This document shows, piece by piece, positions 1-64,000 of a stretch of 64,000 nucleotides of DNA. Source of the DNA: Elusimicrobia bacterium GWA2_66_18 (GTDB lineage Bacteria; Elusimicrobiota; Elusimicrobia; UBA1565; UBA9628). Each line of letters starts with the position of its first letter. The stretch's first letter is position 1. The notes below the pieces were generated by a model. The model searched no databases and was not told the origin of the DNA. It saw only the letters and a program-made list of their open reading frames with translations. The DNA lies in contig MGTX01000002.1 in the NCBI GenBank assembly GCA_001799675.1, positions 189,878 to 253,877 of the forward strand. The letters are read 5' to 3'. The translations under genes and the position numbers were made by a program.

Positions 1-1323
1 GAGCATCAGCTTGGACTGGCGCGCCTTGAAATCGTAGGCGGGAACCAGATAACCGAGCTCATCGTTGGCCAGCCCCGCCAGCATCGGGACGGGCGACTTC
101 ACGAGATCTCGAAGGAACGGTCCCTTTGGGGCCTGAGATAAGTCCGGCGGATCGGGATTGCCGCTCGTGAGCACGGGACGGCCGAAGGCATATCTCCCGT
201 CGTAGCCGCCCACGGCCAGCTCCGGAAAGACCTCTCCGGGCATGCCCAGGATAATGGCGGGGCCGATGCGCAGGACCGAGACCTCGCTCTCGACCCAGGG
301 CTGGGTCTGCTCCGTCAGGCCGATCAGGAGATGGCGCAAAGCGAGGGACCATCGCTTCCATGAGGGCAGGGGGCGCCCCTCCGCGTTGAGCAAGCGGTGA
401 CCGAAGGTCAGGGCGGGCAGGGCGAGGCGGTAGCGGGAGTTCTCCACCGGGACCAGCACGCGCTGCGAGCGAAAGAAAAGTCCCGCGCCCGCGGCGCCGG
501 GCTTGAGCGCCAGGGCCGCGTCGGCCACCGCGGCGCCGACGCGGGCGGACTCATAGAAATTCTCCGAGCGAGTGTCGGGCGTCATGAGCCCGCCGATCAT
601 CCCGTTGAGGAATAGGCAGGCGCCGCCCGTCTTCTCCTCCACGCGCGCGCAGAGCGGTCCCGGGAAGTCGGCCGTGATGAGATGATTCTCCTTGCCCAAG
701 ACCTCGGGATGGCAGGACCAATTCACGATCGTAACGACGGTCTTGCCGGCCTTGTCCATCAGCCTCAGCACGGCGAGATCCGGATCGATGACCTGAGGAT
801 CTCGCGAGTCGCGGCAGAGTCCCCGCGGGTCGAGGGCTCCCCGCGCTCCCGAGGCTCGAACGGGCCGCAAGCGGCTTTCCAAGAGCTTCAGGGCCGCGGA
901 GACCGTCTCCTTGATCCGCCGGTGATAGCGGAGGTTCACGCCGGAGACTCCCGGGACCGGGCCCCAGAGTCCTAAAGTATCGGGGCCGGAATGGGTATGC
1001 GTGGCGTGAACAAAGAGGGAGCGGCCCGTCCGGTCGTAGCCCGCCAAGCGTCTGAGATCCTGCGTGTCGTTGATCGTCATGCCCAGCAGATCGAGACCGA
1101 CCAGGGCGACGGTCGTCGCCCCCTCGCGCAGGACGAGGAGGCGGGCGTAGAGGGGGTCATGGACGCCGGCGGGCTTGCGCCCGGTCGCGCCGAAGCCCGC
1201 CAGGAGGACCTTCTCGGTCCGCAGGTCCGGGGTGATGTCCACGCGGCCGGCGGCGGCTTCGAGGCAGCAGGCGGGGCGAGGCAGCGCCGTGAGGGCGCAA
1301 AGGGCGGCCGCCGCGAGTCTCAT
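1..1323 (-). CDS. Neutral/alkaline ceramidase-like secreted hydrolase, 3'-truncated by window edge
   Basis: The frame opens at an ATG at 1323 and stays open to base 1, giving 441 codons with the C-terminus missing. An N-terminal signal peptide of about 20 residues (Ala/Leu-rich, ending near CCLEAAAG) is followed by the neutral ceramidase N-terminal fold: 'VDITP' at 28-32, 'AGFGATGRKPAGVHDPLYAR' at 42-61, the metal-site motif 'HATHTHSGP' at 106-114, and 'NWSCHPE' at 201-207. These match the zinc-dependent family that cleaves the amide of ceramide (family knowledge, Pfam neutral ceramidase N-terminal domain). In bacteria many members have unknown substrates, so lipid-amidase activity is an inference. 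The start overlaps the stop of the receiver gene upstream (ATGA), so the two are coupled. The catalytic C-terminal half cannot be fully judged. Confidence 0.75.
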   Translation of the reverse strand, partial: MRLAAAALCALTALPRPACCLEAAAGRVDITPDLRTEKVLLAGFGATGRKPAGVHDPLYARLLVLREGATTVALVGLDLLGMTINDTQDLRRLAGYDRTGRSLFVHATHTHSGPDTLGLWGPVPGVSGVNLRYHRRIKETVSAALKLLESRLRPVRASGARGALDPRGLCRDSRDPQVIDPDLAVLRLMDKAGKTVVTIVNWSCHPEVLGKENHLITADFPGPLCARVEEKTGGACLFLNGMIGGLMTPDTRSENFYESARVGAAVADAALALKPGAAGAGLFFRSQRVLVPVENSRYRLALPALTFGHRLLNAEGRPLPSWKRWSLALRHLLIGLTEQTQPWVESEVSVLRIGPAIILGMPGEVFPELAVGGYDGRYAFGRPVLTSGNPDPPDLSQAPKGPFLRDLVKSPVPMLAGLANDELGYLVPAYDFKARQSKLML

Positions 1324-1688
1324 GGGACGGCGAGAACTTTCGCGATCTTCTTGAATAGACGTTCGGAGTCGAACGGCTTGATGAGATAGTCGTCCGCCCC
1401 GGACGCGAAAGCCTTCTCCACGTCGCAGCCGCGGCCCAGTCCGGTGACCATGAGAATCTTGATCTTCTGGGTCTTGGGATCCGCGCGCAGGAACGCGCAG
1501 ACGTCGAAGCCGGAGAGCCTCGGCAGCATCACGTCTAGGAGCACCAGGTCCGGGGGGCTCTTGCGCGCGAGTTCGAGGGCCTCGGCCCCGTCGAGGCAGG
1601 TGGAGACTTCATGGCCCTTGGCGGTCAAGAGAGCGGCCAGATTGGCTGCGATGTCGATCTCGTCTTCGACCACCAGGATGCGGGCCAT
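1320..1688 (-). CDS. Single-domain response regulator (CheY-like receiver)
   Basis: This 122-residue protein is a lone receiver domain. Visible are the acidic pocket (E8, D9, E10), the phospho-acceptor D52 in 'LDVMLP', T82 and the conserved K104 in 'IKPF'. It has no output domain, so it must act by protein contact or as a phosphotransfer intermediate. Its start overlaps the stop of the kinase-like gene upstream by one base (TGATG), and its own stop overlaps the ceramidase-like start (ATGA). The four genes from 3001 to 1 therefore form one coupled transcript. The natural partner would be the upstream histidine-kinase-like protein, but that protein looks catalytically degenerate, so another kinase may supply phosphate. 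Confidence 0.9.
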   Translation of the reverse strand: MARILVVEDEIDIAANLAALLTAKGHEVSTCLDGAEALELARKSPPDLVLLDVMLPRLSGFDVCAFLRADPKTQKIKILMVTGLGRGCDVEKAFASGADDYLIKPFDSERLFKKIAKVLAVP

Positions 1689-2470
1689 CAGGAGGACCGC
1701 CGCGTCGGGAAGATGATGGACAGGCGCGACTCGCCGCTTTTATCAACGGAGAACTTGAGGCGCCCACGGATATTCTCCACCACGGCGCGGACCAGCCCCA
1801 GTCCGAGGCCGATGGCGCAGATGAGTTCGTCTCTTCGCGGCCGGGCGGGGTAAAAGAGGTCGAGACTGCGGCCGACCTCGGCCGGACTCAGAGGCGGGCC
1901 CGTGTAGGCGACCTCGAAAGCGACGTCCGTCCCGACGCGCAGCGAACGGACCCGCACGGGCCCGGCCGTGCGGAACTTACGGGCATGGAAGAGGAGGCTT
2001 GCCAGGCTGCGGGAGGCGCGCTCCGCATCGGTGTCGACTGGAGGCAGGCCCTTCTCGGGGAGGATGATCAGTTCGGCGCCCGCCTGCTCGAATCCTCTCG
2101 ACAGGTTCGAGACGGCGTTGTTTAGGACCTCTTCGGGATCGGCGGGCAGGAACGTCGGCTTCAGGTCGCGCTTGAGCTCCAGATGGATCAGGTCACGAAG
2201 TTCGCCGACGAGGGCGCTCAGGCGCGCCATCTGGTCGCGGTTCATCTCGACCCATTTGACCTGGTCGTCGGGAACGGGGCCGAACACTCCGCTCAGAAAG
2301 TTGAGGACGGTCATGTTGACGGCCGTGACGGGGGTGCTGATCTCGTGCAAGGCGAAGGAGAAGAGGCGTCCGTAGAGCGCGGCGCGCGCGCGCAGGACGG
2401 CCGCGGCGAGCGCAGCGGCGACGGCTCCGCCCAGGACCGCGCCCAGGATGAACGCCGCGGCGGTGGCCAT
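1688..2470 (-). CDS. Membrane-anchored histidine kinase-like protein with degenerate ATP site
   Basis: The product is 260 residues: one N-terminal transmembrane segment (about 5-27), then a HisKA-like dimerisation segment with H42 in 'ALHEISTP', then a HATPase-like domain. The ATP-binding motifs are damaged. The N-box reads 'SLASLLFHARKF' (155-166), with His where the Mg-binding Asn is expected. The G1 box reads 'YTGPPL' (189-194), lacking the Asp and the second Gly of DxGxG. Only the G2 region 'GLGLGL' (221-226) is conserved. It may be a pseudokinase that scaffolds or dephosphorylates the receiver encoded next. It lies 6 bases after the gamma-carbonic anhydrase gene. The H-box is intact, so trans-phosphorylation remains possible. 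Confidence 0.75.
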   Translation of the reverse strand: MATAAAFILGAVLGGAVAAALAAAVLRARAALYGRLFSFALHEISTPVTAVNMTVLNFLSGVFGPVPDDQVKWVEMNRDQMARLSALVGELRDLIHLELKRDLKPTFLPADPEEVLNNAVSNLSRGFEQAGAELIILPEKGLPPVDTDAERASRSLASLLFHARKFRTAGPVRVRSLRVGTDVAFEVAYTGPPLSPAEVGRSLDLFYPARPRRDELICAIGLGLGLVRAVVENIRGRLKFSVDKSGESRLSIIFPTRRSS

Positions 2471-2476
2471 GTCCGC

Positions 2477-3001
2477 TCAGCGCCCGAAGAGGACGCGGGA
2501 AGTCCGGGCGTGCCGCCGCGCCAAGGCTCGGTATTCGCGCGCGCTGGCCGCGAGCAGGCGGAGCTCCTCCGGGCGCAGCTTGCGCACGACCTTGGCGGGG
2601 ACGCCGAGCGCGAGCACGCCCGAGGGTATCCTGGCTCCGGCCGCCACGAGGGCGCCGGCGCCGATGATGACGCGCGAGCCGACGGTCGCCTCCATGACGA
2701 TCGCGCCCATGCCGATCAGGGTCCGGTCGCCGATGCGGCAGCCGTGGAGGATGGCGCGGTGGCCGACGGTGACGTCCCTGCCTATGACGGTCGGGCGACC
2801 TTCGCGGGCGTGGATCAAGGTCAGGTCCTGGATGTTGCTGCCCGCGCCCACCGCGATGAGGTCGACGTCGCCGCGCAGAACGCAGCCCGGCCAGACGGAC
2901 GCGCCGCGGCCGAGGCTCACGCGGCCTATGAGCTCGGCGCCGTCATGGACGAAAGCCTCCGGATGGACCTGAGGGGCGCCGCCGTCGAAAGATCGCCGCA
3001 T
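2477..3001 (-). CDS. Gamma-class carbonic anhydrase / hexapeptide-repeat protein
   Basis: A 174-residue left-handed beta-helix protein of the YrdA/PaaY/CaiE gamma-carbonic anhydrase family. Hexapeptide repeats run from about residue 18 to 140. The three metal-ligand histidines are visible: H64 in 'NIQDLTLIH', H81 in 'VGH' and H86 in 'LHGC'. Hexapeptide acyltransferases lack this triad. The expected reaction is hydration of CO2 with a bound zinc or iron, but many members have no proven activity. It is the first gene of a four-gene minus-strand operon. A promoter (TTGAAA, 17-base spacer, TGC-TAGATT) ends 7 bases before its ATG, so the mRNA is probably leaderless. Confidence 0.88.
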   Translation of the reverse strand: MRRSFDGGAPQVHPEAFVHDGAELIGRVSLGRGASVWPGCVLRGDVDLIAVGAGSNIQDLTLIHAREGRPTVIGRDVTVGHRAILHGCRIGDRTLIGMGAIVMEATVGSRVIIGAGALVAAGARIPSGVLALGVPAKVVRKLRPEELRLLAASAREYRALARRHARTSRVLFGR

Positions 3002-3008
3002 ATAGTAA

Positions 3009-3037
3009 AATCTAGCACTCTACCCCCCTTCTTTCAA
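3009..3037 (-). promoter_or_regulatory. Promoter for the gamma-carbonic anhydrase operon
   Basis: On the minus strand there is a -35 box TTGAAA (3037-3032), a 17-base spacer and an extended -10 TGC-TAGATT (hexamer 3014-3009). Only 7 bases separate the -10 from the ATG at 3001, which places the transcription start at or next to the start codon. A plus-strand TAAAAT (3006-3011) for nadB overlaps this -10, so the two divergent genes share the site. Confidence 0.6.
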
Positions 3038-3038
3038 C

Positions 3039-4628
3039 ATGGATCCAAGAGCCTCCCGCGGCGGCGATTTCCTGGTTCTCGGCTCGGGCATCGCCGGCCT
3101 CCTGAGCGCCGACAAGCTCTCCCGCCTGGGGAGAGTGACTTTGGTGACCAAGAAGGATGCCGCCGAGTCCAACACGAACTACGCCCAGGGCGGCATCGCG
3201 GCCGTCATGAGCGAGCTCGACACCTTCGCAGCCCACGGACGCGACACGCTGGTCGCGGGCGCCGGTCTCTGCGACGAGTCCATCGTGCGCCTGACCGTGG
3301 CCGAGGCGCCGCGGCGGGTGCGAGAGCTCCAGGCGATGGGGGTCCGCTTCTCTCAGCGCGAGTCCATCGTCGACCTGGGCCTGGAGGCGGGGCACTCCCA
3401 CCGCCGCATCCTCCACGCCGGCGACATCACGGGCCGCGAGATCGAGCGCGCCCTGGTCGCCTCGGTCCGCCGCAACCGCCGCGTGACCATCGTCGAGAAC
3501 CACCTCGCCGTCGATCTCATCTTGGATCCTGAGCGCGCCTGCCGCGGCGCCTACGTCATGGACCGGCGCACGGGCCGCATCGAGCCCTTCAGCGCCGGGG
3601 CCACGGTGCTGGCCACGGGCGGGGCGGGGAAGGTCTACCTCTACACCACGAACCCCGACATCGCCACCGGCGACGGGATGGCCATGGCCTGGCGGGCGGG
3701 CGCGGCGATGGCGAACATGGAATTCGTCCAGTTCCACCCCACCTGCCTCTACCATCCCCAGGCCAAGAGCTTCTTGTTATCGGAGGCCCTCCGGGGCGAG
3801 GGAGGGCAACTGATCCTCAAGAACGGCGCCCGGTTCATGCCGCGCTACCACCGCCGCCGGGAGCTGGCCCCGCGCGACATCGTGGCGCGGGCCATCGACT
3901 CCGAACTGAAGCGGACCGGCGACGAGTGCGTCTTCCTGGACATGACGCACCTGAGGCGCAAATTCCTGAAGGCTCGCTTCCCGAACATCTACGCCAGGGT
4001 CCTGTCCTTCGACATCGACATGGCCGAGCGCCCCATCCCAGTGGTGCCGGCCGCGCACTTCTTCTGCGGCGGCGTCCGCACCGACGCCTGGGCCCGCACC
4101 TCGGTTGCGCGTCTGTTCGCGGTCGGAGAGACCGCTTGCACCGGCCTGCACGGCGCCAACCGCCTGGCCTCCAACTCCCTGCTCGAGGCCTGCGTCTTCG
4201 CTCACCGCCTGGCCGAGCATCTGGCCTCTCCTGGCGCCATAAAGTCCTCGAGCGCCTTCCGACCCAAGCCCTGGAATCCGGGCCAGGCCGTGACCTCGGA
4301 TGAGGCCGTGGTCGTTTCGCAGAACTGGGACGAGATCCGCAGCCTGATGTGGAACTACGTCGGCATCGTGCGCACCGACAAGCGCCTGGCGCGAGCCCTC
4401 TCGCGCATGGAGCTCTTGAACCGGGAGATCGCCGCCTACTACTGGGACTTCCTGCCCACCCCCGACATGGTGGAGCTGCGCAACATCGCCGACGTCGCCA
4501 CCTTGGTCATCAAGTCCGCCCTCAGGCGCAAGGAGTCCCGCGGTCTCCACTACACCCTGGACTACCCCCGACGGCGCCAATCCTGCCGCCGCGACACGGT
4601 CCTCAGGCGCGCGCCGGGCCGACGCTGA
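3039..4628 (+). CDS. nadB: L-aspartate oxidase
   Basis: This FAD enzyme oxidises L-aspartate to iminoaspartate, the first step of de novo NAD synthesis, with quinolinate synthase (NadA) as the usual partner. The 529-residue length is normal. Motifs seen: dinucleotide-binding 'GSGIAG' (15-20), 'NTNYAQGG' (45-52), active-site 'GHSHRRILHAGD' (118-129), 'FHPTCL', 'EALRGEGG', 'HFFCGGV' and 'GANRLASNSLLE'. These separate it from fumarate reductase/succinate dehydrogenase flavoproteins by the aspartate-oxidase spacing. The last codons, an Arg-rich tail, overlap the convergent HNH gene by 26 bases. There is no clear Shine-Dalgarno sequence before the start. nadA and nadC are not in the window. Confidence 0.95.
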   Translation: MDPRASRGGDFLVLGSGIAGLLSADKLSRLGRVTLVTKKDAAESNTNYAQGGIAAVMSELDTFAAHGRDTLVAGAGLCDESIVRLTVAEAPRRVRELQAMGVRFSQRESIVDLGLEAGHSHRRILHAGDITGREIERALVASVRRNRRVTIVENHLAVDLILDPERACRGAYVMDRRTGRIEPFSAGATVLATGGAGKVYLYTTNPDIATGDGMAMAWRAGAAMANMEFVQFHPTCLYHPQAKSFLLSEALRGEGGQLILKNGARFMPRYHRRRELAPRDIVARAIDSELKRTGDECVFLDMTHLRRKFLKARFPNIYARVLSFDIDMAERPIPVVPAAHFFCGGVRTDAWARTSVARLFAVGETACTGLHGANRLASNSLLEACVFAHRLAEHLASPGAIKSSSAFRPKPWNPGQAVTSDEAVVVSQNWDEIRSLMWNYVGIVRTDKRLARALSRMELLNREIAAYYWDFLPTPDMVELRNIADVATLVIKSALRRKESRGLHYTLDYPRRRQSCRRDTVLRRAPGRR

Positions 4629-5520
4629 CGCCCGCCTCCTCGGCCGCCAAGCGGTTGTGCGTGCGGCAGAGCAGGCGGACGTTGCGCGAATCATCGGACC
4701 TCCCGCCCCGCGCGAAGGGCCGGACATGGTCGAACTCGAGCCAGTCCTTCGACCCGCACACCACGCCGTCCTCGAAGCGCCAGGCGCACCGGCCGTCGTC
4801 GCGCCGCCAGACCGCGCGCTTGACCCGCGCCGGGATATAGCGCCCGCCGCGCCAGGCGCTCGGGAAGCGCGTCCCGGCGGGCGCCGCGGGTTTTCCGCCG
4901 GCCTCCCCCGGCTTCAGGCCGAGGCGCCTCTGGGGGTCCTTGCGCTCCAAGAGGATCTCCAGGGCCTCGCGCAGGACGTCCTCCAGCCTCCCCTCCGGGT
5001 GTTTATGCCGCAGAACCTGCTTGGCACGGTCGATCAGGGTCATCAGCACGATGGCCGCGTCGAAGCCGATCCTCGGCAGGCTTATCCGGCGGGCGCAGTC
5101 GGCTTGCGCGGGGAAAGGGCATTCGGCGGCCACGAGCGCCTCGAGTTCGCGGCGCGTCTTGCCTCGAGCCTTGCGGATCCATTCCCTGCGGTTGCTGTCG
5201 TCTAGGACCGGCGACAGCACGATGAGGGCGGTCAGATGGAGCTCCCCCTTCCGGATGAACTCGAGGACTTCCGGCCAGCGGCGGGCCACCCGAGCCGCGC
5301 GGATGCGCCGGTAAGCCTCGCCCTCGTCGAAGCCGAGCGAGCGGATGCAATACGAATAGAGGTTCGGATGCCCTTTTTTGGCGCACAATTGCCGGCGGTC
5401 GTATTCCGCCATGTGCGCGAGCAGCCTGGCGAGATTATGGCGTCCGTGCGCGCACAGGAACTTCAGGCCCCTTTCGAGATCCTCATCCCTCATCCCACGG
5501 CACTCGTCGATCAGGCTCAT
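4603..5520 (-). CDS. HNH endonuclease domain protein
   Basis: A 305-residue protein. The N-terminal helical region (about 1-130) is rich in Arg/Leu and Ala and resembles the helical domain of HNH proteins often present in many copies in soil bacteria. The C-terminal 60 residues carry the HNH nuclease: 'RRDDGRCAW', 'CGSKDWLEFDHVRPFARGG' and 'NVRLLCRTHN', giving the Asp-His pair, the Asn and the final His. The start at 5520 is preferred because GGAG lies 8 bases upstream and because any extension would run into uvrA. The nuclease is probably domestic or selfish; no restriction-modification partner is nearby. Its stop lies inside the 3' end of nadB. Confidence 0.8.
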   Translation of the reverse strand: MSLIDECRGMRDEDLERGLKFLCAHGRHNLARLLAHMAEYDRRQLCAKKGHPNLYSYCIRSLGFDEGEAYRRIRAARVARRWPEVLEFIRKGELHLTALIVLSPVLDDSNRREWIRKARGKTRRELEALVAAECPFPAQADCARRISLPRIGFDAAIVLMTLIDRAKQVLRHKHPEGRLEDVLREALEILLERKDPQRRLGLKPGEAGGKPAAPAGTRFPSAWRGGRYIPARVKRAVWRRDDGRCAWRFEDGVVCGSKDWLEFDHVRPFARGGRSDDSRNVRLLCRTHNRLAAEEAGVSVGPARA

Positions 5521-5637
5521 GTCACTGACTCCAAAGTGAGTCGGCCGCGCGGTCAGCTCATGACCTCGGCGCCGCAACCACCATACGCGGCGACCACCTA
5601 AAAAGTTCCCGTGTCCGGACCGCCCGGGCGGCCGAAA

Positions 5638-5646
5638 TGATAAAAT
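5638..5646 (+). promoter_or_regulatory. Extended -10 promoter of uvrA
   Basis: TGA-TAAAAT ends 9 bases before the uvrA ATG at 5656, implying a leaderless or nearly leaderless mRNA. No clear -35 box is visible. The same TGn-TAAAAT form recurs before 9444 and 10785. Confidence 0.45.
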
Positions 5647-5655
5647 GACCGTCTC

Positions 5656-8467
<2,812 letters not shown>

Positions 8468-8493
<26 letters not shown>

Positions 8494-8624
8494 CCCTCGG
8501 TCGAACGGCGTTGCCTTTCAGCTAGGCGCGAGGAGCGAGCATACCAGTAGGTATGTGAGCGACGAGCAACGACGCTGAAAGGCAACGCCGTTCGAGGGCC
8601 ACGCTATTACTCGGACACACTCCT
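8468..8624. repeat. 157-bp imperfect palindromic element between convergent genes
   Basis: Left arm 8468-8522 and right arm 8574-8624 are inverted copies that differ by one substitution and a 4-base indel. The arm begins AGGAGTGTGTCCGAG. The 51-base centre contains a perfect CATACC-AGTA-GGTATG hairpin. The element supplies the stop codon of uvrA on the plus strand and the last bases of the peptidase stop codon on the minus strand. It has no coding capacity. It resembles a MITE or REP/BIME-like element and could act as a bidirectional terminator. Confidence 0.85.
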
Positions 8625-9420
8625 AGCGCCGGCGGCTCTGCTCGGCCAGCCAGAGCCGCCACTTGTTCTCGAAGTCCCCCACGCTGCGGTATCGGAAGGT
8701 CAGCCAGAGGGCCTCCGGGACGGTCTTGCCGTCGCGCAACTGGGCGCAGAAGCTCTTGAACTGCAGGTTGGTGTGCCGGCGGATGAGGAAATGGATGACG
8801 CCATAAGCCTGGACGTACCAGCCCGCGACCCGAGCTTTCTCGTCATGGAGGTCCTCGGTCGGCGAGATCTCGAAAAACCGCGCCATGGGCAGCCAGGCCG
8901 CGGGCTTCATTGCGATCATGCTCTGGTGCCATGGGGAGATCTCGGGCCGCTCGCGCGACTCGGCCTCCTCCACCATGGCCAGGCCCTCGTTGAGCCAGCG
9001 GGGAGGGTCACGCTTACGCTCCCGGAAATAGCTCACGAACAGGAGATGGGTGGTCTCGTGGGAGATGACCCGGAGCATCTGGGAGGTCTCCTTCATCATG
9101 GGTATGGCCACGGCCTTCTTGTCGTAGGCGGCCATGCCGTTGGACCAGGGCGGCGGGCTGAATTCCCCCTGAACGTAGGTCGCAAGGTCGCGGTAGACGT
9201 AGAGGGATATGCGCTCCTTCGACATCCAGGGCGAGAACGCCCCCAGGTCCATGCGCAGGCGGGAATGGATGCGCTCCATGCCGACTGCGAGCCCAGGCGG
9301 CAGCCAGGGCGACTGATGTAAGATATTAAAATGGGGGGTCGTGGTCTGCCTCCAGTCCCACTCCTTCTGCCGGGCGGAGGCGGGGGCGGCGGCGAGGAGG
9401 ACGGCGAGGCAGAAGATCAT
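8623..9420 (-). CDS. Secreted zinc metallopeptidase-like protein (peptidase MA-like, gluzincin)
   Basis: The product is 265 residues from the ATG at 9420. A TTG at 9441 would add seven residues but would spoil the signal peptide. Residues 1-17 form a signal peptide ending 'APASA'. The zinc site is 'ISHETTH' (HExxH, 121-125) with the third ligand in 'WLNEGLAMVEE' (142-152). This is the pattern of the peptidase-MA-like gluzincin family, whose substrates are mostly unknown. It is probably periplasmic. It is divergent from the GAF histidine kinase at 9444 with only 23 bases between them. Its stop codon abuts the palindromic element. Confidence 0.8.
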   Translation of the reverse strand: MIFCLAVLLAAAPASARQKEWDWRQTTTPHFNILHQSPWLPPGLAVGMERIHSRLRMDLGAFSPWMSKERISLYVYRDLATYVQGEFSPPPWSNGMAAYDKKAVAIPMMKETSQMLRVISHETTHLLFVSYFRERKRDPPRWLNEGLAMVEEAESRERPEISPWHQSMIAMKPAAWLPMARFFEISPTEDLHDEKARVAGWYVQAYGVIHFLIRRHTNLQFKSFCAQLRDGKTVPEALWLTFRYRSVGDFENKWRLWLAEQSRRR

Positions 9421-9427
9421 CAAACTT

Positions 9428-9436
9428 TGGTAAAAT
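9428..9436 (+). promoter_or_regulatory. Extended -10 promoter of the GAF histidine kinase
   Basis: TGG-TAAAAT ends 7 bases before the ATG at 9444, the spacing expected for transcription starting on the start codon. No Shine-Dalgarno sequence can fit between them. No -35 box is evident. Confidence 0.5.
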
Positions 9437-9443
9437 AACAAAT

Positions 9444-10733
9444 ATGGCGCCAGCCGGCATCAGCCGCGGTCTCTCCTACAGGGCTCTGAGGAGACAGGTC
9501 AGGGAAACGGCGACTCTGGCCAGGATCGCCCAAGAAATATCCTCAAGCCTGCTTTTCGAGGATATCCTGGATCGCGTCTACAAATCCTTCCGCGGCATAC
9601 TGCCCTACGACCGCATCGGCCTGGCGGTGATCAACGAGACGGGCCATGAGGTCATCGCCATCGGCGCGAGATCGAACGCGCGCAAGCTTCATATCGAGAC
9701 GGGATATACGGCCACGCTCAAGACGAGCAGCCTCGAGAAGATCATCAAAACCGGCAAGCCCCGCATCATCAACGATCTGCGCGCCTACTTGCATAAGCAT
9801 CCAGAGTCCGATTCCACCCGGAGAATCGTCGCGGAGGGCATCCGGTCGAACCTGACCTTCCCGCTCTGCGCCCAGGGCAAGCGGGTCGGCTTCATCTTCT
9901 TCTCCAGCCGCAAGACCGGCGCCTACACGCGAGCGCACATCGATTCCTTCCAACGTCTCGCCACGATGCTGTCCATCGCAGTCGAGAAGGGCCGGCTTTA
10001 TCGGGAGGCGACGCAAGCCAATGAGATGAAGAATAGGCTGCTCGGCATCGCGGCCCATGACCTGCGCAACCCGCTGACCGTGGTGATCGGCTACTTGACG
10101 ATCATGCAGGATGAGCCCGCCGACATCGCCTGCCAGTCGGAGCTGACGATCGTTATGAGGAAATGCAAGCAGATGCTCGAGCTCGTCGACGGCCTTCTGG
10201 ACTCGAGCATCCTCGAGTCGAGGGGGCTGGAGTTGAACCTCCAAAGGCTGGATCTTGACGCGTTCCTCAAGCAAATCTGCGCCGACAGCCGAATCCTGGC
10301 CGAAGCCAAGTCCATCAGCCTGGAACTGAAGATCGAGCCGGACCTCCCGGCGCTGTCCGCGGACAGGGTCCGGCTTCAGCAGACTTTCGAAAACCTCATC
10401 AGCAACGCCATCAAGTACTCGCCGCCGGCAAAGACCGTCTCCATTTCCGCACGCGCCGCGGCGCGTTGCGTGGAGGTTTGCGTCAGCAACGAGGGACAGG
10501 GCATTCCGAAGGAAGAACTCCCCCGTCTCTTCAAGGAGTTCGGCCGCGCCAACGTCCGTCCGACCGGCGGCGAGCGCAGCGTGGGACTGGGTCTCTCCAT
10601 CGCCCAGCGCATCGCGAAAGCTCACGGCGGGAGCATCCGGGTCGAAAACCTTCCGGGAACCGGGGCCTCCTTCATCGTTTCGCTGCCCTATCAGCGCAAA
10701 AGGCTGGGCAAGAAGTTCCTGGATCTTCGCTGA
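9444..10733 (+). CDS. GAF-domain sensor histidine kinase
   Basis: A 429-residue soluble kinase. A GAF domain spans roughly residues 20-185, followed by HisKA with the phospho-acceptor H205 in 'IAAHDLRNP' and a HATPase domain with N-box 'ENLISNAIKYS', G1 'NEGQGIP' and G2 'GLGLSIAQ'. In G1 the usual Asp is Asn, a mild deviation. No transmembrane segment is visible, so it senses a cytoplasmic signal such as a small ligand or redox state. There is no adjacent response regulator; the next gene is hpnJ. It has its own leaderless promoter and lies immediately upstream of the hopanoid genes, but a separate promoter at 10738 argues for independent expression of hpnJ. Confidence 0.9.
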   Translation: MAPAGISRGLSYRALRRQVRETATLARIAQEISSSLLFEDILDRVYKSFRGILPYDRIGLAVINETGHEVIAIGARSNARKLHIETGYTATLKTSSLEKIIKTGKPRIINDLRAYLHKHPESDSTRRIVAEGIRSNLTFPLCAQGKRVGFIFFSSRKTGAYTRAHIDSFQRLATMLSIAVEKGRLYREATQANEMKNRLLGIAAHDLRNPLTVVIGYLTIMQDEPADIACQSELTIVMRKCKQMLELVDGLLDSSILESRGLELNLQRLDLDAFLKQICADSRILAEAKSISLELKIEPDLPALSADRVRLQQTFENLISNAIKYSPPAKTVSISARAAARCVEVCVSNEGQGIPKEELPRLFKEFGRANVRPTGGERSVGLGLSIAQRIAKAHGGSIRVENLPGTGASFIVSLPYQRKRLGKKFLDLR

Positions 10734-10737
10734 TTTT

Positions 10738-10746
10738 TGGTAAAAT
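10738..10746 (+). promoter_or_regulatory. Extended -10 promoter of hpnJ-hpnI-hpnL
   Basis: TGG-TAAAAT lies 38 bases before the hpnJ start at 10785. The leader carries GGAG at 10779-10782. It starts just after the kinase stop codon, so the hopanoid genes can be transcribed independently. Confidence 0.45.
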
Positions 10747-10784
10747 GATGTCCGCAAAGACGTAGACCACCGTCCTATGGAGAG

Positions 10785-12260
10785 ATGATGGCCACCATGC
10801 GCACTCTGTTTCTAAACCCCCCCTCCTTCGACGGCTTCGACGGGGGCGCGGGAGCGCGCTACCAGGCACGCCGGGAAATTCGCTCCTTTTGGTATCCCAC
10901 CTGGCTCGCCCAGCCGGCGGCCCTCATACCCAACTCCAAGATCATCGACGCCCCGGCAGACGACCTGACCCTGGAGGCCGTGCTTCAACGCGCGCGCGGC
11001 TTCGAACTGTGCGTCATCCACACCTCCACCCCCTCCTTCGACAACGACGCCAAGGTGGCGCAGGCCCTCAAGACCCGCAATCCCGACATGCGCATCGGAT
11101 TCATCGGCGCCCATGCGGCCGTCCTCCCCGAGGAGTCCCTTAAGGCCGCCCCCGTCCTGGATTTCGTGGGCCGCGAGGAGTTCGACTACACTTTGCTCGA
11201 GGTCGCCGAGGGCCGCCCCTACGAGTCCATCGCGGGCCTGTCCTATAGGAAGAGCGGCGAGATTCTCCATAACCCCGACCGGGCCCTCATCGAGGACATG
11301 GACGCGCTGCCCGCGGTGCTGGACGTTTATAAACGCGATCTGACCATCGCGAACTACTCGATCGGCTACCTCAAGCATCCCTACTTATCCCTCTACACCG
11401 GCCGGGGTTGTCCGGCGCGCTGTTCCTTTTGCCTCTGGCCCCAGACCGTGGGCGGCCACGTCTACCGAACCAAGAGCGCTGCGAAGGTCGTCGCCGAGAT
11501 GGCCCGCGCCAAGGATCTGTTCCCCGAGGTCAAGGAGTTCTTCTTCGACGACGATACTTTCACGGCCGATCTGACCAGAGCGGCGCGGATCGCCGAAGGT
11601 CTCGGCAAGCTGGGGATCACCTGGTCTTGCAACAGCCGCGCGAACGTTCCCTACGAGCACCTGAAGACGTTTAAAGAAAACGGCTTGCGGCTTCTGCTGG
11701 TCGGATATGAATCCGGCAACCAGAAGATCTTAAACAACATCAAGAAAGGCGTTCGCCTGGATATCGCAAAGGAATTCACGAAGAACTGCAGAGATCTCGG
11801 CATCGTCATCCACGGGACCTTCATCCTGGGACTGCCCGGCGAGACCTCGGAGACGATCGAGGAATCGATCAAGTACGCCTGCAAGCTTGATATAGACACC
11901 ATCCAGGTCTCCCTGGCCGCCGCCTATCCGGGCACCGAGCTCTACCGCCAGGCCATGGCCAACAAGTGGTACGATGAGAAGACCCTGGTCCGCAACGACG
12001 GCACCCAGGCTTCGGCCATCCAGTATCCCCACCTGCCGGCCGCCGCCATCGAGACGGGCGTCAAGCGCTTCTACTCGAAGTTCTACGCCCGGCCCACCCC
12101 CATCTTGCGCATGCTCGTGAGCATGGCCAGGGACCCCCTGGAGCGCCGGCGACGCCTGCGCGAGGGCAAGGAGTTCCTGGACTACCTCCGGGGCCGCCGG
12201 AAGCGCGCCGAGAGCCGCGCGGCGCCTTCTGAGACCAAGAAGGAGGCCGTTTCCGCCTGA
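10785..12260 (+). CDS. hpnJ: Hopanoid-associated B12-binding radical SAM protein HpnJ
   Basis: A 491-residue enzyme with an N-terminal cobalamin-binding-like domain (about 5-150) and a radical SAM domain with the cluster motif C209-x3-C213-x2-C216 ('GRGCPARCSFC'). The N-terminus ('LFLNPPSFDGFDGG', 'REIRSFWYPTWLAQPA') is typical of HpnJ. In Burkholderia, HpnJ is required for the ring contraction that turns the glucosamine head group of bacteriohopanetetrol into the cyclitol ether (established knowledge). Three possible ATG starts lie at 10785, 10788 and 10797. The stop is overlapped by the start of hpnI, preceded by a strong AAGGAGG. The substrate producers hpnI and hpnK are in the same neighbourhood. 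Confidence 0.93.
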   Translation: MMATMRTLFLNPPSFDGFDGGAGARYQARREIRSFWYPTWLAQPAALIPNSKIIDAPADDLTLEAVLQRARGFELCVIHTSTPSFDNDAKVAQALKTRNPDMRIGFIGAHAAVLPEESLKAAPVLDFVGREEFDYTLLEVAEGRPYESIAGLSYRKSGEILHNPDRALIEDMDALPAVLDVYKRDLTIANYSIGYLKHPYLSLYTGRGCPARCSFCLWPQTVGGHVYRTKSAAKVVAEMARAKDLFPEVKEFFFDDDTFTADLTRAARIAEGLGKLGITWSCNSRANVPYEHLKTFKENGLRLLLVGYESGNQKILNNIKKGVRLDIAKEFTKNCRDLGIVIHGTFILGLPGETSETIEESIKYACKLDIDTIQVSLAAAYPGTELYRQAMANKWYDEKTLVRNDGTQASAIQYPHLPAAAIETGVKRFYSKFYARPTPILRMLVSMARDPLERRRRLREGKEFLDYLRGRRKRAESRAAPSETKKEAVSA

Positions 12261-13450
12261 GCACGACATCCATCGATCTCCCCCTCGCCGGTTCGGCGCT
12301 GCTGTCAGGAGTCTTCAGCCTGCTCTTCAGCCTGGCCGCAGGCGTCTTCGGCTGGAGGCTGCTGTCCCGCCTGAGCCGCCGCGCGGCGCCGGCGATCCTG
12401 CCCCCCGTCACCGTCATCAAGCCCCTCAAGGGCGCCGAGGGCCGGCTCTACGAGAACCTCGCCAGCTTCTGCCGCCAGGACTACCCCTGCTACCAGCTTC
12501 TTTTCAGCCTGCAGAGCCCCGATGATCCCGCCCTGGCCGTGGTCTCGCGCCTGAAGCGCGACTTCCCCGGCACGGATATGGAGATCGTGGTCTCCAAGAA
12601 CCGCATCGGCTACAACCCCAAGGTCAACAACATGGCCAACGCCTATTCGTTCGCCAAGCACGACCTGCTCCTCATGTCCGATTCGGACATCCGCGCCCGC
12701 CCGGACTTCCTGCGGCGCATGGCCGCCCCCTTCACGGACTCCGCGGTGGGTCTGGTGACCTGCTTCTACCAGGCCGCGGGCACGCACGGCCTCTGGGGCC
12801 ATCTCGAGGCCCTGTCCATCAACGCCAATTTCCTGCCCAACGCCCTCTGCGCGTCCTCCTTCGGCATGCGCTTCGCCATGGGGGCCGGCATGATGGTGCG
12901 ACGCTGCGCCTTCGAGGCGAGCGGGGCCTACCAGAACCTGGCCGACCACTTGGCCGACGACTTCTGGCTGGGAGAGTCCATCCGCGAAGCGGGCTGGCGC
13001 CTGGAGCTCTGCGACGCGGTGGTGGACACGGTCCCGGACATCGCCGGCGCAACCGAGCACTTCATGCATCTCACGCGCTGGGCGCGGACCATCCGCATCT
13101 GCAGCCCCTGCGGCCACGCGGCGAGCCTCATCCAGCACGGCTTCTCACTGTTGAGCCTGAAGGTCCTCCTCCGGGGCCCGGACGCCCTTTCGCTGGCGCT
13201 CATGGCCGCGATCTGGATCGCCAAGGCCGCCGTGAGCGCCTCCTTCGCGGCGGGGCTGGGCGGCCGCCAGCCCGCGCGCGCCCTTTGGCTGCTGCCTCTC
13301 TCGGAGTGGTTCGGTTTCGCCGCCTGGCTGGCGGGCTGCGGCTCCCGCCGGGTCCTCTGGCGCGGCGAACTCTACGACGTGCAGTCTCACGGCCGCCTCG
13401 TCCCCGTGGCGCCGCCCCTGGAGCGCCGGCCGGTGACGGTCGAGCCTTAA
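12257..13450 (+). CDS. hpnI: Hopanoid-associated glycosyltransferase HpnI, apparent CTG start
   Basis: A family-2/21-type glycosyltransferase (397 residues from 12257) that adds N-acetylglucosamine to bacteriohopanetetrol in characterised systems. Seen: an N-terminal membrane segment (about 10-35), 'VTVIKPLKG' (51-59), the metal-binding 'SDSD' (141-144), the late 'LTRWARTIR' motif and C-terminal membrane helices. The reading frame opens after a stop at 12230 and contains no ATG, GTG or TTG until a GTG at 12539, which lies well inside the conserved domain. The plausible start is CTG at 12257. It overlaps the hpnJ stop (C-TGA) and lies 10 bases after a perfect AAGGAGG at 12240-12246. A sequencing error is the main alternative. 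Confidence 0.88.
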   Translation: MSTTSIDLPLAGSALLSGVFSLLFSLAAGVFGWRLLSRLSRRAAPAILPPVTVIKPLKGAEGRLYENLASFCRQDYPCYQLLFSLQSPDDPALAVVSRLKRDFPGTDMEIVVSKNRIGYNPKVNNMANAYSFAKHDLLLMSDSDIRARPDFLRRMAAPFTDSAVGLVTCFYQAAGTHGLWGHLEALSINANFLPNALCASSFGMRFAMGAGMMVRRCAFEASGAYQNLADHLADDFWLGESIREAGWRLELCDAVVDTVPDIAGATEHFMHLTRWARTIRICSPCGHAASLIQHGFSLLSLKVLLRGPDALSLALMAAIWIAKAAVSASFAAGLGGRQPARALWLLPLSEWFGFAAWLAGCGSRRVLWRGELYDVQSHGRLVPVAPPLERRPVTVEP

Positions 13451-13460
13451 GCCCCCGCCG

Positions 13461-14432
13461 ATGCGGCGTTTCAAGGCGGTCTTCACGCCCGTCGTCTTGA
13501 CCCTCGGGACCGCCACCTTCCTCTGCCTCCTCTGGACATTCGACCCGCCGCGCGTCTGGGACCGCCTGGTCGCCTTCGGCTGGGGCTTCGCGGTCCTGCT
13601 CCCCTTCCAGATCCTCGACCACATGCTCAACGCCTGCGGCTGGAAGCTCTCCTTCCCGCCTGCGGCCGCCGGGCGCGCCGGCTTCTGGGACCTGGTTCGA
13701 GTGCGCATCGCCGGCGACGGGGTCAACTACCTGACTCCCAGCGGCAACATCGCCGGCGAGTTCGTGCGTCCCGGCATGCTGAAGTGCGACCTGCCCGACG
13801 CAGTGAAGATCGCCAGCGTTTTCCTCGCCAAGGTCGCCCAGGCCGTGGGCCAGGCCCTCTTCGTCATCCTCGGCCTGGGCTATCTCCTGCTGGGACGCCG
13901 CTACGCCTTCCAGGGGAGCCAAGCGGCCTGGGGCGGCCTGATGATGGCGGCGATCCTCGGCGCCGTGGCCCTCGGGGTCTGGGTATTCGCCTGCGAGCCC
14001 CCCGCCTGGGTCGGCAGGCGCTTTCCGCAGGCCGTGGAGAAGGGCGCTCCCGTGCGCGCCCTGCTGAGGCATTGCCTGGCGCGCCATCCCTGGCGCCTGG
14101 CCGGCTCCACTCTCTTCTTCATGCTCGGCTACGGCTGGGGCGCGGTCGAGGTCTGGCTCATCGCCCGCCTCATGGGCAGCCCCATGGAGGCGCAAACCGC
14201 CCTGGCCGTCGAGTTCCTCTCGAACCTCGTCGACGCCGTGGCCTTCATGGTCCCGGCGAAGATCGGCACCCAGGAAGCCGGCAAAGCGGCCATCTTCAAA
14301 GGCCTGGGCATGCCCCCGGAGCTGGGATTTACCCTGGGCATCATCCGCCACGTGCGCGAAATCTCCTGGGCGGGGATGGGCCTGGCGTTCTACGCCGCGC
14401 ACCGGAGGCGCCGGCCGCGCTCGAACCGCTAG
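13461..14432 (+). CDS. hpnL: Hopanoid-associated membrane protein HpnL (lysylphosphatidylglycerol synthase TM family)
   Basis: A 323-residue polytopic membrane protein with about seven hydrophobic segments. It shows the family signature of the MprF-type flippase domain ('LTPSGNIAGEFVRP', and near the C-terminus 'VPAKIGTQEAGKAAIFKGLG'). Its position after hpnJ and hpnI identifies it as HpnL, for which a role in handling or translocating modified hopanoids has been proposed. It starts 10 bases after hpnI. Its stop shares the CTAG tetramer with the stop of hpnK on the other strand, so the two genes converge with no space for a terminator. Confidence 0.85.
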   Translation: MRRFKAVFTPVVLTLGTATFLCLLWTFDPPRVWDRLVAFGWGFAVLLPFQILDHMLNACGWKLSFPPAAAGRAGFWDLVRVRIAGDGVNYLTPSGNIAGEFVRPGMLKCDLPDAVKIASVFLAKVAQAVGQALFVILGLGYLLLGRRYAFQGSQAAWGGLMMAAILGAVALGVWVFACEPPAWVGRRFPQAVEKGAPVRALLRHCLARHPWRLAGSTLFFMLGYGWGAVEVWLIARLMGSPMEAQTALAVEFLSNLVDAVAFMVPAKIGTQEAGKAAIFKGLGMPPELGFTLGIIRHVREISWAGMGLAFYAAHRRRRPRSNR

Positions 14433-15211
14433 GGCGGCGAGACGAGCCGCACGCCGCCCTTGTCCACGGCGTCGCGCACGCGGGGGCTCATCAGCGTTTC
14501 GAACTCCGTGATCGTCTGGTGCGTCGCGGTGGGGCGGTCCGTCACCGCGCTGTCCGGGTCCAGGCAGGGATGGAAGTAGATTTCGGTGGGCCCGTCGGGA
14601 AGGCGCGACAAGAGACGCAGGACGTAGTCCTCGTTCATCAGCCCCGAGCGCAGCAGCCCCCAACTCCGCGGCGCCTCCAGGCCCCGGGCCGCGCCCCTCA
14701 CCCAGGCGCCCATGACCGCGAAGACGGCCGCCGCGGCCGGGGTGGCTAGTTCGCGCGCGCCGGGATGCTCCAGCCACACGGAGAGCTCCCCGGAAGGCAG
14801 GCGCACGCGGGGGATGGCGTACTCGCGGCAGAGTCCGCAGAGCACGGGAAATATGACGGGATGGACGTGGACGTTGAAATGGCCGTCGGCGTGGGTGGGC
14901 TTGACGCCCAAGCTCAGGAGGGCTTCGATCTGGCCCCGGATCTCCCCCTCCAGGCCGGCGCGGGCCCGGGGGTCGAAGAAGTAGCGCAGACCCGCCTTGG
15001 CCGGGGCCTCGGCGCAGAGCTCCAGGTGGAGCCCGACGCCCAGGCCGGGGTTTTCCCGGGCGATGGCCGCGGCCTCGTCCGCGCCCGGGCGCAGGACCAT
15101 GAGGCTGGCGAATCTCAGCACGCCCGAACGGTGGGCCCGCCGGACGGCGGCGTTGACCGAGGCGTCGAAGCCGAAATCATCGGCCGTGACGATGAGGGAC
15201 TTGGGGCTCAA
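14429..15211 (-). CDS. hpnK: Hopanoid-associated deacetylase HpnK (YdjC-like)
   Basis: A YdjC/ChbG-like carbohydrate deacetylase (about 260 residues) that removes the acetyl group from N-acetylglucosaminyl-bacteriohopanetetrol between the HpnI and HpnJ steps. Motifs: 'VTADDFGFD' near the N-terminus, 'GVGLHLELC' and 'HADGHFNVHVHP', which carry the metal-binding Asp and His residues. The start I prefer is TTG at 15211. It overlaps the stop of the pilin-like gene (TTGA), a junction style used elsewhere here. ATG at 15244 is possible, with GGGAG just upstream, and would overlap that gene by 37 bases. Either way hpnK is physically the last gene of the minus-strand pilus operon rather than part of the hpnJIL transcript. 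Confidence 0.88.
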   Translation of the reverse strand: MSPKSLIVTADDFGFDASVNAAVRRAHRSGVLRFASLMVLRPGADEAAAIARENPGLGVGLHLELCAEAPAKAGLRYFFDPRARAGLEGEIRGQIEALLSLGVKPTHADGHFNVHVHPVIFPVLCGLCREYAIPRVRLPSGELSVWLEHPGARELATPAAAAVFAVMGAWVRGAARGLEAPRSWGLLRSGLMNEDYVLRLLSRLPDGPTEIYFHPCLDPDSAVTDRPTATHQTITEFETLMSPRVRDAVDKGGVRLVSPP

Positions 15212-15594
15212 GGCATGTCGACGCTGTCGATCCTGAGTTGGCATGCACTCCCGGCCGCGCTCGCTATGACGGTCGGGTCGCCGGCCGCCGCGGGGGTGCA
15301 GGTGCAGTCGCAGGCGCCGGGCGGAATGGTCGAAGGGGGGCTGCAACGGTAGCCGGGCACGTTATCGGCGCAGCTGATGCTGAGCAAGACGCCGCCATAG
15401 GGCGCGTTGCTCCAGCTGCTATGGATGCGGGCCAGGGCGGCCTCGTCGTAGCGCTTCATCTGGGAGGCCTTGTGCGTGCGCGAGGTCACCACGTAGCGCA
15501 GGAGGGTGATGCGCATGATCATGCCCGCGATCAGCGCCACGATCACCCCGGTGACGAGGACGTGAAGCAGAATGCTTCCGCGGTGGTTCATCAA
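15208..15594 (-). CDS. Minor pilin-like / PilX-like protein
   Basis: A 128-residue protein with a short positively charged N-terminus ('MMNHRGS') and one hydrophobic helix at about 7-30, followed by a polar domain with several cysteines ('SCADNVPGYRC', 'CDCTC', 'CQL'). It lacks the GFTLIE-type prepilin cleavage site, like PilX-type minor pilins or non-cleaved pseudopilin partners. It overlaps the preceding prepilin gene (ATGA) and the hpnK start. I infer a role in the minor-pilin priming complex from context; the sequence alone would not identify it. Confidence 0.65.
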   Translation of the reverse strand: MMNHRGSILLHVLVTGVIVALIAGMIMRITLLRYVVTSRTHKASQMKRYDEAALARIHSSWSNAPYGGVLLSISCADNVPGYRCSPPSTIPPGACDCTCTPAAAGDPTVIASAAGSACQLRIDSVDMP

Positions 15595-16256
15595 TCGAAA
15601 GTGTTCATATAGGCGCGGTTGATTGTCACGAGCGTGTCGATCTTGATGAACTGAGGGTTGACGAGATCGGGCTGGCCTGCCGTGGGCGCGTAGGTCTCCT
15701 CGCCGATGACGAACTTGATGCGCAAGCCGTTGATGGCGGAGTCACTCGTGAAGATGGCGCTGCCTGAGTTTTTGTAGACGTTGGTGGCGATGACGTCGTT
15801 GCTTTTGACCCCGGGGCCGGGAATGGAGCCGGTCGCGTCGCAGGCGGGCAACGGGGGAGGCGAGGTCGGGCATGTCACGGTCGCTGCCTCGGCCGACATG
15901 CGGCGCAGCCTGTTCGGGACGCTGCTGGTGTCCAAGCAGTAGTAGAACAAGAGCGCGTTCCGGCTTGTGTCATGGCGGCCGCCGCGGATGCGGCTCCAGT
16001 TCGTGCAGCCGACGGCCGCGTCGGAGGTGAACGTGCTCCAGTTCGGCAGGACGAGCACGTCGGCGTTCTCGAACTCCTTGTTCATGACCGTGAGGCTGGC
16101 CAGGGACCAGCCCACGGTCGTGCCTTTCCTGAGGCCCTCGATCTGGAAGCGCACCATGGAGGTCGTCAGCCCGAAGATGGCGGCCAAGATGATCGCTCCG
16201 AGGGACACCGCGATGAGCAACTCCACCAGCGAGAAGCCGCGGGAACGCGCCTTCAT
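15591..16256 (-). CDS. Prepilin with type III/IV N-methylation site (PilW-like)
   Basis: A 221-residue prepilin. The leader 'MKARSRG' is followed by the prepilin peptidase site 'G^FSLVELL' and the hydrophobic alpha-1 helix (about 8-32). The mature domain has cysteine pairs and a long variable region, like PilW/GspJ minor pilins. The ATG at 16256 overlaps the stop of the upstream prepilin gene by one base (TGATG), fixing the start. It would be cleaved and N-methylated by a PilD peptidase, which is not encoded in this window. Confidence 0.85.
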   Translation of the reverse strand: MKARSRGFSLVELLIAVSLGAIILAAIFGLTTSMVRFQIEGLRKGTTVGWSLASLTVMNKEFENADVLVLPNWSTFTSDAAVGCTNWSRIRGGRHDTSRNALLFYYCLDTSSVPNRLRRMSAEAATVTCPTSPPPLPACDATGSIPGPGVKSNDVIATNVYKNSGSAIFTSDSAINGLRIKFVIGEETYAPTAGQPDLVNPQFIKIDTLVTINRAYMNTFD

Positions 16257-16822
16257 CAGATCTCCGTCCAATCGACCGTGACGTTCACCAGGGGCACCGG
16301 GCGGCCGTTGATGATCTGGGAAGTGGGTGTCACGTAGTATATGACGCTCGCGTTGTAGGGCGCCGCCTCGAACTCGGACGGAAGGAGGCCTGTGATCGTG
16401 TGGCTGCCGAGGGCCAAGGCGTAGACTGTGCCCCTGCTGTCGGCGAGAGGCGGGTTGTTGAGGCTGTAGCTCTCCGTGCAGGTGGCCACGGTGGCTCCCC
16501 CGCCGCAGTTGCCCGGCATGGGACCCGTGATCGAGCAGGCTCCCACCCCGCTGACATAGCACCTGCCCGAGGCGATGCTGCAGTTGCAGCCCGTGACTAA
16601 GTTCTTGAGCAGACTGGTGGTATGGCGGGCGGCCTGCGAGGCGATGAGGCGGCGGTCGTTCTTTCCGCCGCTGATCTTCGAGGAAAGGGCCGTGCTCAAG
16701 ACGGCGGTGATCATAACGCAGGCGATGAGCATCGCGACGACGACCTCGATGAGAGTGTAGCCGGCGCGCGGCGCCGGTCGCCGGCGGCGCTCAATAGGTC
16801 GGCGCAGGGACCGATGTGCCAT
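16256..16822 (-). CDS. Prepilin (PilV-like minor pilin)
   Basis: A 188-residue prepilin with an unusually long, very basic leader of 21 residues (six Arg in the stretch before the site), then 'G^YTLIEVVVAML' with Glu at position +5 and a hydrophobic helix. The mature part has several cysteines ('GCNCSIASGRC', 'GNCGGG', 'TC'). The ATG at 16822 overlaps the preceding prepilin gene by 32 bases. A shorter form starting on a non-ATG codon near that gene's stop is possible. The Cys-rich, Gly-rich mature region suggests disulfide-stabilised minor pilin folds. Confidence 0.8.
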   Translation of the reverse strand: MAHRSLRRPIERRRRPAPRAGYTLIEVVVAMLIACVMITAVLSTALSSKISGGKNDRRLIASQAARHTTSLLKNLVTGCNCSIASGRCYVSGVGACSITGPMPGNCGGGATVATCTESYSLNNPPLADSRGTVYALALGSHTITGLLPSEFEAAPYNASVIYYVTPTSQIINGRPVPLVNVTVDWTEI

Positions 16823-17294
16823 AAGCGCTGATCACCCCTGTCGTCTGCATCCAGAAGCGCCATGTGTTGTATGGCGGGGAGGCGGCCAATTCAGGGGGGG
16901 CGGACTTTCGATCGGCTGCGGCGTAGCCGGAACCCGCGCCGCAGGCGCCCCCGTTGCAGGCGGTGAAGGTGTAGTACTTGTTTTCCCAGTCCTGGTCGGC
17001 CAGGTACTTGCACCAGACCAGCACGCAGGCGTTGGTGTAGGGAGTTCCGCAGGGTCCAGCGCCGCAGGCTGAGCTGAATGTTCCCGTGACATATGAGCCG
17101 GCGTGATCGAGCGCGAACATCTTGTTGGTCGTGCCGATCATGTTGACGAGGCCCACGGCGTCGTCGGCCTTGCCGACCTCCACCGCCCTCAAATACTGGG
17201 GAAGGGCGAATGACGCCAGGATGCCTATGAGCAGACAGGTCACGACTAATTCGATGAGCGTAAATCCGACGCGGCTGCCGGAGCGTCGCATCAT
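16791..17294 (-). CDS. Prepilin, probable major pilin or pseudopilin (PilA/PilE/GspG-like)
   Basis: A 167-residue prepilin: leader 'MMRRSGSRVG', cleavage site 'G^FTLIELVVTCL' and the classic continuation 'LLIGILASFALPQYLRAVE' typical of PilA/PilE proteins. The C-terminal half holds three pairs of cysteines ('ACGAGPCG', 'ACVLVWC', 'ACNGGACG') that may form disulfides. Of the four pilin-like genes here it is closest to a major subunit. Its ATG at 17294 overlaps the pilC stop (ATGA). Confidence 0.88.
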   Translation of the reverse strand: MMRRSGSRVGFTLIELVVTCLLIGILASFALPQYLRAVEVGKADDAVGLVNMIGTTNKMFALDHAGSYVTGTFSSACGAGPCGTPYTNACVLVWCKYLADQDWENKYYTFTACNGGACGAGSGYAAADRKSAPPELAASPPYNTWRFWMQTTGVISAYGTSVPAPTY

Positions 17295-18508
17295 TTGGCT
17301 CCTATGGTTGAAAGTTTGAAGATCGGCATGAAGACGGCCAGAACGATGACGCCGACGAGCGCGCCGATGGCCACGACCATGATGGGCTCGATGACCGCGT
17401 TGAAGCGCCGGGTGAACTGGTCGATCTGCTCCTTGTAGAACGAGGAGAGGGTCACGAGCATGTCGGGAAGCTTGCCCGATTCCTCTCCCATGAACATCAT
17501 CTCCGTGACGAGGTTGGGCAGCGTCCCCGTCTTCTTGAAGGACTGCGAGATGGACTTGCCGCTGGCAACGTCGTTCTTGACCGCGGCCAGCAGGCGCTTG
17601 AAGATGATGTTCTTGGCGAAGACGCCCTCCAGCACCGAGATGGCGTTGAGGATGCTCACGCCCGATTCGATGAGGGTGGAGAGCGTCGTCAGCAGGCGCT
17701 CGCAGAGGATGTTCTTGATGAAGTCTCCGAGCAAGGGGGTGGAGAAGATGATGAGCCACTTCGACTCCTGCCCGGCGTCCGTGGAGGTGTACGCGCTCCA
17801 GGAGAACCAGATGGCGATCAGGGTCAAGATGAGGCCGATCATGTGGTTGACGAGGATGTTCGAGAGGAGGATGATGAAGGCGGTCAGAGGCGGGAGCTTG
17901 ACCTGGAAGCTGGCGAAGAGTTCCGCGAAGACGGGCACGATCTTGACGATGAAGAATGTCAGCACGCCGATGGAGACCGTCATCAGCACGCCGGGATAGG
18001 CCAGCGCCGTGATGATCTTGCCTTGGAGTTCGGCCTGGGCGGCGCAGTAGGAGCCGATCTGCTTGAGGACCTTGGGCAGTTGGCCGCCCATCTCGCCGGC
18101 CTGGACGAGCGATATCCAGAGCGCGTCGAAAATCTTGGGATGCTTCTCCAGAGCTTTGTAGAGGGCGGTGCCGCCGGCCACGTCCTTGGTGACCTGCGCC
18201 AGCGCGAACTGGAGGCCTTTGGAGCCGGAGTTTTCGCCCAAGAGCGAGAGGGCGCGCACGAGGGGCACGCCCCCATTGAGCAGGGTCGCCAGCTGTTCGG
18301 CGAAGAAGACCATGTCTCGGATGGAGACCGAGCCGCCTCCCCCGCCCTTGGAGCCTGCCGTTCCGCCCGCCTTGTCGGCGGTCAGCGAAAGTATGAAGTA
18401 GCCCTTCGCCTGAAGGGCTCTGATCGCCTCGTTCTCGTCCGATGCGTCTATCTCGCCGTTGGAGGTCTCCCCTTTGCCGTCTTGGACTGTATAGGAATAT
18501 CTCTCCAT
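17291..18508 (-). CDS. pilC: Type IV pilus inner-membrane platform protein PilC / GspF
   Basis: A 405-residue protein with two repeated GspF domains and three to four hydrophobic helices ('VSIGVLTFFIVKIVPVF', 'LILTLIAIWFSW', and the C-terminal 'VVAIGALVGVIVLAVFMPIF'). The N-terminal 55 residues are the cytoplasmic lead domain ('YSYTVQDGKGE..ALQAKGYFI'). It forms the membrane platform for the PilB motor. A near-consensus promoter lies in the 50 bases before it, and AAGGATAAGAG precedes the ATG. It is followed without gap by the prepilin genes. Confidence 0.93.
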   Translation of the reverse strand: MERYSYTVQDGKGETSNGEIDASDENEAIRALQAKGYFILSLTADKAGGTAGSKGGGGGSVSIRDMVFFAEQLATLLNGGVPLVRALSLLGENSGSKGLQFALAQVTKDVAGGTALYKALEKHPKIFDALWISLVQAGEMGGQLPKVLKQIGSYCAAQAELQGKIITALAYPGVLMTVSIGVLTFFIVKIVPVFAELFASFQVKLPPLTAFIILLSNILVNHMIGLILTLIAIWFSWSAYTSTDAGQESKWLIIFSTPLLGDFIKNILCERLLTTLSTLIESGVSILNAISVLEGVFAKNIIFKRLLAAVKNDVASGKSISQSFKKTGTLPNLVTEMMFMGEESGKLPDMLVTLSSFYKEQIDQFTRRFNAVIEPIMVVAIGALVGVIVLAVFMPIFKLSTIGAK

Positions 18509-18533
18509 TTTCTCTTATCCTTTTATGATTGTC

Positions 18534-18562
18534 AGTGTAACAGGGGTATCGTCGATTGTCAA
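18534..18562 (-). promoter_or_regulatory. Promoter for pilC and the prepilin genes
   Basis: On the minus strand there is TTGACA (18562-18557), a 17-base spacer, and TACACT (18539-18534) with an extended TGT before it. The -35 hexamer contains the pilB stop codon. The leader to the pilC ATG is about 25 bases and carries a purine-rich ribosome site. Confidence 0.65.
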
Positions 18563-20295
18563 TCCGCCACGGTGACGGACATGACCTCCTCGACCGTCGT
18601 CAGGCCGGTGATGACCTTTCGAAAACCGCTGGCTCGCATGCTCCACATGCCGGATTCCTTGGCCGCCGCGCTGAGCTTGCCGATGTCGCCTCCGTAGCGG
18701 TAGATGATCTCGCGCATGGCGCGATTGATCTTATAAACCTCGTAGATGGCTTTTCGGCCCAGGAAACCGGTTTTGGAGCACTTGTCGCAGCCCCGCGGCT
18801 CGTAGAAGACCACCGAGGCCGGATCCGGGGTGGTTTCGAGGAGCGCCTCCCTGAGGACCATCTCGGCGATGTCGGCCGGAATCTTCGCGGGCTTCTTGCA
18901 ATGAGGGCAGAGCACGCGCACCAGACGCTGGGCCGCGGCGAGTTGCAGCGAGTTGGCCAGCATGAAGGGCTCTATTCCCATGTCGATGAGACGAACGACG
19001 CACGACAGCGCGTCGTTGGTATGCAGGGTCGAAATGACCAAGTGTCCGGTGAGGGCGGCTCGCAGGCAGGTCTGGGCGGTCTCCTGGTCGCGCACCTCTC
19101 CGACCAGGATGACGTCGGGATCCTGCCGGAGGAACGAGCGCAGGGCCGAGGCGAAGGTCAGGCCGATCGACGCGCGCACCTGGACCTGGTTGATGCCCTC
19201 GATCTTCAACTCGACGGGGTCCTCGATGGTCATGATGTTGATGTCGGGACTCTTGATCGAGGTGAGGATGGCGCCGAGCGTGGTCGTCTTGCCGGAACCG
19301 GTCGGGCCGGTCATGAAGAACAGGCCGTGCGGCGCGTGGGCCGCCTCGAGGATGTCGTCGCGCTGCTTGGCGTCGAGGCCGACCTTGTTGATATCGAGCT
19401 CGACGGCGCCCTTGTCGAGCAAGCGCATGACGACCTTCTCGCCGAAGACGCACGGGCAGATCGAGACGCGCAGGTCGATGACGCGGTTCTGGACCTTGAT
19501 CGAGAACTGTCCGTCCTGGGGCAGGCGCCTCTCGGCGATGTCCAGCTTCGCGAGGATCTTCAGGCGAGAGACGATGGCGCTGAACATCTGCTTGGGCGGG
19601 GGCGTGCGCTCGTAGAGGTTGCCGTCGATGCGGAAGCGCACGGCGATGCGCTCGTCGAACTGCTCGATGTGGATGTCCGAGGCGCGCTCCTGGATGGACT
19701 GCTTGAGCACCGCATTGACCAGCGAGACGGCCTGGGCGCCGTGCGCGTCCGCGACGATCTGGTCGAGGTTGAGACGCTCATCGCCCATGACCGAGGTCTC
19801 GGAGATCTCTTCTGCGCCCCCCTCCTTCTGGGTCTTGAGCGTGCGGTCGATGACGCTGCCTTCGAGGTAGAATTCGTCGATGGCCTTGATGATCTGGGTC
19901 TTGGCGGCGATGAAAGGCTGGATCGTGAGGCCCGTAAGGAGCTTGAGGTTGTCCATCATGAGGACGTTGTCGGGGTCCGAGACGGCCACGGCCAGGATAT
20001 TCTCGTCCTGGAAGAGCGGAAGGAGGAAGTTCTCCCGGGCGTAGGACTCCGGGACGATCTCGGCGAGATTCTGGCCCTTCTCGGCTTTGAGGATCTTGTT
20101 TTCGCGGGAGGCGTAAGGGATGCCGTGATGCCTGGACAAAACGATCGCGATGGCGTCTTCCGTGCAGTAGGAGAGCTTCACCGCGGCTTCCGCGAAGGCA
20201 ATTTTCATCTCCTCCGCCCCCTTGGCGGCCTTCTCGCGGTGTTCCTCCGTCAGCACGCCCGCGTTCACGAGCATATCAGCCAAGCTTTCGGACAT
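18559..20295 (-). CDS. pilB: Type IV pilus extension ATPase PilB / GspE
   Basis: A 578-residue hexameric secretion ATPase. It has an N-terminal GspE_N/MshEN-like region (about 1-150), then the ATPase core with Walker A 'GPTGSGKTTTL' (330-340), Asp box 'MTIEDPVE', Walker B-type 'ILVGEVRDQET' and His box 'STLHTNDA'. A tetracysteine zinc site ('CPHCKKP' and 'CDKC') near the C-terminus is characteristic of extension motors (PilB/GspE) and absent in the retraction ATPase PilT. It drives pilin polymerisation with PilC. A promoter with TTGACA and TATACT lies directly upstream. Confidence 0.95.
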   Translation of the reverse strand: MSESLADMLVNAGVLTEEHREKAAKGAEEMKIAFAEAAVKLSYCTEDAIAIVLSRHHGIPYASRENKILKAEKGQNLAEIVPESYARENFLLPLFQDENILAVAVSDPDNVLMMDNLKLLTGLTIQPFIAAKTQIIKAIDEFYLEGSVIDRTLKTQKEGGAEEISETSVMGDERLNLDQIVADAHGAQAVSLVNAVLKQSIQERASDIHIEQFDERIAVRFRIDGNLYERTPPPKQMFSAIVSRLKILAKLDIAERRLPQDGQFSIKVQNRVIDLRVSICPCVFGEKVVMRLLDKGAVELDINKVGLDAKQRDDILEAAHAPHGLFFMTGPTGSGKTTTLGAILTSIKSPDINIMTIEDPVELKIEGINQVQVRASIGLTFASALRSFLRQDPDVILVGEVRDQETAQTCLRAALTGHLVISTLHTNDALSCVVRLIDMGIEPFMLANSLQLAAAQRLVRVLCPHCKKPAKIPADIAEMVLREALLETTPDPASVVFYEPRGCDKCSKTGFLGRKAIYEVYKINRAMREIIYRYGGDIGKLSAAAKESGMWSMRASGFRKVITGLTTVEEVMSVTVAD

Positions 20296-20321
20296 GTGCG
20301 GTTATACCCCCCTGCAACCGA

Positions 20322-20349
20322 AGTATAGCCGCTCTACGGAGCCTGTCAA
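20322..20349 (-). promoter_or_regulatory. Promoter of pilB
   Basis: Minus strand: TTGACA (20349-20344), a 16-base spacer, TATACT (20327-20322). It fills most of the 57-base gap between the secretin stop and the pilB start. A run of six G precedes the pilB ATG. This makes pilB separately transcribable within the operon. Confidence 0.65.
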
Positions 20350-20352
20350 GCC

Positions 20353-22068
20353 TCAATCGCTGACGATGGTCGGCGTGATGAAAATGACCAGGTCCGAGTT
20401 CTTGCGCCGATTGGAGGTGCTGGTGAACAGCCATCCGATGATCGGTATGTAACCGAAGAACGGGACCTTGCGCACGACCTTGTTCTCGGTGGACCGCAGC
20501 AAGCCGCCCAGGACCAGGGTCTGGGCGTTCTTGATCCGGACCAAAGTCGACGCCGCGCGCGTGATGGGGTTGAAGATTCGGTTCGACGGCAGCGAGATCT
20601 CCGCCTCCTGGACATCCGTGAAGGAGGGCTGGACCAGCATGGTGATGTAGCCGTCTTTGTTCACCTGGGGCGTCACCTTCAGGACCACGCCGGTGTCGAA
20701 GCGTTCGGCCGAGGTCGTCGCCTGGGACGTGCCCTGGCCGCCCTGTATCTGGCTCTGGAGGGCCACGGCCTCCTTGGCTGAAATCTCGATCTTCGCGGTC
20801 TTGTTGTTGAGAGTCAGGACCTTCGGCTTGCCGAGGAAGCGGGCCTCGGAGCGCGAGACCAAGGCGCGCAGGGTGATCTTGAGCGCGCTGAGGTCCAGGA
20901 CGCTCGTCTTGAGATAGCCGTACTGCGCGATCACGAGGCCGCCGGACCCGGAGGTCGAGCTGCTGTCTTCGCTGGCGCTGCTGCTGCCCAGCGCGCTGAT
21001 GATGCCGCCCGCAGGGTTGAGCGGGTCGAAGAACTTGGTTCGGTTGAGGTTGGTGGGCGCGTTCAGCGGGAAGCTCGTGTCGCGCGCTCCGGCCGTGAAG
21101 GTGGCCAGCTCGCCGTTGGTGCCGCCCCACTCGAAGCCCAGTTCCCGGGAACGGTTGGAGTCGATCTCGACGATCTGCGCCTCGATCATCACCTGCGGAG
21201 CCTTCTTGTCGAGCTCCGCGATGATCTGCTCGACCTGAGGGAACACCTCCGGGATGTCCGTGACGATGAGGGCGTTCGTGCGGGGCTCAAGCTCGATGTC
21301 GCCGCTCTTGGAAAGCACCGTGCAGACCACCTTGGCCACGCCTATCTTCCGGTTCTTGTTCGCGCAGGGCTTGCTCTCGCTGCCTGCTCCTCCGCCTCCG
21401 CCGCTTTCACCTCCAGGGACGTCCTTCTCCCCCATATCATCGGCCGTGAGTGGGATGAGAGGCACATAGGAGAGGGTGTAGATGCGGGTGATGCGGTTCT
21501 CCGCCCGCTTGGAACGCTGGGTCACGACGTAGGTGTTGCTCTTGCCGATCTGCTGGTAGGTCAGCCCCTTGATCTCCAGAAGGACCTGGAGAGCCTCTCG
21601 GACCGTCACGTTCTGAAGGAAGGCCGTGACGCGCTTCTGATCCAGGCCCTCGGTGATGATGAAGTTGACCTTCGCCTGGGCGGAGATGGTGTCGAGGAAG
21701 GTCGCCAGCGGCGCTCCCTTGACGCGCACCGTCACGCGGGTGTCGAGAGGGGCCACGGAAGCGGCCGCGACCGCTTGGGTCGGGGTCGCCGCGCCGATGG
21801 TCACGCCCTGGGCGGAGCGCGACTCGATGAGTTTGTCGTCGCCGGTCTCACCCGCCTGGACGGAAGGCTCGGCGGGGGCGGGAGTCTCCCCCACGGGCCC
21901 GCCGTCGGACTTCGTTTTCATCTGCTCCGAGAAGTTGGGGTTGGCCTCGGGCTCGGCGCGACGGCGCTGCGCGAAGGCCGGCGCCCCGTCGAGCGCAAGC
22001 GCCGCGGCCAAGACGGATGCCGTCGCGGCCCGGGCGGTGCTTCGGCGTCCCTGAATGTCGCAGACCAT
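20353..22068 (-). CDS. pilQ: Type IV pilus secretin PilQ / GspD family
   Basis: A 571-residue outer-membrane secretin. After a signal peptide ending 'APAFAQ' and a Pro/Glu-rich linker come a secretin N/STN domain ('VTVRVKGAPLATFLDTIS..') and an N-domain with 'NALIVTDIPEVFPQVEQII'. The secretin core spans roughly 290-571, with 'VMIEAQIVEID' and the C-terminal 'VPFFGYIPIIGWLF..LVIFITPTIV'. It forms the gated pore for the pilus. A Gly/Ser-rich stretch at about 215-225 is a flexible loop. It is 18 bases downstream of the PilP-like gene. Confidence 0.93.
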   Translation of the reverse strand: MVCDIQGRRSTARAATASVLAAALALDGAPAFAQRRRAEPEANPNFSEQMKTKSDGGPVGETPAPAEPSVQAGETGDDKLIESRSAQGVTIGAATPTQAVAAASVAPLDTRVTVRVKGAPLATFLDTISAQAKVNFIITEGLDQKRVTAFLQNVTVREALQVLLEIKGLTYQQIGKSNTYVVTQRSKRAENRITRIYTLSYVPLIPLTADDMGEKDVPGGESGGGGGAGSESKPCANKNRKIGVAKVVCTVLSKSGDIELEPRTNALIVTDIPEVFPQVEQIIAELDKKAPQVMIEAQIVEIDSNRSRELGFEWGGTNGELATFTAGARDTSFPLNAPTNLNRTKFFDPLNPAGGIISALGSSSASEDSSSTSGSGGLVIAQYGYLKTSVLDLSALKITLRALVSRSEARFLGKPKVLTLNNKTAKIEISAKEAVALQSQIQGGQGTSQATTSAERFDTGVVLKVTPQVNKDGYITMLVQPSFTDVQEAEISLPSNRIFNPITRAASTLVRIKNAQTLVLGGLLRSTENKVVRKVPFFGYIPIIGWLFTSTSNRRKNSDLVIFITPTIVSD

Positions 22069-22086
22069 GATGCCTCCTCCTGATCC

Positions 22087-22806
22087 TTACTCGTTGTTCA
22101 CGTTCTTCATGAAGCGCCGTCTTTTGTGCTCGAAGGTGACGCCCATCGTGGAGATCTTGAGGACGCGGACCTTCCCGTCGTATCCTGCGACCGAGAAGCT
22201 CTCGCCGGAGGAAACGGTCGTGCCGTTGACTATAGCAAGACTCACTCCTCCGGGAGTGGCGACGATGCCCTGAAGTTCGATCATTTTTTCGACGGGCGGC
22301 TTCACGCGCTTGACGGGGGGACGGTTCGCGAGCCTGTTCGCCTCCTCAATCTCCCGGCGCGCGCGCTCCTTGGCGATCTCCGCCTCGCGGAGATAGACGA
22401 GGTCCAGGGGAGAGAGCATGGGGTCCCGGGGCAAGACGATGGTCGCGGCGGGCGAGGAAGAAACCGCGACGTCGGCGGCCGCCGGGAGCGGCGCCGAGGG
22501 GACCGCCGCCGGGGGCGCGGCGGCGTCCGCGGGCGGCGGCGGCGCGACGGGCGCGACCTTGAGCGCCGCCGTCGCCGGAGCGGCCGTCGAGGCGGCCAGG
22601 GGGTTGACCGGCTTCCTCGTCGCGGGAGCGGTCTGGAAAACGTTCCCCTCGGGGATGCGGCCTCGGGCTTTGGTGGAGACCGCTCGGTCGCGCTCGGCCT
22701 TCAGGTTCGACCACCAATTAAAGAAGAGGAAGCCGGGCACGGCGAGGGCCGCGGCGAGGATCAACCAGCCGAGTCCTGCCTTGGCGCCGGCTGCCGTGGC
22801 GGCCAT
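22087..22806 (-). CDS. PilP/GspC-like pilus assembly protein
   Basis: A 239-residue bitopic protein: transmembrane segment at about 10-30 ('GLGWLILAAALAVPGFLFF'), a long Ala/Pro-rich periplasmic linker (about 60-135), a charged helix, and a small C-terminal beta domain ('LQGIVATPGGVSLAIVNGTTVSSGESF..GYDGKVRVL') similar to the HR domain of PilP and GspC. These proteins couple the inner-membrane PilMNO complex to the secretin encoded next. The ATG at 22806 overlaps the pilO stop by one base. Assignment rests on context plus the C-terminal domain shape. Confidence 0.75.
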   Translation of the reverse strand: MAATAAGAKAGLGWLILAAALAVPGFLFFNWWSNLKAERDRAVSTKARGRIPEGNVFQTAPATRKPVNPLAASTAAPATAALKVAPVAPPPPADAAAPPAAVPSAPLPAAADVAVSSSPAATIVLPRDPMLSPLDLVYLREAEIAKERARREIEEANRLANRPPVKRVKPPVEKMIELQGIVATPGGVSLAIVNGTTVSSGESFSVAGYDGKVRVLKISTMGVTFEHKRRRFMKNVNNE

Positions 22807-23390
22807 CAGCGATACCTCTGCTTGGGGATGACCGTGGAGATTTCGCAGGTCGCCCGGTTGTAGCCGATGGAGCCCTTCTTGCTGAGCGAAACGGAAAGAA
22901 TGTGCATCATCGGCCGGGCGCTCTCCAGCCGCAGCAGCCAATCGTATAACTCGAAAAAGCGAATGTTGAGCGTGACGTTGGAAGTCTGGTAGAGAAGGCC
23001 TTTCTGCTCCTGTTCGTTCACGGGACGGAAGTCGTCCGTGACCAGCCCCGCGACGTTAAGGGAGTCGCGCACGGAATTGGAGAGCCACTGATCCCTATCG
23101 TCGAGCGTGGGCAGGCGGGCGTAAGTTTCGGAGAGTTGCTCGGACATGGTCTTGTACTGGGCGCCGAACTCGGACAGCGTCTTGGCCTTCTGGATCTCGG
23201 AGTTGAGACGGGCGCTCTTCTTCTGGTGAGGAGCGAAGACGCCGGCGTACGAGACGAAGATCATCAAGCCGGACACGACGCAGGCGCGCTGGAAACGCTT
23301 GATTCCCTTAGTCTTCAAGGTATGAGAGACGATCCCGATTTCAGATATGATCGCCTCCACATAAGGCTTGACGTTGATCTCGACGGCCAT
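22806..23390 (-). CDS. pilO: Type IV pilus alignment protein PilO
   Basis: A 194-residue bitopic protein with a short cytoplasmic tail, one transmembrane helix (about 36-56), a coiled-coil segment ('SARLNSEIQKAKTLSEFGAQYKTM') and a C-terminal ferredoxin-like domain ('VTLNIRFFELYDWLLRLE..ILSVSL'). This layout matches PilO, which dimerises with PilN in the inner-membrane alignment complex. It overlaps the PilM/N fusion gene by one base (TAATG) and the PilP-like gene by one base. Confidence 0.85.
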   Translation of the reverse strand: MAVEINVKPYVEAIISEIGIVSHTLKTKGIKRFQRACVVSGLMIFVSYAGVFAPHQKKSARLNSEIQKAKTLSEFGAQYKTMSEQLSETYARLPTLDDRDQWLSNSVRDSLNVAGLVTDDFRPVNEQEQKGLLYQTSNVTLNIRFFELYDWLLRLESARPMMHILSVSLSKKGSIGYNRATCEISTVIPKQRYR

Positions 23391-25009
23391 TAGGGCTTGC
23401 TCCTGATGCTGAGAGAGAACTTGGTCCGTTCTTCGAGACTCGCGGCGAGGGCCTGGGGGTCGAGTCCCGACTGGCCGGCGTCGTCGCTCCCGGACTTCTG
23501 CACGGAGATCTGGACGTCGAAGGTCTTGCTCAGCATCGGCGCCTTGAGAAGGTTTTCCTTGAATTTAAAGGCCAGAGCCTGCTCGTCGGGCACGGTGCGG
23601 TCTTGCGCGCGGCCGGTGAGCGTGATCTCATAGGGGCGAGACTCCGAGGAGAGAGGGTTGCTGAGATCGATTCTGTCGAGCCACACGTTGGCGGGCATCG
23701 CTTCGATGATCTCTTTGAGCAACTGGGTGACCTTGGGGCCGCCCGAGCCCGTGATCCTGCGCAGTTGGTCCGTCTGAGACTGCATGTCCTTGATCTGCGC
23801 CTCGATTGCGTCCGAGGACATCCCCGAAAGGCGGGCGGCCACGTCGGGGTCGATCTTGTATTGTCTCAGTTCGCGCGCGCGGTATGCGTAGGCGGCCGAC
23901 TCGTACAGGCCCTGGCCGGTGAAGAGGAGGGCGAAAGCGGCTCCGGCGATTAGGATGTCCCGCGCCGTCTCGCGCTCCTCCTCGGTGACTCGGTCCTGGG
24001 CGCAGAGGTCGAGGGCGGCGGTTGCCGAGGGCGGAGCGCTCATCGAGGCTCCCAGGGACGCGTAGCCGCCCCAGTCCCCGCTCTTGACCGAGAGGAGTTT
24101 CGGGGTATCCTGGATGACCGCTGCGACGCCGGTCTCGGCGGCGAAGGCGGCGCGCAGTTCCTCGAGGGCCGCGGTGTCGCCGCTGACCCTGACATGGGAG
24201 AGGCCGTCGAGATTGAGTTGTTTGCGCACGAAAGACAGACAGCCGGAAAGGTCGATCTTGCGCTGATCGCTAAGGGCCGCCGCGCCGCCCAGGAAAACCT
24301 CCCGGAAGAAGACGGGCGTTCCCCGGTCGCAGACGAGCACGCGGACGTTGGCGCCGTCGATGTGGACATGGAGGTAGGGTAACCCGTCTTTGGCGGGGTC
24401 GATCTCCTGCCACAGCCGCAAAACGGAGCAGGGTGCGACCTCGAGCGTCTTGAGCTTGAGCCCCAGAGCCTTGAGAAGCCCCTGGACGTTGGCGATGTTT
24501 TTCCTTTGGGTCACCATGATGAGCACGCCCAGGCGCGCCTTGCCCTGGGCATCCGGCGGCAGGGGTATGGCCTGGAAGTCGTGGGCCAGCAGGTCAAAAG
24601 GGATCGGGATGTGCTTCTTGGCTTCCAGAGGTACGGCCGTGTGCAGATATCGGTGCTCCATGGCGGGCATGGAGAAATAGCGCACCAGACCCAGGTGATG
24701 GGAGAGGGTCACGCGCACGCTCTTGGAATTCCAGCGCATCTGCGACATGGACTGCCGGAGGAACCCCGCGATCTTGAGCGGGTCGCTCAGGAAGTCCGTG
24801 TTCATCGTGGCCGTCGCGCCGGGGTTCTTGCCCTCTGCGGGGATGGGGATGCGCACGAGATGATCCACCGCCAATCGACCGCCCTTCTCGCGATGGGTCT
24901 CGGAGAGATAGATGACCTCGGGGCTCAGGTAGAGCCCCAGGCAGGGCCCGGCGGGAGCGCTCGTCGTCCCGAACGAAATCTGCTCGATGAGTTGATCGAA
25001 TCGCGACAT
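23390..25009 (-). CDS. PilM-PilN fusion protein
   Basis: A 539-residue protein. Residues 1-340 look like the actin-like cytoplasmic ATPase-fold protein PilM ('GLYLSPEVIYLSE', 'VPLEAKKHIPIPFDLLAHDFQ'). A transmembrane helix follows at about 351-372, then a coiled coil and a PilN-like periplasmic domain ('TQLLKEIIEAMPANVWLDRIDL..YEITLTGRAQD'). In most bacteria pilM and pilN are separate genes whose products bind through the PilN N-terminal tail; here the contact is covalent. The start is one base after the stop of the upstream OmpA-like gene. Confidence 0.85.
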   Translation of the reverse strand: MSRFDQLIEQISFGTTSAPAGPCLGLYLSPEVIYLSETHREKGGRLAVDHLVRIPIPAEGKNPGATATMNTDFLSDPLKIAGFLRQSMSQMRWNSKSVRVTLSHHLGLVRYFSMPAMEHRYLHTAVPLEAKKHIPIPFDLLAHDFQAIPLPPDAQGKARLGVLIMVTQRKNIANVQGLLKALGLKLKTLEVAPCSVLRLWQEIDPAKDGLPYLHVHIDGANVRVLVCDRGTPVFFREVFLGGAAALSDQRKIDLSGCLSFVRKQLNLDGLSHVRVSGDTAALEELRAAFAAETGVAAVIQDTPKLLSVKSGDWGGYASLGASMSAPPSATAALDLCAQDRVTEEERETARDILIAGAAFALLFTGQGLYESAAYAYRARELRQYKIDPDVAARLSGMSSDAIEAQIKDMQSQTDQLRRITGSGGPKVTQLLKEIIEAMPANVWLDRIDLSNPLSSESRPYEITLTGRAQDRTVPDEQALAFKFKENLLKAPMLSKTFDVQISVQKSGSDDAGQSGLDPQALAASLEERTKFSLSIRSKP

Positions 25010-25010
25010 C

Positions 25011-26831
25011 TCAGTCGTTGCGGCTCATAATGATCTCGACCTTGGCGCCTTCCCCTGACGCGGAGGAAGACATTTGGATCTTCTTCGGCTCGATCTGGTA
25101 TCGGTTGACCAGGAGACCGGCGACCATCTTGGCGCGGCGTTCGGCCAGGGCGGCGCCCTCCTTCTCGTCGGATGACGCATGCCCGACCACCTTGAGCGCC
25201 TCCAGGGGGTAGTGGGCCAGTTCCGCGGCGGCCGCGGCGAGGGTTTTCTCGGAGAAGGGGGTTATCGTGTGGGTGTCGGCGTTGAACGCGAGTTCGTAGC
25301 GCCCCGGGGAAACCGGCTTCGCGGCGGCGACATCCTCGGGCGAGACCTTGGGCGAGGTCTCCTTGTCTTGCGTTCCTTTGTCGGCCTTCGCGGATTTCTT
25401 GGCGCGGACGGGACGTTTGACGATCTTGCGCCTGGATGGGGCCGCAGACTTGGGGGGTGCGGTGATGGTGGTCGAGACGAACGAGGGCTTGACGCCCGCC
25501 ACGAGAGGCTTGGACTCGTCGCCGGAGAGGTCGGCGGAAGGGGCCGTCCCGGCGGCCTGCTCCGGCTGCGCGGCCGCGAGAAGCTTCTCCGGCGCGCCCG
25601 CGTCCTCGAGGAGCGATATCCACCGGTGCAGGGTGCGCGAGCGGTTCTTGGCGTCCAGCGCGGAGAGGACGCATTCGTAGCGGCCGGCGGGCAGGGGGTT
25701 GCCGAAGTAGTGCCGGCGGCCGTTCCAGAATATCTGATGGAAGACCGGCCCTCCGCCGACGATCTCCTGGAGCGGCGCCGACTCCGCGCCGCCGAGCGAG
25801 GGCTGGAGCAGCTGGAATTTCCAGGAGACGAGGCCCGCGGGCGGGTCCGAGACCGAGAATTCGAAGATCGCGCCCTGGTTGCGGCCGGGTCGGATCTGCT
25901 GGGGATAGACTCCGAGGGAAATGGGCGGGCCCAATTCGTCGCCTATCGCGCTCTCGATGACTAGGTTCATGGGTTGATTGTATAGGAAAACGATGACCAC
26001 GCCCTTGAAATCCAGCAGACCCTTGGGGATGTCCACCTGCGTATTGAGGAGATTGACGCGCACGCGGGGCGGAGCCACGCCCGCCTGGAAGAGGTGCGCG
26101 GAGATGCCCATGGTACGGCGCATGTCGAGGACCTTGGCGTCTCCCAGGGCCGTGCCTTCGGGCAGGATCAGGACCTGGGTGCTGCCCAGGGCGAAGATCA
26201 GCTTGGTCAGGGGATCGAGCAGGCGGCCGGCGTCGCGCTGAAATGCGATGCCGGCCTGGAAGAGCATGGACGAGGGGATGCCGACGGCTTCGGGATCTCC
26301 GTTCTCGCGCATCACGGTGCGCACGTGCTCGACGGCCTTGAGGTCCGAGAGGCTCTTCTCTTGGGCGGCGCGCAGGCGCGCGCGGATCTCCTTGCGCATG
26401 ACGGCCTTGTTGGAGGCCGGCATATCGTCGTCTGGGGACGCGCGCGGGGCCGCGCTGAGCGGGCCGCGGGCGGCGGGCGCGGGTGCGGGCGCGAGCGAGG
26501 GCGCGGGTGCGGGCGAGGGCGCGTCGATGGAGTCGAGCCTCACTCTGCGCGGAGACGGAGCGGGGTTGCCGCCGGCTCCGCCGCCCGTGTTCATGCGATG
26601 GCTGATCAAGTTGAGGTAATCGTTGGCCATCGAACGCTCGGCGGGATCGCCTTTCGTCATGATCTCCATGAAGCGGTCCATCGCCTCCACGTCCTCGCCC
26701 TGCTCATAGAAGCGTATCGCCACGCTCATCGCGCGACTTAACCCGGCGCGCGAACCATCATCCTCCTGCGCGCGAGCGCAAGGGACGGCAAGGATCGCCG
26801 CTACGATGATAATCTTTTTAAAAGACATCAT
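25011..26831 (-). CDS. Secreted OmpA-domain protein heading the pilus operon
   Basis: A 606-residue protein with a signal peptide (1-21), an N-terminal helical domain, a Pro/Ala low-complexity linker (about 104-124), a central beta-rich domain (about 200-410) of no family I recognise, and a Lys-rich linker. It ends in an OmpA-like peptidoglycan-binding domain (about 500-606: 'LAFNADTHTITPFSEKTL', 'LKVVGHASSDE', 'LAERRAKMVAGLL'). Its place as first gene before PilM/N suggests it anchors the pilus machine to peptidoglycan, a role filled by FimV/TsaP-type proteins elsewhere; that is inference. Two adjacent ATG codons are possible starts. Confidence 0.75.
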   Translation of the reverse strand: MMSFKKIIIVAAILAVPCARAQEDDGSRAGLSRAMSVAIRFYEQGEDVEAMDRFMEIMTKGDPAERSMANDYLNLISHRMNTGGGAGGNPAPSPRRVRLDSIDAPSPAPAPSLAPAPAPAARGPLSAAPRASPDDDMPASNKAVMRKEIRARLRAAQEKSLSDLKAVEHVRTVMRENGDPEAVGIPSSMLFQAGIAFQRDAGRLLDPLTKLIFALGSTQVLILPEGTALGDAKVLDMRRTMGISAHLFQAGVAPPRVRVNLLNTQVDIPKGLLDFKGVVIVFLYNQPMNLVIESAIGDELGPPISLGVYPQQIRPGRNQGAIFEFSVSDPPAGLVSWKFQLLQPSLGGAESAPLQEIVGGGPVFHQIFWNGRRHYFGNPLPAGRYECVLSALDAKNRSRTLHRWISLLEDAGAPEKLLAAAQPEQAAGTAPSADLSGDESKPLVAGVKPSFVSTTITAPPKSAAPSRRKIVKRPVRAKKSAKADKGTQDKETSPKVSPEDVAAAKPVSPGRYELAFNADTHTITPFSEKTLAAAAAELAHYPLEALKVVGHASSDEKEGAALAERRAKMVAGLLVNRYQIEPKKIQMSSSASGEGAKVEIIMSRND

Positions 26832-26923
26832 ACAATGCGCCCCGGACGGAGGACCGCGCAGGCAGGAGCATACGAGAACGCAATTGCTGAATTATTACGG
26901 ACTTTCCGCCATCTCGAAATAGC

Positions 26924-29491
26924 TCAGCGCGTCGGTCCCAGTTCACGCAAGGCCTGCTGAGCCGAGGCGTTGCCGGGTTCCACGCCCAGGGCCAGGCGGA
27001 ATTGCTTCTCGGCCTCCGCGACGCGGCCCAGGGCCGCGTAGGCCTTCCCGAGGTTGACGCGCCCGGCGGCGCGCCCCCCCTCCTTGCGGGCGGCGGCTTC
27101 GAGTTCCGGGATCGCCTCGGCGGCCCGTCCGCGCAGGAGGAGGAGGCTGCCGTTGATGAAGCGCGCCTTGGCCGCCGTCGGGGCGCGGCGGGCGACCGAG
27201 GCGGCCAAAGACAGAGTGCGCTCGGAGAAGTCGCGGCGGGCGACGGCCGCGTCCAGGGTACGCAGATCGGAGAGGACGTCGAGGATAGGCGCGCGCGGGC
27301 GGCCGGACTGCCCCGGGAGGGCCGCCAGGTTTCGTTCCGCCAGAGCCAGGTCCGGCGAGATCGCCAGGGCCTTCTCGTAGGCCGCCTGCGCCTCGTCCCA
27401 GCGTCGGCCGAGGGTGAAGACGTAGCCGAGGTTGTTCCAGTGGTTCGGGTTGTCCGGGAATATCTTCACCCCCTCCAGGAGCAGGGCGAGGGCGTCGGCC
27501 GCGTGCCGGCCGGGGTCGCCGAGGTAGGCGGCGCTCAGGCCGTTGAGCAGATCGGCGGAGAGAGGGTTGATCGCCCAGGCGGTCTCATAGAGCGGCAGGG
27601 CTTGTTCAGGACGTCCCAGCCGGCCGCCGTAGACGGTGGCGAGGTTGAAGAAGATCTCGTCGTAGCCTGCGTTGGCGTCGAGCGCGGCGCGATAGGCCTC
27701 GGCCGCGTCGTTGGGACGCGCGGCGCGAGCATAAGCGTTGCCCAACTCGTAGAGGGCGTTCACCTCGCGCGGACCCCAGGAACGGGAACGCTCGAGCGCG
27801 TGGATGCCGGCGGACAGATTGTTTTGGCGCACCAGCTTGAAGCCCGCGAAATACCAAGCCTCGCGATTCCAGAACCGGACCTGGAGCCACGCGGCCGCCA
27901 GAGCCGCCAGCACGAGGGCCGCGGCGGCCGCGCGACGCAGGACCGCGGGCGCCTTCCAGACGAGGCGCTCCGGCGCCTGCCGCGCGCCGCGACCCATCAC
28001 CGTCCCCGCGGTCCACCAGAACATGAACGCCGGAACGGCGAAGTGCAGCGAGACGTTGAGCATGTTGTCGGCCAGCATCCCCGCGCAGCCTGAGGCGGCG
28101 CCCGCCCAGAGAGGGTCCCTGCCGGGCCGTCCCGCCGACCATCGCCGCACGGCCCAGAAGAAGACGACCCAGAAGGCGACGAAGGCTCCCAATCCGAGGA
28201 GGCCCGTCTGGGAGAAGATCTCGAGGATCTCGTTGTGGGCGTTGTTGGCGTGCGTGCGCATGCCGCGGAAGAACGGGATCTCGTGGATGAGATGGCCCTG
28301 ATAGAAAGGATAGAAGAGCTCGAAGAGCCCCCCGCCCTTGCCCAGCAGCGGGGCCTCCGAGCCCATGAGCCACGCGCAGGCCCAGATCAGGACGCGTTGA
28401 TGCAGGGGGCTGTAGGAGCCGTCGCGCGCGAGGAACGTCGAGACCTCGGTGAGACGGCCCACGACGGTCGGCGTGTAGCCGGTGGAGAGGGCGCTCGCGG
28501 GCCAGAGGAGCGCCATGGCCGCGGCCGCGCCGACGAGAAGCCCCAAGGGGCGCGGCTGCTCGCGCGCCCGATCGCGCAGGCGCGGCGAGAGCGACAATGT
28601 CGCGCAGCCCACGACGGCTCCCAGCCACGAGGAGCGCGTCAGCGTGGCGAGCAGGGCCGCCTCCAGCGTGAGGAAGAGCCCCGCGTAAGCCCAACGCCGG
28701 GCCGGCCGGCGCTCCTCGATCGCGAGCGCCAAGGCCATCGGCATGAGCACGACGTTGTAGCTCGACAGGAAGTTCGGGTTGCCGAAAGTGGAGACGCATC
28801 GGCCGCCGTACGGATTGAGCGCGCTGGGCCAGACGCACTCCCAGTTGAAGTACTGCAGCACGCCGTAGGCCGAGGCCAAGAATCCCGCGCAGAAAGCGAG
28901 ATGGAGGAAATCCGCGGCGCGGCCGCGGCGAGTCAGCCACCCGGCGCCGGCCAAGCCGAGGGCCCAGAGAAGAGCTCCGTACGGGTCCCAGGCCAGCGCC
29001 CGGAAATCTTCGGGGCGCGCGGCCAGGCGCGCGCGCGCCTGCGGGAAGGCGGTCCAGAGCAGGCCCCAGACCAGGGCGAAGGCGATCCAGGCGCCCAGAG
29101 AGACGTCGGAGCCTGCGTCGTCATCCGCCGCGACGGCCGCGGCGACGACGAAGGTCCCCACGCAGACGACCAGAAGGAAGACCGCGGAGCGCGCGCCTTC
29201 CGCGGCGATGGCGGGGCGGTAGAACTGCGCGTGGCCGAAGTAGCCGCGCAGCCAGCTCAATGCCCAGGCCGCGGCGAACAGCGCCAACGGCAGGGCGACC
29301 GGCACGCGCGGCAGGCGCCAACCCTCGTCACGCCCCGACTCGGTCCACGCCCAGGCCGCCAGGGCCAGGGCCGCGCCCGCGTGCAGGAGGGCGATCTGCG
29401 TGACGTAGGGGTTGCGCGTGAGGTTGGTAAAGAAGAGGAGCGGGCAGACGAAGTGGCAGACGACCAGCAGCCAGCGCCGCGCCGCGTTCAT
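26924..29491 (-). CDS. O-antigen ligase-like polytopic membrane protein with TPR tail
   Basis: An 855-residue protein. Residues 1-530 contain about a dozen hydrophobic helices and the Wzy/WaaL-type central loop region ('GTFGNPNFLSSYN', 'HQRVLIWACAWLM', 'HANNAHNEILEIFSQTGLLG'), the signature of the O-antigen ligase family. Residues 570-855 are TPR repeats ('ALYELGNAYARAARPNDAAEAYRAAL', 'NLGYVFTLGRRWDEAQAAYEKAL'). Such proteins transfer undecaprenyl-linked glycans to lipid A or, as PglL/PilO-type oligosaccharyltransferases, to pilin. Its position directly upstream of the pilus genes makes pilin glycosylation plausible. It shares an AT-rich divergent promoter region with the kinase at 29561. Confidence 0.82.
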   Translation of the reverse strand: MNAARRWLLVVCHFVCPLLFFTNLTRNPYVTQIALLHAGAALALAAWAWTESGRDEGWRLPRVPVALPLALFAAAWALSWLRGYFGHAQFYRPAIAAEGARSAVFLLVVCVGTFVVAAAVAADDDAGSDVSLGAWIAFALVWGLLWTAFPQARARLAARPEDFRALAWDPYGALLWALGLAGAGWLTRRGRAADFLHLAFCAGFLASAYGVLQYFNWECVWPSALNPYGGRCVSTFGNPNFLSSYNVVLMPMALALAIEERRPARRWAYAGLFLTLEAALLATLTRSSWLGAVVGCATLSLSPRLRDRAREQPRPLGLLVGAAAAMALLWPASALSTGYTPTVVGRLTEVSTFLARDGSYSPLHQRVLIWACAWLMGSEAPLLGKGGGLFELFYPFYQGHLIHEIPFFRGMRTHANNAHNEILEIFSQTGLLGLGAFVAFWVVFFWAVRRWSAGRPGRDPLWAGAASGCAGMLADNMLNVSLHFAVPAFMFWWTAGTVMGRGARQAPERLVWKAPAVLRRAAAAALVLAALAAAWLQVRFWNREAWYFAGFKLVRQNNLSAGIHALERSRSWGPREVNALYELGNAYARAARPNDAAEAYRAALDANAGYDEIFFNLATVYGGRLGRPEQALPLYETAWAINPLSADLLNGLSAAYLGDPGRHAADALALLLEGVKIFPDNPNHWNNLGYVFTLGRRWDEAQAAYEKALAISPDLALAERNLAALPGQSGRPRAPILDVLSDLRTLDAAVARRDFSERTLSLAASVARRAPTAAKARFINGSLLLLRGRAAEAIPELEAAARKEGGRAAGRVNLGKAYAALGRVAEAEKQFRLALGVEPGNASAQQALRELGPTR

Positions 29492-29545
29492 GGGGAGAAA
29501 AGCCTAGCAAATCCGCCGAGAACGCGGCCCCGCGCGCCCATAATT

Positions 29546-29553
29546 ATTATAAT
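29546..29553 (+). promoter_or_regulatory. Leaderless promoter of the hybrid kinase; overlapping divergent -10 box
   Basis: TATAAT at 29548-29553 ends 7 bases before the ATG at 29561. On the minus strand the same AT-rich patch also reads TATAAT (29551-29546), which could serve the O-antigen-ligase-like gene with a leader of about 50 bases. Confidence 0.5.
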
Positions 29554-29560
29554 CGAATCC

Positions 29561-32203
29561 ATGAGCGTCCGGCTCAGCTTCACCATGAAGATCGGGCTCC
29601 TCCTCGCGCTGCCGCTCGTCGGCTCGCTCGTGCCCATCCCCCTGGTCACGCGGTTCCTGGATCGGACCAAGACGGACAGCCACTTCATGAACGTGGCCGG
29701 ACGCCAGAGGATGCTGTCGGCGAGCATGCGCGATTGGGTCAACATGGTGGCCGTCGGCCAAGAGGAGGATCGCTCGGGCCTGCAAGATCGGATCGCGGCC
29801 TTCGATGAGGCGCTCGCCGCGATGGAGCGCGGAGGCTCCGTCCTGGGCGAGACGCTCGCCCCGCCTCCTGTGGAAATCGCAGCCCCTCTGGCCGCGGTAG
29901 GCGGTCTGTGGCGCAGGCTTCAACCGGACTTGGCCGCCATCGCCGAGCGGTCGCGCAAGGAGTTCCGCTTCCAGGCGGCCTACCGCCGCGCCAGGCCGGA
30001 AATGGAGAATCTGCGGGACCTGTCGCACCGGGTCGTCACGGTCTTCGAGGCGAGAAGCAGCCGTCTGCGCGCCGAGCTGCTGATGACGCTTCAAGTCATC
30101 GCGGGGCTGACCGGCCTCATCTTCCTGGCGGGCATCCTGCTCACCCGGCGCTACATCGTCCGGCCCCTCCTGCGCATCCACGCCGCGGCCAGGAGCATCG
30201 GTTCCGGGGACTTCACCCCGCATCTCGAGGTCTCGGCAACGGACGAATTGTCGGATCTCGCCCATGCCTTCAACGAGATGACTTCACGGATCCAGCGCCT
30301 CCTGGCCGCGCTGGACCTGAGCCGCAAGCACGCCGAGATCGTCGTCGCCAGCATGCCCGCGGGTCTTCTCGCCCTGAGCGAAGACCTCCATGTGCTTCGG
30401 GTGAACCGCTCTTTCCGCGAGGCCTTCGGCGTCGACGAGGCGGAACTCGCCCGCCGCCCCACGCTGACGGAACTCCTGCCGGTGGCGGGCCTTAAGGAGG
30501 CGGTCCTCGATGTCCTCTCCACGGGCCTGCCCAAGCGCGGCCTCCAACTGGACCTGGCCGCGAAGGACGGCTCGAAACGGTCCTTGCGGATCTCCATAGC
30601 GGGAACGCGGCTTGAAGAAGACGAACGGCTGGTGGTCGTGGTGGAGGACGTTTCCGAAAGCGAACGGATGAGCCGTGTCGCGACCGAGATGGGACGCCGC
30701 TATCATGAGATCATGGAGAACGCCATCGATGCCATCATCGTCATGGGTCAGGACGGCCGGATCTCCTATCTCAACGGGGCCGCGGAGAAGATGTTCGGCT
30801 ACGCGCGGCCCGAGATGCTGGGGCGGCCGGTCACGATGCTCATGCCGGCGCACTACCGCGAGGCCCACGAACGCGGAGTCCAGCGCTACTTGAGAACGGA
30901 GCAGTCCGTCATTCTGGGCCGCGTGACATTGGTCGACGGCCGGCGCCGCAACGGCGAGACGTTCCCCCTTGAACTGTCGATCAGTTCCTCACGTGCGGAC
31001 GATCAATTCGCGTTCACTGGAATACTCAGGGACGTCACCGAGCGCCGCAGGATCGAGGCGGCCCTGGCCGAGCGGGAGCTTCAGTTGCGCCAAGCTCAGA
31101 AATTGGATGCGGTCGGCAAGCTCGCGGGCGGGATCGCCCACGACTTCAACAATCTGATGACCGCCATCCTGGGATTTAGCGCCTTTCTTCTGCAAAATCT
31201 CAAGCCCGACGATCCGAACCGGGCGGACGTGCTGGGAATCGAGGCCGCGGGCAAGCGCGCGTCCGCCCTCACGAATCAGCTCCTGGCATTCAGCCGCAAG
31301 CAGTTGCTCCAGCCCAGGATCCTGGACCTCAATATCGTGGTTCAAGAGATCCTGAGCATGCTGCGGCGGCTCATCAGAGAGAACATCGAGCTGTCGCTCC
31401 GGCTTTCGGACCAGCCTCTGGTCGTCCGGGCGGACCGGGGGCAGATCGAACAGGTCATCATGAACTTGGTCCTCAACGCCAGGGACGCCATGCCCAAGGG
31501 CGGAAAGATCAGCATCGAGACCTCGGCCATCGAGCTTGGAGACGACCGCGCTCACCCCGGGTCTTACGTGACGCTGACGCTCAGCGACACCGGCGCCGGG
31601 ATGAGCCCGGAAGTGCAGGCGCATCTCTTCGAGCCTTTCTTCACGACCAAGGAGCTGGGCAAGGGGACGGGACTGGGCCTTGCCACGGTCTACGGCATCA
31701 TCGCTCAAAGCGGCGGTCACATCACGGTCGACAGCGAGGAGGGGCATGGATCGATCTTTAGACTCTACCTGCCCAAGGCCGGCGAGCGCTCTGAGAACGG
31801 CAAATCGGCGCCTCCCCAGCGGGATATCCCCCGGGGAGCGGGTGTGGTCCTGCTCGTCGAGGACGAACCCGCCGTCCTGGAGCTGGCGCGCCGCATCTTG
31901 ACGCAGAACGGTTTCACGGTGATCGCCACCGCAGACCCCCTGGAGGCGCTCGCCCTCTGCGAGAGCGAGAAGGAGCCCCTCCGGCTGCTCGTCACCGACA
32001 TGGTCATGCCCAAGCTCAGCGGCCTGGAGGTGGCTCGGCAAGTGCGGGACGCGCGGCCCTCGACCCCGGTGCTCTACATTTCGGGCTACACCGAGCACCC
32101 CGTCCTTCAACTGGACGACGAGGAACTCAAAAGCGCGTTCCTGCAAAAGCCCTTTACGCCGAGCGTCTTCCTGGAAAAAATCCACGAGCTCTTGGGCTCA
32201 TAG
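29561..32203 (+). CDS. Hybrid sensor histidine kinase (PilJ-like sensor, HAMP, two PAS, HisKA, HATPase, receiver)
   Basis: An 880-residue membrane kinase. TM1 is at about 10-30. The periplasmic part includes 'NVAGRQRMLSASM' (44-56), the hallmark of PilJ/NarX-type sensor helices. TM2 (about 174-196) leads into HAMP (about 197-250). Two PAS domains (about 258-368 and 380-495) follow, the second with a FixL-like 'SYLNGAAEKMFGY'. HisKA has H527 in 'GGIAHDFNNLM'; HATPase has N635/N639, 'DTGAGM' and 'GTGLGL'. A C-terminal receiver carries D813. The start at 29561 is chosen because TATAAT lies 7 bases upstream; the long upstream extension is antisense to the neighbouring gene. The PilJ-like sensor near pilus genes suggests surface or twitching-related sensing, but this is inference. 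Confidence 0.92.
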   Translation: MSVRLSFTMKIGLLLALPLVGSLVPIPLVTRFLDRTKTDSHFMNVAGRQRMLSASMRDWVNMVAVGQEEDRSGLQDRIAAFDEALAAMERGGSVLGETLAPPPVEIAAPLAAVGGLWRRLQPDLAAIAERSRKEFRFQAAYRRARPEMENLRDLSHRVVTVFEARSSRLRAELLMTLQVIAGLTGLIFLAGILLTRRYIVRPLLRIHAAARSIGSGDFTPHLEVSATDELSDLAHAFNEMTSRIQRLLAALDLSRKHAEIVVASMPAGLLALSEDLHVLRVNRSFREAFGVDEAELARRPTLTELLPVAGLKEAVLDVLSTGLPKRGLQLDLAAKDGSKRSLRISIAGTRLEEDERLVVVVEDVSESERMSRVATEMGRRYHEIMENAIDAIIVMGQDGRISYLNGAAEKMFGYARPEMLGRPVTMLMPAHYREAHERGVQRYLRTEQSVILGRVTLVDGRRRNGETFPLELSISSSRADDQFAFTGILRDVTERRRIEAALAERELQLRQAQKLDAVGKLAGGIAHDFNNLMTAILGFSAFLLQNLKPDDPNRADVLGIEAAGKRASALTNQLLAFSRKQLLQPRILDLNIVVQEILSMLRRLIRENIELSLRLSDQPLVVRADRGQIEQVIMNLVLNARDAMPKGGKISIETSAIELGDDRAHPGSYVTLTLSDTGAGMSPEVQAHLFEPFFTTKELGKGTGLGLATVYGIIAQSGGHITVDSEEGHGSIFRLYLPKAGERSENGKSAPPQRDIPRGAGVVLLVEDEPAVLELARRILTQNGFTVIATADPLEALALCESEKEPLRLLVTDMVMPKLSGLEVARQVRDARPSTPVLYISGYTEHPVLQLDDEELKSAFLQKPFTPSVFLEKIHELLGS

Positions 32204-32213
32204 CGCGCGAAAA

Positions 32214-32285
32214 AGCCGGGGATGGGATTCGAACCCACAACCTATCGCTTACGAAGCGATTGCTCTACCGTTGAGCTACCCCGGC
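32214..32285 (-). tRNA. tRNA-Thr (anticodon CGT)
   Basis: A 72-base cloverleaf. The acceptor stem is GCCGGGG paired with CCCCGGC, with a D arm GCTC..GAGC. The anticodon stem ATCGC/GCGAT encloses the loop TTCGTAA (anticodon CGT, codon ACG), and the T arm has TTCGAAT. CCA is not encoded. The 5' end directly follows the stop codon of the CheY-like gene on the same strand with no spacer, so it must be processed out of that mRNA. A short T-run follows it. Confidence 0.95.
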
Positions 32286-32651
32286 TCAGATTTTCTTGGC
32301 GGCGATGAGGGCCCGGACGCGCTTGAAATCAAGCGGCTTCTGGAGGAACGTCACCCCCATGAATTGTCGGCGCAGTTTGCCCGTCACATCCTTCTCGGCC
32401 ATGGCGGAGACGAGGAGGACGGGGATGGAGGCCGTGGCCGGATCGTTGCGCAGCTTGTTCAGCACGGCCACGCCGTTGGCGGAGGGCAGGTTGTAGTCCA
32501 GGATGATGAAGTCGGGACGCTTCTCCTGCGCCACCTTGAGTCCCTCCAAGCCATCTTGGGACCAGACGATCTCGTGCCGGTCCTCTTTGAGTTGCTGGCG
32601 CATGATGTTCGCCGCCAGCTCGTCGTCCTCTATTATAAGAACCATTGCCAT
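32286..32651 (-). CDS. Single-domain response regulator (CheY-like)
   Basis: A 121-residue receiver domain: acidic residues E8, D9, D10; phospho-acceptor D52 in 'ILDYNLP'; Ser in 'LLVSAMA'; Lys in 'LQKPLD'. It has no output domain. It lies just downstream of the Cache hybrid kinase on the same strand (32 bases), which probably passes phosphate to it. A second ATG at codon 3 could be the real start. Its stop codon abuts the tRNA-Thr gene. Confidence 0.9.
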   Translation of the reverse strand: MAMVLIIEDDELAANIMRQQLKEDRHEIVWSQDGLEGLKVAQEKRPDFIILDYNLPSANGVAVLNKLRNDPATASIPVLLVSAMAEKDVTGKLRRQFMGVTFLQKPLDFKRVRALIAAKKI

Positions 32652-32683
32652 GCGACTATGGTGTTATTTTTGTCGCCGTGCGG

Positions 32684-34861
32684 TCAAGGTTTCTCGTCCA
32701 GAAGGCGCCGGACGCTCTGGCGCAGGTCGTCGATGTCGAAGGGCTTGACCAGGTATTCGGAACTCGTCGAGTCGAAGAAATCCAAGACCTTCGCGTTGAG
32801 CATGTCTCCGGTCACGAAGAGCATGCGCGTAGACTCCAGGCGCCCCTGCAGCGCCAGTCGCGCGTGGAGGTCCGGCCCTGTGGCGTGCCCCATCGCCATG
32901 TCCGAGACGACGAGGTCGTAGACGTTGCGCTCCAAGAGGGCCAGCGCCTCGCCGCCGTCGCGCGCGATCTCGACGTCGTCGCCGTCCGCCCGCAGCAGGC
33001 GGGCGATGAGCTCCGCGATGTCCTTCTCGTCGTCGGCGACGAGGATGCGCTTGCCGGGCACGGCCGGATACGACGCCGGCTCCTGGACCGCCTCCAGCAG
33101 GTCCAGGTCTTTTTGGGCGGCGATGGGGATTTCCACGCGGAAGACGCTCCCCCGGCCTTCCCCGCTCTCCAAGGAGATGTCGCCGCCGTGCTCTCGCAGG
33201 ATCTGCCGGCAGATGGACAAGCCCAGCCCCGTCCCGCGCCCCGCTTCCTTGGTGGTATAGAACGGCTCGAAGATCTTTTCCTTGATCTCGGGCGCCACGC
33301 CGCCGCCGTTGTCCGAAATCTCGATGAACGCGCGGCGCCCGTCGCTCCCGGTTCTCACCGAGAGCCTCTTGCCCTGCGGGGCGCGGGCCATCTCGCGCAT
33401 GGCGTCGCAGGCGTTGCCGATGAGGTTCACCAGGACCTGAACGACCTGCTGGAAGTCGCCGATGATATCGGGGGGCTCGCTCGAGAGAGCCTTCTCCACT
33501 AGGACGCGCTCGGTCTTGGCGAGGCGGTATTCGAGCAGTTCCAAAGCCGAGTCGACCGCTCTATTCAAATCGACCTTCTTGCGCTCGCGCCCGCTTTGGC
33601 GGACGAAGAACAAAAGATTGTCGACGATCTTGCGGCAGCGGAACACGTTCTGGTAGACCCGCGTCAGGTCCTCCTGCATCTGGGGCGGACAGCCGTCATG
33701 CAGGGCGTTCTGCACGTAGCCCGAGATCGCCTGCAGAGGATTGCTGATCTCGTGAGCGACCGCGGAGATCAACTGTCCCACCGCGGAGAGTTTCTCGGCC
33801 TGGATCAGCTGCGACTGGAGCTGCGTGGTGCGCTCCAGGTTCTGCTCCAGGCGCCGGGCCATCTCGTTGAAAGAATCCGAAAGCGTCCTCAATTCGCCCG
33901 TTCCCTCCTCCTGGATGCGGTGGCCGAAATCGCCCTCGCCGATCTTGCGGGCGGCCGAGACCAGGACGGCGATGGGGCGGGTGATGGAGCGCACGAGAAG
34001 CAGGAGGATCGCGACTAGGACGGCGAGCCCCAGCAGGGAGGTCAGGAGCGCCACGTTCTTGACCTTGCGCAGAGGGCCGAGGAACTCCTCCAGGGGCGCC
34101 TCGACGATGACGGCCCAGGGCCGACGCCTCAGGAGACTCGACGCGACGAGCAGTCCGGAGTCGCCTCCCTCGCGCGGGCGAGCCTCCAGGCGGCGTCCAT
34201 CGGAGGCCTGGACATAGGCCCGACCGCGCCGTCCCATCTCGACGTTCCTCAGCAGGCCGCGCAGCTGCGCAAGATCGTAGCACAGGACCAGGACCCCTTT
34301 GAGCTGCCGGAGTTCGTCATGGACGGGCTTGGAAAAATAGATGACGCTCCCCTCTCCCTCGAGCGCCTCGATGGATGAGGTCCACCACCCGCCGGGGCCG
34401 GCCGCGCGGGCCTTGATGAAATAGTCGGCGCGCGCGTGCGCCGGCCGAGAGGCGAGCGCACGCGAGCGTATCGCGCAGACCTCGCGGCCCCGCCGGTCGA
34501 GATAAAGGATCTGGGCGTAGACGCCGTTGCGGTCGGCGAAGTTGCGCAGGTAGCGCTCGAGTTCTTTGCGATAGGCCTCGGCCTCGTCGTCGAGCTGGAA
34601 ATCGACGTTGCGGTAGTAGTCCGCGATGAGGGGGGTCTCGGCGAGGGTGAACAAGTCGCGGCGGCGCTGGTCGAGGAAGTCGTCGAGTCCGGCGGCCGTG
34701 CGCTGCGCTAGGAACTGCATCTCCTTGTCGACGGCGCTCAGCAGTTCCCGACGCGCCATGCTGTATTGAAGCCAAACGATCACGCTCACTCCCAGGATGA
34801 CGATCGGGAGAATGCTGGCGAGCAGCTTCCACGACAGGCGCGAGGGAAGTCGGAGTCTCAT
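32684..34861 (-). CDS. Hybrid sensor kinase (Cache-type sensor, HAMP, HisKA, HATPase, receiver)
   Basis: A 725-residue protein from the ATG at 34861; a TTG at 34888 would add nine residues before the first membrane helix and is less likely. TM1 is at about 13-31. A periplasmic Cache-like domain (about 40-265, including 'YAQILYLDRRGREVC') follows, then TM2 (about 270-292) and HAMP (about 293-345). HisKA has H370 in 'AVAHEISNPLQ'; HATPase has 'ENxG'-type boxes ('LVNLIGNACDAM', 'DNGGGVAPE', 'GTGLGLSI'). The C-terminal receiver has 'LVVSDMAMGHATG'; the usual Pro after DMxM is missing, so its activity is slightly uncertain. Cache domains bind small organic ligands outside the cell, which fits the solute-binding protein encoded upstream. 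Confidence 0.9.
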   Translation of the reverse strand: MRLRLPSRLSWKLLASILPIVILGVSVIVWLQYSMARRELLSAVDKEMQFLAQRTAAGLDDFLDQRRRDLFTLAETPLIADYYRNVDFQLDDEAEAYRKELERYLRNFADRNGVYAQILYLDRRGREVCAIRSRALASRPAHARADYFIKARAAGPGGWWTSSIEALEGEGSVIYFSKPVHDELRQLKGVLVLCYDLAQLRGLLRNVEMGRRGRAYVQASDGRRLEARPREGGDSGLLVASSLLRRRPWAVIVEAPLEEFLGPLRKVKNVALLTSLLGLAVLVAILLLLVRSITRPIAVLVSAARKIGEGDFGHRIQEEGTGELRTLSDSFNEMARRLEQNLERTTQLQSQLIQAEKLSAVGQLISAVAHEISNPLQAISGYVQNALHDGCPPQMQEDLTRVYQNVFRCRKIVDNLLFFVRQSGRERKKVDLNRAVDSALELLEYRLAKTERVLVEKALSSEPPDIIGDFQQVVQVLVNLIGNACDAMREMARAPQGKRLSVRTGSDGRRAFIEISDNGGGVAPEIKEKIFEPFYTTKEAGRGTGLGLSICRQILREHGGDISLESGEGRGSVFRVEIPIAAQKDLDLLEAVQEPASYPAVPGKRILVADDEKDIAELIARLLRADGDDVEIARDGGEALALLERNVYDLVVSDMAMGHATGPDLHARLALQGRLESTRMLFVTGDMLNAKVLDFFDSTSSEYLVKPFDIDDLRQSVRRLLDEKP

Positions 34862-34894
34862 TTTTTCTGCGGGCCGACGGAGTCGCAAGGGCGA

Positions 34895-35026
34895 TTAGAA
34901 TCGATGGATCAACTGGAGCGTCGTGCGCGACCCCACGAAACGGTTCTGTCCCCAGAACTCGATGGGGTGAGAGAGCATGGCCGTCAGGCCCGGCCCCTGA
35001 TAGGCCAGCAACGCCGCGCGATTCAT
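34895..35026 (-). CDS. 43-residue ORF coupled to the cupin gene; beta-barrel-like tail
   Basis: A short frame starting with ATG at 35026 that overlaps the cupin stop (ATGA) and ends at 34895. The peptide runs from 'MNRAALLAYQGPGLTAML' to 'SRTTLQLIHRF'. Alternating polar and apolar residues and a terminal Phe resemble the last strands of an outer-membrane beta-barrel. It may be a remnant of such a gene or a real small protein. I do not recognise a family. The coupled start supports translation. Confidence 0.4.
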   Translation of the reverse strand: MNRAALLAYQGPGLTAMLSHPIEFWGQNRFVGSRTTLQLIHRF

Positions 35027-35430
35027 GCTCTCTCCAGTTTGATGGCGTCCTTGGCCGCGCGAGCGCCGGTTCCGGCATCCGTCCCCGGGAAAGCGTCGGG
35101 TTTTCTCGGGTCCAGCGGCGGTGAAAAGAGGGACAGCGCCGAGACTCCGCTGCGTCTCGTCACGAATTGATGTTGCATCCCCGGCGGTATCTCGAACATG
35201 TCCCCCGCCCGCAGGCGCGCTCGACGGCCGTCGAGATAGGCCGTGGCCGAACCCTTGAGGACGAACACGAACTCCGAGGTGAAGCGATGATACAGCGCCG
35301 GGGTCGACGAGAAAGGGGGCAGAGCCTCGTGCAGCAGGCAGACGCGGTAGGGTTCGCGCGGCACGGGAAGAAACCGCAGGGTCAAGCCGCCCGCCACGCG
35401 CTCACGGGGCAAGCGGCGCAATGACTGCAT
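35023..35430 (-). CDS. Small cupin-domain protein
   Basis: A 135-residue protein with a single conserved cupin barrel: motif 1 'HRFTSEFVFVLKGSATAYLDG' (shortened relative to the classic HxH, only one early His plus Glu) and motif 2 'LRAGDMFEIPPGMQHQF' with the late metal-ligand His. Such proteins bind a metal and a small organic ligand and act as isomerases, dioxygenases or sugar-binding regulators. The ATG at 35430 follows the solute-binding protein stop by 19 bases. Function cannot be told from the sequence, but it belongs to the same operon as the ThDP enzyme and the Cache kinase. Confidence 0.8.
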   Translation of the reverse strand: MQSLRRLPRERVAGGLTLRFLPVPREPYRVCLLHEALPPFSSTPALYHRFTSEFVFVLKGSATAYLDGRRARLRAGDMFEIPPGMQHQFVTRRSGVSALSLFSPPLDPRKPDAFPGTDAGTGARAAKDAIKLERA

Positions 35431-35449
35431 GCGGGCCGAGCCGGAAGAC

Positions 35450-36955
35450 TTAGCGGTCTTCATGGACCTCGGCGGCGTAGAAATAAGGCATGCCCGTGAC
35501 ATAGGAGTGGAAGTCGACGCCGCGCCTGACGCCGCAGGTCTGCAGGCGCTGATAGGTGAAGATGCTGAGCGCCTCGTCATGGACATAACGGTCCAGCGCG
35601 CGCGCCAAGCGGTCGCGTTCGCTCTCGTCGATGGTCGCGGTCATTTGCTCCAACATCCCGTCGAATTTCTCATCCTTGGCGAGGCTGAAGGGCGATTTGG
35701 AATAGATGACGAGCGCCTGGAGGAAGTAGCTGTGCGCCATGGTGTCGGGGACGTCCCCGACGGCGAGATCGAAAATGGGATTGCTGAAATAGGCGCCCAA
35801 CTGGCTCTCGGTCATGGTCGAGATGTGGAAGCGCACGCCGATATCCTGCAGATTCGCCGCGATGATCTTGGCCGGTCGCAGGGCGTTCTCGTTGACCATT
35901 GCGCTGAGCTCGAAACCATGCGGATACCCCGCGCGCTTGAGCAGCGCCTTCGCCTTTTGGGGATCATAAGGATACGGCTTCAGCTCCGGGTCGTGCCCGG
36001 GCTCGCCCGGCATGCTCAAGGTCGCGATAGGAATCCCGTTGCCCAGGAGGTCATATCTGATCAGGGAATCCTTGTCCACGCCGTAGTTGAGCGCCCGGCG
36101 GACGTCGCGGCTGCCGAGAGGGCCGCGATTGAAGCGCAGGGACGGCGCGAGCGTGTAGAATATCTTCGCCTTGAGCACTTTGGTGTCGCGCCGGGCCTGA
36201 ACGGCCTGCGTTTGAGTGCCGGGCACATCGAAGAGCAGATTGATCTCTCCGTTGAAGAGCGCCTCGATTTGACGGGGCTTTTCGATGAACGCAAACACGA
36301 GCTGATCGATCTTCGGATATCCGCTCATCCAATACTCGCGATTGGCGTCCAGCACGATCCTGCGGCTGAGATCCCGACTTCCGAAGCGAAACGCCCCGGT
36401 GCCCACCGGCTCGCGCGCGAAGCGTTCTTCCCCGACCTCGCCGAGGTAGCGGGGAGGAACGATCAACAAGCCCCACGCCAGCCGGTTGAGCAGCAGGCCG
36501 TCCGGGCGCGTGGTCTCGATGTCGATGGTCTGCGTGTCGATGACCGAGACTTTCCCGATGGAGTCGAACAACCCCCGTCCGGGGAATCCGGTTTTCGGGT
36601 CGAGCAACCGCGAGATCGAGAAGCGGGCGGCCTGCGCGTCGAAGGGCTCGCCGTTGTGGAATCGCACCCCTTTGCGCAGTTGGAAGCGGACCTTGAGCGG
36701 GCTGAGGCGCTCCCACGAGACGGCCAGCGCCGGCTCGACTCGGCCTTCGGGATCAAAACGGACGAGACCCTCGAAAATCTGCTGGTTGATGATGTGGTTC
36801 TTCTGCGAAAACTCCTTGTGCGCGTCAAGCGTGGGCGGAGGCGCGACGTCGTTGCAGACGATGAGACGCTTCGGCCGATGCGCGGCCGCCGCGTCCTGCC
36901 GCGACAAGACGAGTCCAAGCGCCGCCGGCAGAAGAACGCAGCGGCCGATCTTCAT
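35450..36955 (-). CDS. Periplasmic solute-binding protein, family 5 (Dpp/Opp-type), without a transporter
   Basis: A 501-residue protein. It has a signal peptide of about 23 residues ending 'DAAAA', then a family-5 extracellular binding fold ('PALAVSWERLSPLKVRFQLRKGVRFHNGEPFDA', 'RRALNYGVDKDSLI', 'YPYDPQKAKALLKRAGYPHG'). The family binds peptides, nickel, glutathione or oligosaccharides for ABC import. No permease or ATPase gene lies nearby, so it may serve a distant transporter or hand a ligand to the Cache kinase encoded two genes downstream. The start at 36955 begins a proper signal peptide; 10 bases separate it from the ThDP enzyme stop. A CATAAT box upstream could be its own promoter. 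Confidence 0.88.
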   Translation of the reverse strand: MKIGRCVLLPAALGLVLSRQDAAAAHRPKRLIVCNDVAPPPTLDAHKEFSQKNHIINQQIFEGLVRFDPEGRVEPALAVSWERLSPLKVRFQLRKGVRFHNGEPFDAQAARFSISRLLDPKTGFPGRGLFDSIGKVSVIDTQTIDIETTRPDGLLLNRLAWGLLIVPPRYLGEVGEERFAREPVGTGAFRFGSRDLSRRIVLDANREYWMSGYPKIDQLVFAFIEKPRQIEALFNGEINLLFDVPGTQTQAVQARRDTKVLKAKIFYTLAPSLRFNRGPLGSRDVRRALNYGVDKDSLIRYDLLGNGIPIATLSMPGEPGHDPELKPYPYDPQKAKALLKRAGYPHGFELSAMVNENALRPAKIIAANLQDIGVRFHISTMTESQLGAYFSNPIFDLAVGDVPDTMAHSYFLQALVIYSKSPFSLAKDEKFDGMLEQMTATIDESERDRLARALDRYVHDEALSIFTYQRLQTCGVRRGVDFHSYVTGMPYFYAAEVHEDR

Positions 36956-36965
36956 ATCGCCGCTA

Positions 36966-38750
36966 TTATGCCTTATTAAAAAACCGCTCCAGCGTCTCGA
37001 TCCGGACGGCCGCGGGAGGGCAGGCGTTCGCGTCGATGCGGGCGTCGATGACGGTCGGGCGGTCGGCCGCCAGGCCCATGCGGATGAACTTTTCAACTTC
37101 GCCGGGACGCTCCGCCTTGAAGGCCAGCGCCCCGAGGGCCTCGGCCATCTTGACGATGTCGAGCGGCCGGCGGAAGAGGCCGGTGTTGAACTTGCCCTTG
37201 AACTGCCGGGTCTCGCCCAGATGGACCATGCCGAATCCGCCGTTGTTCAAGACCACCCAGATGACCGGGATGTCGTTTTCAACGGCGGTGTGGACTTCCA
37301 TGCCGTTCATGGCGAAGGCCCCGTCGCCGACCAGCGCGGCCACGGGGCGATGCGGCGCGGCCAGCTTGCCGCCGATCGCGGCGGCCACCCCGTGGCCCAT
37401 GGAACCGAAGCCCATGTTGATGAAGAAACTCCCCGGCAGGCGGACCTCGAAATAATGGATGGCCCAAGCCATGACGTTGCCGATGTCGACGAAGAGGACG
37501 GCGTCGTCGGGCAGTGCCCGGCGCATCTCTGTGACGACGCGCTGAGGCTTCAAGGGGAGCGAGACGTCGTCCATGCTGCCCGCGTCGATGAAGCGGGGAT
37601 GCGTCCGCTTCACGTCCTGCACCGCGATCAGACGAGCGGCGAGATCCGGCCCCGGGTCCATTCGTTGGACCTCGCGCTCAAGCTGAAAGCCGATCTCCAT
37701 GATGATCCGCTTCGCGTCGCCCACCAGCCCCACCCTCGCCGGATAGTTCCTCCCGATCTCGGTCGGGTCGACGTCGATCTGCAGCAGGGAGCGGCCCTGG
37801 GCCAAGCGCGGGTCCCACGCGTGGGTGGAGGCCTCGCCCAGGCTGCTGCCGACGACCAAGAGGAGGTCCGTTTCGCCGGAGAGCAGGATCGCGTCGGCCT
37901 GAGGCGAGCCGGCCAGGCCGAAGACGCCCAGCGAAAGGGGATGGTCCTCCGGGAAAACGCCCTTGGCCTTCGGCGTCGTCGCCACGGGGATGGCGAGGCG
38001 CTCGGCCAGAGTCCTCAGCTCCTTGTAAGCCCGCGCAAGGTGGACCCCGTAGCCGGCCAGGATGGCGGGCCGGCGCGCGGCGAGGAGGAGATGCGCCGCC
38101 TCGCGCACGCTGTGGCGGTCGAAGAGTTCGGGCTGCGGACGGTACTGCTCGGGACGCCACACGTCATCGGCCACGGGGCGCTTCATCATGTCGGCGGGAA
38201 CGTTGAGGTGGATGGGGCCCGGCCGTCCGGTGAGGCTTCTTCGCAGCAGGAAACGCGTCATGTCGCCCATTTTCCCGGGAGCGACGAGCATGAGGCTGCA
38301 TTTGGTGACGGCTCTGTAGAGCTCCACGATATCGATGCCCAGAGGAGAGCTTTCCTGCGCCGCCGCCTTGCCGAACGCCGCCGTGGCGACCTGGGCGGTC
38401 ACGATCAAGACCGGCACCGAGTCGCGGTGGGCGCAGGCGATCGCGGTCAGGGCATTGGTGGCTCCGGGGCCCGCCGTCGTGCAGCAGAGCCCCAGGCGCC
38501 CGCTCACCCGGGCGTAGCCGTCCGCCATGAACGCCGCGCCCTCCTCATGCTTGGCGATGATCGGGCGGATCCGTCCGCTCTCGAAGAGCGCCTCATACAG
38601 CGGCATCAAGGGACCCCCGGGGAGGCCGAAGATGCACTGCGATCCTTCCGCCTCCAGATATTTGAGCAGAAGGCCGACGGCCGTGATCGCGACGGCTGGA
38701 GCGCTGGGGGCTTCCGGGCGATCCAGCACGGCCGTCCGCATCGGGTTCAT
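36966..38750 (-). CDS. Acetolactate synthase-like ThDP-dependent enzyme
   Basis: A 594-residue member of the acetohydroxyacid synthase/glyoxylate carboligase/sulfoacetaldehyde acetyltransferase superfamily. The N-terminal pyrimidine-binding domain has the catalytic Glu in 'AKHEEGAAFMADGYAR'. The central domain has FAD/nucleotide-fold features, and the C-terminal pyrophosphate-binding motif is 'GDGAFAMNGMEVHTAVENDIPVIW..NN'. All key residues for activity are present. No small regulatory subunit (ilvN) and no other ilv genes are nearby, so it is unlikely to be the housekeeping enzyme. It is coupled (ATGA) to the HTH-receiver gene upstream, placing its expression under a signal-transduction regulator. 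The substrate is unknown. Confidence 0.85.
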   Translation of the reverse strand: MNPMRTAVLDRPEAPSAPAVAITAVGLLLKYLEAEGSQCIFGLPGGPLMPLYEALFESGRIRPIIAKHEEGAAFMADGYARVSGRLGLCCTTAGPGATNALTAIACAHRDSVPVLIVTAQVATAAFGKAAAQESSPLGIDIVELYRAVTKCSLMLVAPGKMGDMTRFLLRRSLTGRPGPIHLNVPADMMKRPVADDVWRPEQYRPQPELFDRHSVREAAHLLLAARRPAILAGYGVHLARAYKELRTLAERLAIPVATTPKAKGVFPEDHPLSLGVFGLAGSPQADAILLSGETDLLLVVGSSLGEASTHAWDPRLAQGRSLLQIDVDPTEIGRNYPARVGLVGDAKRIIMEIGFQLEREVQRMDPGPDLAARLIAVQDVKRTHPRFIDAGSMDDVSLPLKPQRVVTEMRRALPDDAVLFVDIGNVMAWAIHYFEVRLPGSFFINMGFGSMGHGVAAAIGGKLAAPHRPVAALVGDGAFAMNGMEVHTAVENDIPVIWVVLNNGGFGMVHLGETRQFKGKFNTGLFRRPLDIVKMAEALGALAFKAERPGEVEKFIRMGLAADRPTVIDARIDANACPPAAVRIETLERFFNKA

Positions 38751-39337
38751 CGGCGCGCGAAGACTCCCTGCTCCAGCTTCAGCAGTTCCGCGGCTTTGGC
38801 GAGGAGTTCGTCGTGGTCCAAGGGCTTGCGGAAGAAGGCGTCGACCTTGACCTCGGCGAGCTTCTTTTCGGTCGAAGGAGTGTTCCTGCCGGAGATGGCG
38901 ATGACCTTGATGCCTCGGGTCTCGGGCTTTGTTTTCAGCACGCGACAGACCTGGACGCCGTCCATCTTCGGCAGCACGACGTCGAGGATCACCAGATCCG
39001 GCGGCTGCTGGCCGATGCGGATCAAGGCCTCTATGCCGTCATGGCAGACCTCCGTCTGGAAAAGCTTGGGAGGACGACCGAAGGCCCCCTCGAGGACCCG
39101 CGCGACCTCCACGTCGTCGTCTACGATCAGAACCCTCATTAGGGACGAGAGTTCGGAAGGCAGCGCGATTCGCAGGCGCTGGAGGAACACGGCGAGGTCT
39201 TCCCTGGTCACGCGGTGATGCCCGCCCACCGTCTGATAGGATCGCAGCTCGCCGTCGTTGATCCACTTGGCCACGCTCGATGGATACACGTCGCAGAACC
39301 GGGCGATGTCATGGGTCGTATAGGTCTTCTCTGGCAT
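38747..39337 (-). CDS. Excisionase/MerR-type HTH domain fused to a receiver domain
   Basis: A 196-residue regulator. Residues 5-53 form a MerR/excisionase/BldC-like winged helix ('YTTHDIARFCDVYPSSVAKWI', 'GGHHRVTREDL'). Residues 67-190 are a receiver with D73-D75, phospho-acceptor D119 in 'ILDVVLP', Ser and Lys ('FFRKPLD'). The DNA-binding part precedes the receiver, the reverse of most response regulators. Three perfect-length 9-bp direct repeats lie in its own leader, consistent with autoregulation by a BldC-like protein that oligomerises on direct repeats. It heads the operon of ThDP enzyme, solute-binding protein, cupin and Cache kinase. Confidence 0.9.
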   Translation of the reverse strand: MPEKTYTTHDIARFCDVYPSSVAKWINDGELRSYQTVGGHHRVTREDLAVFLQRLRIALPSELSSLMRVLIVDDDVEVARVLEGAFGRPPKLFQTEVCHDGIEALIRIGQQPPDLVILDVVLPKMDGVQVCRVLKTKPETRGIKVIAISGRNTPSTEKKLAEVKVDAFFRKPLDHDELLAKAAELLKLEQGVFARR

Positions 39338-39344
39338 GGATGTT

Positions 39345-39371
39345 CTCTTTACTCCTTTTACTCTCTTTACT
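39345..39371 (-). promoter_or_regulatory. Three tandem 9-bp direct repeats (putative operator)
   Basis: Plus-strand reading: CTCTTTACT, CCTTTTACT, CTCTTTACT at 39345-39353, 39354-39362 and 39363-39371, back to back. They occupy the leader between the -10 box (39387-39382) and the start codon (39337) of the HTH-receiver gene and also contain its AAAGGAG ribosome site. This is a likely binding site for the encoded HTH protein, so binding could block both transcription and translation. Confidence 0.6.
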
Positions 39372-39381
39372 GCGTTTGCTG

Positions 39382-39410
39382 ACTATACCTTGTTCGGGCG
39401 TCGCCGTCAA
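39382..39410 (-). promoter_or_regulatory. Promoter of the HTH-receiver/ThDP operon
   Basis: Minus strand: TTGACG (39410-39405), a 17-base spacer, TATAGT (39387-39382). The leader to the ATG at 39337 is about 40 bases and contains the three 9-bp repeats. The -35 region lies back to back with the divergent promoter at 39423. Confidence 0.65.
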
Positions 39411-39422
39411 CCGTAAATTGCG

Positions 39423-39428
39423 TATAAT
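39423..39428 (+). promoter_or_regulatory. Leaderless -10 box of the winged-helix response regulator
   Basis: TATAAT ends 7 bases before the ATG at 39436, so the start codon is at the expected transcription start. This fixes the true start and rejects an upstream in-frame start at 39280 that would read through the divergent promoter region. Confidence 0.5.
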
Positions 39429-39435
39429 CACGCCC

Positions 39436-40131
39436 ATGGAACGACAGAGGGTGCTGGCCGTCGACGACGACGAGGAGATGCGCCGTTTCTATGAGAGATT
39501 CTTCCTCTGTCTCCAAAACGAGGGCTTCACGGCGACGGTCGTGCCGGACGCGGAGCAAGCCCTGGGCCTGCTGGCCCTCGATCCGGTGGACATCGTCGTC
39601 CTCGATTGGGGCCTGCCGGGCATCTCGGGCGCCGGCCTCGCCAAGGCCCTGCGCGCCAGCGCCAAGACCCGCTCGGTGGGAATCCTCATGGTCACCGGCC
39701 GATCCTCTCCCGCCGAGACGGTCCTCGCCCTGGAGTCGGGAGCCGACGACCATCTCGCCAAGCCCTTCGACGAGAAGGTCCTTCTTGCGCGCCTGCGCAG
39801 CCTGGCGCGGCGGCGCGCGCTGACCTTCGACTCGCATCTGGTGAGCCGCTTCCCGGGACTGGAACTCGACCAGGAGGCCGATCTCCTGCGCGTGGACGGA
39901 CGCCTCGTCCGGCTGACGCCCAAGGAGATGTGCCTTTTCAAGATATTCCTGCGCAGGCCGAATATGCTCCACTCCCGCGTCTATCTCTGGGAAGCGGCCT
40001 GGGGCTACGAGGCCGAACGCTGGGACCACCTCATCGACGCGACGATCTCATCCCTGCGCCGCAAACTCGGCCCCCGCTGGGGGACGAGCCTCAAGGCTCA
40101 CAAGGGCGCGGGCTACGCCCTGGAGATATAG
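39436..40131 (+). CDS. OmpR/PhoB-family winged-helix response regulator
   Basis: A 231-residue protein: receiver with D10-D12, phospho-acceptor D57 in 'VLDWGLPG', Thr in 'LMVTGRS' and Lys in 'LAKPFDE'. A C-terminal winged helix follows ('LVRLTPKEMCLFKIFLRRPN', 'DHLIDATISSLRRKLG', 'KGAGYAL'). It is a DNA-binding regulator, probably paired with the PAS histidine kinase 65 bases downstream. It is divergent from the HTH-receiver operon. Its stop codon TAG is the first part of a copy of the AGGAGTGTGTCCGAG repeat. Confidence 0.93.
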   Translation: MERQRVLAVDDDEEMRRFYERFFLCLQNEGFTATVVPDAEQALGLLALDPVDIVVLDWGLPGISGAGLAKALRASAKTRSVGILMVTGRSSPAETVLALESGADDHLAKPFDEKVLLARLRSLARRRALTFDSHLVSRFPGLELDQEADLLRVDGRLVRLTPKEMCLFKIFLRRPNMLHSRVYLWEAAWGYEAERWDHLIDATISSLRRKLGPRWGTSLKAHKGAGYALEI

Positions 40132-40144
40132 GAGTGTGTCCGAG
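40130..40144 (+). repeat. Copy of the AGGAGTGTGTCCGAG repeat end
   Basis: These 15 bases are identical to the outer end of both arms of the 8468-8624 palindrome. As there, the copy overlaps the 3' end of a gene (the TAG of the response regulator). The following sequence differs, and no inverted partner is seen before the next gene. Confidence 0.7.
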
Positions 40145-40196
40145 GTCTCCGAGGTTCCTTTGAGGTTCGGGGGTTACCCTATTGGGGAGGACTACG

Positions 40197-41288
40197 ATGA
40201 CGCCCATGCCTCCCCCGCAGAAGAAGGCCGGCCAAAACGCAGAGGGCCTCCCGGACCCCGAGCGGCTCTTAGCGCTCTCCTCGGACATGCTCGGCGTCAT
40301 GGGCTTCGACGGACTCCTCCGGACGGTCAACCCCGCCTGGCAATGCACCCTGGGCCGCGCTCCCGGCGAACTCCTCGGCAGACCGCTGCTCGATCTAGTC
40401 CATCCGGAGGACCGAGAGAACGTCCAAGAGACCCTCAGGAAGCTCTCGAGCGTCGAGGGCGGAGAGACCTGCTTGGTCAACCGCTGTCTCTGCCGGGACG
40501 GCAAACTGAAATGGCTCCTCTGGCGCCTGACGGCCTCTCCCGCGATGGGGCTCTATTACCTCGCCGCCAGCGACATCACGCCGCAGAAGGCCCTCCATGT
40601 GAAGCTGCTCCGCTTGCAGATGGACTCGCAGATCGGACGCATCCTGGCCGGAGTGGCGCATGACTTCAACAACATCCTCTCCGTCATCGGCGGCTGCGCC
40701 GTCATGATGGCCGCGGATCGCGAGATGAGCGCTCAGCAGGCCCGCGATCTGGAGGACATCACCAACGCGGCGCAGCGGGGCGCCGAGCTCGTCCGGGTCA
40801 TGATCGACCTTTGCCGTCCCGAGGGCGCCGGCGAGCGGCGCGACTCGGACCTCAACGAGGTCGTGCTCCGCATGGAGCGGCTGCTGCGCCTTCTGCTCCG
40901 CAAGAATATCCGCCTGTCCGTCAGCCTCGCCGAAGGGCTGGGACGCGTCAGGCTCGACTCCGGACGTCTGGATCAGATCCTGTTGAACCTCGTCGTCAAC
41001 GCCCGGGACGCCATGCCCGATGGAGGGAGCATCACGCTCAAGACGCTCCCGGCCGAGGCGGGCGCTCGTCTCGTCGTCCGCGACACGGGAGTCGGCATCC
41101 CGCCGGACGTCCAAGCCCGCATGTTCGAGCCTTTCTTCACCACGAAGCCCCGGGGGAAGGGGACGGGACTGGGGCTGTCGACGATCCAGGAGATCCTCGC
41201 GCACTGCGGCGGGAAGATCTCCGTCTCCAGCCGCCCGGGCGAGGGCGCGACGCTGGAACTGTTCCTTCCCCGGGCCGACGCCCGCTGA
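40197..41288 (+). CDS. PAS-domain sensor histidine kinase
   Basis: A 363-residue soluble kinase: PAS domain (about 22-128, 'VMGFDGLLRTVNPAWQCTLG', 'LLDLVHPEDRE'), HisKA with H155 in 'GVAHDFNNILS', and HATPase with N-box 'LLNLVVNARDAM', 'DTGVGIPP' and 'GTGLGLST'. It is of the NtrB/hybrid-like class. The ATG at 40197 is chosen because GGGGAGG lies 6 bases upstream (40184-40190); a TTG at 40182 is less likely. It probably signals to the response regulator just upstream. It converges with livF with one base between the stop codons. Confidence 0.92.
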   Translation: MTPMPPPQKKAGQNAEGLPDPERLLALSSDMLGVMGFDGLLRTVNPAWQCTLGRAPGELLGRPLLDLVHPEDRENVQETLRKLSSVEGGETCLVNRCLCRDGKLKWLLWRLTASPAMGLYYLAASDITPQKALHVKLLRLQMDSQIGRILAGVAHDFNNILSVIGGCAVMMAADREMSAQQARDLEDITNAAQRGAELVRVMIDLCRPEGAGERRDSDLNEVVLRMERLLRLLLRKNIRLSVSLAEGLGRVRLDSGRLDQILLNLVVNARDAMPDGGSITLKTLPAEAGARLVVRDTGVGIPPDVQARMFEPFFTTKPRGKGTGLGLSTIQEILAHCGGKISVSSRPGEGATLELFLPRADAR

Positions 41289-41289
41289 A

Positions 41290-42018
41290 TCAGTCCAGGC
41301 CGAGGTAAGCCTTGCGCACGGCGGGGTCCTTGAGGAGAGTCGCGGCGTCCTGCGCGACCGCGACCATCCCGGTCTCCAGCACATAGGCGCGCGCGGCGGC
41401 GCGCAGCGCGCGCTTGGCGTTCTGCTCGACGAGGAGGACGGTCACGCCTTCTTTGTTGATAAGCCCGATGATCTCGAAGATCTTATCGACCACCACGGGC
41501 GCCAGGCCCATGGAGGGCTCGTCGAGCATCAGGAGCTTGGGCGCGGCCATCAACGCGCGGCCCATGGCCAGCATCTGCTGTTCGCCGCCCGAGAGGGTTC
41601 CGCCCAGCTGGCAGCGGCGCTTGCCGAGGACCGGGAAGAGGTGGAAGACGTGGTCGTACTCGCGGGACAGGTCCTTCTCGCTCCGGCAGAAAGCGCCCAT
41701 CTCGAGGTTCTCCATCACGCTCAGGCGCGGGAATATGCGCCGTCCTTCAGGGACCAGCGAAAGCCCCATGCGCATGATCCGGTGGGGCGGCAGTCCGGCG
41801 AGGTCTCGGCCCTGAAAGGTCACCCTCCCCTTCTCGGGCTTGAGCAGGCCCGCGATGATCTTCATCATAGTGGTCTTGCCCGCGCCGTTGTTGCCGATGA
41901 GGGCGACGACCTCGCCCGCGCGGACTTCGAGGCTCACGCCCTTGAGCGCGCGGATCTTCTTGCCGTAGATTGCGTGGACATCGTCGAGCGAGAGCATCGC
42001 GGGGGCCTTCTCGCTCAC
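41290..42018 (-). CDS. livF: Branched-chain amino acid ABC transporter ATP-binding protein LivF
   Basis: A 242-residue ABC ATPase: Walker A 'GNNGAGKTT', Q-loop region, signature 'LSGGEQQMLAMGRAL', Walker B 'LLMLDEPSMGLAP' and H-loop 'LLVEQN'. The LivF subtype is shown by 'SLVPEGRRIFPRLSVMENLEMGA'. With LivG it powers import of leucine, isoleucine, valine or related ligands. The GTG start overlaps the livG stop (GTGA). It is the last gene of the liv operon. Confidence 0.93.
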   Translation of the reverse strand: MSEKAPAMLSLDDVHAIYGKKIRALKGVSLEVRAGEVVALIGNNGAGKTTMMKIIAGLLKPEKGRVTFQGRDLAGLPPHRIMRMGLSLVPEGRRIFPRLSVMENLEMGAFCRSEKDLSREYDHVFHLFPVLGKRRCQLGGTLSGGEQQMLAMGRALMAAPKLLMLDEPSMGLAPVVVDKIFEIIGLINKEGVTVLLVEQNAKRALRAAARAYVLETGMVAVAQDAATLLKDPAVRKAYLGLD

Positions 42019-42794
42019 GCGCCCTCCCGGCCCAGGTAGGCCTCGATGACGCGCGCGTCTGCGACCACTTGGCGCGGCTTGCCCTCGGCGATCTTGACGC
42101 CGTAGTCGAAGACGAAGACGCGATCGGAAATGTCCATGACGACCCTCATCTGGTGCTCGATGAGGAGGACCGTCACCCCCCGCTCGCGCACCCGCCGCGC
42201 CAAGGCGACAAGGTCCGAGCATTCCGTCTGGTTCATGCCCGCCGTCGGCTCATCGAGGATGAGGAGCTTCGGTTCGCTGGCCAGGGCCCGGGCGACCTCG
42301 AGCTTGCGCTGGGCCCCGTAGGGCAGGTTCTTGGCAAGCTCGTTGCCAAGCGCGCGCAGGCCGACGAAGTCCAGAAACTCCTTGGCCAGGGACTCGACGG
42401 CGCTCTCTTCCTCCCGGTATGCCCGCGTGCGCAGCAGCGGGCCCAGAAGGAACTGGCTCGTGCGCGAGTGGCGGCCGACCATCACGTTCTCGAGCGCGGT
42501 CATGCACGAGAAGAGGCGGATGTTCTGGAAGGTGCGCGCCACGCCTCGGGCCACGATATCGTGGCTGGGCAGGCCGCGGATCGGCCGGCCTTCAAAGAGG
42601 ATGTCGCCGCGCGTGCCCGGGTAGACGCCGGTCAGCACGTTGAAGAAGGTCGTCTTGCCGGCGCCGTTGGGCCCGATGACGCTGACGATCTCCCCCTCGT
42701 GGATGGAGAGGTTGACCGAGTCGACGGCCTTCAAGCCGCCGAAGTGCTGGGCAAGGTCGCGGACCTCCAGCAGGGCCGGTCCTGGGCCGGTCAT
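42015..42794 (-). CDS. livG: Branched-chain amino acid ABC transporter ATP-binding protein LivG
   Basis: A 259-residue ABC ATPase: Walker A 'GPNGAGKTTFFN', signature 'LPYGAQRKLEVARAL' (the LivG form of LSGGQ), Walker B 'LLILDEPTAGMN' and 'LLIEHQMRVVM'. The phrase 'GVARTFQNIRLF' is typical of LivG. The ATG at 42794 overlaps the livM stop (ATGA). It pairs with LivF as the heterodimeric motor. Confidence 0.93.
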   Translation of the reverse strand: MTGPGPALLEVRDLAQHFGGLKAVDSVNLSIHEGEIVSVIGPNGAGKTTFFNVLTGVYPGTRGDILFEGRPIRGLPSHDIVARGVARTFQNIRLFSCMTALENVMVGRHSRTSQFLLGPLLRTRAYREEESAVESLAKEFLDFVGLRALGNELAKNLPYGAQRKLEVARALASEPKLLILDEPTAGMNQTECSDLVALARRVRERGVTVLLIEHQMRVVMDISDRVFVFDYGVKIAEGKPRQVVADARVIEAYLGREGA

Positions 42795-43753
42795 GAGGAG
42801 AGTTCCGACTCGCGCCGCGCCGAAGGCAGCAGGCCCTGCGGACGGAACAAGGTCGCCAACACCAGGATGAGGCCGAAGAAGAGGTAGCGGTAGTTGATCC
42901 ACTCGGCCGAAAGGGTCCACTGCATGAGCGGCGGCAAGCCCACCAGGATCAGCGCCCCCAGGAGCACGCCCGCAATGGAGCCCATGCCGCCCAGGACCAC
43001 GATGGAGACGACCAGGACGGACTCCCAGAACACGAAAGACTCGGGGGTGACGAACTGCTCCCACAGCGCGAAGAGGGCGCCGGCCAGTCCCGCAAAGGCC
43101 GCCGAGAGGGTGAAGGCCAGGAGCTTGTACTCCCGGACCGGGATGCCTGACAGGCGGGCGGCGACCTCGTCTTCGCGGATGGCGACCCAGGCCCGGCCCA
43201 CGCGGGAGGACTCTATGCGCCGGGACGCGACGACGGCCAAGGAGACGCCCGCGAGGATCAGGAGGTAGTATTGGACGTTGGGGTCCGGGGAAATGCAGGC
43301 GAGAGGCCGCCAGGGACGCACCTGCATGCCCTTGGGGCCGTTGGTCAGTGAGTCGAGGTTGTTGATGACCAAGCGCGCGATCTCCCCGAATCCCATGGTG
43401 ACCACGGCGAGGTAGTCTCCGCGCAGGCGCAGGATGGTCAGGCCGAGCAGGGCGCGCATGGCCAGGGTGATGGCGACCGCCAGGACGATGGCCAGCGGAG
43501 CCGGGACATGGGCGCGCATGGCGATGGCCGTGGTGTAGGCCCCGATGGCGTAAAAAGAGATGAAGCCCAGGTCGAAGAGCCCCGCGTAGCCCAGGGTGAA
43601 GTTGAGCCCGAGGCCCAGGATCATGAAGAGCCCGATCACGCCCGCCACGCGCACGAGGTAGGGCTGCTCGACCGCCTGGGCCAGGAACGGGAATGCGGCG
43701 GCCGCCGCGAGGGCGGCCCCGAGCGCCCAGCGCGAACCCAGGAGCTTCTTCAT
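42791..43753 (-). CDS. livM: Branched-chain amino acid ABC transporter permease LivM
   Basis: A 320-residue membrane protein with about nine hydrophobic helices and the LivM signature segments 'LGLGLNFTLGYAGLFDLGFISFYAIGAY', 'ALGLTILRLRGDYLAVVTMGFGEI' (in variant form) and 'GPKGM'. It forms the translocation pore with LivH. It begins directly after the livH stop codon (TAA then ATG). Confidence 0.93.
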   Translation of the reverse strand: MKKLLGSRWALGAALAAAAAFPFLAQAVEQPYLVRVAGVIGLFMILGLGLNFTLGYAGLFDLGFISFYAIGAYTTAIAMRAHVPAPLAIVLAVAITLAMRALLGLTILRLRGDYLAVVTMGFGEIARLVINNLDSLTNGPKGMQVRPWRPLACISPDPNVQYYLLILAGVSLAVVASRRIESSRVGRAWVAIREDEVAARLSGIPVREYKLLAFTLSAAFAGLAGALFALWEQFVTPESFVFWESVLVVSIVVLGGMGSIAGVLLGALILVGLPPLMQWTLSAEWINYRYLFFGLILVLATLFRPQGLLPSARRESELSS

Positions 43754-44653
43754 TTAGACTTTCTCCGCCATCTTCTCGCCCAGCAAGCCCGAAGGGCGCA
43801 CCAGGAGCACGACGATGAGGACCGTGAAGGCGATGACGTCGCGCCATTGCGCGCCGTCCGGGATGTAGCCGCAGGCCAGCACCTCGAGCAAGCCCAAGAT
43901 GAAGCCCCCCAGGACCGCCCCGCGGATGTTGCCGATGCCGCCCAGCACGGCTGCGGTGAAGGCCTTGGCGCCGGGCAGGAAGCCCAGATTGTACTTGATG
44001 GAGCCGTAGTTCATCCCATAGAGCACGCCGGCCGCCCCTCCCAGGGCGCCGCCCACGAAGAAGGTGACGGCGATGACGCGGTCGGCGTCGATGCCCATGA
44101 GTCCGGCCGTCGAGATGTCGTCGGCGCAGGCGCGCATCGCCTTGCCCATCTTCGTGCTCTCGACGAAGAAATGGAGCAGGCCCATGAGTCCGAGGGCCGC
44201 GCCCAGGATGACGAGTTGGAGGGAACTGACGCTCGCCCCGAACAGGGAGATCTGACCGATGACCACCGGCCGGGGGAAGGACAAAGACTGGGTGCTGATC
44301 CAGAGGAAGACGCCGTTCTGGAGGACGATGGAGACTCCGATCGCGGAGATGAGGGGTGCCAAGCGGGAGACGGCGCGCAGAGGGCGGTAGGCGAAGCGCT
44401 CGACGACGACGTTGACGAGGCCCGCCGCGGCCATGCCGGCGACGAACATCGCGGCCAGGGCCGACGGGCCCGACCCGAAGGCCGCCGGCGCGAACGTCGC
44501 CAGGCCCAGAGCCGTGAAGGCTCCCAGCATCAGCACCTCGGAGTGGGCGAAGTTGATCATCGCGAGTATGCCGTAGACCAACGTGTAGCCCAGCGCGATC
44601 AGGGAGTAGATGGCTCCCAGCGTCAGGGCGTTGAGGATCTGTTGCGCGAGCAC
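43754..44653 (-). CDS. livH: Branched-chain amino acid ABC transporter permease LivH
   Basis: A 299-residue polytopic permease with the LivH-type start 'QQILNALTLGAIYSLIALGYTLVYGILAMINFAHSEVLMLGA' and 'GGIGNIRGAVLGGFILGLLE'. About eight transmembrane helices are visible. It is 3 bases downstream of the binding-protein gene. Confidence 0.93.
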   Translation of the reverse strand: MLAQQILNALTLGAIYSLIALGYTLVYGILAMINFAHSEVLMLGAFTALGLATFAPAAFGSGPSALAAMFVAGMAAAGLVNVVVERFAYRPLRAVSRLAPLISAIGVSIVLQNGVFLWISTQSLSFPRPVVIGQISLFGASVSSLQLVILGAALGLMGLLHFFVESTKMGKAMRACADDISTAGLMGIDADRVIAVTFFVGGALGGAAGVLYGMNYGSIKYNLGFLPGAKAFTAAVLGGIGNIRGAVLGGFILGLLEVLACGYIPDGAQWRDVIAFTVLIVVLLVRPSGLLGEKMAEKV

Positions 44654-44656
44654 GGC

Positions 44657-45814
44657 TCAGCGGATCGAGTCGAAGGAACGGCCCTTCGACTTCGCGCGGG
44701 TCATGGTGACGATCTTGTTGAGGGTGTCGCCTTTCGCGTCGAAGCGGGTCAGGCCCAGCGCGCCCGTGAAGTCGGTCTTGCGCAGTTCCTCGATCATCTG
44801 GGCGCGGTTCGTCGCGCCCTTTTCCATGGCGGCGAAGATGATGCGCGCGGCCTCGTAGCCGAAGTGGTCGAAAGGCTTAAGTTCCTCGCCGGAGCCTGTC
44901 CAGCGCTTCTTGTAGTCCGCCATGAATTTCGCGGCGCTGGGCAGGTCCTCGACCGGCACGCCCACGATGGAGAGATACGCCCCGTCGGCCGACTCCCCCG
45001 CCACTTCGAAGAGGCCCGAGGTCTTGGATCCGTCGCCGGAAATGAAGACGAAGGGGTCCTTCATATCCAGTTCCCGCATCTGCTTGAGGAGGAGTCCCGC
45101 CTCGGTGTAGAGGCCGCCGAAGTAGAGGCCTTCGGTCTTTTTGACGGAGCCCTTGATCTTCGTGAGAAGGGCCTTGAAGTCCTTGTCGCCGACGGCCACG
45201 CCGTCCTCCGTGACGATATCCCCCCCCAGTTGGAGGAAGGTCTTTTTGAACTGCTCGGCGAGGCCCTGGCCGTAGGGGGTCTTGTCGTGAAGGAGGGACA
45301 TCCGGCGCTTGCCGAGCTTGCGGTAGGTGAACTCGGCGGCGTAGGCGCCCTGGACGTCGTCGGTCGGCACGACCCGGAAGACCATCTTGGGGCCTATCCA
45401 GTCCGGGGAGAGCTGCTGGGCCGTGACCTCCGGGTTGGTCGCGGCCGGCGAAATCATGGCGACGGGCGCGCGCGCGTAGACCTTGGCGGCCGGGATGGCG
45501 CAGCCGGAGTTGTAGTGACCGACCACGGCGATGATGCGGGGATCGGAGATGATGAGGTTGGCGACGTTGACCGCTTCCTTGGGGTCGGCGCGGTCGTCGA
45601 AAGGGACCGCGGCGAGCTTATACGGGAAGCGTTGAGCCGTGTTGGCCTCCTCGACGGCCATCTCGACGGCCCGGCGCAGGCCCTGCCCCTCCGTTCCCAT
45701 GTCGCCCGTCAAGGGGACGGCGACGGCGATCTTGAACGCCTTCTCCTTGGGACCGCAGGCTGCGACGAGCAAAGCGATGATCGCAAAGGCGGGGGCAGAC
45801 CGACGAGAGGTCAT
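44657..45814 (-). CDS. livJ: Branched-chain amino acid ABC transporter substrate-binding lipoprotein
   Basis: A 385-residue periplasmic-binding-protein-like I fold of the LivJ/LivK family ('IAVAVPLTGDMGTEGQGLRRAVEMAVEEAN', 'VVGHYNSGCAIPAAKVY', 'SPAATNPEVT', 'PYGQGLAEQFKKTF'). The signal sequence ends in a lipobox with C20 ('LLVAAC'), so it is probably a membrane-anchored lipoprotein even though the cell has an outer membrane. It heads the livJHMGF operon, with AGGAG 6 bases before the ATG and a promoter at 45860-45889. The exact ligand is not deducible. Confidence 0.92.
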   Translation of the reverse strand: MTSRRSAPAFAIIALLVAACGPKEKAFKIAVAVPLTGDMGTEGQGLRRAVEMAVEEANTAQRFPYKLAAVPFDDRADPKEAVNVANLIISDPRIIAVVGHYNSGCAIPAAKVYARAPVAMISPAATNPEVTAQQLSPDWIGPKMVFRVVPTDDVQGAYAAEFTYRKLGKRRMSLLHDKTPYGQGLAEQFKKTFLQLGGDIVTEDGVAVGDKDFKALLTKIKGSVKKTEGLYFGGLYTEAGLLLKQMRELDMKDPFVFISGDGSKTSGLFEVAGESADGAYLSIVGVPVEDLPSAAKFMADYKKRWTGSGEELKPFDHFGYEAARIIFAAMEKGATNRAQMIEELRKTDFTGALGLTRFDAKGDTLNKIVTMTRAKSKGRSFDSIR

Positions 45815-45859
45815 GGCGGCTCCTGAGTTGGATCTGGATCAATATTGCAATTCCGGTGG

Positions 45860-45889
45860 ATTATGCCTCATTGGGATTCGTTTTGTCCA
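45860..45889 (-). promoter_or_regulatory. Promoter of the liv operon
   Basis: Minus strand: TGGACA (45889-45884), an 18-base spacer, CATAAT (45865-45860). The leader of about 40 bases carries AGGAG. The box lies in the 115-base divergent region shared with the squalene-hopene cyclase promoter. Confidence 0.45.
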
Positions 45890-45909
45890 TGCTTGGCAAT
45901 GAGGGCGTG

Positions 45910-45918
45910 TGGTATAAT
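45910..45918 (+). promoter_or_regulatory. Extended -10 promoter of the squalene-hopene cyclase gene
   Basis: TGG-TATAAT, a perfect -10 hexamer with extension, ends 11 bases before the ATG at 45930. The leader would be at most about 5 bases, so there is no room for a ribosome-binding site. Confidence 0.6.
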
Positions 45919-45929
45919 TCTTACCTAAC

Positions 45930-47951
45930 ATGATCAAGAATCTGGTGGCAGGCTGGCTGAGCGAGGCAGGCCGCTATCGCAAGCCCCAGGACTGGGCCGA
46001 CCAAATCCGCCCCGAGATGGACTCAGGTTCCTCCAAGGAAATTCCCGAGCCCCTGCGCGACGCCATCTCCCGCTCCCAGGATGCGGTCCTGCGCCTCCAG
46101 AACCCCGAGGACGGCTACTGGTGCGCCCCCCTCTTCGGCGACACGACCATCGATTCCGACACCGTCATGCTGCTGAATTTCCTCGGTCGAGGCAATTCAA
46201 TCAAGATCCGGCGCCTGGCCAACCACCTCCTCAACGAGCAGAACCCGGACGGCGGCTGGCCGATCTATCGCAACGGCCCTTCGGAGATCTCCGCCACGGT
46301 CAAGGCCTACTGGGCGCTCAAGTTCGCGGGCCACTCCCCCCACGAGCCTCGCCTGGAGGCCGCGCGCAAACGCATCAAGGCCCTGGGAGGCATCCATAAG
46401 GTCAATACTTACTCCAAGTTCTATCTGGCCATGTTCGGGCAGTACGATTGGCGCGGCGTGCCCTCCATCCCGCCGGAGATCATGCTCTTCCCGAACTGGT
46501 TCTACTTCAATCTCTACGAAATGTCGGCCTGGACCCGCTCGATCGTCGTGCCTCTGTCCATCGTCTGGGCGACCCAGCCCGCCATCCCCTGCCCGCCGCA
46601 CGCCCGCATCGATGAACTTTTTGCCGACCACCGGCGCCATATCCCCCTTGCCGAAGTGGTCCCTCCCCACGGCCTGTTGTCGTGGAGCACCTTCTTCCTC
46701 ATGTGGGACAAGTTCTTCAAGCTGATGGAGGGCAAGGGCGAACACTGGATCCGAGTCTGGTCCCTGCGCCTGGCCGAGGACTGGATGCTCGAGCGCGTGC
46801 AGGACTGCGACGGGCTCGGCGCCATCTATCCCGGCATCGCCAACACCATTCTGGCCATGAAGTGCCTCGGCTATCCGGACACGGACCCCCGTCTGGTGGC
46901 CCAGCTGCGGGAACTCGACCGGCTCGAGGTTCCCGGCACGGACCACACCCGATTCCAGCCCTGCCGCTCTCCCGTGTGGGATACGGCCATCTCCGTGATC
47001 GCGCTGGCGGAGTCCGGCCTGGATCGTTCTCACCCAGCCCTTGCCCAAGCCTGCCAGTGGGTGATCTCTAAGGAGATCAAGACCCGCGGCGACTGGGCCT
47101 TCACCAACGCAGCCGGCCCCACGGGCGGCTGGCACTTCCAGTTCAACAACGCCTTCTACCCCGACGTGGATGACACCGCCATGGTGCTCCTGGCCCTGCG
47201 CCACGTGAATTTGCGGGAGCCCAACGCCCATATCCGAGAGAAATCTTTCCTGCGCGGGCTCAACTGGATCTTGTCGATGCAGGCCTCCACCGGCGGCTGG
47301 GCGGCCTTCGATAAGGAGAACACCAAGGCCATCCTGACCAAGATTCCCTTCGCCGACCACAACGCGATGATCGACCCGCCGACCTCCGACATCACGGCGC
47401 GCGTGCTGGAGCTCCTCGGATCTATCGGCTACGACCAGAGCTATCCCGCCTGCGCCAAGGCCGTGCGCTTCATCATCGACGAGCAGGAACCCGACGGCTC
47501 CTGGTACGGACGCTGGGGAGTCAACTACATCTACGGCACCTGGCAGGCCCTGCGGGGCCTGGCCGCCATCGGAGAGGACATGAGCCGGCCCTGCGCGCGC
47601 CGGGCGGTGTCGTGGCTCAAGTCGGTCCAGCGCCCCGACGGCGGCTGGGGCGAGACCTGCGAGACCTACTGCGATCCCTCCAAGAAGGGGGCCGGCCCTT
47701 CCACCCCCGCCCAGACGGCGTGGGCCCTGATGGGCCTGATGGCCGCGAGCGTCTACGACGACGGCGTCCGCCGAGGCATCGAATATTTGATTTCCACCCA
47801 GCGCCCGGACGGCGCCTGGGACGAATCCGAATACACGGGGACGGGCTTTCCGAAGGTTTACTATCTCGAGTACACGATGTACCGCAACTATTTTCCCCTG
47901 CAGGCGCTGGGAAACTATCGCGCGGCCCTCCTCGAGGGCCGCGCGCGATAG
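45930..47951 (+). CDS. shc: Squalene-hopene cyclase
   Basis: A 673-residue triterpene cyclase that folds squalene into hopene/hopanol, the committed hopanoid step, at the membrane. The catalytic acid motif 'DVDDTA' is at 412-417. QW repeats are visible ('QNPDGGW' near 104-110, 'GGWAAFD', 'QEPDGSWYGRWG', 'QRPDGGWGE', 'QRPDGAWDE'), as is the C-terminal 'GTGFPKVYYLEYTMYRNYFPLQALG'. Length and motifs are those of a complete bacterial enzyme. It is followed, after a 30-bp perfect hairpin, by hpnH and the rest of the hopanoid operon. Squalene must come from genes elsewhere (hpnCDE or sqs). Confidence 0.97.
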   Translation: MIKNLVAGWLSEAGRYRKPQDWADQIRPEMDSGSSKEIPEPLRDAISRSQDAVLRLQNPEDGYWCAPLFGDTTIDSDTVMLLNFLGRGNSIKIRRLANHLLNEQNPDGGWPIYRNGPSEISATVKAYWALKFAGHSPHEPRLEAARKRIKALGGIHKVNTYSKFYLAMFGQYDWRGVPSIPPEIMLFPNWFYFNLYEMSAWTRSIVVPLSIVWATQPAIPCPPHARIDELFADHRRHIPLAEVVPPHGLLSWSTFFLMWDKFFKLMEGKGEHWIRVWSLRLAEDWMLERVQDCDGLGAIYPGIANTILAMKCLGYPDTDPRLVAQLRELDRLEVPGTDHTRFQPCRSPVWDTAISVIALAESGLDRSHPALAQACQWVISKEIKTRGDWAFTNAAGPTGGWHFQFNNAFYPDVDDTAMVLLALRHVNLREPNAHIREKSFLRGLNWILSMQASTGGWAAFDKENTKAILTKIPFADHNAMIDPPTSDITARVLELLGSIGYDQSYPACAKAVRFIIDEQEPDGSWYGRWGVNYIYGTWQALRGLAAIGEDMSRPCARRAVSWLKSVQRPDGGWGETCETYCDPSKKGAGPSTPAQTAWALMGLMAASVYDDGVRRGIEYLISTQRPDGAWDESEYTGTGFPKVYYLEYTMYRNYFPLQALGNYRAALLEGRAR

Positions 47952-47979
47952 CAGCAGATGTAGATGTAGATGGGTAGAT

Positions 47980-48042
47980 GGGGTCAGGCTTTCAGTTCTT
48001 TCAAATACTCAAAGTATTTGAAAGAACTGAAAGCCTGACCCC
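47980..48042. repeat. Perfect 30-bp inverted repeat (REP-like hairpin) between shc and hpnH
   Basis: Arms 47980-48009 and 48013-48042 are exact reverse complements around the loop CAA. The outer end is GGGGTCAGGCTTTC. No T-run follows, so it is not a standard intrinsic terminator. A related half copy lies at 61831-61860. Just upstream (47955-47979) are short GATGTA/TAGATG tandem repeats. The form resembles REP sequences moved by RAYT transposases. Confidence 0.85.
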
Positions 48043-48075
48043 ACCTTAACCACCTTAAAAGAGGAGAAACGAAAG

Positions 48076-49125
48076 ATGGCCATGTCCATGCAGGCGCAGT
48101 TGGCGGTCTTCAAATACCTCGTGACCCAGCGCATGAAGGGCGTGGAGAAGTATCCGGTCGTCATGATGCTCGAGCCTCTCTTCGCCTGCAACCTGGAGTG
48201 CGCCGGCTGCGGCAAGATTCAGTTCCCGACCGACATCCTGCGCAAACGCCTGAGTCCGCAGGAATGCTTCGACTCCGTGTCGGAGTGCGGCGCCCCCGTC
48301 GTGACCGTCGCCGGAGGAGAGCCTCTCGTCCACGCCGAAATCGACCAGATCGTCGCGGGCCTCGTCGCGCGCAAGAAGGTGGTCTACCTCTGCTCCAACG
48401 CCCTTCTCCTCGAAAAGAACCTCCATCGCTTTCAGCCGTCGCCCTATCTGATCCTCTCGATTCATCTTGACGGTCTCGAAGAGACCCACGACCGGATGGT
48501 CTGCCGCGAGGGCGTCTACAAGACCGCGATCTCGGCCATCAAGCTCGCCAAGTCCCGTGGCTTCACAGTGATGACCAACTCAACCATCTTCCAGGGAGAG
48601 AACGCCCAGGAATTCCGCCGTTTCTTCGATGAGAACATGGCCATGGGCGTCGACGGCATGATGATCTCCCCCGGCTACGCCTACGAGAAGGCGCCCAAGC
48701 AGGACGGCTTCCTCAAGAACGAGCAGACGAAAGCCTGGTTCGCCGAAGCGCTCAAGGGCAGGCGCAAGAAAGGCTGGGTCTTCAACCACTCGCCTTTCTA
48801 CCTGGACTTCCTCGAAGGAAAGCGCGACTACGACTGCACGCCCTGGGGCCTGCCCTTGCGCAACGTGTTCGGCTGGCAGAAACCTTGCTACCTGATGGCC
48901 GACGCGGGCTACGCCAAGACCTACCAGGAACTCCTGGAGACCACCGACTGGTCCAAGTACGGGCATGCCTCGGGCAATCCGAAATGCGCCAACTGCATGA
49001 CGCACTGCGGCTTCGAGCCCTCGGCCGTCAAGGAAAGCTTCTCTAGCCTTTCGAAATTCATCGAGATGGCGTACGACTTCGCCACCATCAAGGGACCGAA
49101 GCAAGCCGCCGGGAGCAGGGGCTAG
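48076..49125 (+). CDS. hpnH: Adenosyl-hopane synthase, radical SAM protein HpnH
   Basis: A 349-residue radical SAM enzyme with C38-x3-C42-x2-C45 ('ACNLECAGCG') that adds a 5'-deoxyadenosyl group to hopene, giving adenosylhopane, the first C35 intermediate. The 'VTVAGGEPLVH' stretch supplies SAM-binding residues. A second cysteine group ('CANCMTHCG') near the C-terminus is typical of HpnH. GAGGAG at 48061-48066 precedes the ATG. It is the first gene of a tightly coupled series (hpnA, hpnG, ispA, dxs, ispH). Confidence 0.96.
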   Translation: MAMSMQAQLAVFKYLVTQRMKGVEKYPVVMMLEPLFACNLECAGCGKIQFPTDILRKRLSPQECFDSVSECGAPVVTVAGGEPLVHAEIDQIVAGLVARKKVVYLCSNALLLEKNLHRFQPSPYLILSIHLDGLEETHDRMVCREGVYKTAISAIKLAKSRGFTVMTNSTIFQGENAQEFRRFFDENMAMGVDGMMISPGYAYEKAPKQDGFLKNEQTKAWFAEALKGRRKKGWVFNHSPFYLDFLEGKRDYDCTPWGLPLRNVFGWQKPCYLMADAGYAKTYQELLETTDWSKYGHASGNPKCANCMTHCGFEPSAVKESFSSLSKFIEMAYDFATIKGPKQAAGSRG

Positions 49126-49126
49126 C

Positions 49127-50137
49127 GTGGACTCGGCCTTCCTCACCGGCGGCACCGGGTTCGTCGGCGCGAGCCTGACGCGTCTACTCCTGTCGAAGGG
49201 TCTGCGAGTCAAGGTCCTCGCGCGCAGGCATGCCGACCGCCGGAATCTCAACGGCCTGGAAGTGGAACTGATCGAAGGAGACCTTTTAAATAAAGAAGCG
49301 CTGCGCGCCGGCTGCGCCGGCGCGCGTTATGTCTTCCACGTCGCGGCAGACTACCGCATATGGGCTCCCGAACCGTCCGATATGTACCGGGCGAACGTAG
49401 ACGGCACGCAGGCCGTCATCCGTGCGGCTGCCAAGGCCGGAGCGGAAAAGATCGTGCACTGCTCTTCCGTGGCCGCCATCGCCCCCCCCCACGATAAGAT
49501 GCCCGTCGATGAGACGCATGAGTACTCCTCCGCTTCTGAGGTGGTCTCCGACTATAAGAAATCGAAATACCTCTCCGACGTCCTGGCCCGGCGCCTGGCC
49601 GCGCAAGAGGGCCTGCCGATCGTGGTCGTCAACCCCGCCGCGCCCATCGGCCCCTACGACATCAAGCCCACGCCCACGGGCAGGCTTGTCGTGGATTTTC
49701 TCAGGGGCCGGATGCCTTCCTACATCGATACGGGCCTCAACATCGTGCACGTGTCCGACGTCGCGCTCGGCCATTGGCTGGCGGCGACGAAGGGCCGTCT
49801 GGGCGAGAGATACATCCTGGGCGGGGAGAATCTGACCCTCAAGCAGGTCCTGGACCTGCTCTCCGAGGTTTCGGGACAGCCCGCGCCGCGGTTCAAGACG
49901 CCCTACGCCGTGGCCTACGCCTTCGGCGCCGTCGATACGGCCCTGGCCCGCCTGCGCGGGACCGAGCCCATGGCTGCGCTCGACGCCATCCGGATGGCCC
50001 GCCACTACATGTGGTTCTCCTCGCGCAAGGCCGCCGACGAACTCGGCTACGCGCCCCGTCCCGCGAAGTCCGCGCTCAAGGACGCCGCCGACTGGTTCCT
50101 GGCCAACGGCTACGTGAAGGCGATCTCGGCCGCATGA
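49127..50137 (+). CDS. hpnA: Hopanoid-associated NAD-dependent sugar epimerase/dehydratase HpnA
   Basis: A 336-residue extended short-chain dehydrogenase. It shows the Rossmann motif 'TGGTGFVG' (7-14), 'FHVAADYRIWAPEP' and the catalytic Tyr-x3-Lys in 'DYKKSKYLS'. The 'ADYRIWAPDP'-like phrase is diagnostic for HpnA proteins, whose precise reaction in hopanoid side-chain formation is not settled. It starts on GTG one base after the hpnH stop, so translation is coupled. Confidence 0.92.
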   Translation: MDSAFLTGGTGFVGASLTRLLLSKGLRVKVLARRHADRRNLNGLEVELIEGDLLNKEALRAGCAGARYVFHVAADYRIWAPEPSDMYRANVDGTQAVIRAAAKAGAEKIVHCSSVAAIAPPHDKMPVDETHEYSSASEVVSDYKKSKYLSDVLARRLAAQEGLPIVVVNPAAPIGPYDIKPTPTGRLVVDFLRGRMPSYIDTGLNIVHVSDVALGHWLAATKGRLGERYILGGENLTLKQVLDLLSEVSGQPAPRFKTPYAVAYAFGAVDTALARLRGTEPMAALDAIRMARHYMWFSSRKAADELGYAPRPAKSALKDAADWFLANGYVKAISAA

Positions 50138-50859
50138 ACTCCATGACCGACGATGCCCCCAAGACATCCCGCACGGCGCCGCCTCGCGCTCCGGTGCTCA
50201 TCATCGCAGCCACGCGCTGGGAAGCCGAGCCCCTGTCCAAGGCGTTGGGGCTTCCGGCCTCGGGCGAGGACCGCTGGGAGGGCCTCTCCTGCGGCCGCCG
50301 AGTCCTCGTGCTCAAAACGGGGATGGGCGCGCTCAAGACGCGCGATCGGCTGGAGCGCGACTGCGTGGCCGGCGATCATGGCCTCATCCTCAGCGCGGGT
50401 CTCTGCGCGGCGCTGCAGCCGGGCGTCAAGACCGGGGACATCGTCGCCGACGCGCATGAAGTCGAACTCGAATACGTCGCGCCTCTTAAAGAAACCGCGC
50501 AAAGCCTTGGTTGTTCGTTTCATTTCGGAAAAATACTTCACACCAACGTCATTTTGAAGCCGGAAATGAAGCGAAAGCTGGGGACCGAACACAGGGTGTT
50601 GGCCTGCGACATGGAGACCGCCGCGATCCGGCGCTGGGCCTGCGGCAAGACCCCGGTCATCGGCCTGCGCGTCGTGCTCGACGAAATCGGCGAAGAGATC
50701 CCCTCGGACGCCCCTGAGTCCGAGGATTTCGTCGCGCTGGCGCGCTACGCCCTGGCGCACACGGCCGAACTCCCGCTTTTGATCCGGACCGGGCTGCGCT
50801 GCGCCCGGAGCATGAAAGAACTCTCGAGATTCCTGAAGGCCTACCTGGAGGCGCTTTGA
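50134..50859 (+). CDS. hpnG: Adenosylhopane nucleosidase/phosphorylase HpnG
   Basis: A 241-residue member of the purine-nucleoside phosphorylase/MTA nucleosidase family ('LIIAATRWEAEPLSKAL', 'TGMGALKTRD', 'ILSAGLCAALQPGVKTGDIV', 'ACDMETAAI'). HpnG removes adenine from adenosylhopane to give ribosylhopane. The ATG overlaps the hpnA stop (ATGA); the first 20 residues are a variable polar tail. Context right after hpnH and hpnA makes the assignment firm. Confidence 0.93.
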   Translation: MNSMTDDAPKTSRTAPPRAPVLIIAATRWEAEPLSKALGLPASGEDRWEGLSCGRRVLVLKTGMGALKTRDRLERDCVAGDHGLILSAGLCAALQPGVKTGDIVADAHEVELEYVAPLKETAQSLGCSFHFGKILHTNVILKPEMKRKLGTEHRVLACDMETAAIRRWACGKTPVIGLRVVLDEIGEEIPSDAPESEDFVALARYALAHTAELPLLIRTGLRCARSMKELSRFLKAYLEAL

Positions 50860-51758
50860 ACTCGACGTTGGCCCGAGCGATGGACAGGAACGCCGAATGG
50901 GTGGAGGAAATGCTGGAGAAACTCCTCGCCCCAACCCCCGACCTCCCGGAGAACCTGCGTAAGGCGATGCGCTACTCCCTCTTCGCGGGCGGCAAGCGCC
51001 TGCGGCCGACCTTGGTCCTGGCCGCCGCCGAGTGCTGCGGCCTCCGTCCGCGCAAGGCGCTCAAGACGGCGGCCGCGTTCGAGATGATCCACACCTATTC
51101 CCTCATCCACGACGACCTGCCGGCGATGGATGACGACGATCTGCGCCGCGGCAAGCCGACCAACCATAAGATCTTCGGCGAGGCCATGGCTATCCTGGCC
51201 GGCGACGGCCTTCTCACCAAGGCCTTCGAGGCCGCGGCCGCAAACGCGGCGGAGCTTAAGCTGGACGGCGAAGCCGCCGCCGAACTCATTCGCCTCATCG
51301 CCTACGGCGCCGGCGGCGAAGGCATGGTCGGCGGCCAGGTCGCCGACCTCGCCGCCGAAGGCCTCGGCCGCCGTAGGAAGGCGGCGCGCATACTCGAGGC
51401 CGTACACCGCCGCAAGACGGGCGCGCTCATCGCGGCCAGTCTCGACGCCGGCGCCGTCCTGGCCGGCGCCTCCAACGCCCAACGCGGCGCCTTGCGTGCC
51501 TATGGCGAGTGCGTGGGCCTGTCCTTCCAGATCGCCGACGACGTCCTCGACGTGATCGGCGACAAAAAAAAGATGGGCAAGCTCGGCAGCGACCGCGACA
51601 ACGGCAAGCTGACCTACGTCTCTCTCTATGGGCTGGATGGCGCTAATCGTAAAGCCCGGGCTTTAGCCCGGGCGGCGCACGCGCATCTGAAGCTCTTTGG
51701 CCCCAAGGCCGAGCTGCTCCACAGACTGGCCGACTACATCATCGAACGGGACAAATGA
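50856..51758 (+). CDS. ispA: Polyprenyl (farnesyl/geranylgeranyl) diphosphate synthase
   Basis: A 300-residue trans-prenyltransferase: first Asp-rich motif 'DDLPAMDDDDLRRG' (D86-D87..D92), 'GGKRLRP' (45-51) and second Asp-rich motif 'DDVLD' (228-232). It makes the farnesyl diphosphate needed for squalene and hopanoids. The product chain length cannot be read with certainty; the residues before the first motif ('MIHTYSLIH') fit a short-chain enzyme. The start is TTG at 50856, overlapping the hpnG stop (TTGA); ATG at 50880 is an alternative. A GC palindrome sits inside the gene at 51651-51673. Confidence 0.92.
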   Translation: MNSTLARAMDRNAEWVEEMLEKLLAPTPDLPENLRKAMRYSLFAGGKRLRPTLVLAAAECCGLRPRKALKTAAAFEMIHTYSLIHDDLPAMDDDDLRRGKPTNHKIFGEAMAILAGDGLLTKAFEAAAANAAELKLDGEAAAELIRLIAYGAGGEGMVGGQVADLAAEGLGRRRKAARILEAVHRRKTGALIAASLDAGAVLAGASNAQRGALRAYGECVGLSFQIADDVLDVIGDKKKMGKLGSDRDNGKLTYVSLYGLDGANRKARALARAAHAHLKLFGPKAELLHRLADYIIERDK

Positions 51759-53641
51759 CCATGGAACTGCTCAATAAGATCGACTCACCGGCGGATCTCA
51801 AAAAACTCCCCGTGGAACAACTTCCTCAGATCGCCTCCGAACTGCGCGCCTTCATCCTCGACACCGTCTCCAAGCTCGGCGGCCACCTCGGCTCGAGCCT
51901 GGGCGCGACCGAGATCACCATCGCCCTCCACTACGCCTTCGACACGCCCAAAGACCGGCTCGTTTGGGACACCGGACATCAGACCTACGGACACAAGGTC
52001 CTGACCGGGCGCCGCGGGCGCATGAGCACCATCCGCCAGTTCGGCGGCCTCTCGGGATTCCTCAAGCGCAGCGAAAGCGAATACGACGCCTTCGGGGCGG
52101 GGCACGCATCTACGGCCATCTCCGCGGCCCTCGGCATGGCGGTCGCTCGCGACCTCAAGGGCGAGAAGAACAAGGTCGTGGCCATCGTCTCCGACGGGTG
52201 CATGACCGGCGGCGAGTCCTACGAGGGCCTGCAGAACGCGGGACAGGTCCAGACCGACCTCATCGTGGTGCTCAACGACAACCAGATGTTCATCTCCAGC
52301 CGCGTCGGCGCCCTCGGGGCCTTCCTCTCGAAATTGCTGACCCTCGGCGCCGTGCGCAACGCGGAGCATTCCATCAAGACCTTCCTGGCCCGTTTCCAGT
52401 TCTGGGGCGGCTCCATCCTGCGCGTGGCCAAGCGCGCCAAGGTCCTCCTCTTCCCCGGCATGCTCTTCGAGGAGATGGGCTTCTCCTATTTCGGGCCCGT
52501 GGACGGCCATGACGTCGAGCAGCTGGCCCAGGTTTTCAAGCACGTCAAGCAGCTCAAGGGGCCAGTCCTCGTCCACTGCGTCACCAAGAAGGGGAAGGGC
52601 TACCCTCAAGCCGAGGCCGACCCCTACACCTGGCACGGGCCCGGCAAGTTCGACGTGGCCACGGGCCAGTTTCTCAAAGCTCCCGTCTCGAAGACTCCGC
52701 CGCCCGCCTACACCGCGGTCTTCTCCCAGGCCCTCCTGCGCGAGGCCGAGGCCGACCCCCGCATCATCGGCATCACGGCGGCCATGCCCGAGGGCACGGG
52801 ACTCGACGCCTTGCGCGACCGCTTCCCGCGTCGCTACTTCGATGTGGGCTTGGCCGAGGGGCATTGCGTCACCTTCGCCGCCGGCCTGGCCTGCGAGGGC
52901 TACAAGCCCGTCGTGGCCGTCTACTCCAGCTTCATCCAGCGCGCCTACGACCAAGTCGAGCATGACGTCTGCCTCCAGAAGCTTCCCGTGATTCTCTGCC
53001 TCGATCGCGCAGGCCTCGTCGGAGAGGACGGCCCGACCCACCACGGCGTCTTCGACTTCTCGCTCTTGCGGATGCTGCCCGGCATGACCGTCATGGCGCC
53101 CGCAGACGAAAACGAGCTTCAGCATATGCTTCGCACCGCCCTGCGCTTCGACGGACCCGTCTCCATCCGCTATCCGCGCGGTTCGGGCGTGGGCGTGGCC
53201 ATGGATGCCCAAGCCAAGGAACTCCCCATCGGCAAGGGCGTGCGCCTCAAGGACGGCTGCGACGTGACGATCCTCGCCGTCGGAAACCGCGTGCACCCGG
53301 CTCTGGAGGCCTCCCAACTATTGGAAGACCAAGGGATATCCTGCGGCGTGGTCAACATGCGATTCGTCAAGCCCTTGGACGTCGAACTTCTCAAGGAGTG
53401 CGCCTCCAAGACCCCGCGCCTGGTCACCGTCGAGGACAACGCGCTCCAGGGAGGCTTCGGCTCCGCCGTGCTGGAGGCCCTGACCCCAGGCCGCGCCGAA
53501 GTCCTGCGCCTGGGCATTGCCGATCATTTCGTGGAGCACGGCGCGCCTCACCTGCTCTACGACGCCTTGGGCCTCAGCGCCGACAAGATCGCGCAGCGCG
53601 TGGCCGCCTGGGTCCCGGGGAAATCCAGAACCCTCATCTGA
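51755..53641 (+). CDS. dxs: 1-deoxy-D-xylulose-5-phosphate synthase
   Basis: A 628-residue ThDP enzyme that condenses pyruvate and glyceraldehyde 3-phosphate, the entry step of the MEP isoprenoid pathway. Motifs: 'WDTGHQTYGHKVLTGR', 'GAGHASTAISAALG', ThDP motif 'SDGCMTGGESYEGLQNAG' with 'NDNQM', 'DRAGLVGEDGPTHHGVFD' and 'RYPRGSG'. The usual GDG of the ThDP site is SDG here, a notable but possibly tolerated change. The ATG overlaps the ispA stop. Its placement inside the hopanoid operon suggests a copy dedicated to hopanoid supply; whether another dxs exists cannot be seen. Confidence 0.93.
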   Translation: MTMELLNKIDSPADLKKLPVEQLPQIASELRAFILDTVSKLGGHLGSSLGATEITIALHYAFDTPKDRLVWDTGHQTYGHKVLTGRRGRMSTIRQFGGLSGFLKRSESEYDAFGAGHASTAISAALGMAVARDLKGEKNKVVAIVSDGCMTGGESYEGLQNAGQVQTDLIVVLNDNQMFISSRVGALGAFLSKLLTLGAVRNAEHSIKTFLARFQFWGGSILRVAKRAKVLLFPGMLFEEMGFSYFGPVDGHDVEQLAQVFKHVKQLKGPVLVHCVTKKGKGYPQAEADPYTWHGPGKFDVATGQFLKAPVSKTPPPAYTAVFSQALLREAEADPRIIGITAAMPEGTGLDALRDRFPRRYFDVGLAEGHCVTFAAGLACEGYKPVVAVYSSFIQRAYDQVEHDVCLQKLPVILCLDRAGLVGEDGPTHHGVFDFSLLRMLPGMTVMAPADENELQHMLRTALRFDGPVSIRYPRGSGVGVAMDAQAKELPIGKGVRLKDGCDVTILAVGNRVHPALEASQLLEDQGISCGVVNMRFVKPLDVELLKECASKTPRLVTVEDNALQGGFGSAVLEALTPGRAEVLRLGIADHFVEHGAPHLLYDALGLSADKIAQRVAAWVPGKSRTLI

Positions 53642-53655
53642 TCAACGGAGGAATA

Positions 53656-54639
53656 ATGCCCCCCAAAGCCCTTTCCACGATCACGGTCGACAAACTCGTG
53701 CTGGCCAAGGTCCGCGGGTTCTGCGCGGGCGTGGTGCGCGCCATCGAGGTCGTCGAGCGCGCCCTGGTACTCTGCGGCGGGAAGGTCTACGTCCGCCATG
53801 AAATCATCCACAACCGCTACGTGGTCGAGGAACTGCACAAGAAGGGGGCCGTCTTCGTCGAGGAGCTCTCCGAAGTCCCCGAGGGCTCCTGGCTGATCTT
53901 CTCGGCGCACGGCGTCGGTCCCGACGTCGTCGCCGAGGCCAAGTCGCGCAGGTTCAAGATCATCGACGCGACCTGCCCGCTGGTGACCAAGGTCCACCTC
54001 GAAGCCATCGCGCTGGCCAAGCAGGCCTACACCATCATCCTGATCGGTCACCGCGATCATGTGGAAACCATCGGGACGCTGGGCGAAGCGCCCGAGCACA
54101 TGGTCGTCGTCGGCAACGTCAAGGAGGCGGAGACGATCTCCGTCCCGACGCCGGACAAGGTCGCCTATCTCACGCAGACCACCCTGTCGCTCGACGACAC
54201 TCGCGAGATCGTCTCGGCGCTGAGGCGGCGCTTCCCCAAGCTGGTGGCGCCCAAGAAGGACGATATCTGCTACGCGACGCAGAACCGCCAGAATGCGGTC
54301 AAAGCCATCGTTCCGCAGGTGGACCTCCTCCTCGTGCTGGGCGCTCCGAACAGCTCTAACTCCAACCGCCTCTGCGAGGTCGCCCGCTCCAAGGGCATCA
54401 GATCCCACCTCATCGAACGGGCCGCGGACATCAAGGACGAATGGCTGGAGGGCGTCAAGACCCTGGGCCTGACCTCCGGGGCCTCCGCCCCCGAGATACT
54501 GGTCCAGGAGGTCGTGACCCTCTGCAAGGACCGCTACTGCGTGGCGAGCGTTGAGGAGCTCGAGACGGTCGTCGAGACAGAGCACTTTGGCCTCCCCTAT
54601 GAGATCGTCAATCTCGTCAAGGCGAAGGAAGGCGCATGA
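53656..54639 (+). CDS. ispH: 4-hydroxy-3-methylbut-2-enyl diphosphate reductase
   Basis: A 327-residue iron-sulfur enzyme for the last step of the MEP pathway (HMBPP to IPP and DMAPP). The three cluster cysteines are C23 ('RGFCAGVVRA'), C107 ('DATCPLVTKVH') and C205 ('ICYATQNRQ'), and 'EIIHN' and 'SAHGVGPDV' are present. GGAGG at 53647-53651 fixes the ATG at 53656. A rather hydrophobic extension of 12 residues precedes the conserved start. It lies 14 bases after dxs and overlaps the next small gene (ATGA). Confidence 0.95.
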   Translation: MPPKALSTITVDKLVLAKVRGFCAGVVRAIEVVERALVLCGGKVYVRHEIIHNRYVVEELHKKGAVFVEELSEVPEGSWLIFSAHGVGPDVVAEAKSRRFKIIDATCPLVTKVHLEAIALAKQAYTIILIGHRDHVETIGTLGEAPEHMVVVGNVKEAETISVPTPDKVAYLTQTTLSLDDTREIVSALRRRFPKLVAPKKDDICYATQNRQNAVKAIVPQVDLLLVLGAPNSSNSNRLCEVARSKGIRSHLIERAADIKDEWLEGVKTLGLTSGASAPEILVQEVVTLCKDRYCVASVEELETVVETEHFGLPYEIVNLVKAKEGA

Positions 54640-54833
54640 TCAAGCCCGGCCAATGGATCCAACCGCGCCACGGCTCGCATGAAGCCTTCGAAAAGGACTA
54701 TCCCAGGATCGAGGCGACCGGCGTGTCGGTTCTCTGCCCCGGCTGCCGAGACGCCGTCCATCTGACCCGCCGCACCCAGAGCGCCAAGATCGGGGGCTGG
54801 TGCAAACGCTGCAACCGAGGTGTAGGAACATGA
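54636..54833 (+). CDS. 65-residue zinc-ribbon-like protein in the hopanoid operon
   Basis: A short basic protein with two CxxC pairs ('LCPGCRDAV' and 'WCKRCNRG') about 20 residues apart, a probable zinc ribbon. I do not recognise a family. The ATG overlaps the ispH stop and its own stop overlaps the next gene (ATGA), so it is translated as part of the isoprenoid/hopanoid operon. It could be a small RNA- or protein-binding factor or a metallochaperone for the iron-sulfur enzymes; nothing in the sequence decides this. Confidence 0.65.
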   Translation: MIKPGQWIQPRHGSHEAFEKDYPRIEATGVSVLCPGCRDAVHLTRRTQSAKIGGWCKRCNRGVGT

Positions 54834-55126
54834 CCAAGACGCTCATCGAAGAACTCGTGATCGCAAACCCGCCGGTCGAGCCCCTCCCTAAAGAGAAGCC
54901 GGAAGAAGAGGCCGATTTGCGTAAACTCTCCCAGAAGAAGCCCCCCTCCCGCGGCCTCTGCCGCCGCTGCGGCGAGAACAAGCCGATCAACCGCCTTATG
55001 CTCTGCTATCCCTGCTGGGTCAAGAGCGAACTCGAGAAGAACGGCTGGAAAGACGGCCAGCCGCACCCCGACGAGTGCGGCTGCGAAGGCATCGGCGGGC
55101 ACAGCCGCAAGTCCGAAGGGAATTAA
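54830..55126 (+). CDS. 98-residue zinc-ribbon-like protein
   Basis: An acidic, Pro/Lys-rich N-terminus (1-45) is followed by a cysteine cluster: 'CRRCGENKP', 'LCYPCW' and a late 'CGCEG' with nearby His. It resembles a treble-clef or zinc-ribbon fold. No family is recognised. The ATG at 54830 overlaps the stop of the preceding small gene. As the last coupled gene of the hopanoid operon it is likely expressed with dxs and ispH, but its role is unknown. Confidence 0.65.
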   Translation: MTKTLIEELVIANPPVEPLPKEKPEEEADLRKLSQKKPPSRGLCRRCGENKPINRLMLCYPCWVKSELEKNGWKDGQPHPDECGCEGIGGHSRKSEGN

Positions 55127-55149
55127 CCGGCAGAGCCCATCCGAGCATC

Positions 55150-55839
55150 ATGATCCTCGCTCTGGCGCTCGGGCTATCCGTTCCGATCTGCGCGCCGCGC
55201 CTGCCGGCGGGCGACGGGGTCGCGGCGACTGCGCTGAGGGCGTTTTTCGACGGATCGCCGCTCGCGCCAGGAGCCGTGGCGTTCCCGCAAATCAGCTCCC
55301 TCGGCGGCTATCGCAAGTCTCTCTCGGCGGACTTCCCGTGGCGGGACAGCCTCCCTCAGACCGAGATCCCCCGAGATCAATGGGAGAGCTGCTGCGGCCA
55401 CTGGGGGCCTCACGCTCTGCCATATCCGCCGGCCCAGGCGCCGGACGCTGACGACGGCGTTTCCTGGCTGAGGGACCGCGTCGTGGCCGTCGCGCTGAAA
55501 TACGTCGGCCTCCCCTATCTGCACAGACATATCCCCGCCATGGGCGGATTGGATTGCTCGAACTTCACCGCTTGGGTCTACAACTACGGTTTTGGAATCA
55601 GGCTGAACTCGAACGTCCAGCGGCAAGCCGAGACCGCCGGCCGCCGCCTCGGGCCTGACGAGCCTCTCCGACCGGGAGACCTAATCTTCCTCTGGAACGA
55701 TGAACGGTCCCGCGTCTCCCATGTCGCGATCTACGTCGACGAGTCGACCATCATCGACGCCGCAGCCGGCGGCGTCGCGGTCCGCCCCTTCTCCGACCGC
55801 CACCGCGCGCGCCTGGCCTGGACCCGACGAGTCTTCTAG
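55150..55839 (+). CDS. Secreted NlpC/P60-family cysteine peptidase
   Basis: A 229-residue protein: signal-peptide-like N-terminus (1-20), a variable linker with a Cys pair ('SCCGHWG'), and a C-terminal NlpC/P60 domain. The catalytic Cys lies in 'GLDCSNFTAWVYN', the His in 'SHVAIYVDE' and a polar third residue follows. The family cleaves peptidoglycan stem peptides. The start at 55150 is the first ATG after the upstream stop and gives a plausible signal peptide; no strong ribosome site is seen. It follows the zinc-ribbon gene by 23 bases and may be cotranscribed. Confidence 0.85.
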   Translation: MILALALGLSVPICAPRLPAGDGVAATALRAFFDGSPLAPGAVAFPQISSLGGYRKSLSADFPWRDSLPQTEIPRDQWESCCGHWGPHALPYPPAQAPDADDGVSWLRDRVVAVALKYVGLPYLHRHIPAMGGLDCSNFTAWVYNYGFGIRLNSNVQRQAETAGRRLGPDEPLRPGDLIFLWNDERSRVSHVAIYVDESTIIDAAAGGVAVRPFSDRHRARLAWTRRVF

Positions 55840-55898
55840 CACGTCTTCTACAGAAGCCCCTGAACCTCGGACAAGGCAGACAGGGGAAGACAAGACCC

Positions 55899-55936
55899 TT
55901 GCGATTCCAACTCTGTTGTGCTATCCTGTACACAGG
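55899..55936 (+). promoter_or_regulatory. Promoter and dyad operator of the toxin-antitoxin pair
   Basis: TTGCGA (55899-55904), a 17-base spacer, TATCCT (55922-55927) with extended TGC. A dyad CCTGT-AC-ACAGG (55925-55936) begins in the -10 box and ends in the AGGA ribosome site, so a bound antitoxin dimer would block the promoter. Confidence 0.6.
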
Positions 55937-55946
55937 AAAACACACA

Positions 55947-56216
55947 ATGAACGGAACGACCACTCTGACCATTCGCGTCCCTGTCGCGTTGAAGCACCGA
56001 CTCGACAAGCTGGCGAAGACCATCAATCGCACCCGCTCATGGCTTGCGGCGGACGCGGTCGAGAATTATGTGGCGGATCAAGAGAGTTACGCCGCTCTGT
56101 TGGATCAGGCTGAGCATGACGTCGAGGCAGGTCTCTTCGTGCCCCACGACAAGGTGGCCCGCTGGCTGCTGTCTTGGGGCTCAGACCGCGAACTGCCGCC
56201 CCCAGCGTGCAAATAA
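55947..56216 (+). CDS. Ribbon-helix-helix antitoxin (CopG/ParD-like)
   Basis: An 89-residue protein with an N-terminal ribbon-helix-helix DNA-binding domain ('TLTIRVPVALKHRLDKLAKTINRTRSWLAADAVENYV', about 6-43) and a C-terminal tail that would wrap the toxin. AGGA at 55934-55937 precedes the ATG. It probably represses its own promoter through the dyad overlapping the -10 box. It overlaps the ParE-like toxin gene by 10 bases, the classic antitoxin-first order. Confidence 0.85.
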   Translation: MNGTTTLTIRVPVALKHRLDKLAKTINRTRSWLAADAVENYVADQESYAALLDQAEHDVEAGLFVPHDKVARWLLSWGSDRELPPPACK

Positions 56217-56485
56217 TCTGGTCGCCGACGGCCATAGCCCAACTGACCGAGATCCGCCGATACATCCAACGGGACAAGCCCGAGGCTGCTCGGCGCATCG
56301 CCGTCAAGATTGTGGCCAGCGCCTCAGGGTTGGCGCGCCATCCGCGCTTGGGCCATGGCGGGAGAAAACACGGGACGAGGGAACTTCTCATACCCGGCAC
56401 TCCCTATCTCATTTCATATCGAGCAGAAGAGGAACGTCTCGTCATCCTCACGATCTTGCACGGAGCGCGCGGGCGTACTATTTGA
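56207..56485 (+). CDS. ParE/RelE-superfamily toxin
   Basis: A 92-residue protein of the ParE type ('[26 protein letters not shown]', '[12 protein letters not shown]', '[32 protein letters not shown]'). The family poisons gyrase or, in RelE relatives, mRNA; ParE is closer here because the antitoxin is ribbon-helix-helix and the end is 'LHGAR'. The start is GTG at 56207, inside the antitoxin 3' end. Its stop overlaps the 3' end of the convergent orn gene by 8 bases. Confidence 0.85.
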
Positions 56486-57023
56486 AGACGGTCTTGCGAT
56501 AGTGGCGCAGCTCCTCGATCGATTCGTGCACGTCCGCCAGGGATAGATGCTGCTTCGATTTTGAGTAAACGTACTTCGAGTCGGGATACCAGCGCTGGAC
56601 CAGTTCCTTTATAGAAGAGACGTCGATGGAACGGTAGTGGAAGAAGTCGCTCAGGCGGGGCATGTACTTGACCAGGAAGCGGCGGTCCTGGCCGATGGTA
56701 TTGCCGCAGAGGGGCGACTTGCCGGGCTCGCACCACGACGACAGGAACTCGAGGGTGCGCGCTTGGGCGTCCAAGACGGAGTATCTCGACTCGCGGCAGC
56801 GCTGGGTCAGGCCCGACTTGCCGTGCTGGTCGACGCACCAGGGGTCCATGCCGTCGAGGACCTCGTCGGACTGGTGGACGGCCAGGCACGGCCCCTCGGC
56901 GAGGACCTTGAGCTCGCCGTCTGTGACGATCGTGGCGATCTCGAGGATGACGTCCTTCTCCGGCTCCAGGCCCGTCATCTCGAGGTCGAGCCAGATCAGA
57001 TTCGTCTCGTCAGGAGTCGCCAT
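56478..57023 (-). CDS. orn: Oligoribonuclease
   Basis: A 181-residue DEDDh 3'-5' exoribonuclease that degrades dinucleotides and pGpG. Exo motifs: 'WLDLEMTGL' (Asp, Glu), '[11 protein letters not shown]' (Asp) and '[18 protein letters not shown]' (His, Asp). Length and sequence match bacterial Orn. It is monocistronic and convergent with the toxin-antitoxin pair; upstream it is divergent from the lipoprotein operon. Confidence 0.96.
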
Positions 57024-57049
57024 GCCGCCATCCTACTAAATTCGAATCC

Positions 57050-57078
57050 TTGACAGTCCGAACGCGGCTTGATAGACT
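57050..57078 (+). promoter_or_regulatory. Promoter of the lipoprotein operon
   Basis: TTGACA (57050-57055), a 17-base spacer and TAGACT (57073-57078) with extended TGA: one of the best consensus-like promoters in the window. The leader of about 35 bases contains AGGAGGAG before the ATG at 57119. Confidence 0.75.
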
Positions 57079-57118
57079 CCGGGCAACGAAGGGCATGCCG
57101 CCCTACTCAGGAGGAGCA

Positions 57119-57697
57119 ATGAACATGAACCGTTTGACGGCCGCCGTCCTGGCCCTCGCCGCCGCCGCCGCTCTCGCCGCCTGCGCGGGCAAAGCCCCAC
57201 CCTCTTCGCCTATCGCCAGCAACGCCCCTGAGTGGGTCAACAAAGGCTCCGGCGCCTTCAAGGATTCCGCGGGCAAGCAGGTCTTCTACGGCGTCGGCAT
57301 CGCCCAGGGCATCCGCAACCGCGCGCTCTCCGTCACCGCCTCGGACGACCGCGGCCGCGCCGAGATCGCCAAGATCATGAACTCCTACGTCACGACGCTG
57401 ACGAAGGACTACATGGCCTCGGTCACCGCCGGCGACATGACGAAGTCGAGCGAGGAGCAGATGGTCTCCTCGACGATGAAGAACTTCGCCAAGTTCACCC
57501 TCCACGGCGCCCTGCCGGTCGACCACTGGAAGGACCCGTCCGACGGCACGATGTTCTCCCTCATCAAGCTCGACATGGCGGCCGTCCAGCAAAGCCTCAA
57601 CGAGTCCAAGGATCTCGACAGTAAGGTCCGGGACTACGTGAAAGCCAACGCCGAGAAGGCGTTCGACGAACTCGCGGCCGAAGAAGCCAAGCACTGA
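57119..57697 (+). CDS. LPP20-family lipoprotein
   Basis: A 192-residue lipoprotein: signal sequence with lipobox 'ALAACAG' (C22), then an LPP20-type domain ('PEWVNKGSGAF', 'VFYGVGIAQGIRNRALSVTASDDRGRAEIAKIMNSYV'). The family (Helicobacter LPP20, Vibrio FlgP) sits at the outer membrane. AGGAGG precedes the start, just after a strong promoter. It is paralogous to the product at 59677. It is 1 base before the LpoB-like gene. Confidence 0.85.
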   Translation: MNMNRLTAAVLALAAAAALAACAGKAPPSSPIASNAPEWVNKGSGAFKDSAGKQVFYGVGIAQGIRNRALSVTASDDRGRAEIAKIMNSYVTTLTKDYMASVTAGDMTKSSEEQMVSSTMKNFAKFTLHGALPVDHWKDPSDGTMFSLIKLDMAAVQQSLNESKDLDSKVRDYVKANAEKAFDELAAEEAKH

Positions 57698-57698
57698 C

Positions 57699-58298
57699 AT
57701 GCGCCTGACAGCTTGGAGCGCCGCGCTCATCGCGGCCCTGGCGATGTCGGCCTGCGGCGGGACCTCGGTCCAGCGCATGGACGCCGGCGAGGTCAAGGAC
57801 GTCAGCGGCCGCTGGAACGACACGGATTCGCGCCTGGTGGCCGAAGAGATGATTTCCGACTGCCTGTCGCGGCCGTGGTACGCCAAGGCCCAGTCCGAGA
57901 TCGGGAAGAATCCGACGGTGATCGTGGGGACGGTGAAGAACCAGTCCCAGGAGCACATCGCCACGGAAACCTTCGTCGAGGACCTGCAGAGGTCGCTCAT
58001 CAACTCGGGCAAGGTGGAGTTCGTCGCCTCGAAGGGAGAGCGCGGCGAAGTCCGTGAAGAGCGGATGGACCAGGACACGAACTCCTCCGAGGAGACGCGC
58101 AAGGCCCACGGCCAGGAGACGGGGGCGGACTTCATGCTCAGCGGAGCGATCAACCAGATCGTCGACTCCGAGGGCGGGAAGGCCGTCGTATTCTATCAGA
58201 CCAACCTCAAACTTCTGAACATGAAGACCCACCAGATCGCCTGGAACGGCCAGAAGAAGCTCAAGAAGTACGTCACGAAAGCCCGGGCGTCTTGGTAA
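57699..58298 (+). CDS. LpoB-like penicillin-binding-protein activator lipoprotein
   Basis: A 199-residue lipoprotein: lipobox 'LAMSACGG' (C19), then an LpoB-type domain ('DVSGRWNDTDSRLVAEEMISDCLSRPWY', 'VIVGTVKNQSQEHI', 'GADFMLSGAINQIVD'). LpoB stimulates the bifunctional synthase PBP1b from the outer membrane in enterobacteria (established); whether this protein does the same is inference. It is encoded between an LPP20 protein and a COG3014-like protein, a grouping I know from other Gram-negative genomes. Confidence 0.85.
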   Translation: MRLTAWSAALIAALAMSACGGTSVQRMDAGEVKDVSGRWNDTDSRLVAEEMISDCLSRPWYAKAQSEIGKNPTVIVGTVKNQSQEHIATETFVEDLQRSLINSGKVEFVASKGERGEVREERMDQDTNSSEETRKAHGQETGADFMLSGAINQIVDSEGGKAVVFYQTNLKLLNMKTHQIAWNGQKKLKKYVTKARASW

Positions 58299-58303
58299 GA
58301 GCC

Positions 58304-59653
58304 ATGGGTATCGGACGGCCCCGTCTCTCGTTGGCGAGAGGCGGGGCCGTCGTTTGCCTGGCCTGCCTCTTGGCCGCCTGCGGCGGTCCCTCCGGCTCGA
58401 TGCGCAAGGAAGTCAACGCCTTGATCTCGGCGCGCGACTTCACGGGGGCCGAAGCGCGCATCCAGCAGGAGAAGCTGGGCTCGTACGGCAAGAAAAATCA
58501 GGTCCTCTACTACCTCGACCTCGGCGCTGTTCAGCACGACGGAGGCAAATATAAGGAAAGCGATCAGAGCTTCGCGGTCGCCGAGACGCGCATGGAGGAG
58601 CTCTACACCAAGAGCGTCTCCAAGGCCGCGGGGACCCTCCTCCTCAATGACAATACGACCGAATACGCGGGAGAGCGTTTCGAGCGCGCCCTGGTCAACG
58701 TCTACCGCGCCCTCGACTACCTCTTCCAAGGCGACCGCGAAGGCGCCCTCGTCGAGATCCGCAAGCTCTCCCGCCTCCTGCAGGAGTATGCCGACGTCTA
58801 CGGGGCGACGAGCGCCGCGTACAAGGACGACGCCTTCGCCCAATACCTGGCAAGCCTTCTGTACGCCGACGATGGGAAAGGCGATGATGCCCGCATCTCG
58901 CTCAACAAGTCCAAGAAGGTCTACGAGTTCTACGCCGCCTCCTACGGCACCCCCGCGCCGAACTTCCCCCTAGACGCCGGCGACGCGCAAGCCGGCGGGG
59001 AACTGGTCTTCATCCACCTCAACGGCACGGCGCCCCGCAAGATCGGCAAGTCCTTCTCGGTCGCGTGGAACGAAGCGGTCGTCGCGCTCAAGGCCAGCAA
59101 AGACGACGAAAAGGAATCCGCCCAGGCCCAGAACGCCCTGCGCGCCGGCCTTGTCGGCAACGCCGTCACCGTGGCCTACCCGGCCTACATTCAAGACCCC
59201 TTCCAGATCACGGGCTCCCAGGTGGAAGCCGCGGGACGCAAGGCGGGCACCCAGCTGATGGAGGACGTCTCCGCCATCGCCATGAAGGACCTCGCCGAGC
59301 GCCAAGCCCTCATCAAGGTCCGCGCCGTCGCCCGCGCCACCATCAAGTTCATCCTCGCCAAGACCGCCGCCGACGCGGTCAAGAAGAAGTACGGCGCCAA
59401 TTCCTGGCAGGCCCTGGCCGCCCAGGCCGGCGGCTCCGCCGTCGCGGCCGCCACGGAGATCGCCGACACCCGCGCCTGGGCGACGCTGCCCTCACAGTTC
59501 CGCATGGCCCGTCTGCGGCTTCCGCCGGGCAAACACGATGTGATCGTGAGCTACAACGGCCCCACGGGAGCCGTCATCGCCACCCGGACCTTCAAGGACG
59601 TGACCATCCGCCAAGGCGGCCGCACCTACCTTCACGACCGAACGGCGCTCTAA
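58304..59653 (+). CDS. COG3014-like lipoprotein with TPR-like helices
   Basis: A 449-residue lipoprotein: lipobox 'LLAACGG' (C26), an N-terminal helical repeat region (about 30-230) including 'LVNVYRALDYLFQGDREGALVEIRKL', and a beta-rich C-terminal part ('FRMARLRLPPGKHDVIVSYNG', 'VTIRQGGRTYLHDRT'). The family is known only as a conserved companion of LpoB and LPP20 proteins. The ATG at 58304 is taken because it gives a compact lipoprotein signal; a GTG at 58292 is possible. Confidence 0.8.
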   Translation: MGIGRPRLSLARGGAVVCLACLLAACGGPSGSMRKEVNALISARDFTGAEARIQQEKLGSYGKKNQVLYYLDLGAVQHDGGKYKESDQSFAVAETRMEELYTKSVSKAAGTLLLNDNTTEYAGERFERALVNVYRALDYLFQGDREGALVEIRKLSRLLQEYADVYGATSAAYKDDAFAQYLASLLYADDGKGDDARISLNKSKKVYEFYAASYGTPAPNFPLDAGDAQAGGELVFIHLNGTAPRKIGKSFSVAWNEAVVALKASKDDEKESAQAQNALRAGLVGNAVTVAYPAYIQDPFQITGSQVEAAGRKAGTQLMEDVSAIAMKDLAERQALIKVRAVARATIKFILAKTAADAVKKKYGANSWQALAAQAGGSAVAAATEIADTRAWATLPSQFRMARLRLPPGKHDVIVSYNGPTGAVIATRTFKDVTIRQGGRTYLHDRTAL

Positions 59654-59676
59654 GAACCGACTCGATGAGAGAAACC

Positions 59677-60360
59677 ATGAAACGAACACTTTGGATCATG
59701 CTGTCCGTGATGCTCTGCGCCTCTGCAGCGAAGGCCGGCTCCAGGCCCGATTGGGTGGACGGCACGAGTCGCCAGTACCCTCGGGAGAACTATCTCGTCG
59801 GCGTCGGCATGGGCGACGACCGCGCCACCGCATCGGACCGGGCCCGCTCGGAGATCTCTAAGATCTTCACGACTCTCGTCGACGTGACCACGAATCTCAG
59901 CGAATCCGAGAGCACCGCGAAGCAGGAGGCGAAGACGGAGAACTCTTTCTCCCAAGCCATCTCCCAGAGCCTGCGGACCGCCTCGCGCAAGGCGCTCGAA
60001 GGCGTCGAAGTGGTGGAGAACTGGAAAGACGGCGGCACGATGCAGCAGTACGCCCTGGCGGTGCTCGACCGCTCCAAGGCGCTCGCCGCGGTCAAAGACA
60101 AGATCGAGGAATTCGACAAGCAGGCCCAGCAGTGGAAGTCTCAGATGGACCAGGCCTCCGACAAGGTGGGCAAGGTCAAGGCCGCGATGAAGCTTCTTTC
60201 CATCCTCAAGGCCCGTTCGCAATTAAACGAGGAGCTCCGGGTCCTGGACGCCGGCGGCAAGACCGTCCCCAGCCCTTTCGATGAGGCCGCGCTGCGCGCC
60301 CAGGCGGCGAAGACGGTCTCGGAACTCGACGTCATCGTCGACATCAAGGAGGGGAAATGA
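59677..60360 (+). CDS. Second LPP20-family secreted protein
   Basis: A 227-residue protein with a signal peptide ending 'SAAKA' (no lipobox cysteine) and an LPP20-type domain ('RPDWVDGTSRQYP', 'YLVGVGMGDDRATASDRARSEISKIFTTLV'), then a coiled-coil C-terminal part. It is a paralogue of the product at 57119 but periplasmic rather than lipidated. ATG at 59665 would add four residues. It overlaps the next gene (ATGA). Confidence 0.8.
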   Translation: MKRTLWIMLSVMLCASAAKAGSRPDWVDGTSRQYPRENYLVGVGMGDDRATASDRARSEISKIFTTLVDVTTNLSESESTAKQEAKTENSFSQAISQSLRTASRKALEGVEVVENWKDGGTMQQYALAVLDRSKALAAVKDKIEEFDKQAQQWKSQMDQASDKVGKVKAAMKLLSILKARSQLNEELRVLDAGGKTVPSPFDEAALRAQAAKTVSELDVIVDIKEGK

Positions 60361-61319
60361 ATCGACTCAAGCCGATCTCGGTGGCCCTCTCGCTCGGCGC
60401 GCTATTCTCTGCGCTCGCCGCGTCGGCGCAGGATCATCCGCTGGTTCCCGTCTACCCCGGTTCCAAACTCAACGACCGCAAGGCGGTCGCGTTCGACGAG
60501 TTCCAATTCCCCGCCGGCAAAATGTGGGCCAACAAGTTCACCAAGGAACTCCCCCTGGAGGGAAAGATCGAGCGCCTGAAATACTCAAACCCGCCGGAGC
60601 GTTCGACCTTGGAGCTGCTGCGCAACTACGAGACGGCTCTCAAGCAGGCCGGCTTCCAGATCCTCTTTAGCTGCAGCAAGGAGGAGTGCGGCAGCGGGGA
60701 CACCGAGACCCAGGTGGGGCACTACGCCCCGGCCTATGACACGCGCTTCATCTCGGCCAAGCTCCCGCGCCCCGAGGGCGACGTCTACGCGGCGATCAAC
60801 ATCTCGGGGTATTACCACGACACCTGGATCACCGTCGTCGAGGTCAAGCCGATGGATGAGGCCATGTCCGGCCGCGCGGCGGCCGCCTCTCCCCGGGCGC
60901 AAGCCCCCTCCCCGGCGGACGAACCGCCGGCGCGAAGCCCCGAGCGCGCGACCCCTGCAGCCTCGTCGTCTCGCGGCGGGGGCAAGCAGGTGGTGACGGG
61001 AGTGGTCAAAGGCCTGGGCCAATTCGGGATCCAGGCCAAGGCCGGATCGGCCTCCGAGAAGGCGGACATCATCGTCGAGGGAGAAGTCGAGACCAACCCG
61101 TTCCAAGGCAACGACGCCCGGATCAAATGGGCCAGGACCACGGCCACGATCACCCTCAGGGACGGCCGAACCTCCAAGATCTTCACCCAGTTCAACGTCA
61201 CCGACCGCCAAGGCTCGGGAGACTACAACGAAGCGGTCCGCCGCAGCCAAACCGAGATAGGCAAGAAGGTCGCCGCCCAGATCAACTCGGAGATCGCCGC
61301 CTACTTCGAGAACCAGTAG
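60357..61319 (+). CDS. Secreted two-domain protein (DUF4892-like N-terminal domain)
   Basis: A 320-residue protein: signal peptide ending 'AASAQ', then a domain ('LVPVYPGSKLNDRKAVAFDEFQFPAGK', 'NYETALKQAGFQILFSCSKEECG') like the N-terminal DUF4892-type domain found attached to some OmpA proteins. A Pro/Ala/Ser linker (about 178-205) and a C-terminal domain ('KADIIVEGEVETNPF', 'SEIAAYFENQ') related in style to LPP20/LpoB-type folds follow. It has the pattern of an adaptor between envelope layers. Coupled to the preceding LPP20 gene by ATGA. Confidence 0.7.
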   Translation: MNRLKPISVALSLGALFSALAASAQDHPLVPVYPGSKLNDRKAVAFDEFQFPAGKMWANKFTKELPLEGKIERLKYSNPPERSTLELLRNYETALKQAGFQILFSCSKEECGSGDTETQVGHYAPAYDTRFISAKLPRPEGDVYAAINISGYYHDTWITVVEVKPMDEAMSGRAAAASPRAQAPSPADEPPARSPERATPAASSSRGGGKQVVTGVVKGLGQFGIQAKAGSASEKADIIVEGEVETNPFQGNDARIKWARTTATITLRDGRTSKIFTQFNVTDRQGSGDYNEAVRRSQTEIGKKVAAQINSEIAAYFENQ

Positions 61320-61330
61320 GGAAACAACGC

Positions 61331-61822
61331 ATGCAGAAAAGGGCTGTATCCCTGACCGCCATCCTCACCGCTCTGCCCTATTTTTGCACTCCCATCATTG
61401 CCGGGCAGGCTCTTGCCAAAGAGGTCAAGAAGTCGGGGGCGCTGGTTAAGGTCGTTTCGACCGGAGGTCGCTGTACCTACGGCGGTTGTTACGGCGAAGT
61501 GAGCATCAACGCCGCCGGCGCATACACCTGGACTGAAGGCACGGGCGATCATTGGCACGTCAAGGGAGAGGGGCAATTGCCGCACAAGGACATTGCCCAG
61601 TTGATTGCCCAGATCAAAAAGACGAACTTCCTGTCGATAAAGTCCGTCGGGTTCAAAGGGACTTGCCCCTCGGCTTATGATGGACAGGCGCTGACGTTCA
61701 CGTTCCAGACGGACAAGGGGCAAGAAGTGATCCCGGAATGCCAATACGCGGTGGACGACCGCCAACCTTTATTTAGCCAGATCAAACGTCTTCTGCGTGA
61801 TATTTACGCCAAGCCTAAATAG
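61331..61822 (+). CDS. Secreted DUF6438-like protein
   Basis: A 163-residue protein with a signal peptide (about 1-29, ending 'ALA') and a small domain with paired cysteines ('GGRCTYGGCYGEVSINAAGAYTW', 'GTCPSAYDGQALT', 'PECQYAV'). The 'xCxxGxCxxY' pattern followed by a G/Y-rich strand recalls the DUF6438 family; function is unknown. It starts 11 bases after the previous gene and is probably the last gene of the lipoprotein operon. GC content is visibly lower than its neighbours in parts. Confidence 0.7.
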   Translation: MQKRAVSLTAILTALPYFCTPIIAGQALAKEVKKSGALVKVVSTGGRCTYGGCYGEVSINAAGAYTWTEGTGDHWHVKGEGQLPHKDIAQLIAQIKKTNFLSIKSVGFKGTCPSAYDGQALTFTFQTDKGQEVIPECQYAVDDRQPLFSQIKRLLRDIYAKPK

Positions 61823-61830
61823 TCTCCTGG

Positions 61831-61860
61831 CTCATTTGAAAGATTTGAAAGCCTGACCCC
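61831..61860 (+). repeat. Half copy of the 30-bp REP-like arm
   Basis: These 30 bases match the right arm of the 47980-48042 hairpin at 25 of 30 positions, including the whole outer 15 bases TGAAAGCCTGACCCC. The opposite arm is missing. As with the other repeats here, it lies between the ends of convergent genes. Confidence 0.75.
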
Positions 61861-61864
61861 CTTC

Positions 61865-64000
61865 TTATTTGCGCAGCAGGCCTTGGATCAATTGCTTGGC
61901 GGGGTCGGCGAGGAATTTGCCGAGATTGACCTTCGACTTCGGATCGGAGAAGGCGCCGGTCACGGCGACGTCGATGGGAGCGACGTTGGCGACCTGGGCG
62001 GTTATGATCAGGTCCAGACCTTCTTGCGGAAGGTCGATGCTTCCCTTGGCCGACACCCGAGCCGCGTCCGAGTCCATCTCGGACTGGCGCAGGGTCATCA
62101 CGCCGTTCTTGAAGGCGTAGTCCCCCGTGATCTGGCGCAGGACGATGTCATTGAAGTCAGGGAATAGGCGGATCCCCCCGACGCGTCCCAGCTTCTGGAC
62201 GATGAGCAAAGGGAATACCAGGATCTTCACGAGCTTCGACTGCGTGGCCATCTCGCCGATGGCGTGGATCTTCCCCGGCCCCACGCCCAGCTTGGCTTCG
62301 CCGTTCAGGCTCTTGAGGTCGGGCGTGATGTCCGTGAGGTCCCAGGTGAGCTTGACCTTCTCGACCGAGGCGTTCGGATGCGTCAGCGCGCCGATCTCGA
62401 AGCGTCCGCGGGTACGAAGGGGCGAAGTCTTCTCCTCAGGCGTCGCGCCCGGCTTGGCCGCCTTGGCGGCCTGTCTCTCGGAGGCGGCCTTGTTCTTGGC
62501 CGCGAGATATTTGCCCAGGTCGAAGCGGTCCAGGGATGCCTCTAATTGGATCTCAGGCGCGCGGGAGTAGGCCTTGACGGTCAGGTCCAGGAGCAAGGAG
62601 CCGTCGGCGACCTTCCCCTTCAGGTTGGGGAGGTCGACGCGGCGCTCGTCGAAGGAGACGGCGCCGGTGAACTCGGACAAAGGCAGGCCCGCGACCGTGG
62701 CCGCGATGTCCTTGAATTGGAGCTTGCCCGCATAGACGGGCTTGAGCTTGTGGCCGGTGACCGAGAGGGCGAAGTAGCCCGAGCCGGCGAGCTTCATGTC
62801 CCGCGTCCGGGGCGTCAAGCGGGTCAGTTCATCCAAGACGAAGCTCTTGCATTTGACCAGGAGGTCGAAGGCGGCTCGACCCCCTGGGTCCGAGATGGAA
62901 CCCTCCACCGCCACGATGTTCTTTCCCGTCTCCAGACGGAGCTTGCGCACGCGCACGGCCTTGGGCGAGTAGTCGACCTGGGCCTCCCAGCGCGAGGGCG
63001 GAGTCTGGAGCCCCGCGGGCACGCCCGGGAAAGGAAGGTCTTTGTCGGTCAAGGCCGGGAGATTCATATCCGCCTCGACCGAGATCTCCGGCTGCGGAGT
63101 CCCCGCCAAGGCCTTGGCCAGCGTGCCGTCGACTCGCACCGAGCCCTCCTTGGCCTTGAGCGAAACCTTCTCCAGGCGCACGTCGTCTCCGGACACGCGG
63201 ACGGTTCCCTCCAAGCGCGCCGCGGGCAAGGAGAAGGACGCCGGCACGCCGGAGATCGCGACGGGCAGGTCTGAGATCTTGAAGGCCGGCAGGTCCAGTG
63301 CGATGAGGGCCGCCAGGTCCAAGACGGGCTTGGCGGAGCCGAGCCTGCGCACCACGCCCGAGACAGAAAGCGTTCCCTGTTTGAGCTTGGCCTTCAGAGA
63401 CTGGACGCGCAAGTCCTCGCCGGAAAGGGATGCCTCTCCCTCCAAGCGGGTCGCCGGAACCCAGGCCTTGGGCGGCAGCTTCAAGAAGGGATAGCGGCCA
63501 GGCGGGATCTCGGGAACGTCCACGCCCCAAGACGCCTTGCCGTCGAAGACGGGCTTGGACGTGCCGAGGCCTCGGGCCGAGCCGGAGGCCGTCATCCGGC
63601 CCCCGCTCCAGGCTAAGCTCAGAAAACGCACGTCCGCCTGGCCGGGCGCGTAGCGGCCGGCGACCGAAGCCTCGGCCGCCGGGATTTGGAGCGCCGGTAT
63701 GCCGGCCTTGGGGAGGAACTTGGCGAGAAGGGTCGTGTCGAGACCCGGCGTCTTGGCCTTGACGTCGGCCTCCGCGGTCCCCGCGTCGAGCTTCACTTTC
63801 CCCTCGGCCTGGAGCAGGGTCTTGCCCGAGGCCGAGAGGACCGCGTCGAAGGCGAGGTCGGGCAGGCTGAGGTCGGCGACGCGGCCGGAGGCCGAGAGTT
63901 TCAGTCCGTCCTGCTCCACGACGAGACGTTTGATCGCGGTCTTGAAGCCCTTGCGGTCGCCTTTGGCCGGATCCACGCTCCCGACCAAGACCACGGACGC
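61865..64000 (-). CDS. AsmA-family envelope protein, 5'-truncated by window edge
   Basis: 711 residues are visible, without the start. Long runs of beta-strand repeats ('ASVAGRYAPGQADVRFLSLAWSGGRMTASG', 'VSLKAKEGSVRVDGTLAKA') and a C-terminal AsmA-type module ('GGIRLFPDFNDIVLRQITGDYAFKNGVMTLRQSEMDSDAARVSAKGSIDLP') identify an AsmA/TamB/YhdP-like protein. Members bridge the periplasm and are implicated in phospholipid transport to the outer membrane. A Lys/Ala-rich charged stretch ('KNKAASERQAAKAAK') interrupts the strands. It ends 42 bases from the convergent DUF6438-like gene. Confidence 0.85.
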   Translation of the reverse strand, partial: ASVVLVGSVDPAKGDRKGFKTAIKRLVVEQDGLKLSASGRVADLSLPDLAFDAVLSASGKTLLQAEGKVKLDAGTAEADVKAKTPGLDTTLLAKFLPKAGIPALQIPAAEASVAGRYAPGQADVRFLSLAWSGGRMTASGSARGLGTSKPVFDGKASWGVDVPEIPPGRYPFLKLPPKAWVPATRLEGEASLSGEDLRVQSLKAKLKQGTLSVSGVVRRLGSAKPVLDLAALIALDLPAFKISDLPVAISGVPASFSLPAARLEGTVRVSGDDVRLEKVSLKAKEGSVRVDGTLAKALAGTPQPEISVEADMNLPALTDKDLPFPGVPAGLQTPPSRWEAQVDYSPKAVRVRKLRLETGKNIVAVEGSISDPGGRAAFDLLVKCKSFVLDELTRLTPRTRDMKLAGSGYFALSVTGHKLKPVYAGKLQFKDIAATVAGLPLSEFTGAVSFDERRVDLPNLKGKVADGSLLLDLTVKAYSRAPEIQLEASLDRFDLGKYLAAKNKAASERQAAKAAKPGATPEEKTSPLRTRGRFEIGALTHPNASVEKVKLTWDLTDITPDLKSLNGEAKLGVGPGKIHAIGEMATQSKLVKILVFPLLIVQKLGRVGGIRLFPDFNDIVLRQITGDYAFKNGVMTLRQSEMDSDAARVSAKGSIDLPQEGLDLIITAQVANVAPIDVAVTGAFSDPKSKVNLGKFLADPAKQLIQGLLRK

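What the first reader, a model, noticed from the sequence alone, without database searches (positions are those of the whole stretch)
32214..39337. Candidate new sensory-metabolic unit: HTH-receiver, ThDP carboligase, orphan binding protein, cupin, small ORF, Cache hybrid kinase, CheY
All genes are on one strand with overlaps or gaps under 70 bases. A signal-responsive regulator is translationally coupled to an acetolactate-synthase-like enzyme with an intact active site but no IlvN partner. A family-5 binding protein has no transporter nearby, a cupin could bind a small metabolite, and a Cache kinase senses extracellular ligands. One reading: the binding protein presents a ligand to the kinase, whose phosphate flows to the receivers and controls the enzyme operon. 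I know no described system with this set.
Basis: inference. Interest (0 to 1): 0.7.

Follow-up and report, generated by a model that had tools for sequence, protein, structure and literature searches.

The report
Sensor-coupled acyloin synthase operon in Elusimicrobiota
A conserved bacterial operon pairs an enzyme that probably makes a small hydroxyketone-type molecule with a binding protein and sensor kinase that could detect such a molecule outside the cell, so it may be an undescribed chemical signalling circuit.

Summary
Among 80 loci from named genomes, the Elusimicrobiota-type clade (43 loci) has the HTH-receiver gene in 34, the family-5 binding protein in 36, any histidine kinase in 30 and the cupin in 24; many misses are short contigs. 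The enzyme is not acetolactate synthase. It is 50% identical to a protein that is essentially BbmA, a homologue of the acyloin-forming synthase CybE; it has BbmA's Gly where acetolactate synthases have Trp, and the genome has no second such enzyme and no credible KARI. A methyltransferase present in 21 of 43 relatives is missing here, and the small ORF is the 3' relic of an outer-membrane protein gene. New: four 9-bp direct repeats, as a BldC-type HTH would need, follow the unit's promoter-like site; in this genome and in five of the genus the array matches only there. My best reading is a self-regulating synthase-plus-receptor circuit for an acyloin-derived signal. The signal role is inferred, not shown.

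The parts
39382..39410 (-). sigma-70-like promoter TTGACG-17-TATAGT
   Evidence: the one promoter-like site found in 32000-39700; shuffles of the region give 0.7 such sites on average, so the match alone is not significant; near relatives show similar boxes before HTH-REC
39346..39381 (-). putative operator: four 9-bp direct repeats (CAGCAAACG CAGTAAAGA GAGTAAAAG GAGTAAAGA) between the -10 box and the start codon
   Evidence: matched only here in the genome at up to 2 mismatches; 9-nt period shared by HTH-REC upstream regions of relatives
38747..39337 (-). HTH_17 (BldC-like) + receiver response regulator
   Evidence: Pfam; HTH part hits 6ama/6amk; conserved residues
36966..38750 (-). ThDP enzyme of the BbmA type (putative alpha-hydroxy-beta-keto acid / acyloin synthase)
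35450..36955 (-). orphan extracellular solute-binding protein, family 5
   Evidence: Pfam; apart from the genome's nine other SBP5 proteins; no match to the genome's two Dpp-like permeases in window or loci
35023..35463 (-). single-domain cupin with H59, E64 and H98 conserved
   Evidence: Pfam; alignment of 25
34895..35026 (-). small ORF = 3' relic of a PF13557 outer-membrane protein gene
   Evidence: 34 of 37 residues (91.9%) identical to the C-terminus of L073:188-1087, which is PF13557 with 169.5 bits; C-termini compared
32684..34861 (-). dCache_1-HAMP-HisKA-HATPase-REC hybrid histidine kinase
   Evidence: Pfam; sensor alignment
32286..32651 (-). CheY-like single receiver; not a recurring part of the unit
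   Evidence: Pfam; neighbourhoods
39436..40131 (+). divergent OmpR-type response regulator, a recurring neighbour in near relatives
   Evidence: Pfam; in the same place in 10 of 30 relatives' loci and in L097
40197..41288 (+). PAS histidine kinase following the divergent regulator
   Evidence: Pfam

Best explanation
This is a self-regulating small-molecule circuit. The ThDP enzyme joins two alpha-keto acids into an alpha-hydroxy-beta-keto acid or acyloin (inferred from BbmA/CybE kinship and a shared pocket residue). In many relatives a methyltransferase or another enzyme modifies it; the window genome lacks that step. The product leaves the cell, is bound in the periplasm by the dedicated family-5 binding protein, and is read by the dCache hybrid kinase (inferred). 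Phosphate passes to the receiver of the HTH-REC protein, whose BldC-like domain lies in a head-to-tail array on four 9-bp direct repeats just downstream of the operon's own promoter and so sets the level of synthase and receptor (the repeats and their conservation are shown; binding and direction of control are inferred). The cupin probably modifies or removes the molecule (inferred from its conserved His/Glu/His only).
For: Conserved unit: in the 43 Elusimicrobiota-type loci, HTH-REC 34, SBP5 36, cupin 24, a kinase like this one 25 (any kinase 30), PF00891 methyltransferase 21. HTH-REC lies within 100 nt 5' of the enzyme on the same strand in 25, and SBP5 within 8 kb in 27, of the 30 relatives with a close enzyme, out of 57 other genomes searched. 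Enzyme: 624.5 bits to BbmA against 289 (CsmA) and 254 (acetolactate synthase I); L124 of Brevibacillus migulae, which hits BbmA with 1306 bits over its length, is 50% identical to the window enzyme; [quoted passage not shown] The residue mutated in BbmA-G484F aligns with G512 here; it is Gly in 42 of 42 Elusimicrobiota rows tallied and 4 of 4 BbmA-clade rows, Trp in both acetolactate-synthase-like outgroup rows. One TPP_enzyme_N protein over the cut-off in the genome; best KARI_N match 23 bits. Other enzyme genes in the unit vary (PF00891 and other methyltransferases, B12 radical SAM, short-chain dehydrogenase) while enzyme and receptor genes recur. Array: lag-9 self-identity z = 14 over 47 upstream regions, 0.277 in 568 control regions; HTH part hits BldC; BldC subunits bind 9-bp direct repeats; matched only at this promoter. 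Beyond the phylum, STAS directly precedes the enzyme in 14 of 16 loci of one clade and a kinase lies near it in 11 of 15 of another.
Against: No product, ligand or phosphotransfer has been measured. Elusimicrobiota relatives are rich in kinases and receivers, so kinase linkage alone is weak: 71 of 711 unlabelled genes in the same loci also adjoin a signalling gene, against 46 of 76 enzyme genes. The BbmA clade itself has no kinase or SBP5 nearby (0 of 4), and the subclade L115, L116, L118 has a kinase but no HTH-REC, SBP5 or cupin, two of them on 19.7-kb loci, so the set is not tied to the enzyme everywhere. The window's unit lacks the methyltransferase and has a broken outer-membrane gene, so it could be decaying. 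The sensor could read a nutrient rather than a self-made product. The 1,000-aa kinases of relatives match dCache_1 only below Pfam's cut-off (25-37 bits against 45). The promoter-like match is no rarer than chance by itself, and the HTH part's best PDB hit is not BldC but 8jbs, 28.2 against 24.9 bits. The pocket Arg of the acetolactate-synthase-like rows is Ser here, so the substrates are unknown.
Confidence: 0.45

Rival explanations
1. A sensor-controlled biosynthetic operon: the enzyme makes a secondary metabolite (for example an antimicrobial), and the binding protein and kinase sense an outside cue such as a nutrient or competitor compound, not the product.
For: The characterised relatives found make natural-product precursors: CybE, NzsH and the sattazolin enzymes. 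Varying extra enzymes. The BbmA clade has a KASIII-like neighbour in 4 of 4 and no kinase or SBP5 in 4. SBP5 is a broad ligand family.
Against: The binding protein is found with the enzyme in 36 of 43 loci and groups apart from the genome's other SBP5s; two Wallbacteria loci with otherwise different genes also carry it. This is easier to explain if it recognises something tied to the enzyme.
Confidence: 0.33
2. A sensing-and-use unit: the SBP5 protein and kinase detect an imported keto acid, peptide or aromatic compound and induce the ThDP enzyme to metabolise it.
For: SBP5 proteins commonly serve uptake (names); a PF13557 outer-membrane protein, described by Pfam as putatively of a phenol degradation pathway, sits in 5 of 43 loci.
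Against: No match to the genome's two Dpp-like permeases in the window or fetched loci; the SBP is apart from the permease-linked ones; the enzyme is nearest a synthase.
Confidence: 0.15
3. The ThDP enzyme is the organism's acetolactate synthase for branched-chain amino acids, and the neighbours are incidental.
For: NCBIfam's best models are acetolactate synthases (402 bits); it is the only such protein over the Pfam cut-off in the genome.
Against: Below the cut-off of each of the 25 NCBIfam models listed of 54 matched (best 402 against 866); Trp to Gly and Arg to Ser; no credible KARI in the genome: 26 of 30 genomes pass the KARI_N cut-off of 20.6 nominally, but 25 of them with at most 31 bits over part of the domain, and only G002 with 146.5 bits, beside an enzyme 33% identical to this one; conserved neighbours.
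Confidence: 0.04
4. Chance clustering in a kinase-rich genome.
For: The genome and its relatives carry many receivers and kinases.
Against: Order, strand and short gaps recur across families at about 46-74% enzyme identity; dedicated repeat array.
Confidence: 0.01

Closest known systems
[quoted passage not shown]
   Same: Full-length similarity (624.5 bits), ThDP site kept, the same Gly at the place of the acetolactate-synthase Trp
   Different: BbmA-clade loci have a KASIII-like neighbour and no kinase or SBP5 within 8 kb; the substrates of the Elusimicrobiota enzymes are unknown
BldC family (Streptomyces)
   Same: HTH match to 6ama and 6amk and 9-bp direct-repeat sites
   Different: BldC is a 68-residue protein (abstract); here the domain is fused to a complete receiver, and its repeat array was found at one promoter only
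alpha-hydroxyketone quorum sensing (CqsA/CqsS; LqsA/LqsS, recalled)
   Same: Synthase gene near a histidine kinase gene; the predicted product class is a hydroxyketone
   Different: CqsA/LqsA are PLP enzymes and those circuits have no binding protein (recalled); here a ThDP enzyme, SBP5 and a dCache sensor
LuxP/LuxQ and dCache AI-2 receptors
   Same: Periplasmic binding protein plus membrane kinase; dCache domains of PctA, TlpQ and KinD bind AI-2
   Different: LuxP is a ribose-binding-protein homologue, not SBP5; the ligand here is unknown
Dpp/Opp/Nik peptide and nickel ABC transport
   Same: Same binding-protein family PF00496
   Different: No permease in the unit; separate from the genome's permease-linked SBP5s

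Membership tests
acetolactate synthase (IlvB/AlsS) | NCBIfam equivalog score over cut-off | tested here: not met
   best 402.2 bits against 866; none of the 25 models listed (54 matched) reached its cut-off
acetolactate synthase (IlvB/AlsS) | acceptor-pocket Trp and Arg (role recalled) | tested here: not met
   Gly512 and Ser303 in the window; both outgroup rows have Trp and Arg
acetolactate synthase (IlvB/AlsS) | branched-chain pathway present (KARI) | tested here: not met
   best KARI_N 23.3 bits over positions 4-66 of 165 in a 94.7% complete genome; nominally over the 20.6 cut-off, against 146.5 bits for the one in G002
acetolactate synthase (IlvB/AlsS) | IlvN regulatory subunit | not tested
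   none recognised beside the enzyme; the genome was not searched with an IlvN model
[quoted passage not shown]
[quoted passage not shown]
   needs assay
BldC family | BldC-like wHTH | tested here: met
   PF12728 36.5 bits; 6ama 24.9 bits, E 1.8e-4, though 8jbs scores 28.2
BldC family | 9-bp direct-repeat sites | tested here: met
   (sequence only; binding not shown)
BldC family | stand-alone small protein | tested here: not met
   196 aa with a receiver domain
Dpp/Opp transporter component | linked permease or grouping with permease-linked SBP | tested here: not met
quorum-sensing circuit | product is released and sensed by the cognate kinase | not testable with these tools
   needs metabolite and binding assays
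AI-2 dCache receptor | dCache_1 domain | tested here: met
   68.8 bits, cut-off 45
AI-2 dCache receptor | binding of AI-2 | not testable with these tools
   a dCache_1 domain does not tell the ligand; no fold model could be made

The most novel reading that the evidence does not exclude
BbmA-like ThDP enzymes are signal synthases of a previously unseen class of chemical communication in bacteria and archaea: each lineage couples the same acyloin-forming core to its own sensory module (BldC-like receiver regulator + SBP5 + dCache kinase in Elusimicrobiota; STAS/HATPase partner switch in archaea, Verrucomicrobia and Armatimonadetes; kinase + ABC_sub_bind protein in Desulfobacterota and Nitrospirota), with lineage-specific tailoring that gives private signal variants.
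Probability: 0.25. Interest if true: 0.9.

Novelty: new variant of a known kind. Interest (0 to 1): 0.68.

Why it matters
If true, a phylum known mostly from draft genomes has a dedicated chemical signalling circuit based on a ThDP enzyme instead of the known LuxI, LuxS or CqsA-type synthases (recalled), and the same enzyme family offers one anchor for finding such circuits in archaea and other uncultured lineages. The unit also gives a testable case of a BldC-type DNA-binding domain placed under phosphorylation control. Even if the signal reading fails, it assigns a likely chemistry and regulation to an enzyme clade whose best family-model matches are acetolactate synthases.

Tried and rejected
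Acetolactate synthase: rejected on scores, pocket residues and lack of a credible KARI. Dpp/Opp transport part: rejected by the SBP tree and the permease search. My first SBP tree was flawed: it took the window's own copy (L191) as an 'other' row, used one C4 protein twice and left out two of the genome's SBP5s; one search repeats it with all nine others and agrees. The small ORF as a conserved peptide: rejected, relic of a PF13557 gene. CheY and tRNA as core parts: dropped, not recurring. A wider regulon for the repeat array: not found. In the own genome, at up to 2 mismatches, only the unit's promoter matched. In the genus the stricter pattern AGYAAACNAAGYAAACNAAGYA matched in 5 of 19 genomes; all nine matches lie just before the HTH-REC gene; that pattern does not match the window's own copy. 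Control patterns read backwards gave one match in G000 and one each in three genus genomes. Literature: the searches listed no paper describing this gene set, and those did not list a primary paper on BbmA. What BbmA does is taken from passages of PMC12395478, which prints the name as BpmA. One literature search was left unused. Caveats of method: the neighbour HMMs were built from the same 80 loci in which they were counted, though blastp with window proteins gave a similar picture; the genomes overlap with those, so the two sets of counts are not independent; trees are of the 'quick' kind and the BbmA rows have long branches; the residue tally left out four rows of the Elusimicrobiota-type clade (L115, L116, L118, L173), and only one of its two outgroup rows (G002, beside KARI) has independent support as acetolactate synthase; the repeat statistic includes related genomes, uses mononucleotide shuffles and includes a few mis-called starts (L084, L107, L157).
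Full report
What is there. The window lies in a 2.79-Mb draft genome, 94.7% complete. The host is placed in Elusimicrobiota because the nearest enzyme relatives in named records are 'Elusimicrobia bacterium' assemblies. Reading 5' to 3' on the minus strand the unit is: promoter-like site, HTH_17-receiver regulator, ThDP enzyme, SBP_bac_5 binding protein, cupin, a 43-aa ORF, a dCache hybrid kinase, a CheY-like receiver, tRNA-Thr. Distances between the protein genes run from a 14-nt overlap to a 33-nt gap.

It is a conserved unit. A search of 58 genomes (own plus 57 relatives) with the enzyme found a close copy (47-65% identical, E at most 1e-120) in 30 of the 57 others; one more, G040, has a fragment at a contig end that is not counted. 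In 25 of these 30 the HTH-REC frame lies within 100 nt upstream on the same strand, and an SBP5 gene lies within 8 kb in 27. In the three without SBP5 (L077, L080, L092) the contig ends in or just after the enzyme or in the next gene. In a separate scan of named genomes (the best 80 kept of 304) the Elusimicrobiota-type clade has 43 loci: HTH-REC in 34 (28 on the same strand within 250 nt), SBP5 in 36, cupin in 24, a kinase like the window's in 25, any kinase in 30, the PF00891 methyltransferase in 21, the PF13557 outer-membrane protein in 5. The two scans share genomes. Several misses are contigs under 10 kb, but the subclade L115, L116, L118 has a kinase next to the enzyme and no HTH-REC, SBP5 or cupin, two of the three on 19.7-kb loci. 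Among called genes in the 80 loci, 46 of the 76 enzyme genes called directly adjoin a signalling gene on the same strand, against 71 of 711 unlabelled genes (Fisher p 7e-23, relatedness ignored).

What was lost here. Between enzyme and binding protein many relatives carry a methyltransferase (Methyltransf_2 + Dimerisation). In the window only 10 nt separate the two genes, and the best match to that methyltransferase in the genome is 21 bits. The 43-aa ORF matches the last 37 residues of a 299-aa PF13557 protein at 92%, so it is a 3' relic. The nearest relative, L099 (72-74% identical enzyme), still has the methyltransferase, a B12 radical-SAM gene and the full outer-membrane gene.

The enzyme. 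By sequence it is far nearer to BbmA (624.5 bits) than to CsmA (289) or acetolactate synthase isozyme I (254). The Brevibacillus migulae protein in L124, which hits BbmA with 1306 bits, is 50% identical to the window's and sits beside a KASIII-like gene. [quoted passage not shown] I read 'BpmA' as the BbmA of the PDB. NzsH and the Clostridium beijerinckii sattazolin enzymes do related chemistry (PMC9822442, passages). The catalytic Glu is kept in nearly all family rows (39 of 42 in Elusimicrobiota, the rest gap or X) and Asp476 in all. The residue mutated in BbmA-G484F aligns with Gly512. It is Gly in the 42 Elusimicrobiota rows tallied, 4 of 4 BbmA-clade rows, 15 of 15 rows of the Desulfobacterota/Nitrospirota clade and 2 of 2 Wallbacteria rows, Leu, Phe or Met in the 16 STAS-linked rows, and Trp in both outgroup rows; the outgroup's Arg is Ser303 in most family rows. 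That these are the acceptor-pocket Trp and Arg of acetolactate synthase is recalled. It is the only protein over the TPP_enzyme_N cut-off in the genome; one more match scores 20.3 against 26.8. No credible KARI is present. I conclude, as inference, that it is an acyloin-type synthase with unknown substrates.

The receptor side. The 37 unit binding proteins (window plus 36) lie on one side of a branch (SH-aLRT 99), and the nine other SBP5 proteins of the genome, two of them beside Dpp-like permease genes on contig C4, on the other; long branches meet there, and the profile of the unit SBPs scores the nine others at 21-84 bits against 696 for the window's copy. The two Wallbacteria units also carry members. 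The genome's two Dpp-like permeases have no tblastn match in the window or in L063-L178. The kinases keep a dCache-like sensor while their inner parts vary (a GAF-PAS insert in the 1,000-aa forms, whose dCache_1 match is below Pfam's cut-off). dCache domains can bind AI-2 (PMC7584622, abstract and passages), which makes such a domain a plausible reader of a small hydroxyketone, no more. I could not model the sensor because the structure tool was busy and then switched off.

The repeat array. Upstream regions of HTH-REC genes show a striking 9-nt period: over 47 distinct 60-nt regions the self-identity at lag 9 is 0.395 against 0.275 in shuffles (z = 14), while the other lags from 4 to 16 stay within |z| of 2.8. 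It holds in the near set (16 regions, z 10.7) and the far set (31 regions, z 9.2). 568 upstream regions of other genes in the same loci give 0.277 against 0.270 (z 2.5); 8 of 47 HTH-REC regions but 0 of 568 controls reach 0.5. In the window four repeats lie at 39346-39381, directly after the -10 box of the one promoter-like site found in the unit (0.7 such sites are expected by chance, so the box is supported mainly by its recurrence in relatives). At up to 2 mismatches the array has no other match in the genome. A stricter form occurs in 5 of 19 genus genomes, each time just before HTH-REC. The HTH part of the protein matches 6ama and 6amk (24.9 and 24.1 bits), after 8jbs, a putative cobalamin-binding protein, at 28.2; the PDB table calls 6ama and 6amk 'putative DNA-binding protein'. 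That they are BldC is recalled, and '6AMA' occurs once in the BldC paper by the tool's count. Each BldC subunit binds 9 bp of direct-repeat DNA head to tail (PMC5859096, abstract and passages). So the HTH-REC protein most likely binds its own promoter as a head-to-tail array, with the receiver setting its assembly. This is inferred; whether it represses or activates is open, although the place after the -10 box favours repression.

Beyond Elusimicrobiota. The enzyme tree (85 rows, quick method) splits by neighbour type. A clade of 16, with Bathyarchaeota, Methanophagales, Aerophobetes, Verrucomicrobia, Armatimonadetes and others, has a STAS gene within 13 nt before the enzyme in 14 and a HATPase_c_2 gene nearby in 14. 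A clade of 15, mostly Desulfobacterota and Nitrospirota, has kinases nearby in 11, an ABC_sub_bind protein in 8, citrate-synthase-like genes in 11 and a KASIII-like gene in 3. The BbmA clade (4 loci) has KASIII-like genes in 4 and no kinase or SBP5; it branches inside the Elusimicrobiota set, but on long branches. Linkage to signal transduction is thus common but not universal in the family.

How it most likely works, and how sure. Shown: the gene set, its conservation, the complete receiver and active site, the repeat array. Inferred from family knowledge: acyloin-type chemistry; array binding by HTH-REC. Inferred from gene order alone: that binding protein and kinase read the enzyme's own product, and that phosphate goes to HTH-REC. 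I give the whole circuit 0.45, a biosynthetic operon under an unrelated sensor 0.33, and a nutrient-use unit 0.15.

Novelty. No paper listed in my nine literature searches describes the set; I saw listings, and passages of PMC12395478, PMC9822442, PMC13288894, PMC5859096 and PMC7584622. As a synthase-plus-receptor circuit it would be a new variant of a known kind; as a family of ThDP-made signals across bacteria and archaea it would be larger, but that is not shown.

Noticed in passing
L133, L135, L138, L140, L143, L145-L147, L149, L151, L153, L156, L160, L161: A STAS (RsbV-like) gene lies within 13 nt upstream of the BbmA-like enzyme in archaea and several bacterial phyla, mostly with a HATPase_c_2 (RsbW-like) gene nearby: a partner-switch module tied to a metabolic enzyme.
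   Followed up: partly
L158:7229-8847, L164, L166, L168, L170-L172, L176-L178: Pairs of genes, mostly about 270 aa each, of one family with weak or no Pfam citrate-synthase similarity (PF00285) recur near the enzyme, as if a citrate-synthase-like enzyme were split in two.
   Followed up: no
G000:C13:91515-92072 (L096): A second HTH-receiver protein (34% identical) in the own genome; similar copies occur in other genomes of the genus. Its target is unknown.
   Followed up: no
own genome, 10 SBP_bac_5 loci: Ten family-5 binding proteins but one place only, contig C4, where SBP5 genes sit next to BPD_transp_1 permease genes.
   Followed up: partly
41290-45814: A LivF-G-M-H-J-like branched-chain amino acid transport operon (Pfam) lies next to the divergent regulator-kinase pair, in a genome without a credible KARI.
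   Followed up: partly
39338-39435: The divergent OmpR-type regulator shares this 98-bp intergenic region with the unit and recurs in the same place in 10 of 30 relatives' loci and in L097.
   Followed up: partly
L124, L136, L144, L163: BbmA-type enzymes of Brevibacillus, Ktedonobacteria and Nannocystis, each with a KASIII-like neighbour, branch inside the Elusimicrobiota enzymes, which hints at horizontal transfer; branches are long.
   Followed up: partly
L115, L116, L118: A subclade of the enzyme has a beta-propeller (PQQ-like) gene before it and a GAF kinase after it instead of the usual set (Pfam run on L115 only).
   Followed up: no
32213-32286: tRNA-Thr(CGT) directly abuts the end of the CheY-like gene, followed by a terminator-like hairpin at 32203-32182.
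   Followed up: no

What the first reader, a model, noticed from the sequence alone, without database searches (positions are those of the whole stretch)
32214..39337. Candidate new sensory-metabolic unit: HTH-receiver, ThDP carboligase, orphan binding protein, cupin, small ORF, Cache hybrid kinase, CheY
All genes are on one strand with overlaps or gaps under 70 bases. A signal-responsive regulator is translationally coupled to an acetolactate-synthase-like enzyme with an intact active site but no IlvN partner. A family-5 binding protein has no transporter nearby, a cupin could bind a small metabolite, and a Cache kinase senses extracellular ligands. One reading: the binding protein presents a ligand to the kinase, whose phosphate flows to the receivers and controls the enzyme operon. 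I know no described system with this set.
Basis: inference. Interest (0 to 1): 0.7.

Follow-up and report, generated by a model that had tools for sequence, protein, structure and literature searches.

The report
Kinase-controlled small-molecule operon of Elusimicrobiota
In environmental Elusimicrobiota bacteria, a sensor kinase and its probable DNA-binding partner frame a conserved operon that appears to make and bind an unknown small molecule, using an enzyme that databases often label as amino-acid biosynthesis.

Summary
The unit is real. In relatives whose contigs reach far enough, the HTH-receiver lies within 10 kb of the ThDP enzyme in 26 of 28, the family-5 binding protein in 27 of 27, the cupin in 21 of 25, the Cache sensor in 19 of 22. 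(1) Of 27 relatives, 20 also carry an O-methyltransferase, not found in the window. (2) The 'small ORF' is the C-terminal relic of an outer-membrane channel gene (Phenol_MetA_deg), full-length in some relatives. (3) The HTH is MerR/BldC-like; a near-consensus promoter and four 9-bp direct repeats, the BldC site size, lie at 39410-39344, and repeat class goes with recognition-helix class. Among solved enzymes the ThDP protein is closest to BbmA, not acetolactate synthase; this genome shows no IlvN or IlvC. Distances suggest two sets: HTH-receiver plus kinase; enzyme, methyltransferase, binding protein plus cupin (a looser set). This supports a cognate kinase-regulator pair driving a make-and-bind module and gives no support to the binding protein as the kinase's dedicated partner. 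The molecule is unknown.

The parts
39382..39410 (-). sigma-70-like promoter TTGACG-17-TATAGT; the only promoter-like site found in 32100-39600
   Evidence: 1 found, 0.7 expected in shuffles, so not significant alone; such a site, 9 of 12 matches or more, is upstream in 25 of 26 loci against 36 of 372 control genes
39344..39379 (-). operator-like array of four 9-bp direct repeats (GCAAACGCA GTAAAGAGA GTAAAAGGA GTAAAGAGA) just downstream of the -10
   Evidence: elsewhere in this genome the pattern was found once exactly, inside a receiver gene, and once with a mismatch (context not examined)
38747..39337 (-). response regulator: N-terminal MerR/BldC-like HTH_17 plus C-terminal receiver (Asp119)
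   Evidence: Pfam; HTH matches 8jbs, then BldC chains 6ama/6amk; Asp position
36966..38750 (-). BbmA-like ThDP enzyme (Glu69, Gly475-Asp476, Asn502, Gly512 invariant in 19 sequences)
   Evidence: roles of the residues recalled
35450..36955 (-). family-5 solute-binding protein; signal-peptide-like start (my reading); no permease gene recognised nearby
35023..35430 (-). small cupin with invariant His48, Glu53, His87 in 19 sequences
34895..35026 (-). relic: last ~37 codons of a Phenol_MetA_deg outer-membrane channel gene (match 34898-35008)
   Evidence: 92% aa over 37, 83% nt over 106; full-length gene in relatives
32684..34861 (-). hybrid histidine kinase dCache-HAMP-HisKA-HATPase-receiver
   Evidence: Pfam; sensor model pLDDT 82.5
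32286..32651 (-). stand-alone CheY-like receiver, co-directional but not conserved in the unit
   Evidence: absent after the kinase in 17 of 17 other loci where the next gene was called
32213..32286 (-). tRNA-Thr (CGT), directly at the CheY stop
   Evidence: ARAGORN

Best explanation
A conserved Elusimicrobiota operon in which a cognate pair, a dCache hybrid kinase and a MerR/BldC-type HTH-receiver, controls a module that makes and binds a small molecule. Shown by sequence: the gene set and its conservation; the promoter with 9-bp repeats; the match of repeat class and recognition-helix class; the enzyme's distance from acetolactate synthase; the joint inheritance of kinase sensor and HTH-receiver; and a looser joint inheritance of enzyme, methyltransferase, binding protein and cupin. 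Inferred: the HTH-receiver binds the repeats head-to-tail as BldC does, at or just downstream of the -10, so that binding blocks transcription and the phosphorylation state sets it. The ThDP enzyme joins two carbonyl compounds into an acyloin-type product (alpha-hydroxyketone or alpha-hydroxy-beta-keto acid). Where the methyltransferase is present the product is O-methylated. It crosses the outer membrane through the Phenol_MetA_deg channel where that gene is kept, and the binding protein holds it (or its precursor) in the periplasm. The kinase probably senses a cue that does not change when the enzyme type is swapped. In the window the methyltransferase is missing and the channel is a relic, so the local product is probably the unmethylated form or the module is partly decayed.
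For: Conservation: of 58 genomes searched 31 including this one hold the enzyme at 47% identity or more; neighbours. Of 55 loci with more distant enzymes, not titled Elusimicrobia, none shows the HTH-receiver or sensor and one (L103) has a binding protein 3 kb away; some of these contigs are short. Regulation: best lag-9 score mean 15.85 of 27 in 33 upstream regions; 9.4-11.6 at lags 4-8 and 10-15; 10.98 at lag 9 in 371 control regions; promoter in 25 of 26 against 36 of 372; helix and repeat classes; BldC protomer binds 9 bp. Two inheritance sets. Enzyme. Methyltransferase and channel. Binding protein.
Against: No substrate, product or phosphotransfer is known. BbmA's reaction comes from no call; the acyloin chemistry is inferred from family. 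The window's own copy lacks the methyltransferase and has only a relic of the channel, so it may be decaying. A binding protein without permease could still use the genome's single Opp/Dpp-type transporter. The core is not one tight block: ThDP and SBP correlate at only 0.34, 0.085 in a first run and 0.41 on p-distances, close to SBP-sensor 0.38. All pairs, across sets too, are positive and beyond permutation (p 0.0007-0.013), so the split is one of degree. Repeats score under 18 in 18 of 33 upstream regions. The match of helix and repeat classes was judged by eye and follows relatedness too. The best solved match of the HTH is 8jbs, a cobalamin-binding protein, not BldC.
Confidence: 0.58

Rival explanations
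1. Closed cell-cell signalling loop: the enzyme's product is an autoinducer, caught by the binding protein, which reports it to the dCache kinase, which adjusts the operon (LuxPQ-like logic with a co-encoded synthase).
For: Synthase, receptor-like binding protein without permease, kinase and a probably autoregulated response regulator in one operon. Alpha-hydroxyketones are known autoinducers (CqsA/LqsA type, recalled). Top structural matches of the binding protein, all tied, include AapF solved with the signal HEHEAA.
Against: Binding protein and enzyme distances track the kinase sensor weakly (SBP-sensor 0.07 tree, 0.38 p-distance; ThDP-sensor 0.17 and 0.40), whereas kinase sensor and HTH-receiver track each other (0.80, 0.85). 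A specific receptor should change with its ligand.
Confidence: 0.2
2. Inducible catabolic operon: the channel and binding protein collect an environmental aromatic or keto compound, the ThDP enzyme cleaves or decarboxylates it, and the kinase senses the substrate.
For: Phenol_MetA_deg channel family, binding protein and a ThDP enzyme (such enzymes also act as lyases and decarboxylases, recalled); the kinase sensor does not follow the enzyme type.
Against: No permease or further catabolic enzyme was recognised in the unit; an O-methyltransferase in 20 of 27 loci fits synthesis better than breakdown.
Confidence: 0.15
3. Misplaced branched-chain amino acid gene: the enzyme is an acetolactate synthase working without IlvN.
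For: Named acetolactate synthase by one source for many relatives; 388.9 bits to TIGR00118.
Against: Below the curated cut-off of 538; IlvC over cut-off in 5 of 58 genomes, of which only G052 holds the cassette, and that genome has a separate IlvB-IlvN-IlvC set; GARFDDR of acetolactate synthase I replaced by GSSLGE.
Confidence: 0.04

Closest known systems
BldC family regulators (Streptomyces BldC)
   Same: HTH sequence match to BldC chains 6ama/6amk; 9-bp direct repeats, the site size bound by one BldC protomer
   Different: here the HTH is fused to a receiver with its Asp and sits at the promoter of an operon that encodes a kinase; the HTH of 8jbs matches slightly better
BbmA (PDB 8x3x, ThDP enzyme)
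   Same: closest solved enzyme, 624 bits against 254 for acetolactate synthase I; the Gly changed in entry BbmA-G484F is invariant in the 19 family sequences aligned
   Different: operon, product and organism of BbmA were not found in the paper library
LuxP-LuxQ (and other binding-protein/kinase pairs; recalled)
   Same: periplasmic binding protein encoded with a periplasmic-sensor hybrid kinase
   Different: family-5 binding protein; only weak co-variation of binding protein and sensor; a candidate synthase in the same operon
AapF-type signal-binding proteins
   Different: 22% identity; ligand here unknown
Acetolactate synthase IlvBN
   Same: ThDP fold and catalytic residues
   Different: no IlvN or IlvC match in this genome, below curated cut-off, altered motifs

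Membership tests
Acetolactate synthase (IlvB) | score above curated cut-off of TIGR00118 (538.35 bits) | tested here: not met
   388.9 bits; no cassette enzyme listed reaches it
Acetolactate synthase (IlvB) | regulatory subunit IlvN and pathway enzyme IlvC in the genome | tested here: not met
   0 matches of TIGR00119 and TIGR00465 in this 94.7% complete genome
Acetolactate synthase (IlvB) | GARFDDR motif | tested here: not met
   aligned residues are GSSLGE; role of the motif recalled
BldC family | winged HTH of BldC type rather than another MerR-like type | tested here: inconclusive
   E 0.00018 to 6ama, but 1.6e-05 to 8jbs, a cobalamin-binding protein; PF12728 above cut-off
BldC family | 9-bp direct repeats at the target promoter | tested here: met
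   paper passages. Binding itself not testable here
BldC family | small protein that is only a winged HTH | tested here: not met
   fused to a receiver; so it may work like BldC but is a response regulator
Dpp/Opp transporter binding protein | permease and ATPase genes adjacent | tested here: not met
   none recognised among the genes 29561-41288
Dpp/Opp transporter binding protein | groups with binding proteins next to the genome's OppC | tested here: not met
   48 of 48 cassette sequences (some genomes twice) form one clade (support 0.79) apart from 9 other proteins of this genome
Two-component pair | kinase and receiver with intact domains, inherited together | tested here: met
   phosphotransfer not testable
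LuxPQ-like binding-protein sensing | binding protein physically engages the kinase sensor | not testable with these tools
   only indirect: no strong co-variation
Quorum-sensing system | diffusible product sensed by the producer | not testable with these tools
   no product known

The most novel reading that the evidence does not exclude
Elusimicrobiota have their own chemical communication system: a ThDP enzyme makes an acyloin-type signal, in many relatives O-methylated, a family-5 binding protein receives it, and a fixed kinase/BldC-type-receiver frame runs an operon whose enzyme and receptor genes are exchanged as strain-specific cargo.
Probability: 0.2. Interest if true: 0.85.

Novelty: new variant of a known kind. 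Interest (0 to 1): 0.6.

Why it matters
A gene set whose enzyme is often labelled acetolactate synthase, beside an orphan transporter part, turns out to be a conserved operon with its own kinase in a little-cultured phylum. It gives a defined enzyme to assay for an unknown metabolite, a response regulator with a predicted operator that can be tested by one footprint, and a natural series of loci in which regulators stay and cargo seems to be swapped.

Tried and rejected
Rejected: chance grouping; acetolactate synthase; small ORF as a peptide signal, since it matches the channel's C-terminus; CheY as a unit member; a tRNA-linked insertion, since of 25 relative loci scanned none has a tRNA at the kinase end (the only two hits, in L053 and L074, lie elsewhere); a second exact repeat site at contig C2:25802, since it lies inside a receiver gene.

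Led nowhere, all seen as search listings only: papers on BbmA (130 papers matched the word beginning, 20 listed, none relevant by title), BbmA/CsmA/carboligase (0), PDB codes (0), ThDP enzymes with alpha-hydroxy-beta-keto acids (one review listed, not read), Elusimicrobia with these genes (0; 7, none relevant by title), quorum sensing with acyloin and thiamine diphosphate (1), AapF (1, the AlphaFold 3 paper), LuxPQ-type pairs (2). Mirror-tree: the first run (16 taxa, tree distances) gave HTH-receiver-sensor 0.84 and all pairs with ThDP or SBP 0.005-0.145, also ThDP-SBP 0.085; partial SBP-sensor correlation -0.11 to -0.23. The second and the p-distance run show the two sets, with higher between-set values. 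LuxQ was not among the 50 rows shown for the sensor model, which does not exclude it.
Full report
What is there. The window lies in a 2.79 Mb, 94.7% complete genome. Its named relatives are MAGs titled Elusimicrobia, Elusimicrobiales or Elusimicrobiota, many from groundwater. On the minus strand, a promoter-like site (39410-39382) precedes HTH-receiver, ThDP enzyme, family-5 binding protein, cupin, a 43-codon ORF, a dCache hybrid kinase and a stand-alone receiver, closed by tRNA-Thr. Gaps are -4 to 33 bases.

Conservation. Of 58 genomes searched, 34 match the enzyme at E 1e-60; 31 of these (own included) are the cassette type (47% identity or more), and three (G049, G050, G002) match only at 33-36%. 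I fetched longer regions for the 30 relatives and scored them with profiles built from their own genes. Counting presence within 10 kb on either strand, only for loci whose contig reaches far enough: HTH-receiver 26 of 28, binding protein 27 of 27, methyltransferase 20 of 27, cupin 21 of 25, channel 3 of 21, Cache sensor 19 of 22. In 25 named Elusimicrobia loci, partly the same genomes: 23 of 23, 24 of 24, 16 of 25, 18 of 23, 4 of 19, 18 of 19. Of the other 55 loci of that scan, with more distant enzymes and some on short contigs, none shows the HTH-receiver or sensor and one has a binding protein (L103). In the protein collection 1729 relatives reach E 1e-100 and the best 120 are listed; those with an organism name are Elusimicrobia or Elusimicrobiota except one at 70% identity named Proteobacteria (P0028), whose neighbourhood I did not see. 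In an even draw of 149 genomes of the phylum, 7 including this one hold the enzyme at E 1e-140; of the 20 genomes listed without it 13 are 1.4-1.7 Mb, and 122 more are not listed. So the unit is conserved within a part of the phylum, probably its larger-genome, environmental members (inference).

The gene between enzyme and binding protein in many relatives is an O-methyltransferase (PF00891 with PF08100); no match to it is left in the window at E 0.01. The small ORF equals the last 37 residues of a Phenol_MetA_deg outer-membrane channel (92% identity; 83% in DNA over 106 bases), which is full-length in L041/L076 (one genome), L033, L031, L062, L064 and L088. Some relatives add further methyltransferases (L037, L088), one of another family (L039), an SDR (L032) or a B12 radical-SAM enzyme (L062), which looks like variable tailoring.

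The enzyme. The best solved match is BbmA, 624 bits, against 254 for acetolactate synthase I; with the family profile 768 against 383. Glu69, Gly475-Asp476 and Asn502 (catalytic or cofactor roles recalled) are invariant in 19 sequences, as is Gly512, the residue changed in the BbmA-G484F entry. The acetolactate synthase I motif GARFDDR reads GSSLGE. IlvB over cut-off occurs in 5 of 58 genomes, IlvN in 4, IlvC in the same 5; only one of these, G052, has the cassette, and there the true set lies on another contig. The window's genome has no IlvN and no IlvC match. What BbmA makes is not stated in any call, so the product class is inference.

The regulator and its operator. The HTH matches 8jbs (cobalamin-binding protein, E 1.6e-05) and then the BldC structures 6ama and 6amk (E 0.0002-0.0003). 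In the BldC paper (PMC5859096; passages seen) each protomer binds a 9-bp direct repeat, head-to-tail. In 33 upstream regions (32 cassette regulators and the paralogue L061) the best lag-9 self-match averages 15.85 of 27; lags 4-8 and 10-15 average 9.4-11.6; 371 other upstream regions average 10.98 at lag 9. A score of 18 or more occurs in 15 of 33 against 6 of 371. So 18 of 33 fall short, for example L062 and L071, where no array is visible. The regions are related, so they are not 33 independent tests. A promoter-like site with 9 or more of 12 consensus matches lies in the 130 bases upstream in 25 of 26 loci, against 36 of 372 control genes (31 of 150 with at least 60 bases of upstream spacing); the repeats lie just after its -10 or overlap it. 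In the window alone the promoter scan is not significant (1 found, 0.7 expected). Among 34 regulators compared by eye, helix PSSV goes mostly with GYAAACGAA-type repeats (AGYAATCAT in L037 and L040, a GAA type in L058), FHTTV with TTACAA-type and AHTTV with CTAACA-type, with several loci lacking a clear array; the classes also follow relatedness, which was not controlled. Where the regulator gene is not next to the enzyme, arrays stand before the enzyme gene in L050 (18), L088 (17) and L074 (16), but not in L031, L042, L064, L069 or L078 (10-13). In this genome the repeat pattern with up to one mismatch gives five matches: three overlapping ones at this promoter, one exact inside a receiver gene, one with a mismatch on contig 12; the backwards control gave one.

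Two inheritance sets. Tree distances (13-28 taxa a pair): HTH-receiver with sensor 0.80; enzyme-methyltransferase 0.72, binding protein-cupin 0.69, methyltransferase-binding protein 0.66, methyltransferase-cupin 0.62, enzyme-cupin 0.57, enzyme-binding protein 0.34; across sets 0.07-0.17, with the methyltransferase 0.37-0.46. On p-distances: 0.85 and 0.41-0.86 within; 0.25-0.46 across, 0.59-0.66 for methyltransferase pairs; in one fixed set of 16 taxa 0.85, 0.60-0.72 and 0.27-0.39. Every pair is beyond permutation (p 0.0007-0.013), so the split is one of degree, and enzyme-binding protein (0.41) hardly exceeds binding protein-sensor (0.38) over all taxa. The first run showed the regulator set (0.84) but no core set. 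The window's HTH-receiver is 0.59-0.67 identical to its own genus and up to 0.66 outside it; its sensor 0.53-0.61 against 0.51 outside; its enzyme is nearer to G052 of another family (0.66) than to its genus (0.49-0.59). The simplest reading is a fixed regulator frame with exchanged cargo. It favours a cognate kinase-regulator pair and gives no support to the binding protein as dedicated kinase partner.

Binding protein. The model is good (pLDDT 91); closest chains are GbpA, AapF with its signal, YliB and DppA, all tied, so fold does not name the ligand. It is separate from the genome's other nine family-5 proteins. The genome has one OppC_N match, with two such proteins beside it. Seven of the 31 cassette genomes show no OppC_N match (G010, G014, G016, G027, G042, G045, G053), three of them at least 90% complete. 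Sharing the Opp transporter is therefore possible here but perhaps not general.

Verdict. A real, conserved and apparently undescribed operon; 'undescribed' rests on the paper searches in an open-licence library, seen as listings. Its regulatory half is well supported by sequence, its chemistry is open.

Noticed in passing
window 39451-41288 (+): Divergent OmpR-type regulator and PAS kinase share the short promoter region with the unit; a divergent receiver gene sits there in 8 of 9 same-genus loci whose upstream side was held.
   Followed up: partly
window 32213-32286 (-): tRNA-Thr(CGT) begins where the CheY gene stops, with no spacer; no tRNA at this place in 25 relative loci scanned.
   Followed up: partly
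L061:9512-10090 (own contig C13): Second HTH-receiver with the FHTTV helix class, beside genes that I read as glutamine-synthetase-like and Mrp-like; a match at 34-37% identity occurs in 14 of 18 same-genus relatives.
   Followed up: no
L056:9057-9962: Two pieces of a second binding-protein copy directly after the cupin.
   Followed up: no
L034 and L041/L076: Local inversions inside the unit: L034 has binding protein, cupin and methyltransferase turned round; L041/L076 has the cupin turned round.
   Followed up: no
own genome; window 41290-45814 (-): No IlvB over cut-off, no IlvN or IlvC match, while a gene set that I read as a LivKHMGF transporter lies next door: probably takes up branched-chain amino acids.
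   Followed up: partly
L083, L084: Enzyme relatives at 48% and 44% in a Myxococcales MAG and an unclassified MAG; L083 has no cassette neighbours in 21.7 kb.
   Followed up: no
window 29561-32203 (+): PilJ-PAS hybrid kinase converging on the unit, part of a signalling-dense genome (74 matches to the HTH-receiver protein; domains).
   Followed up: no
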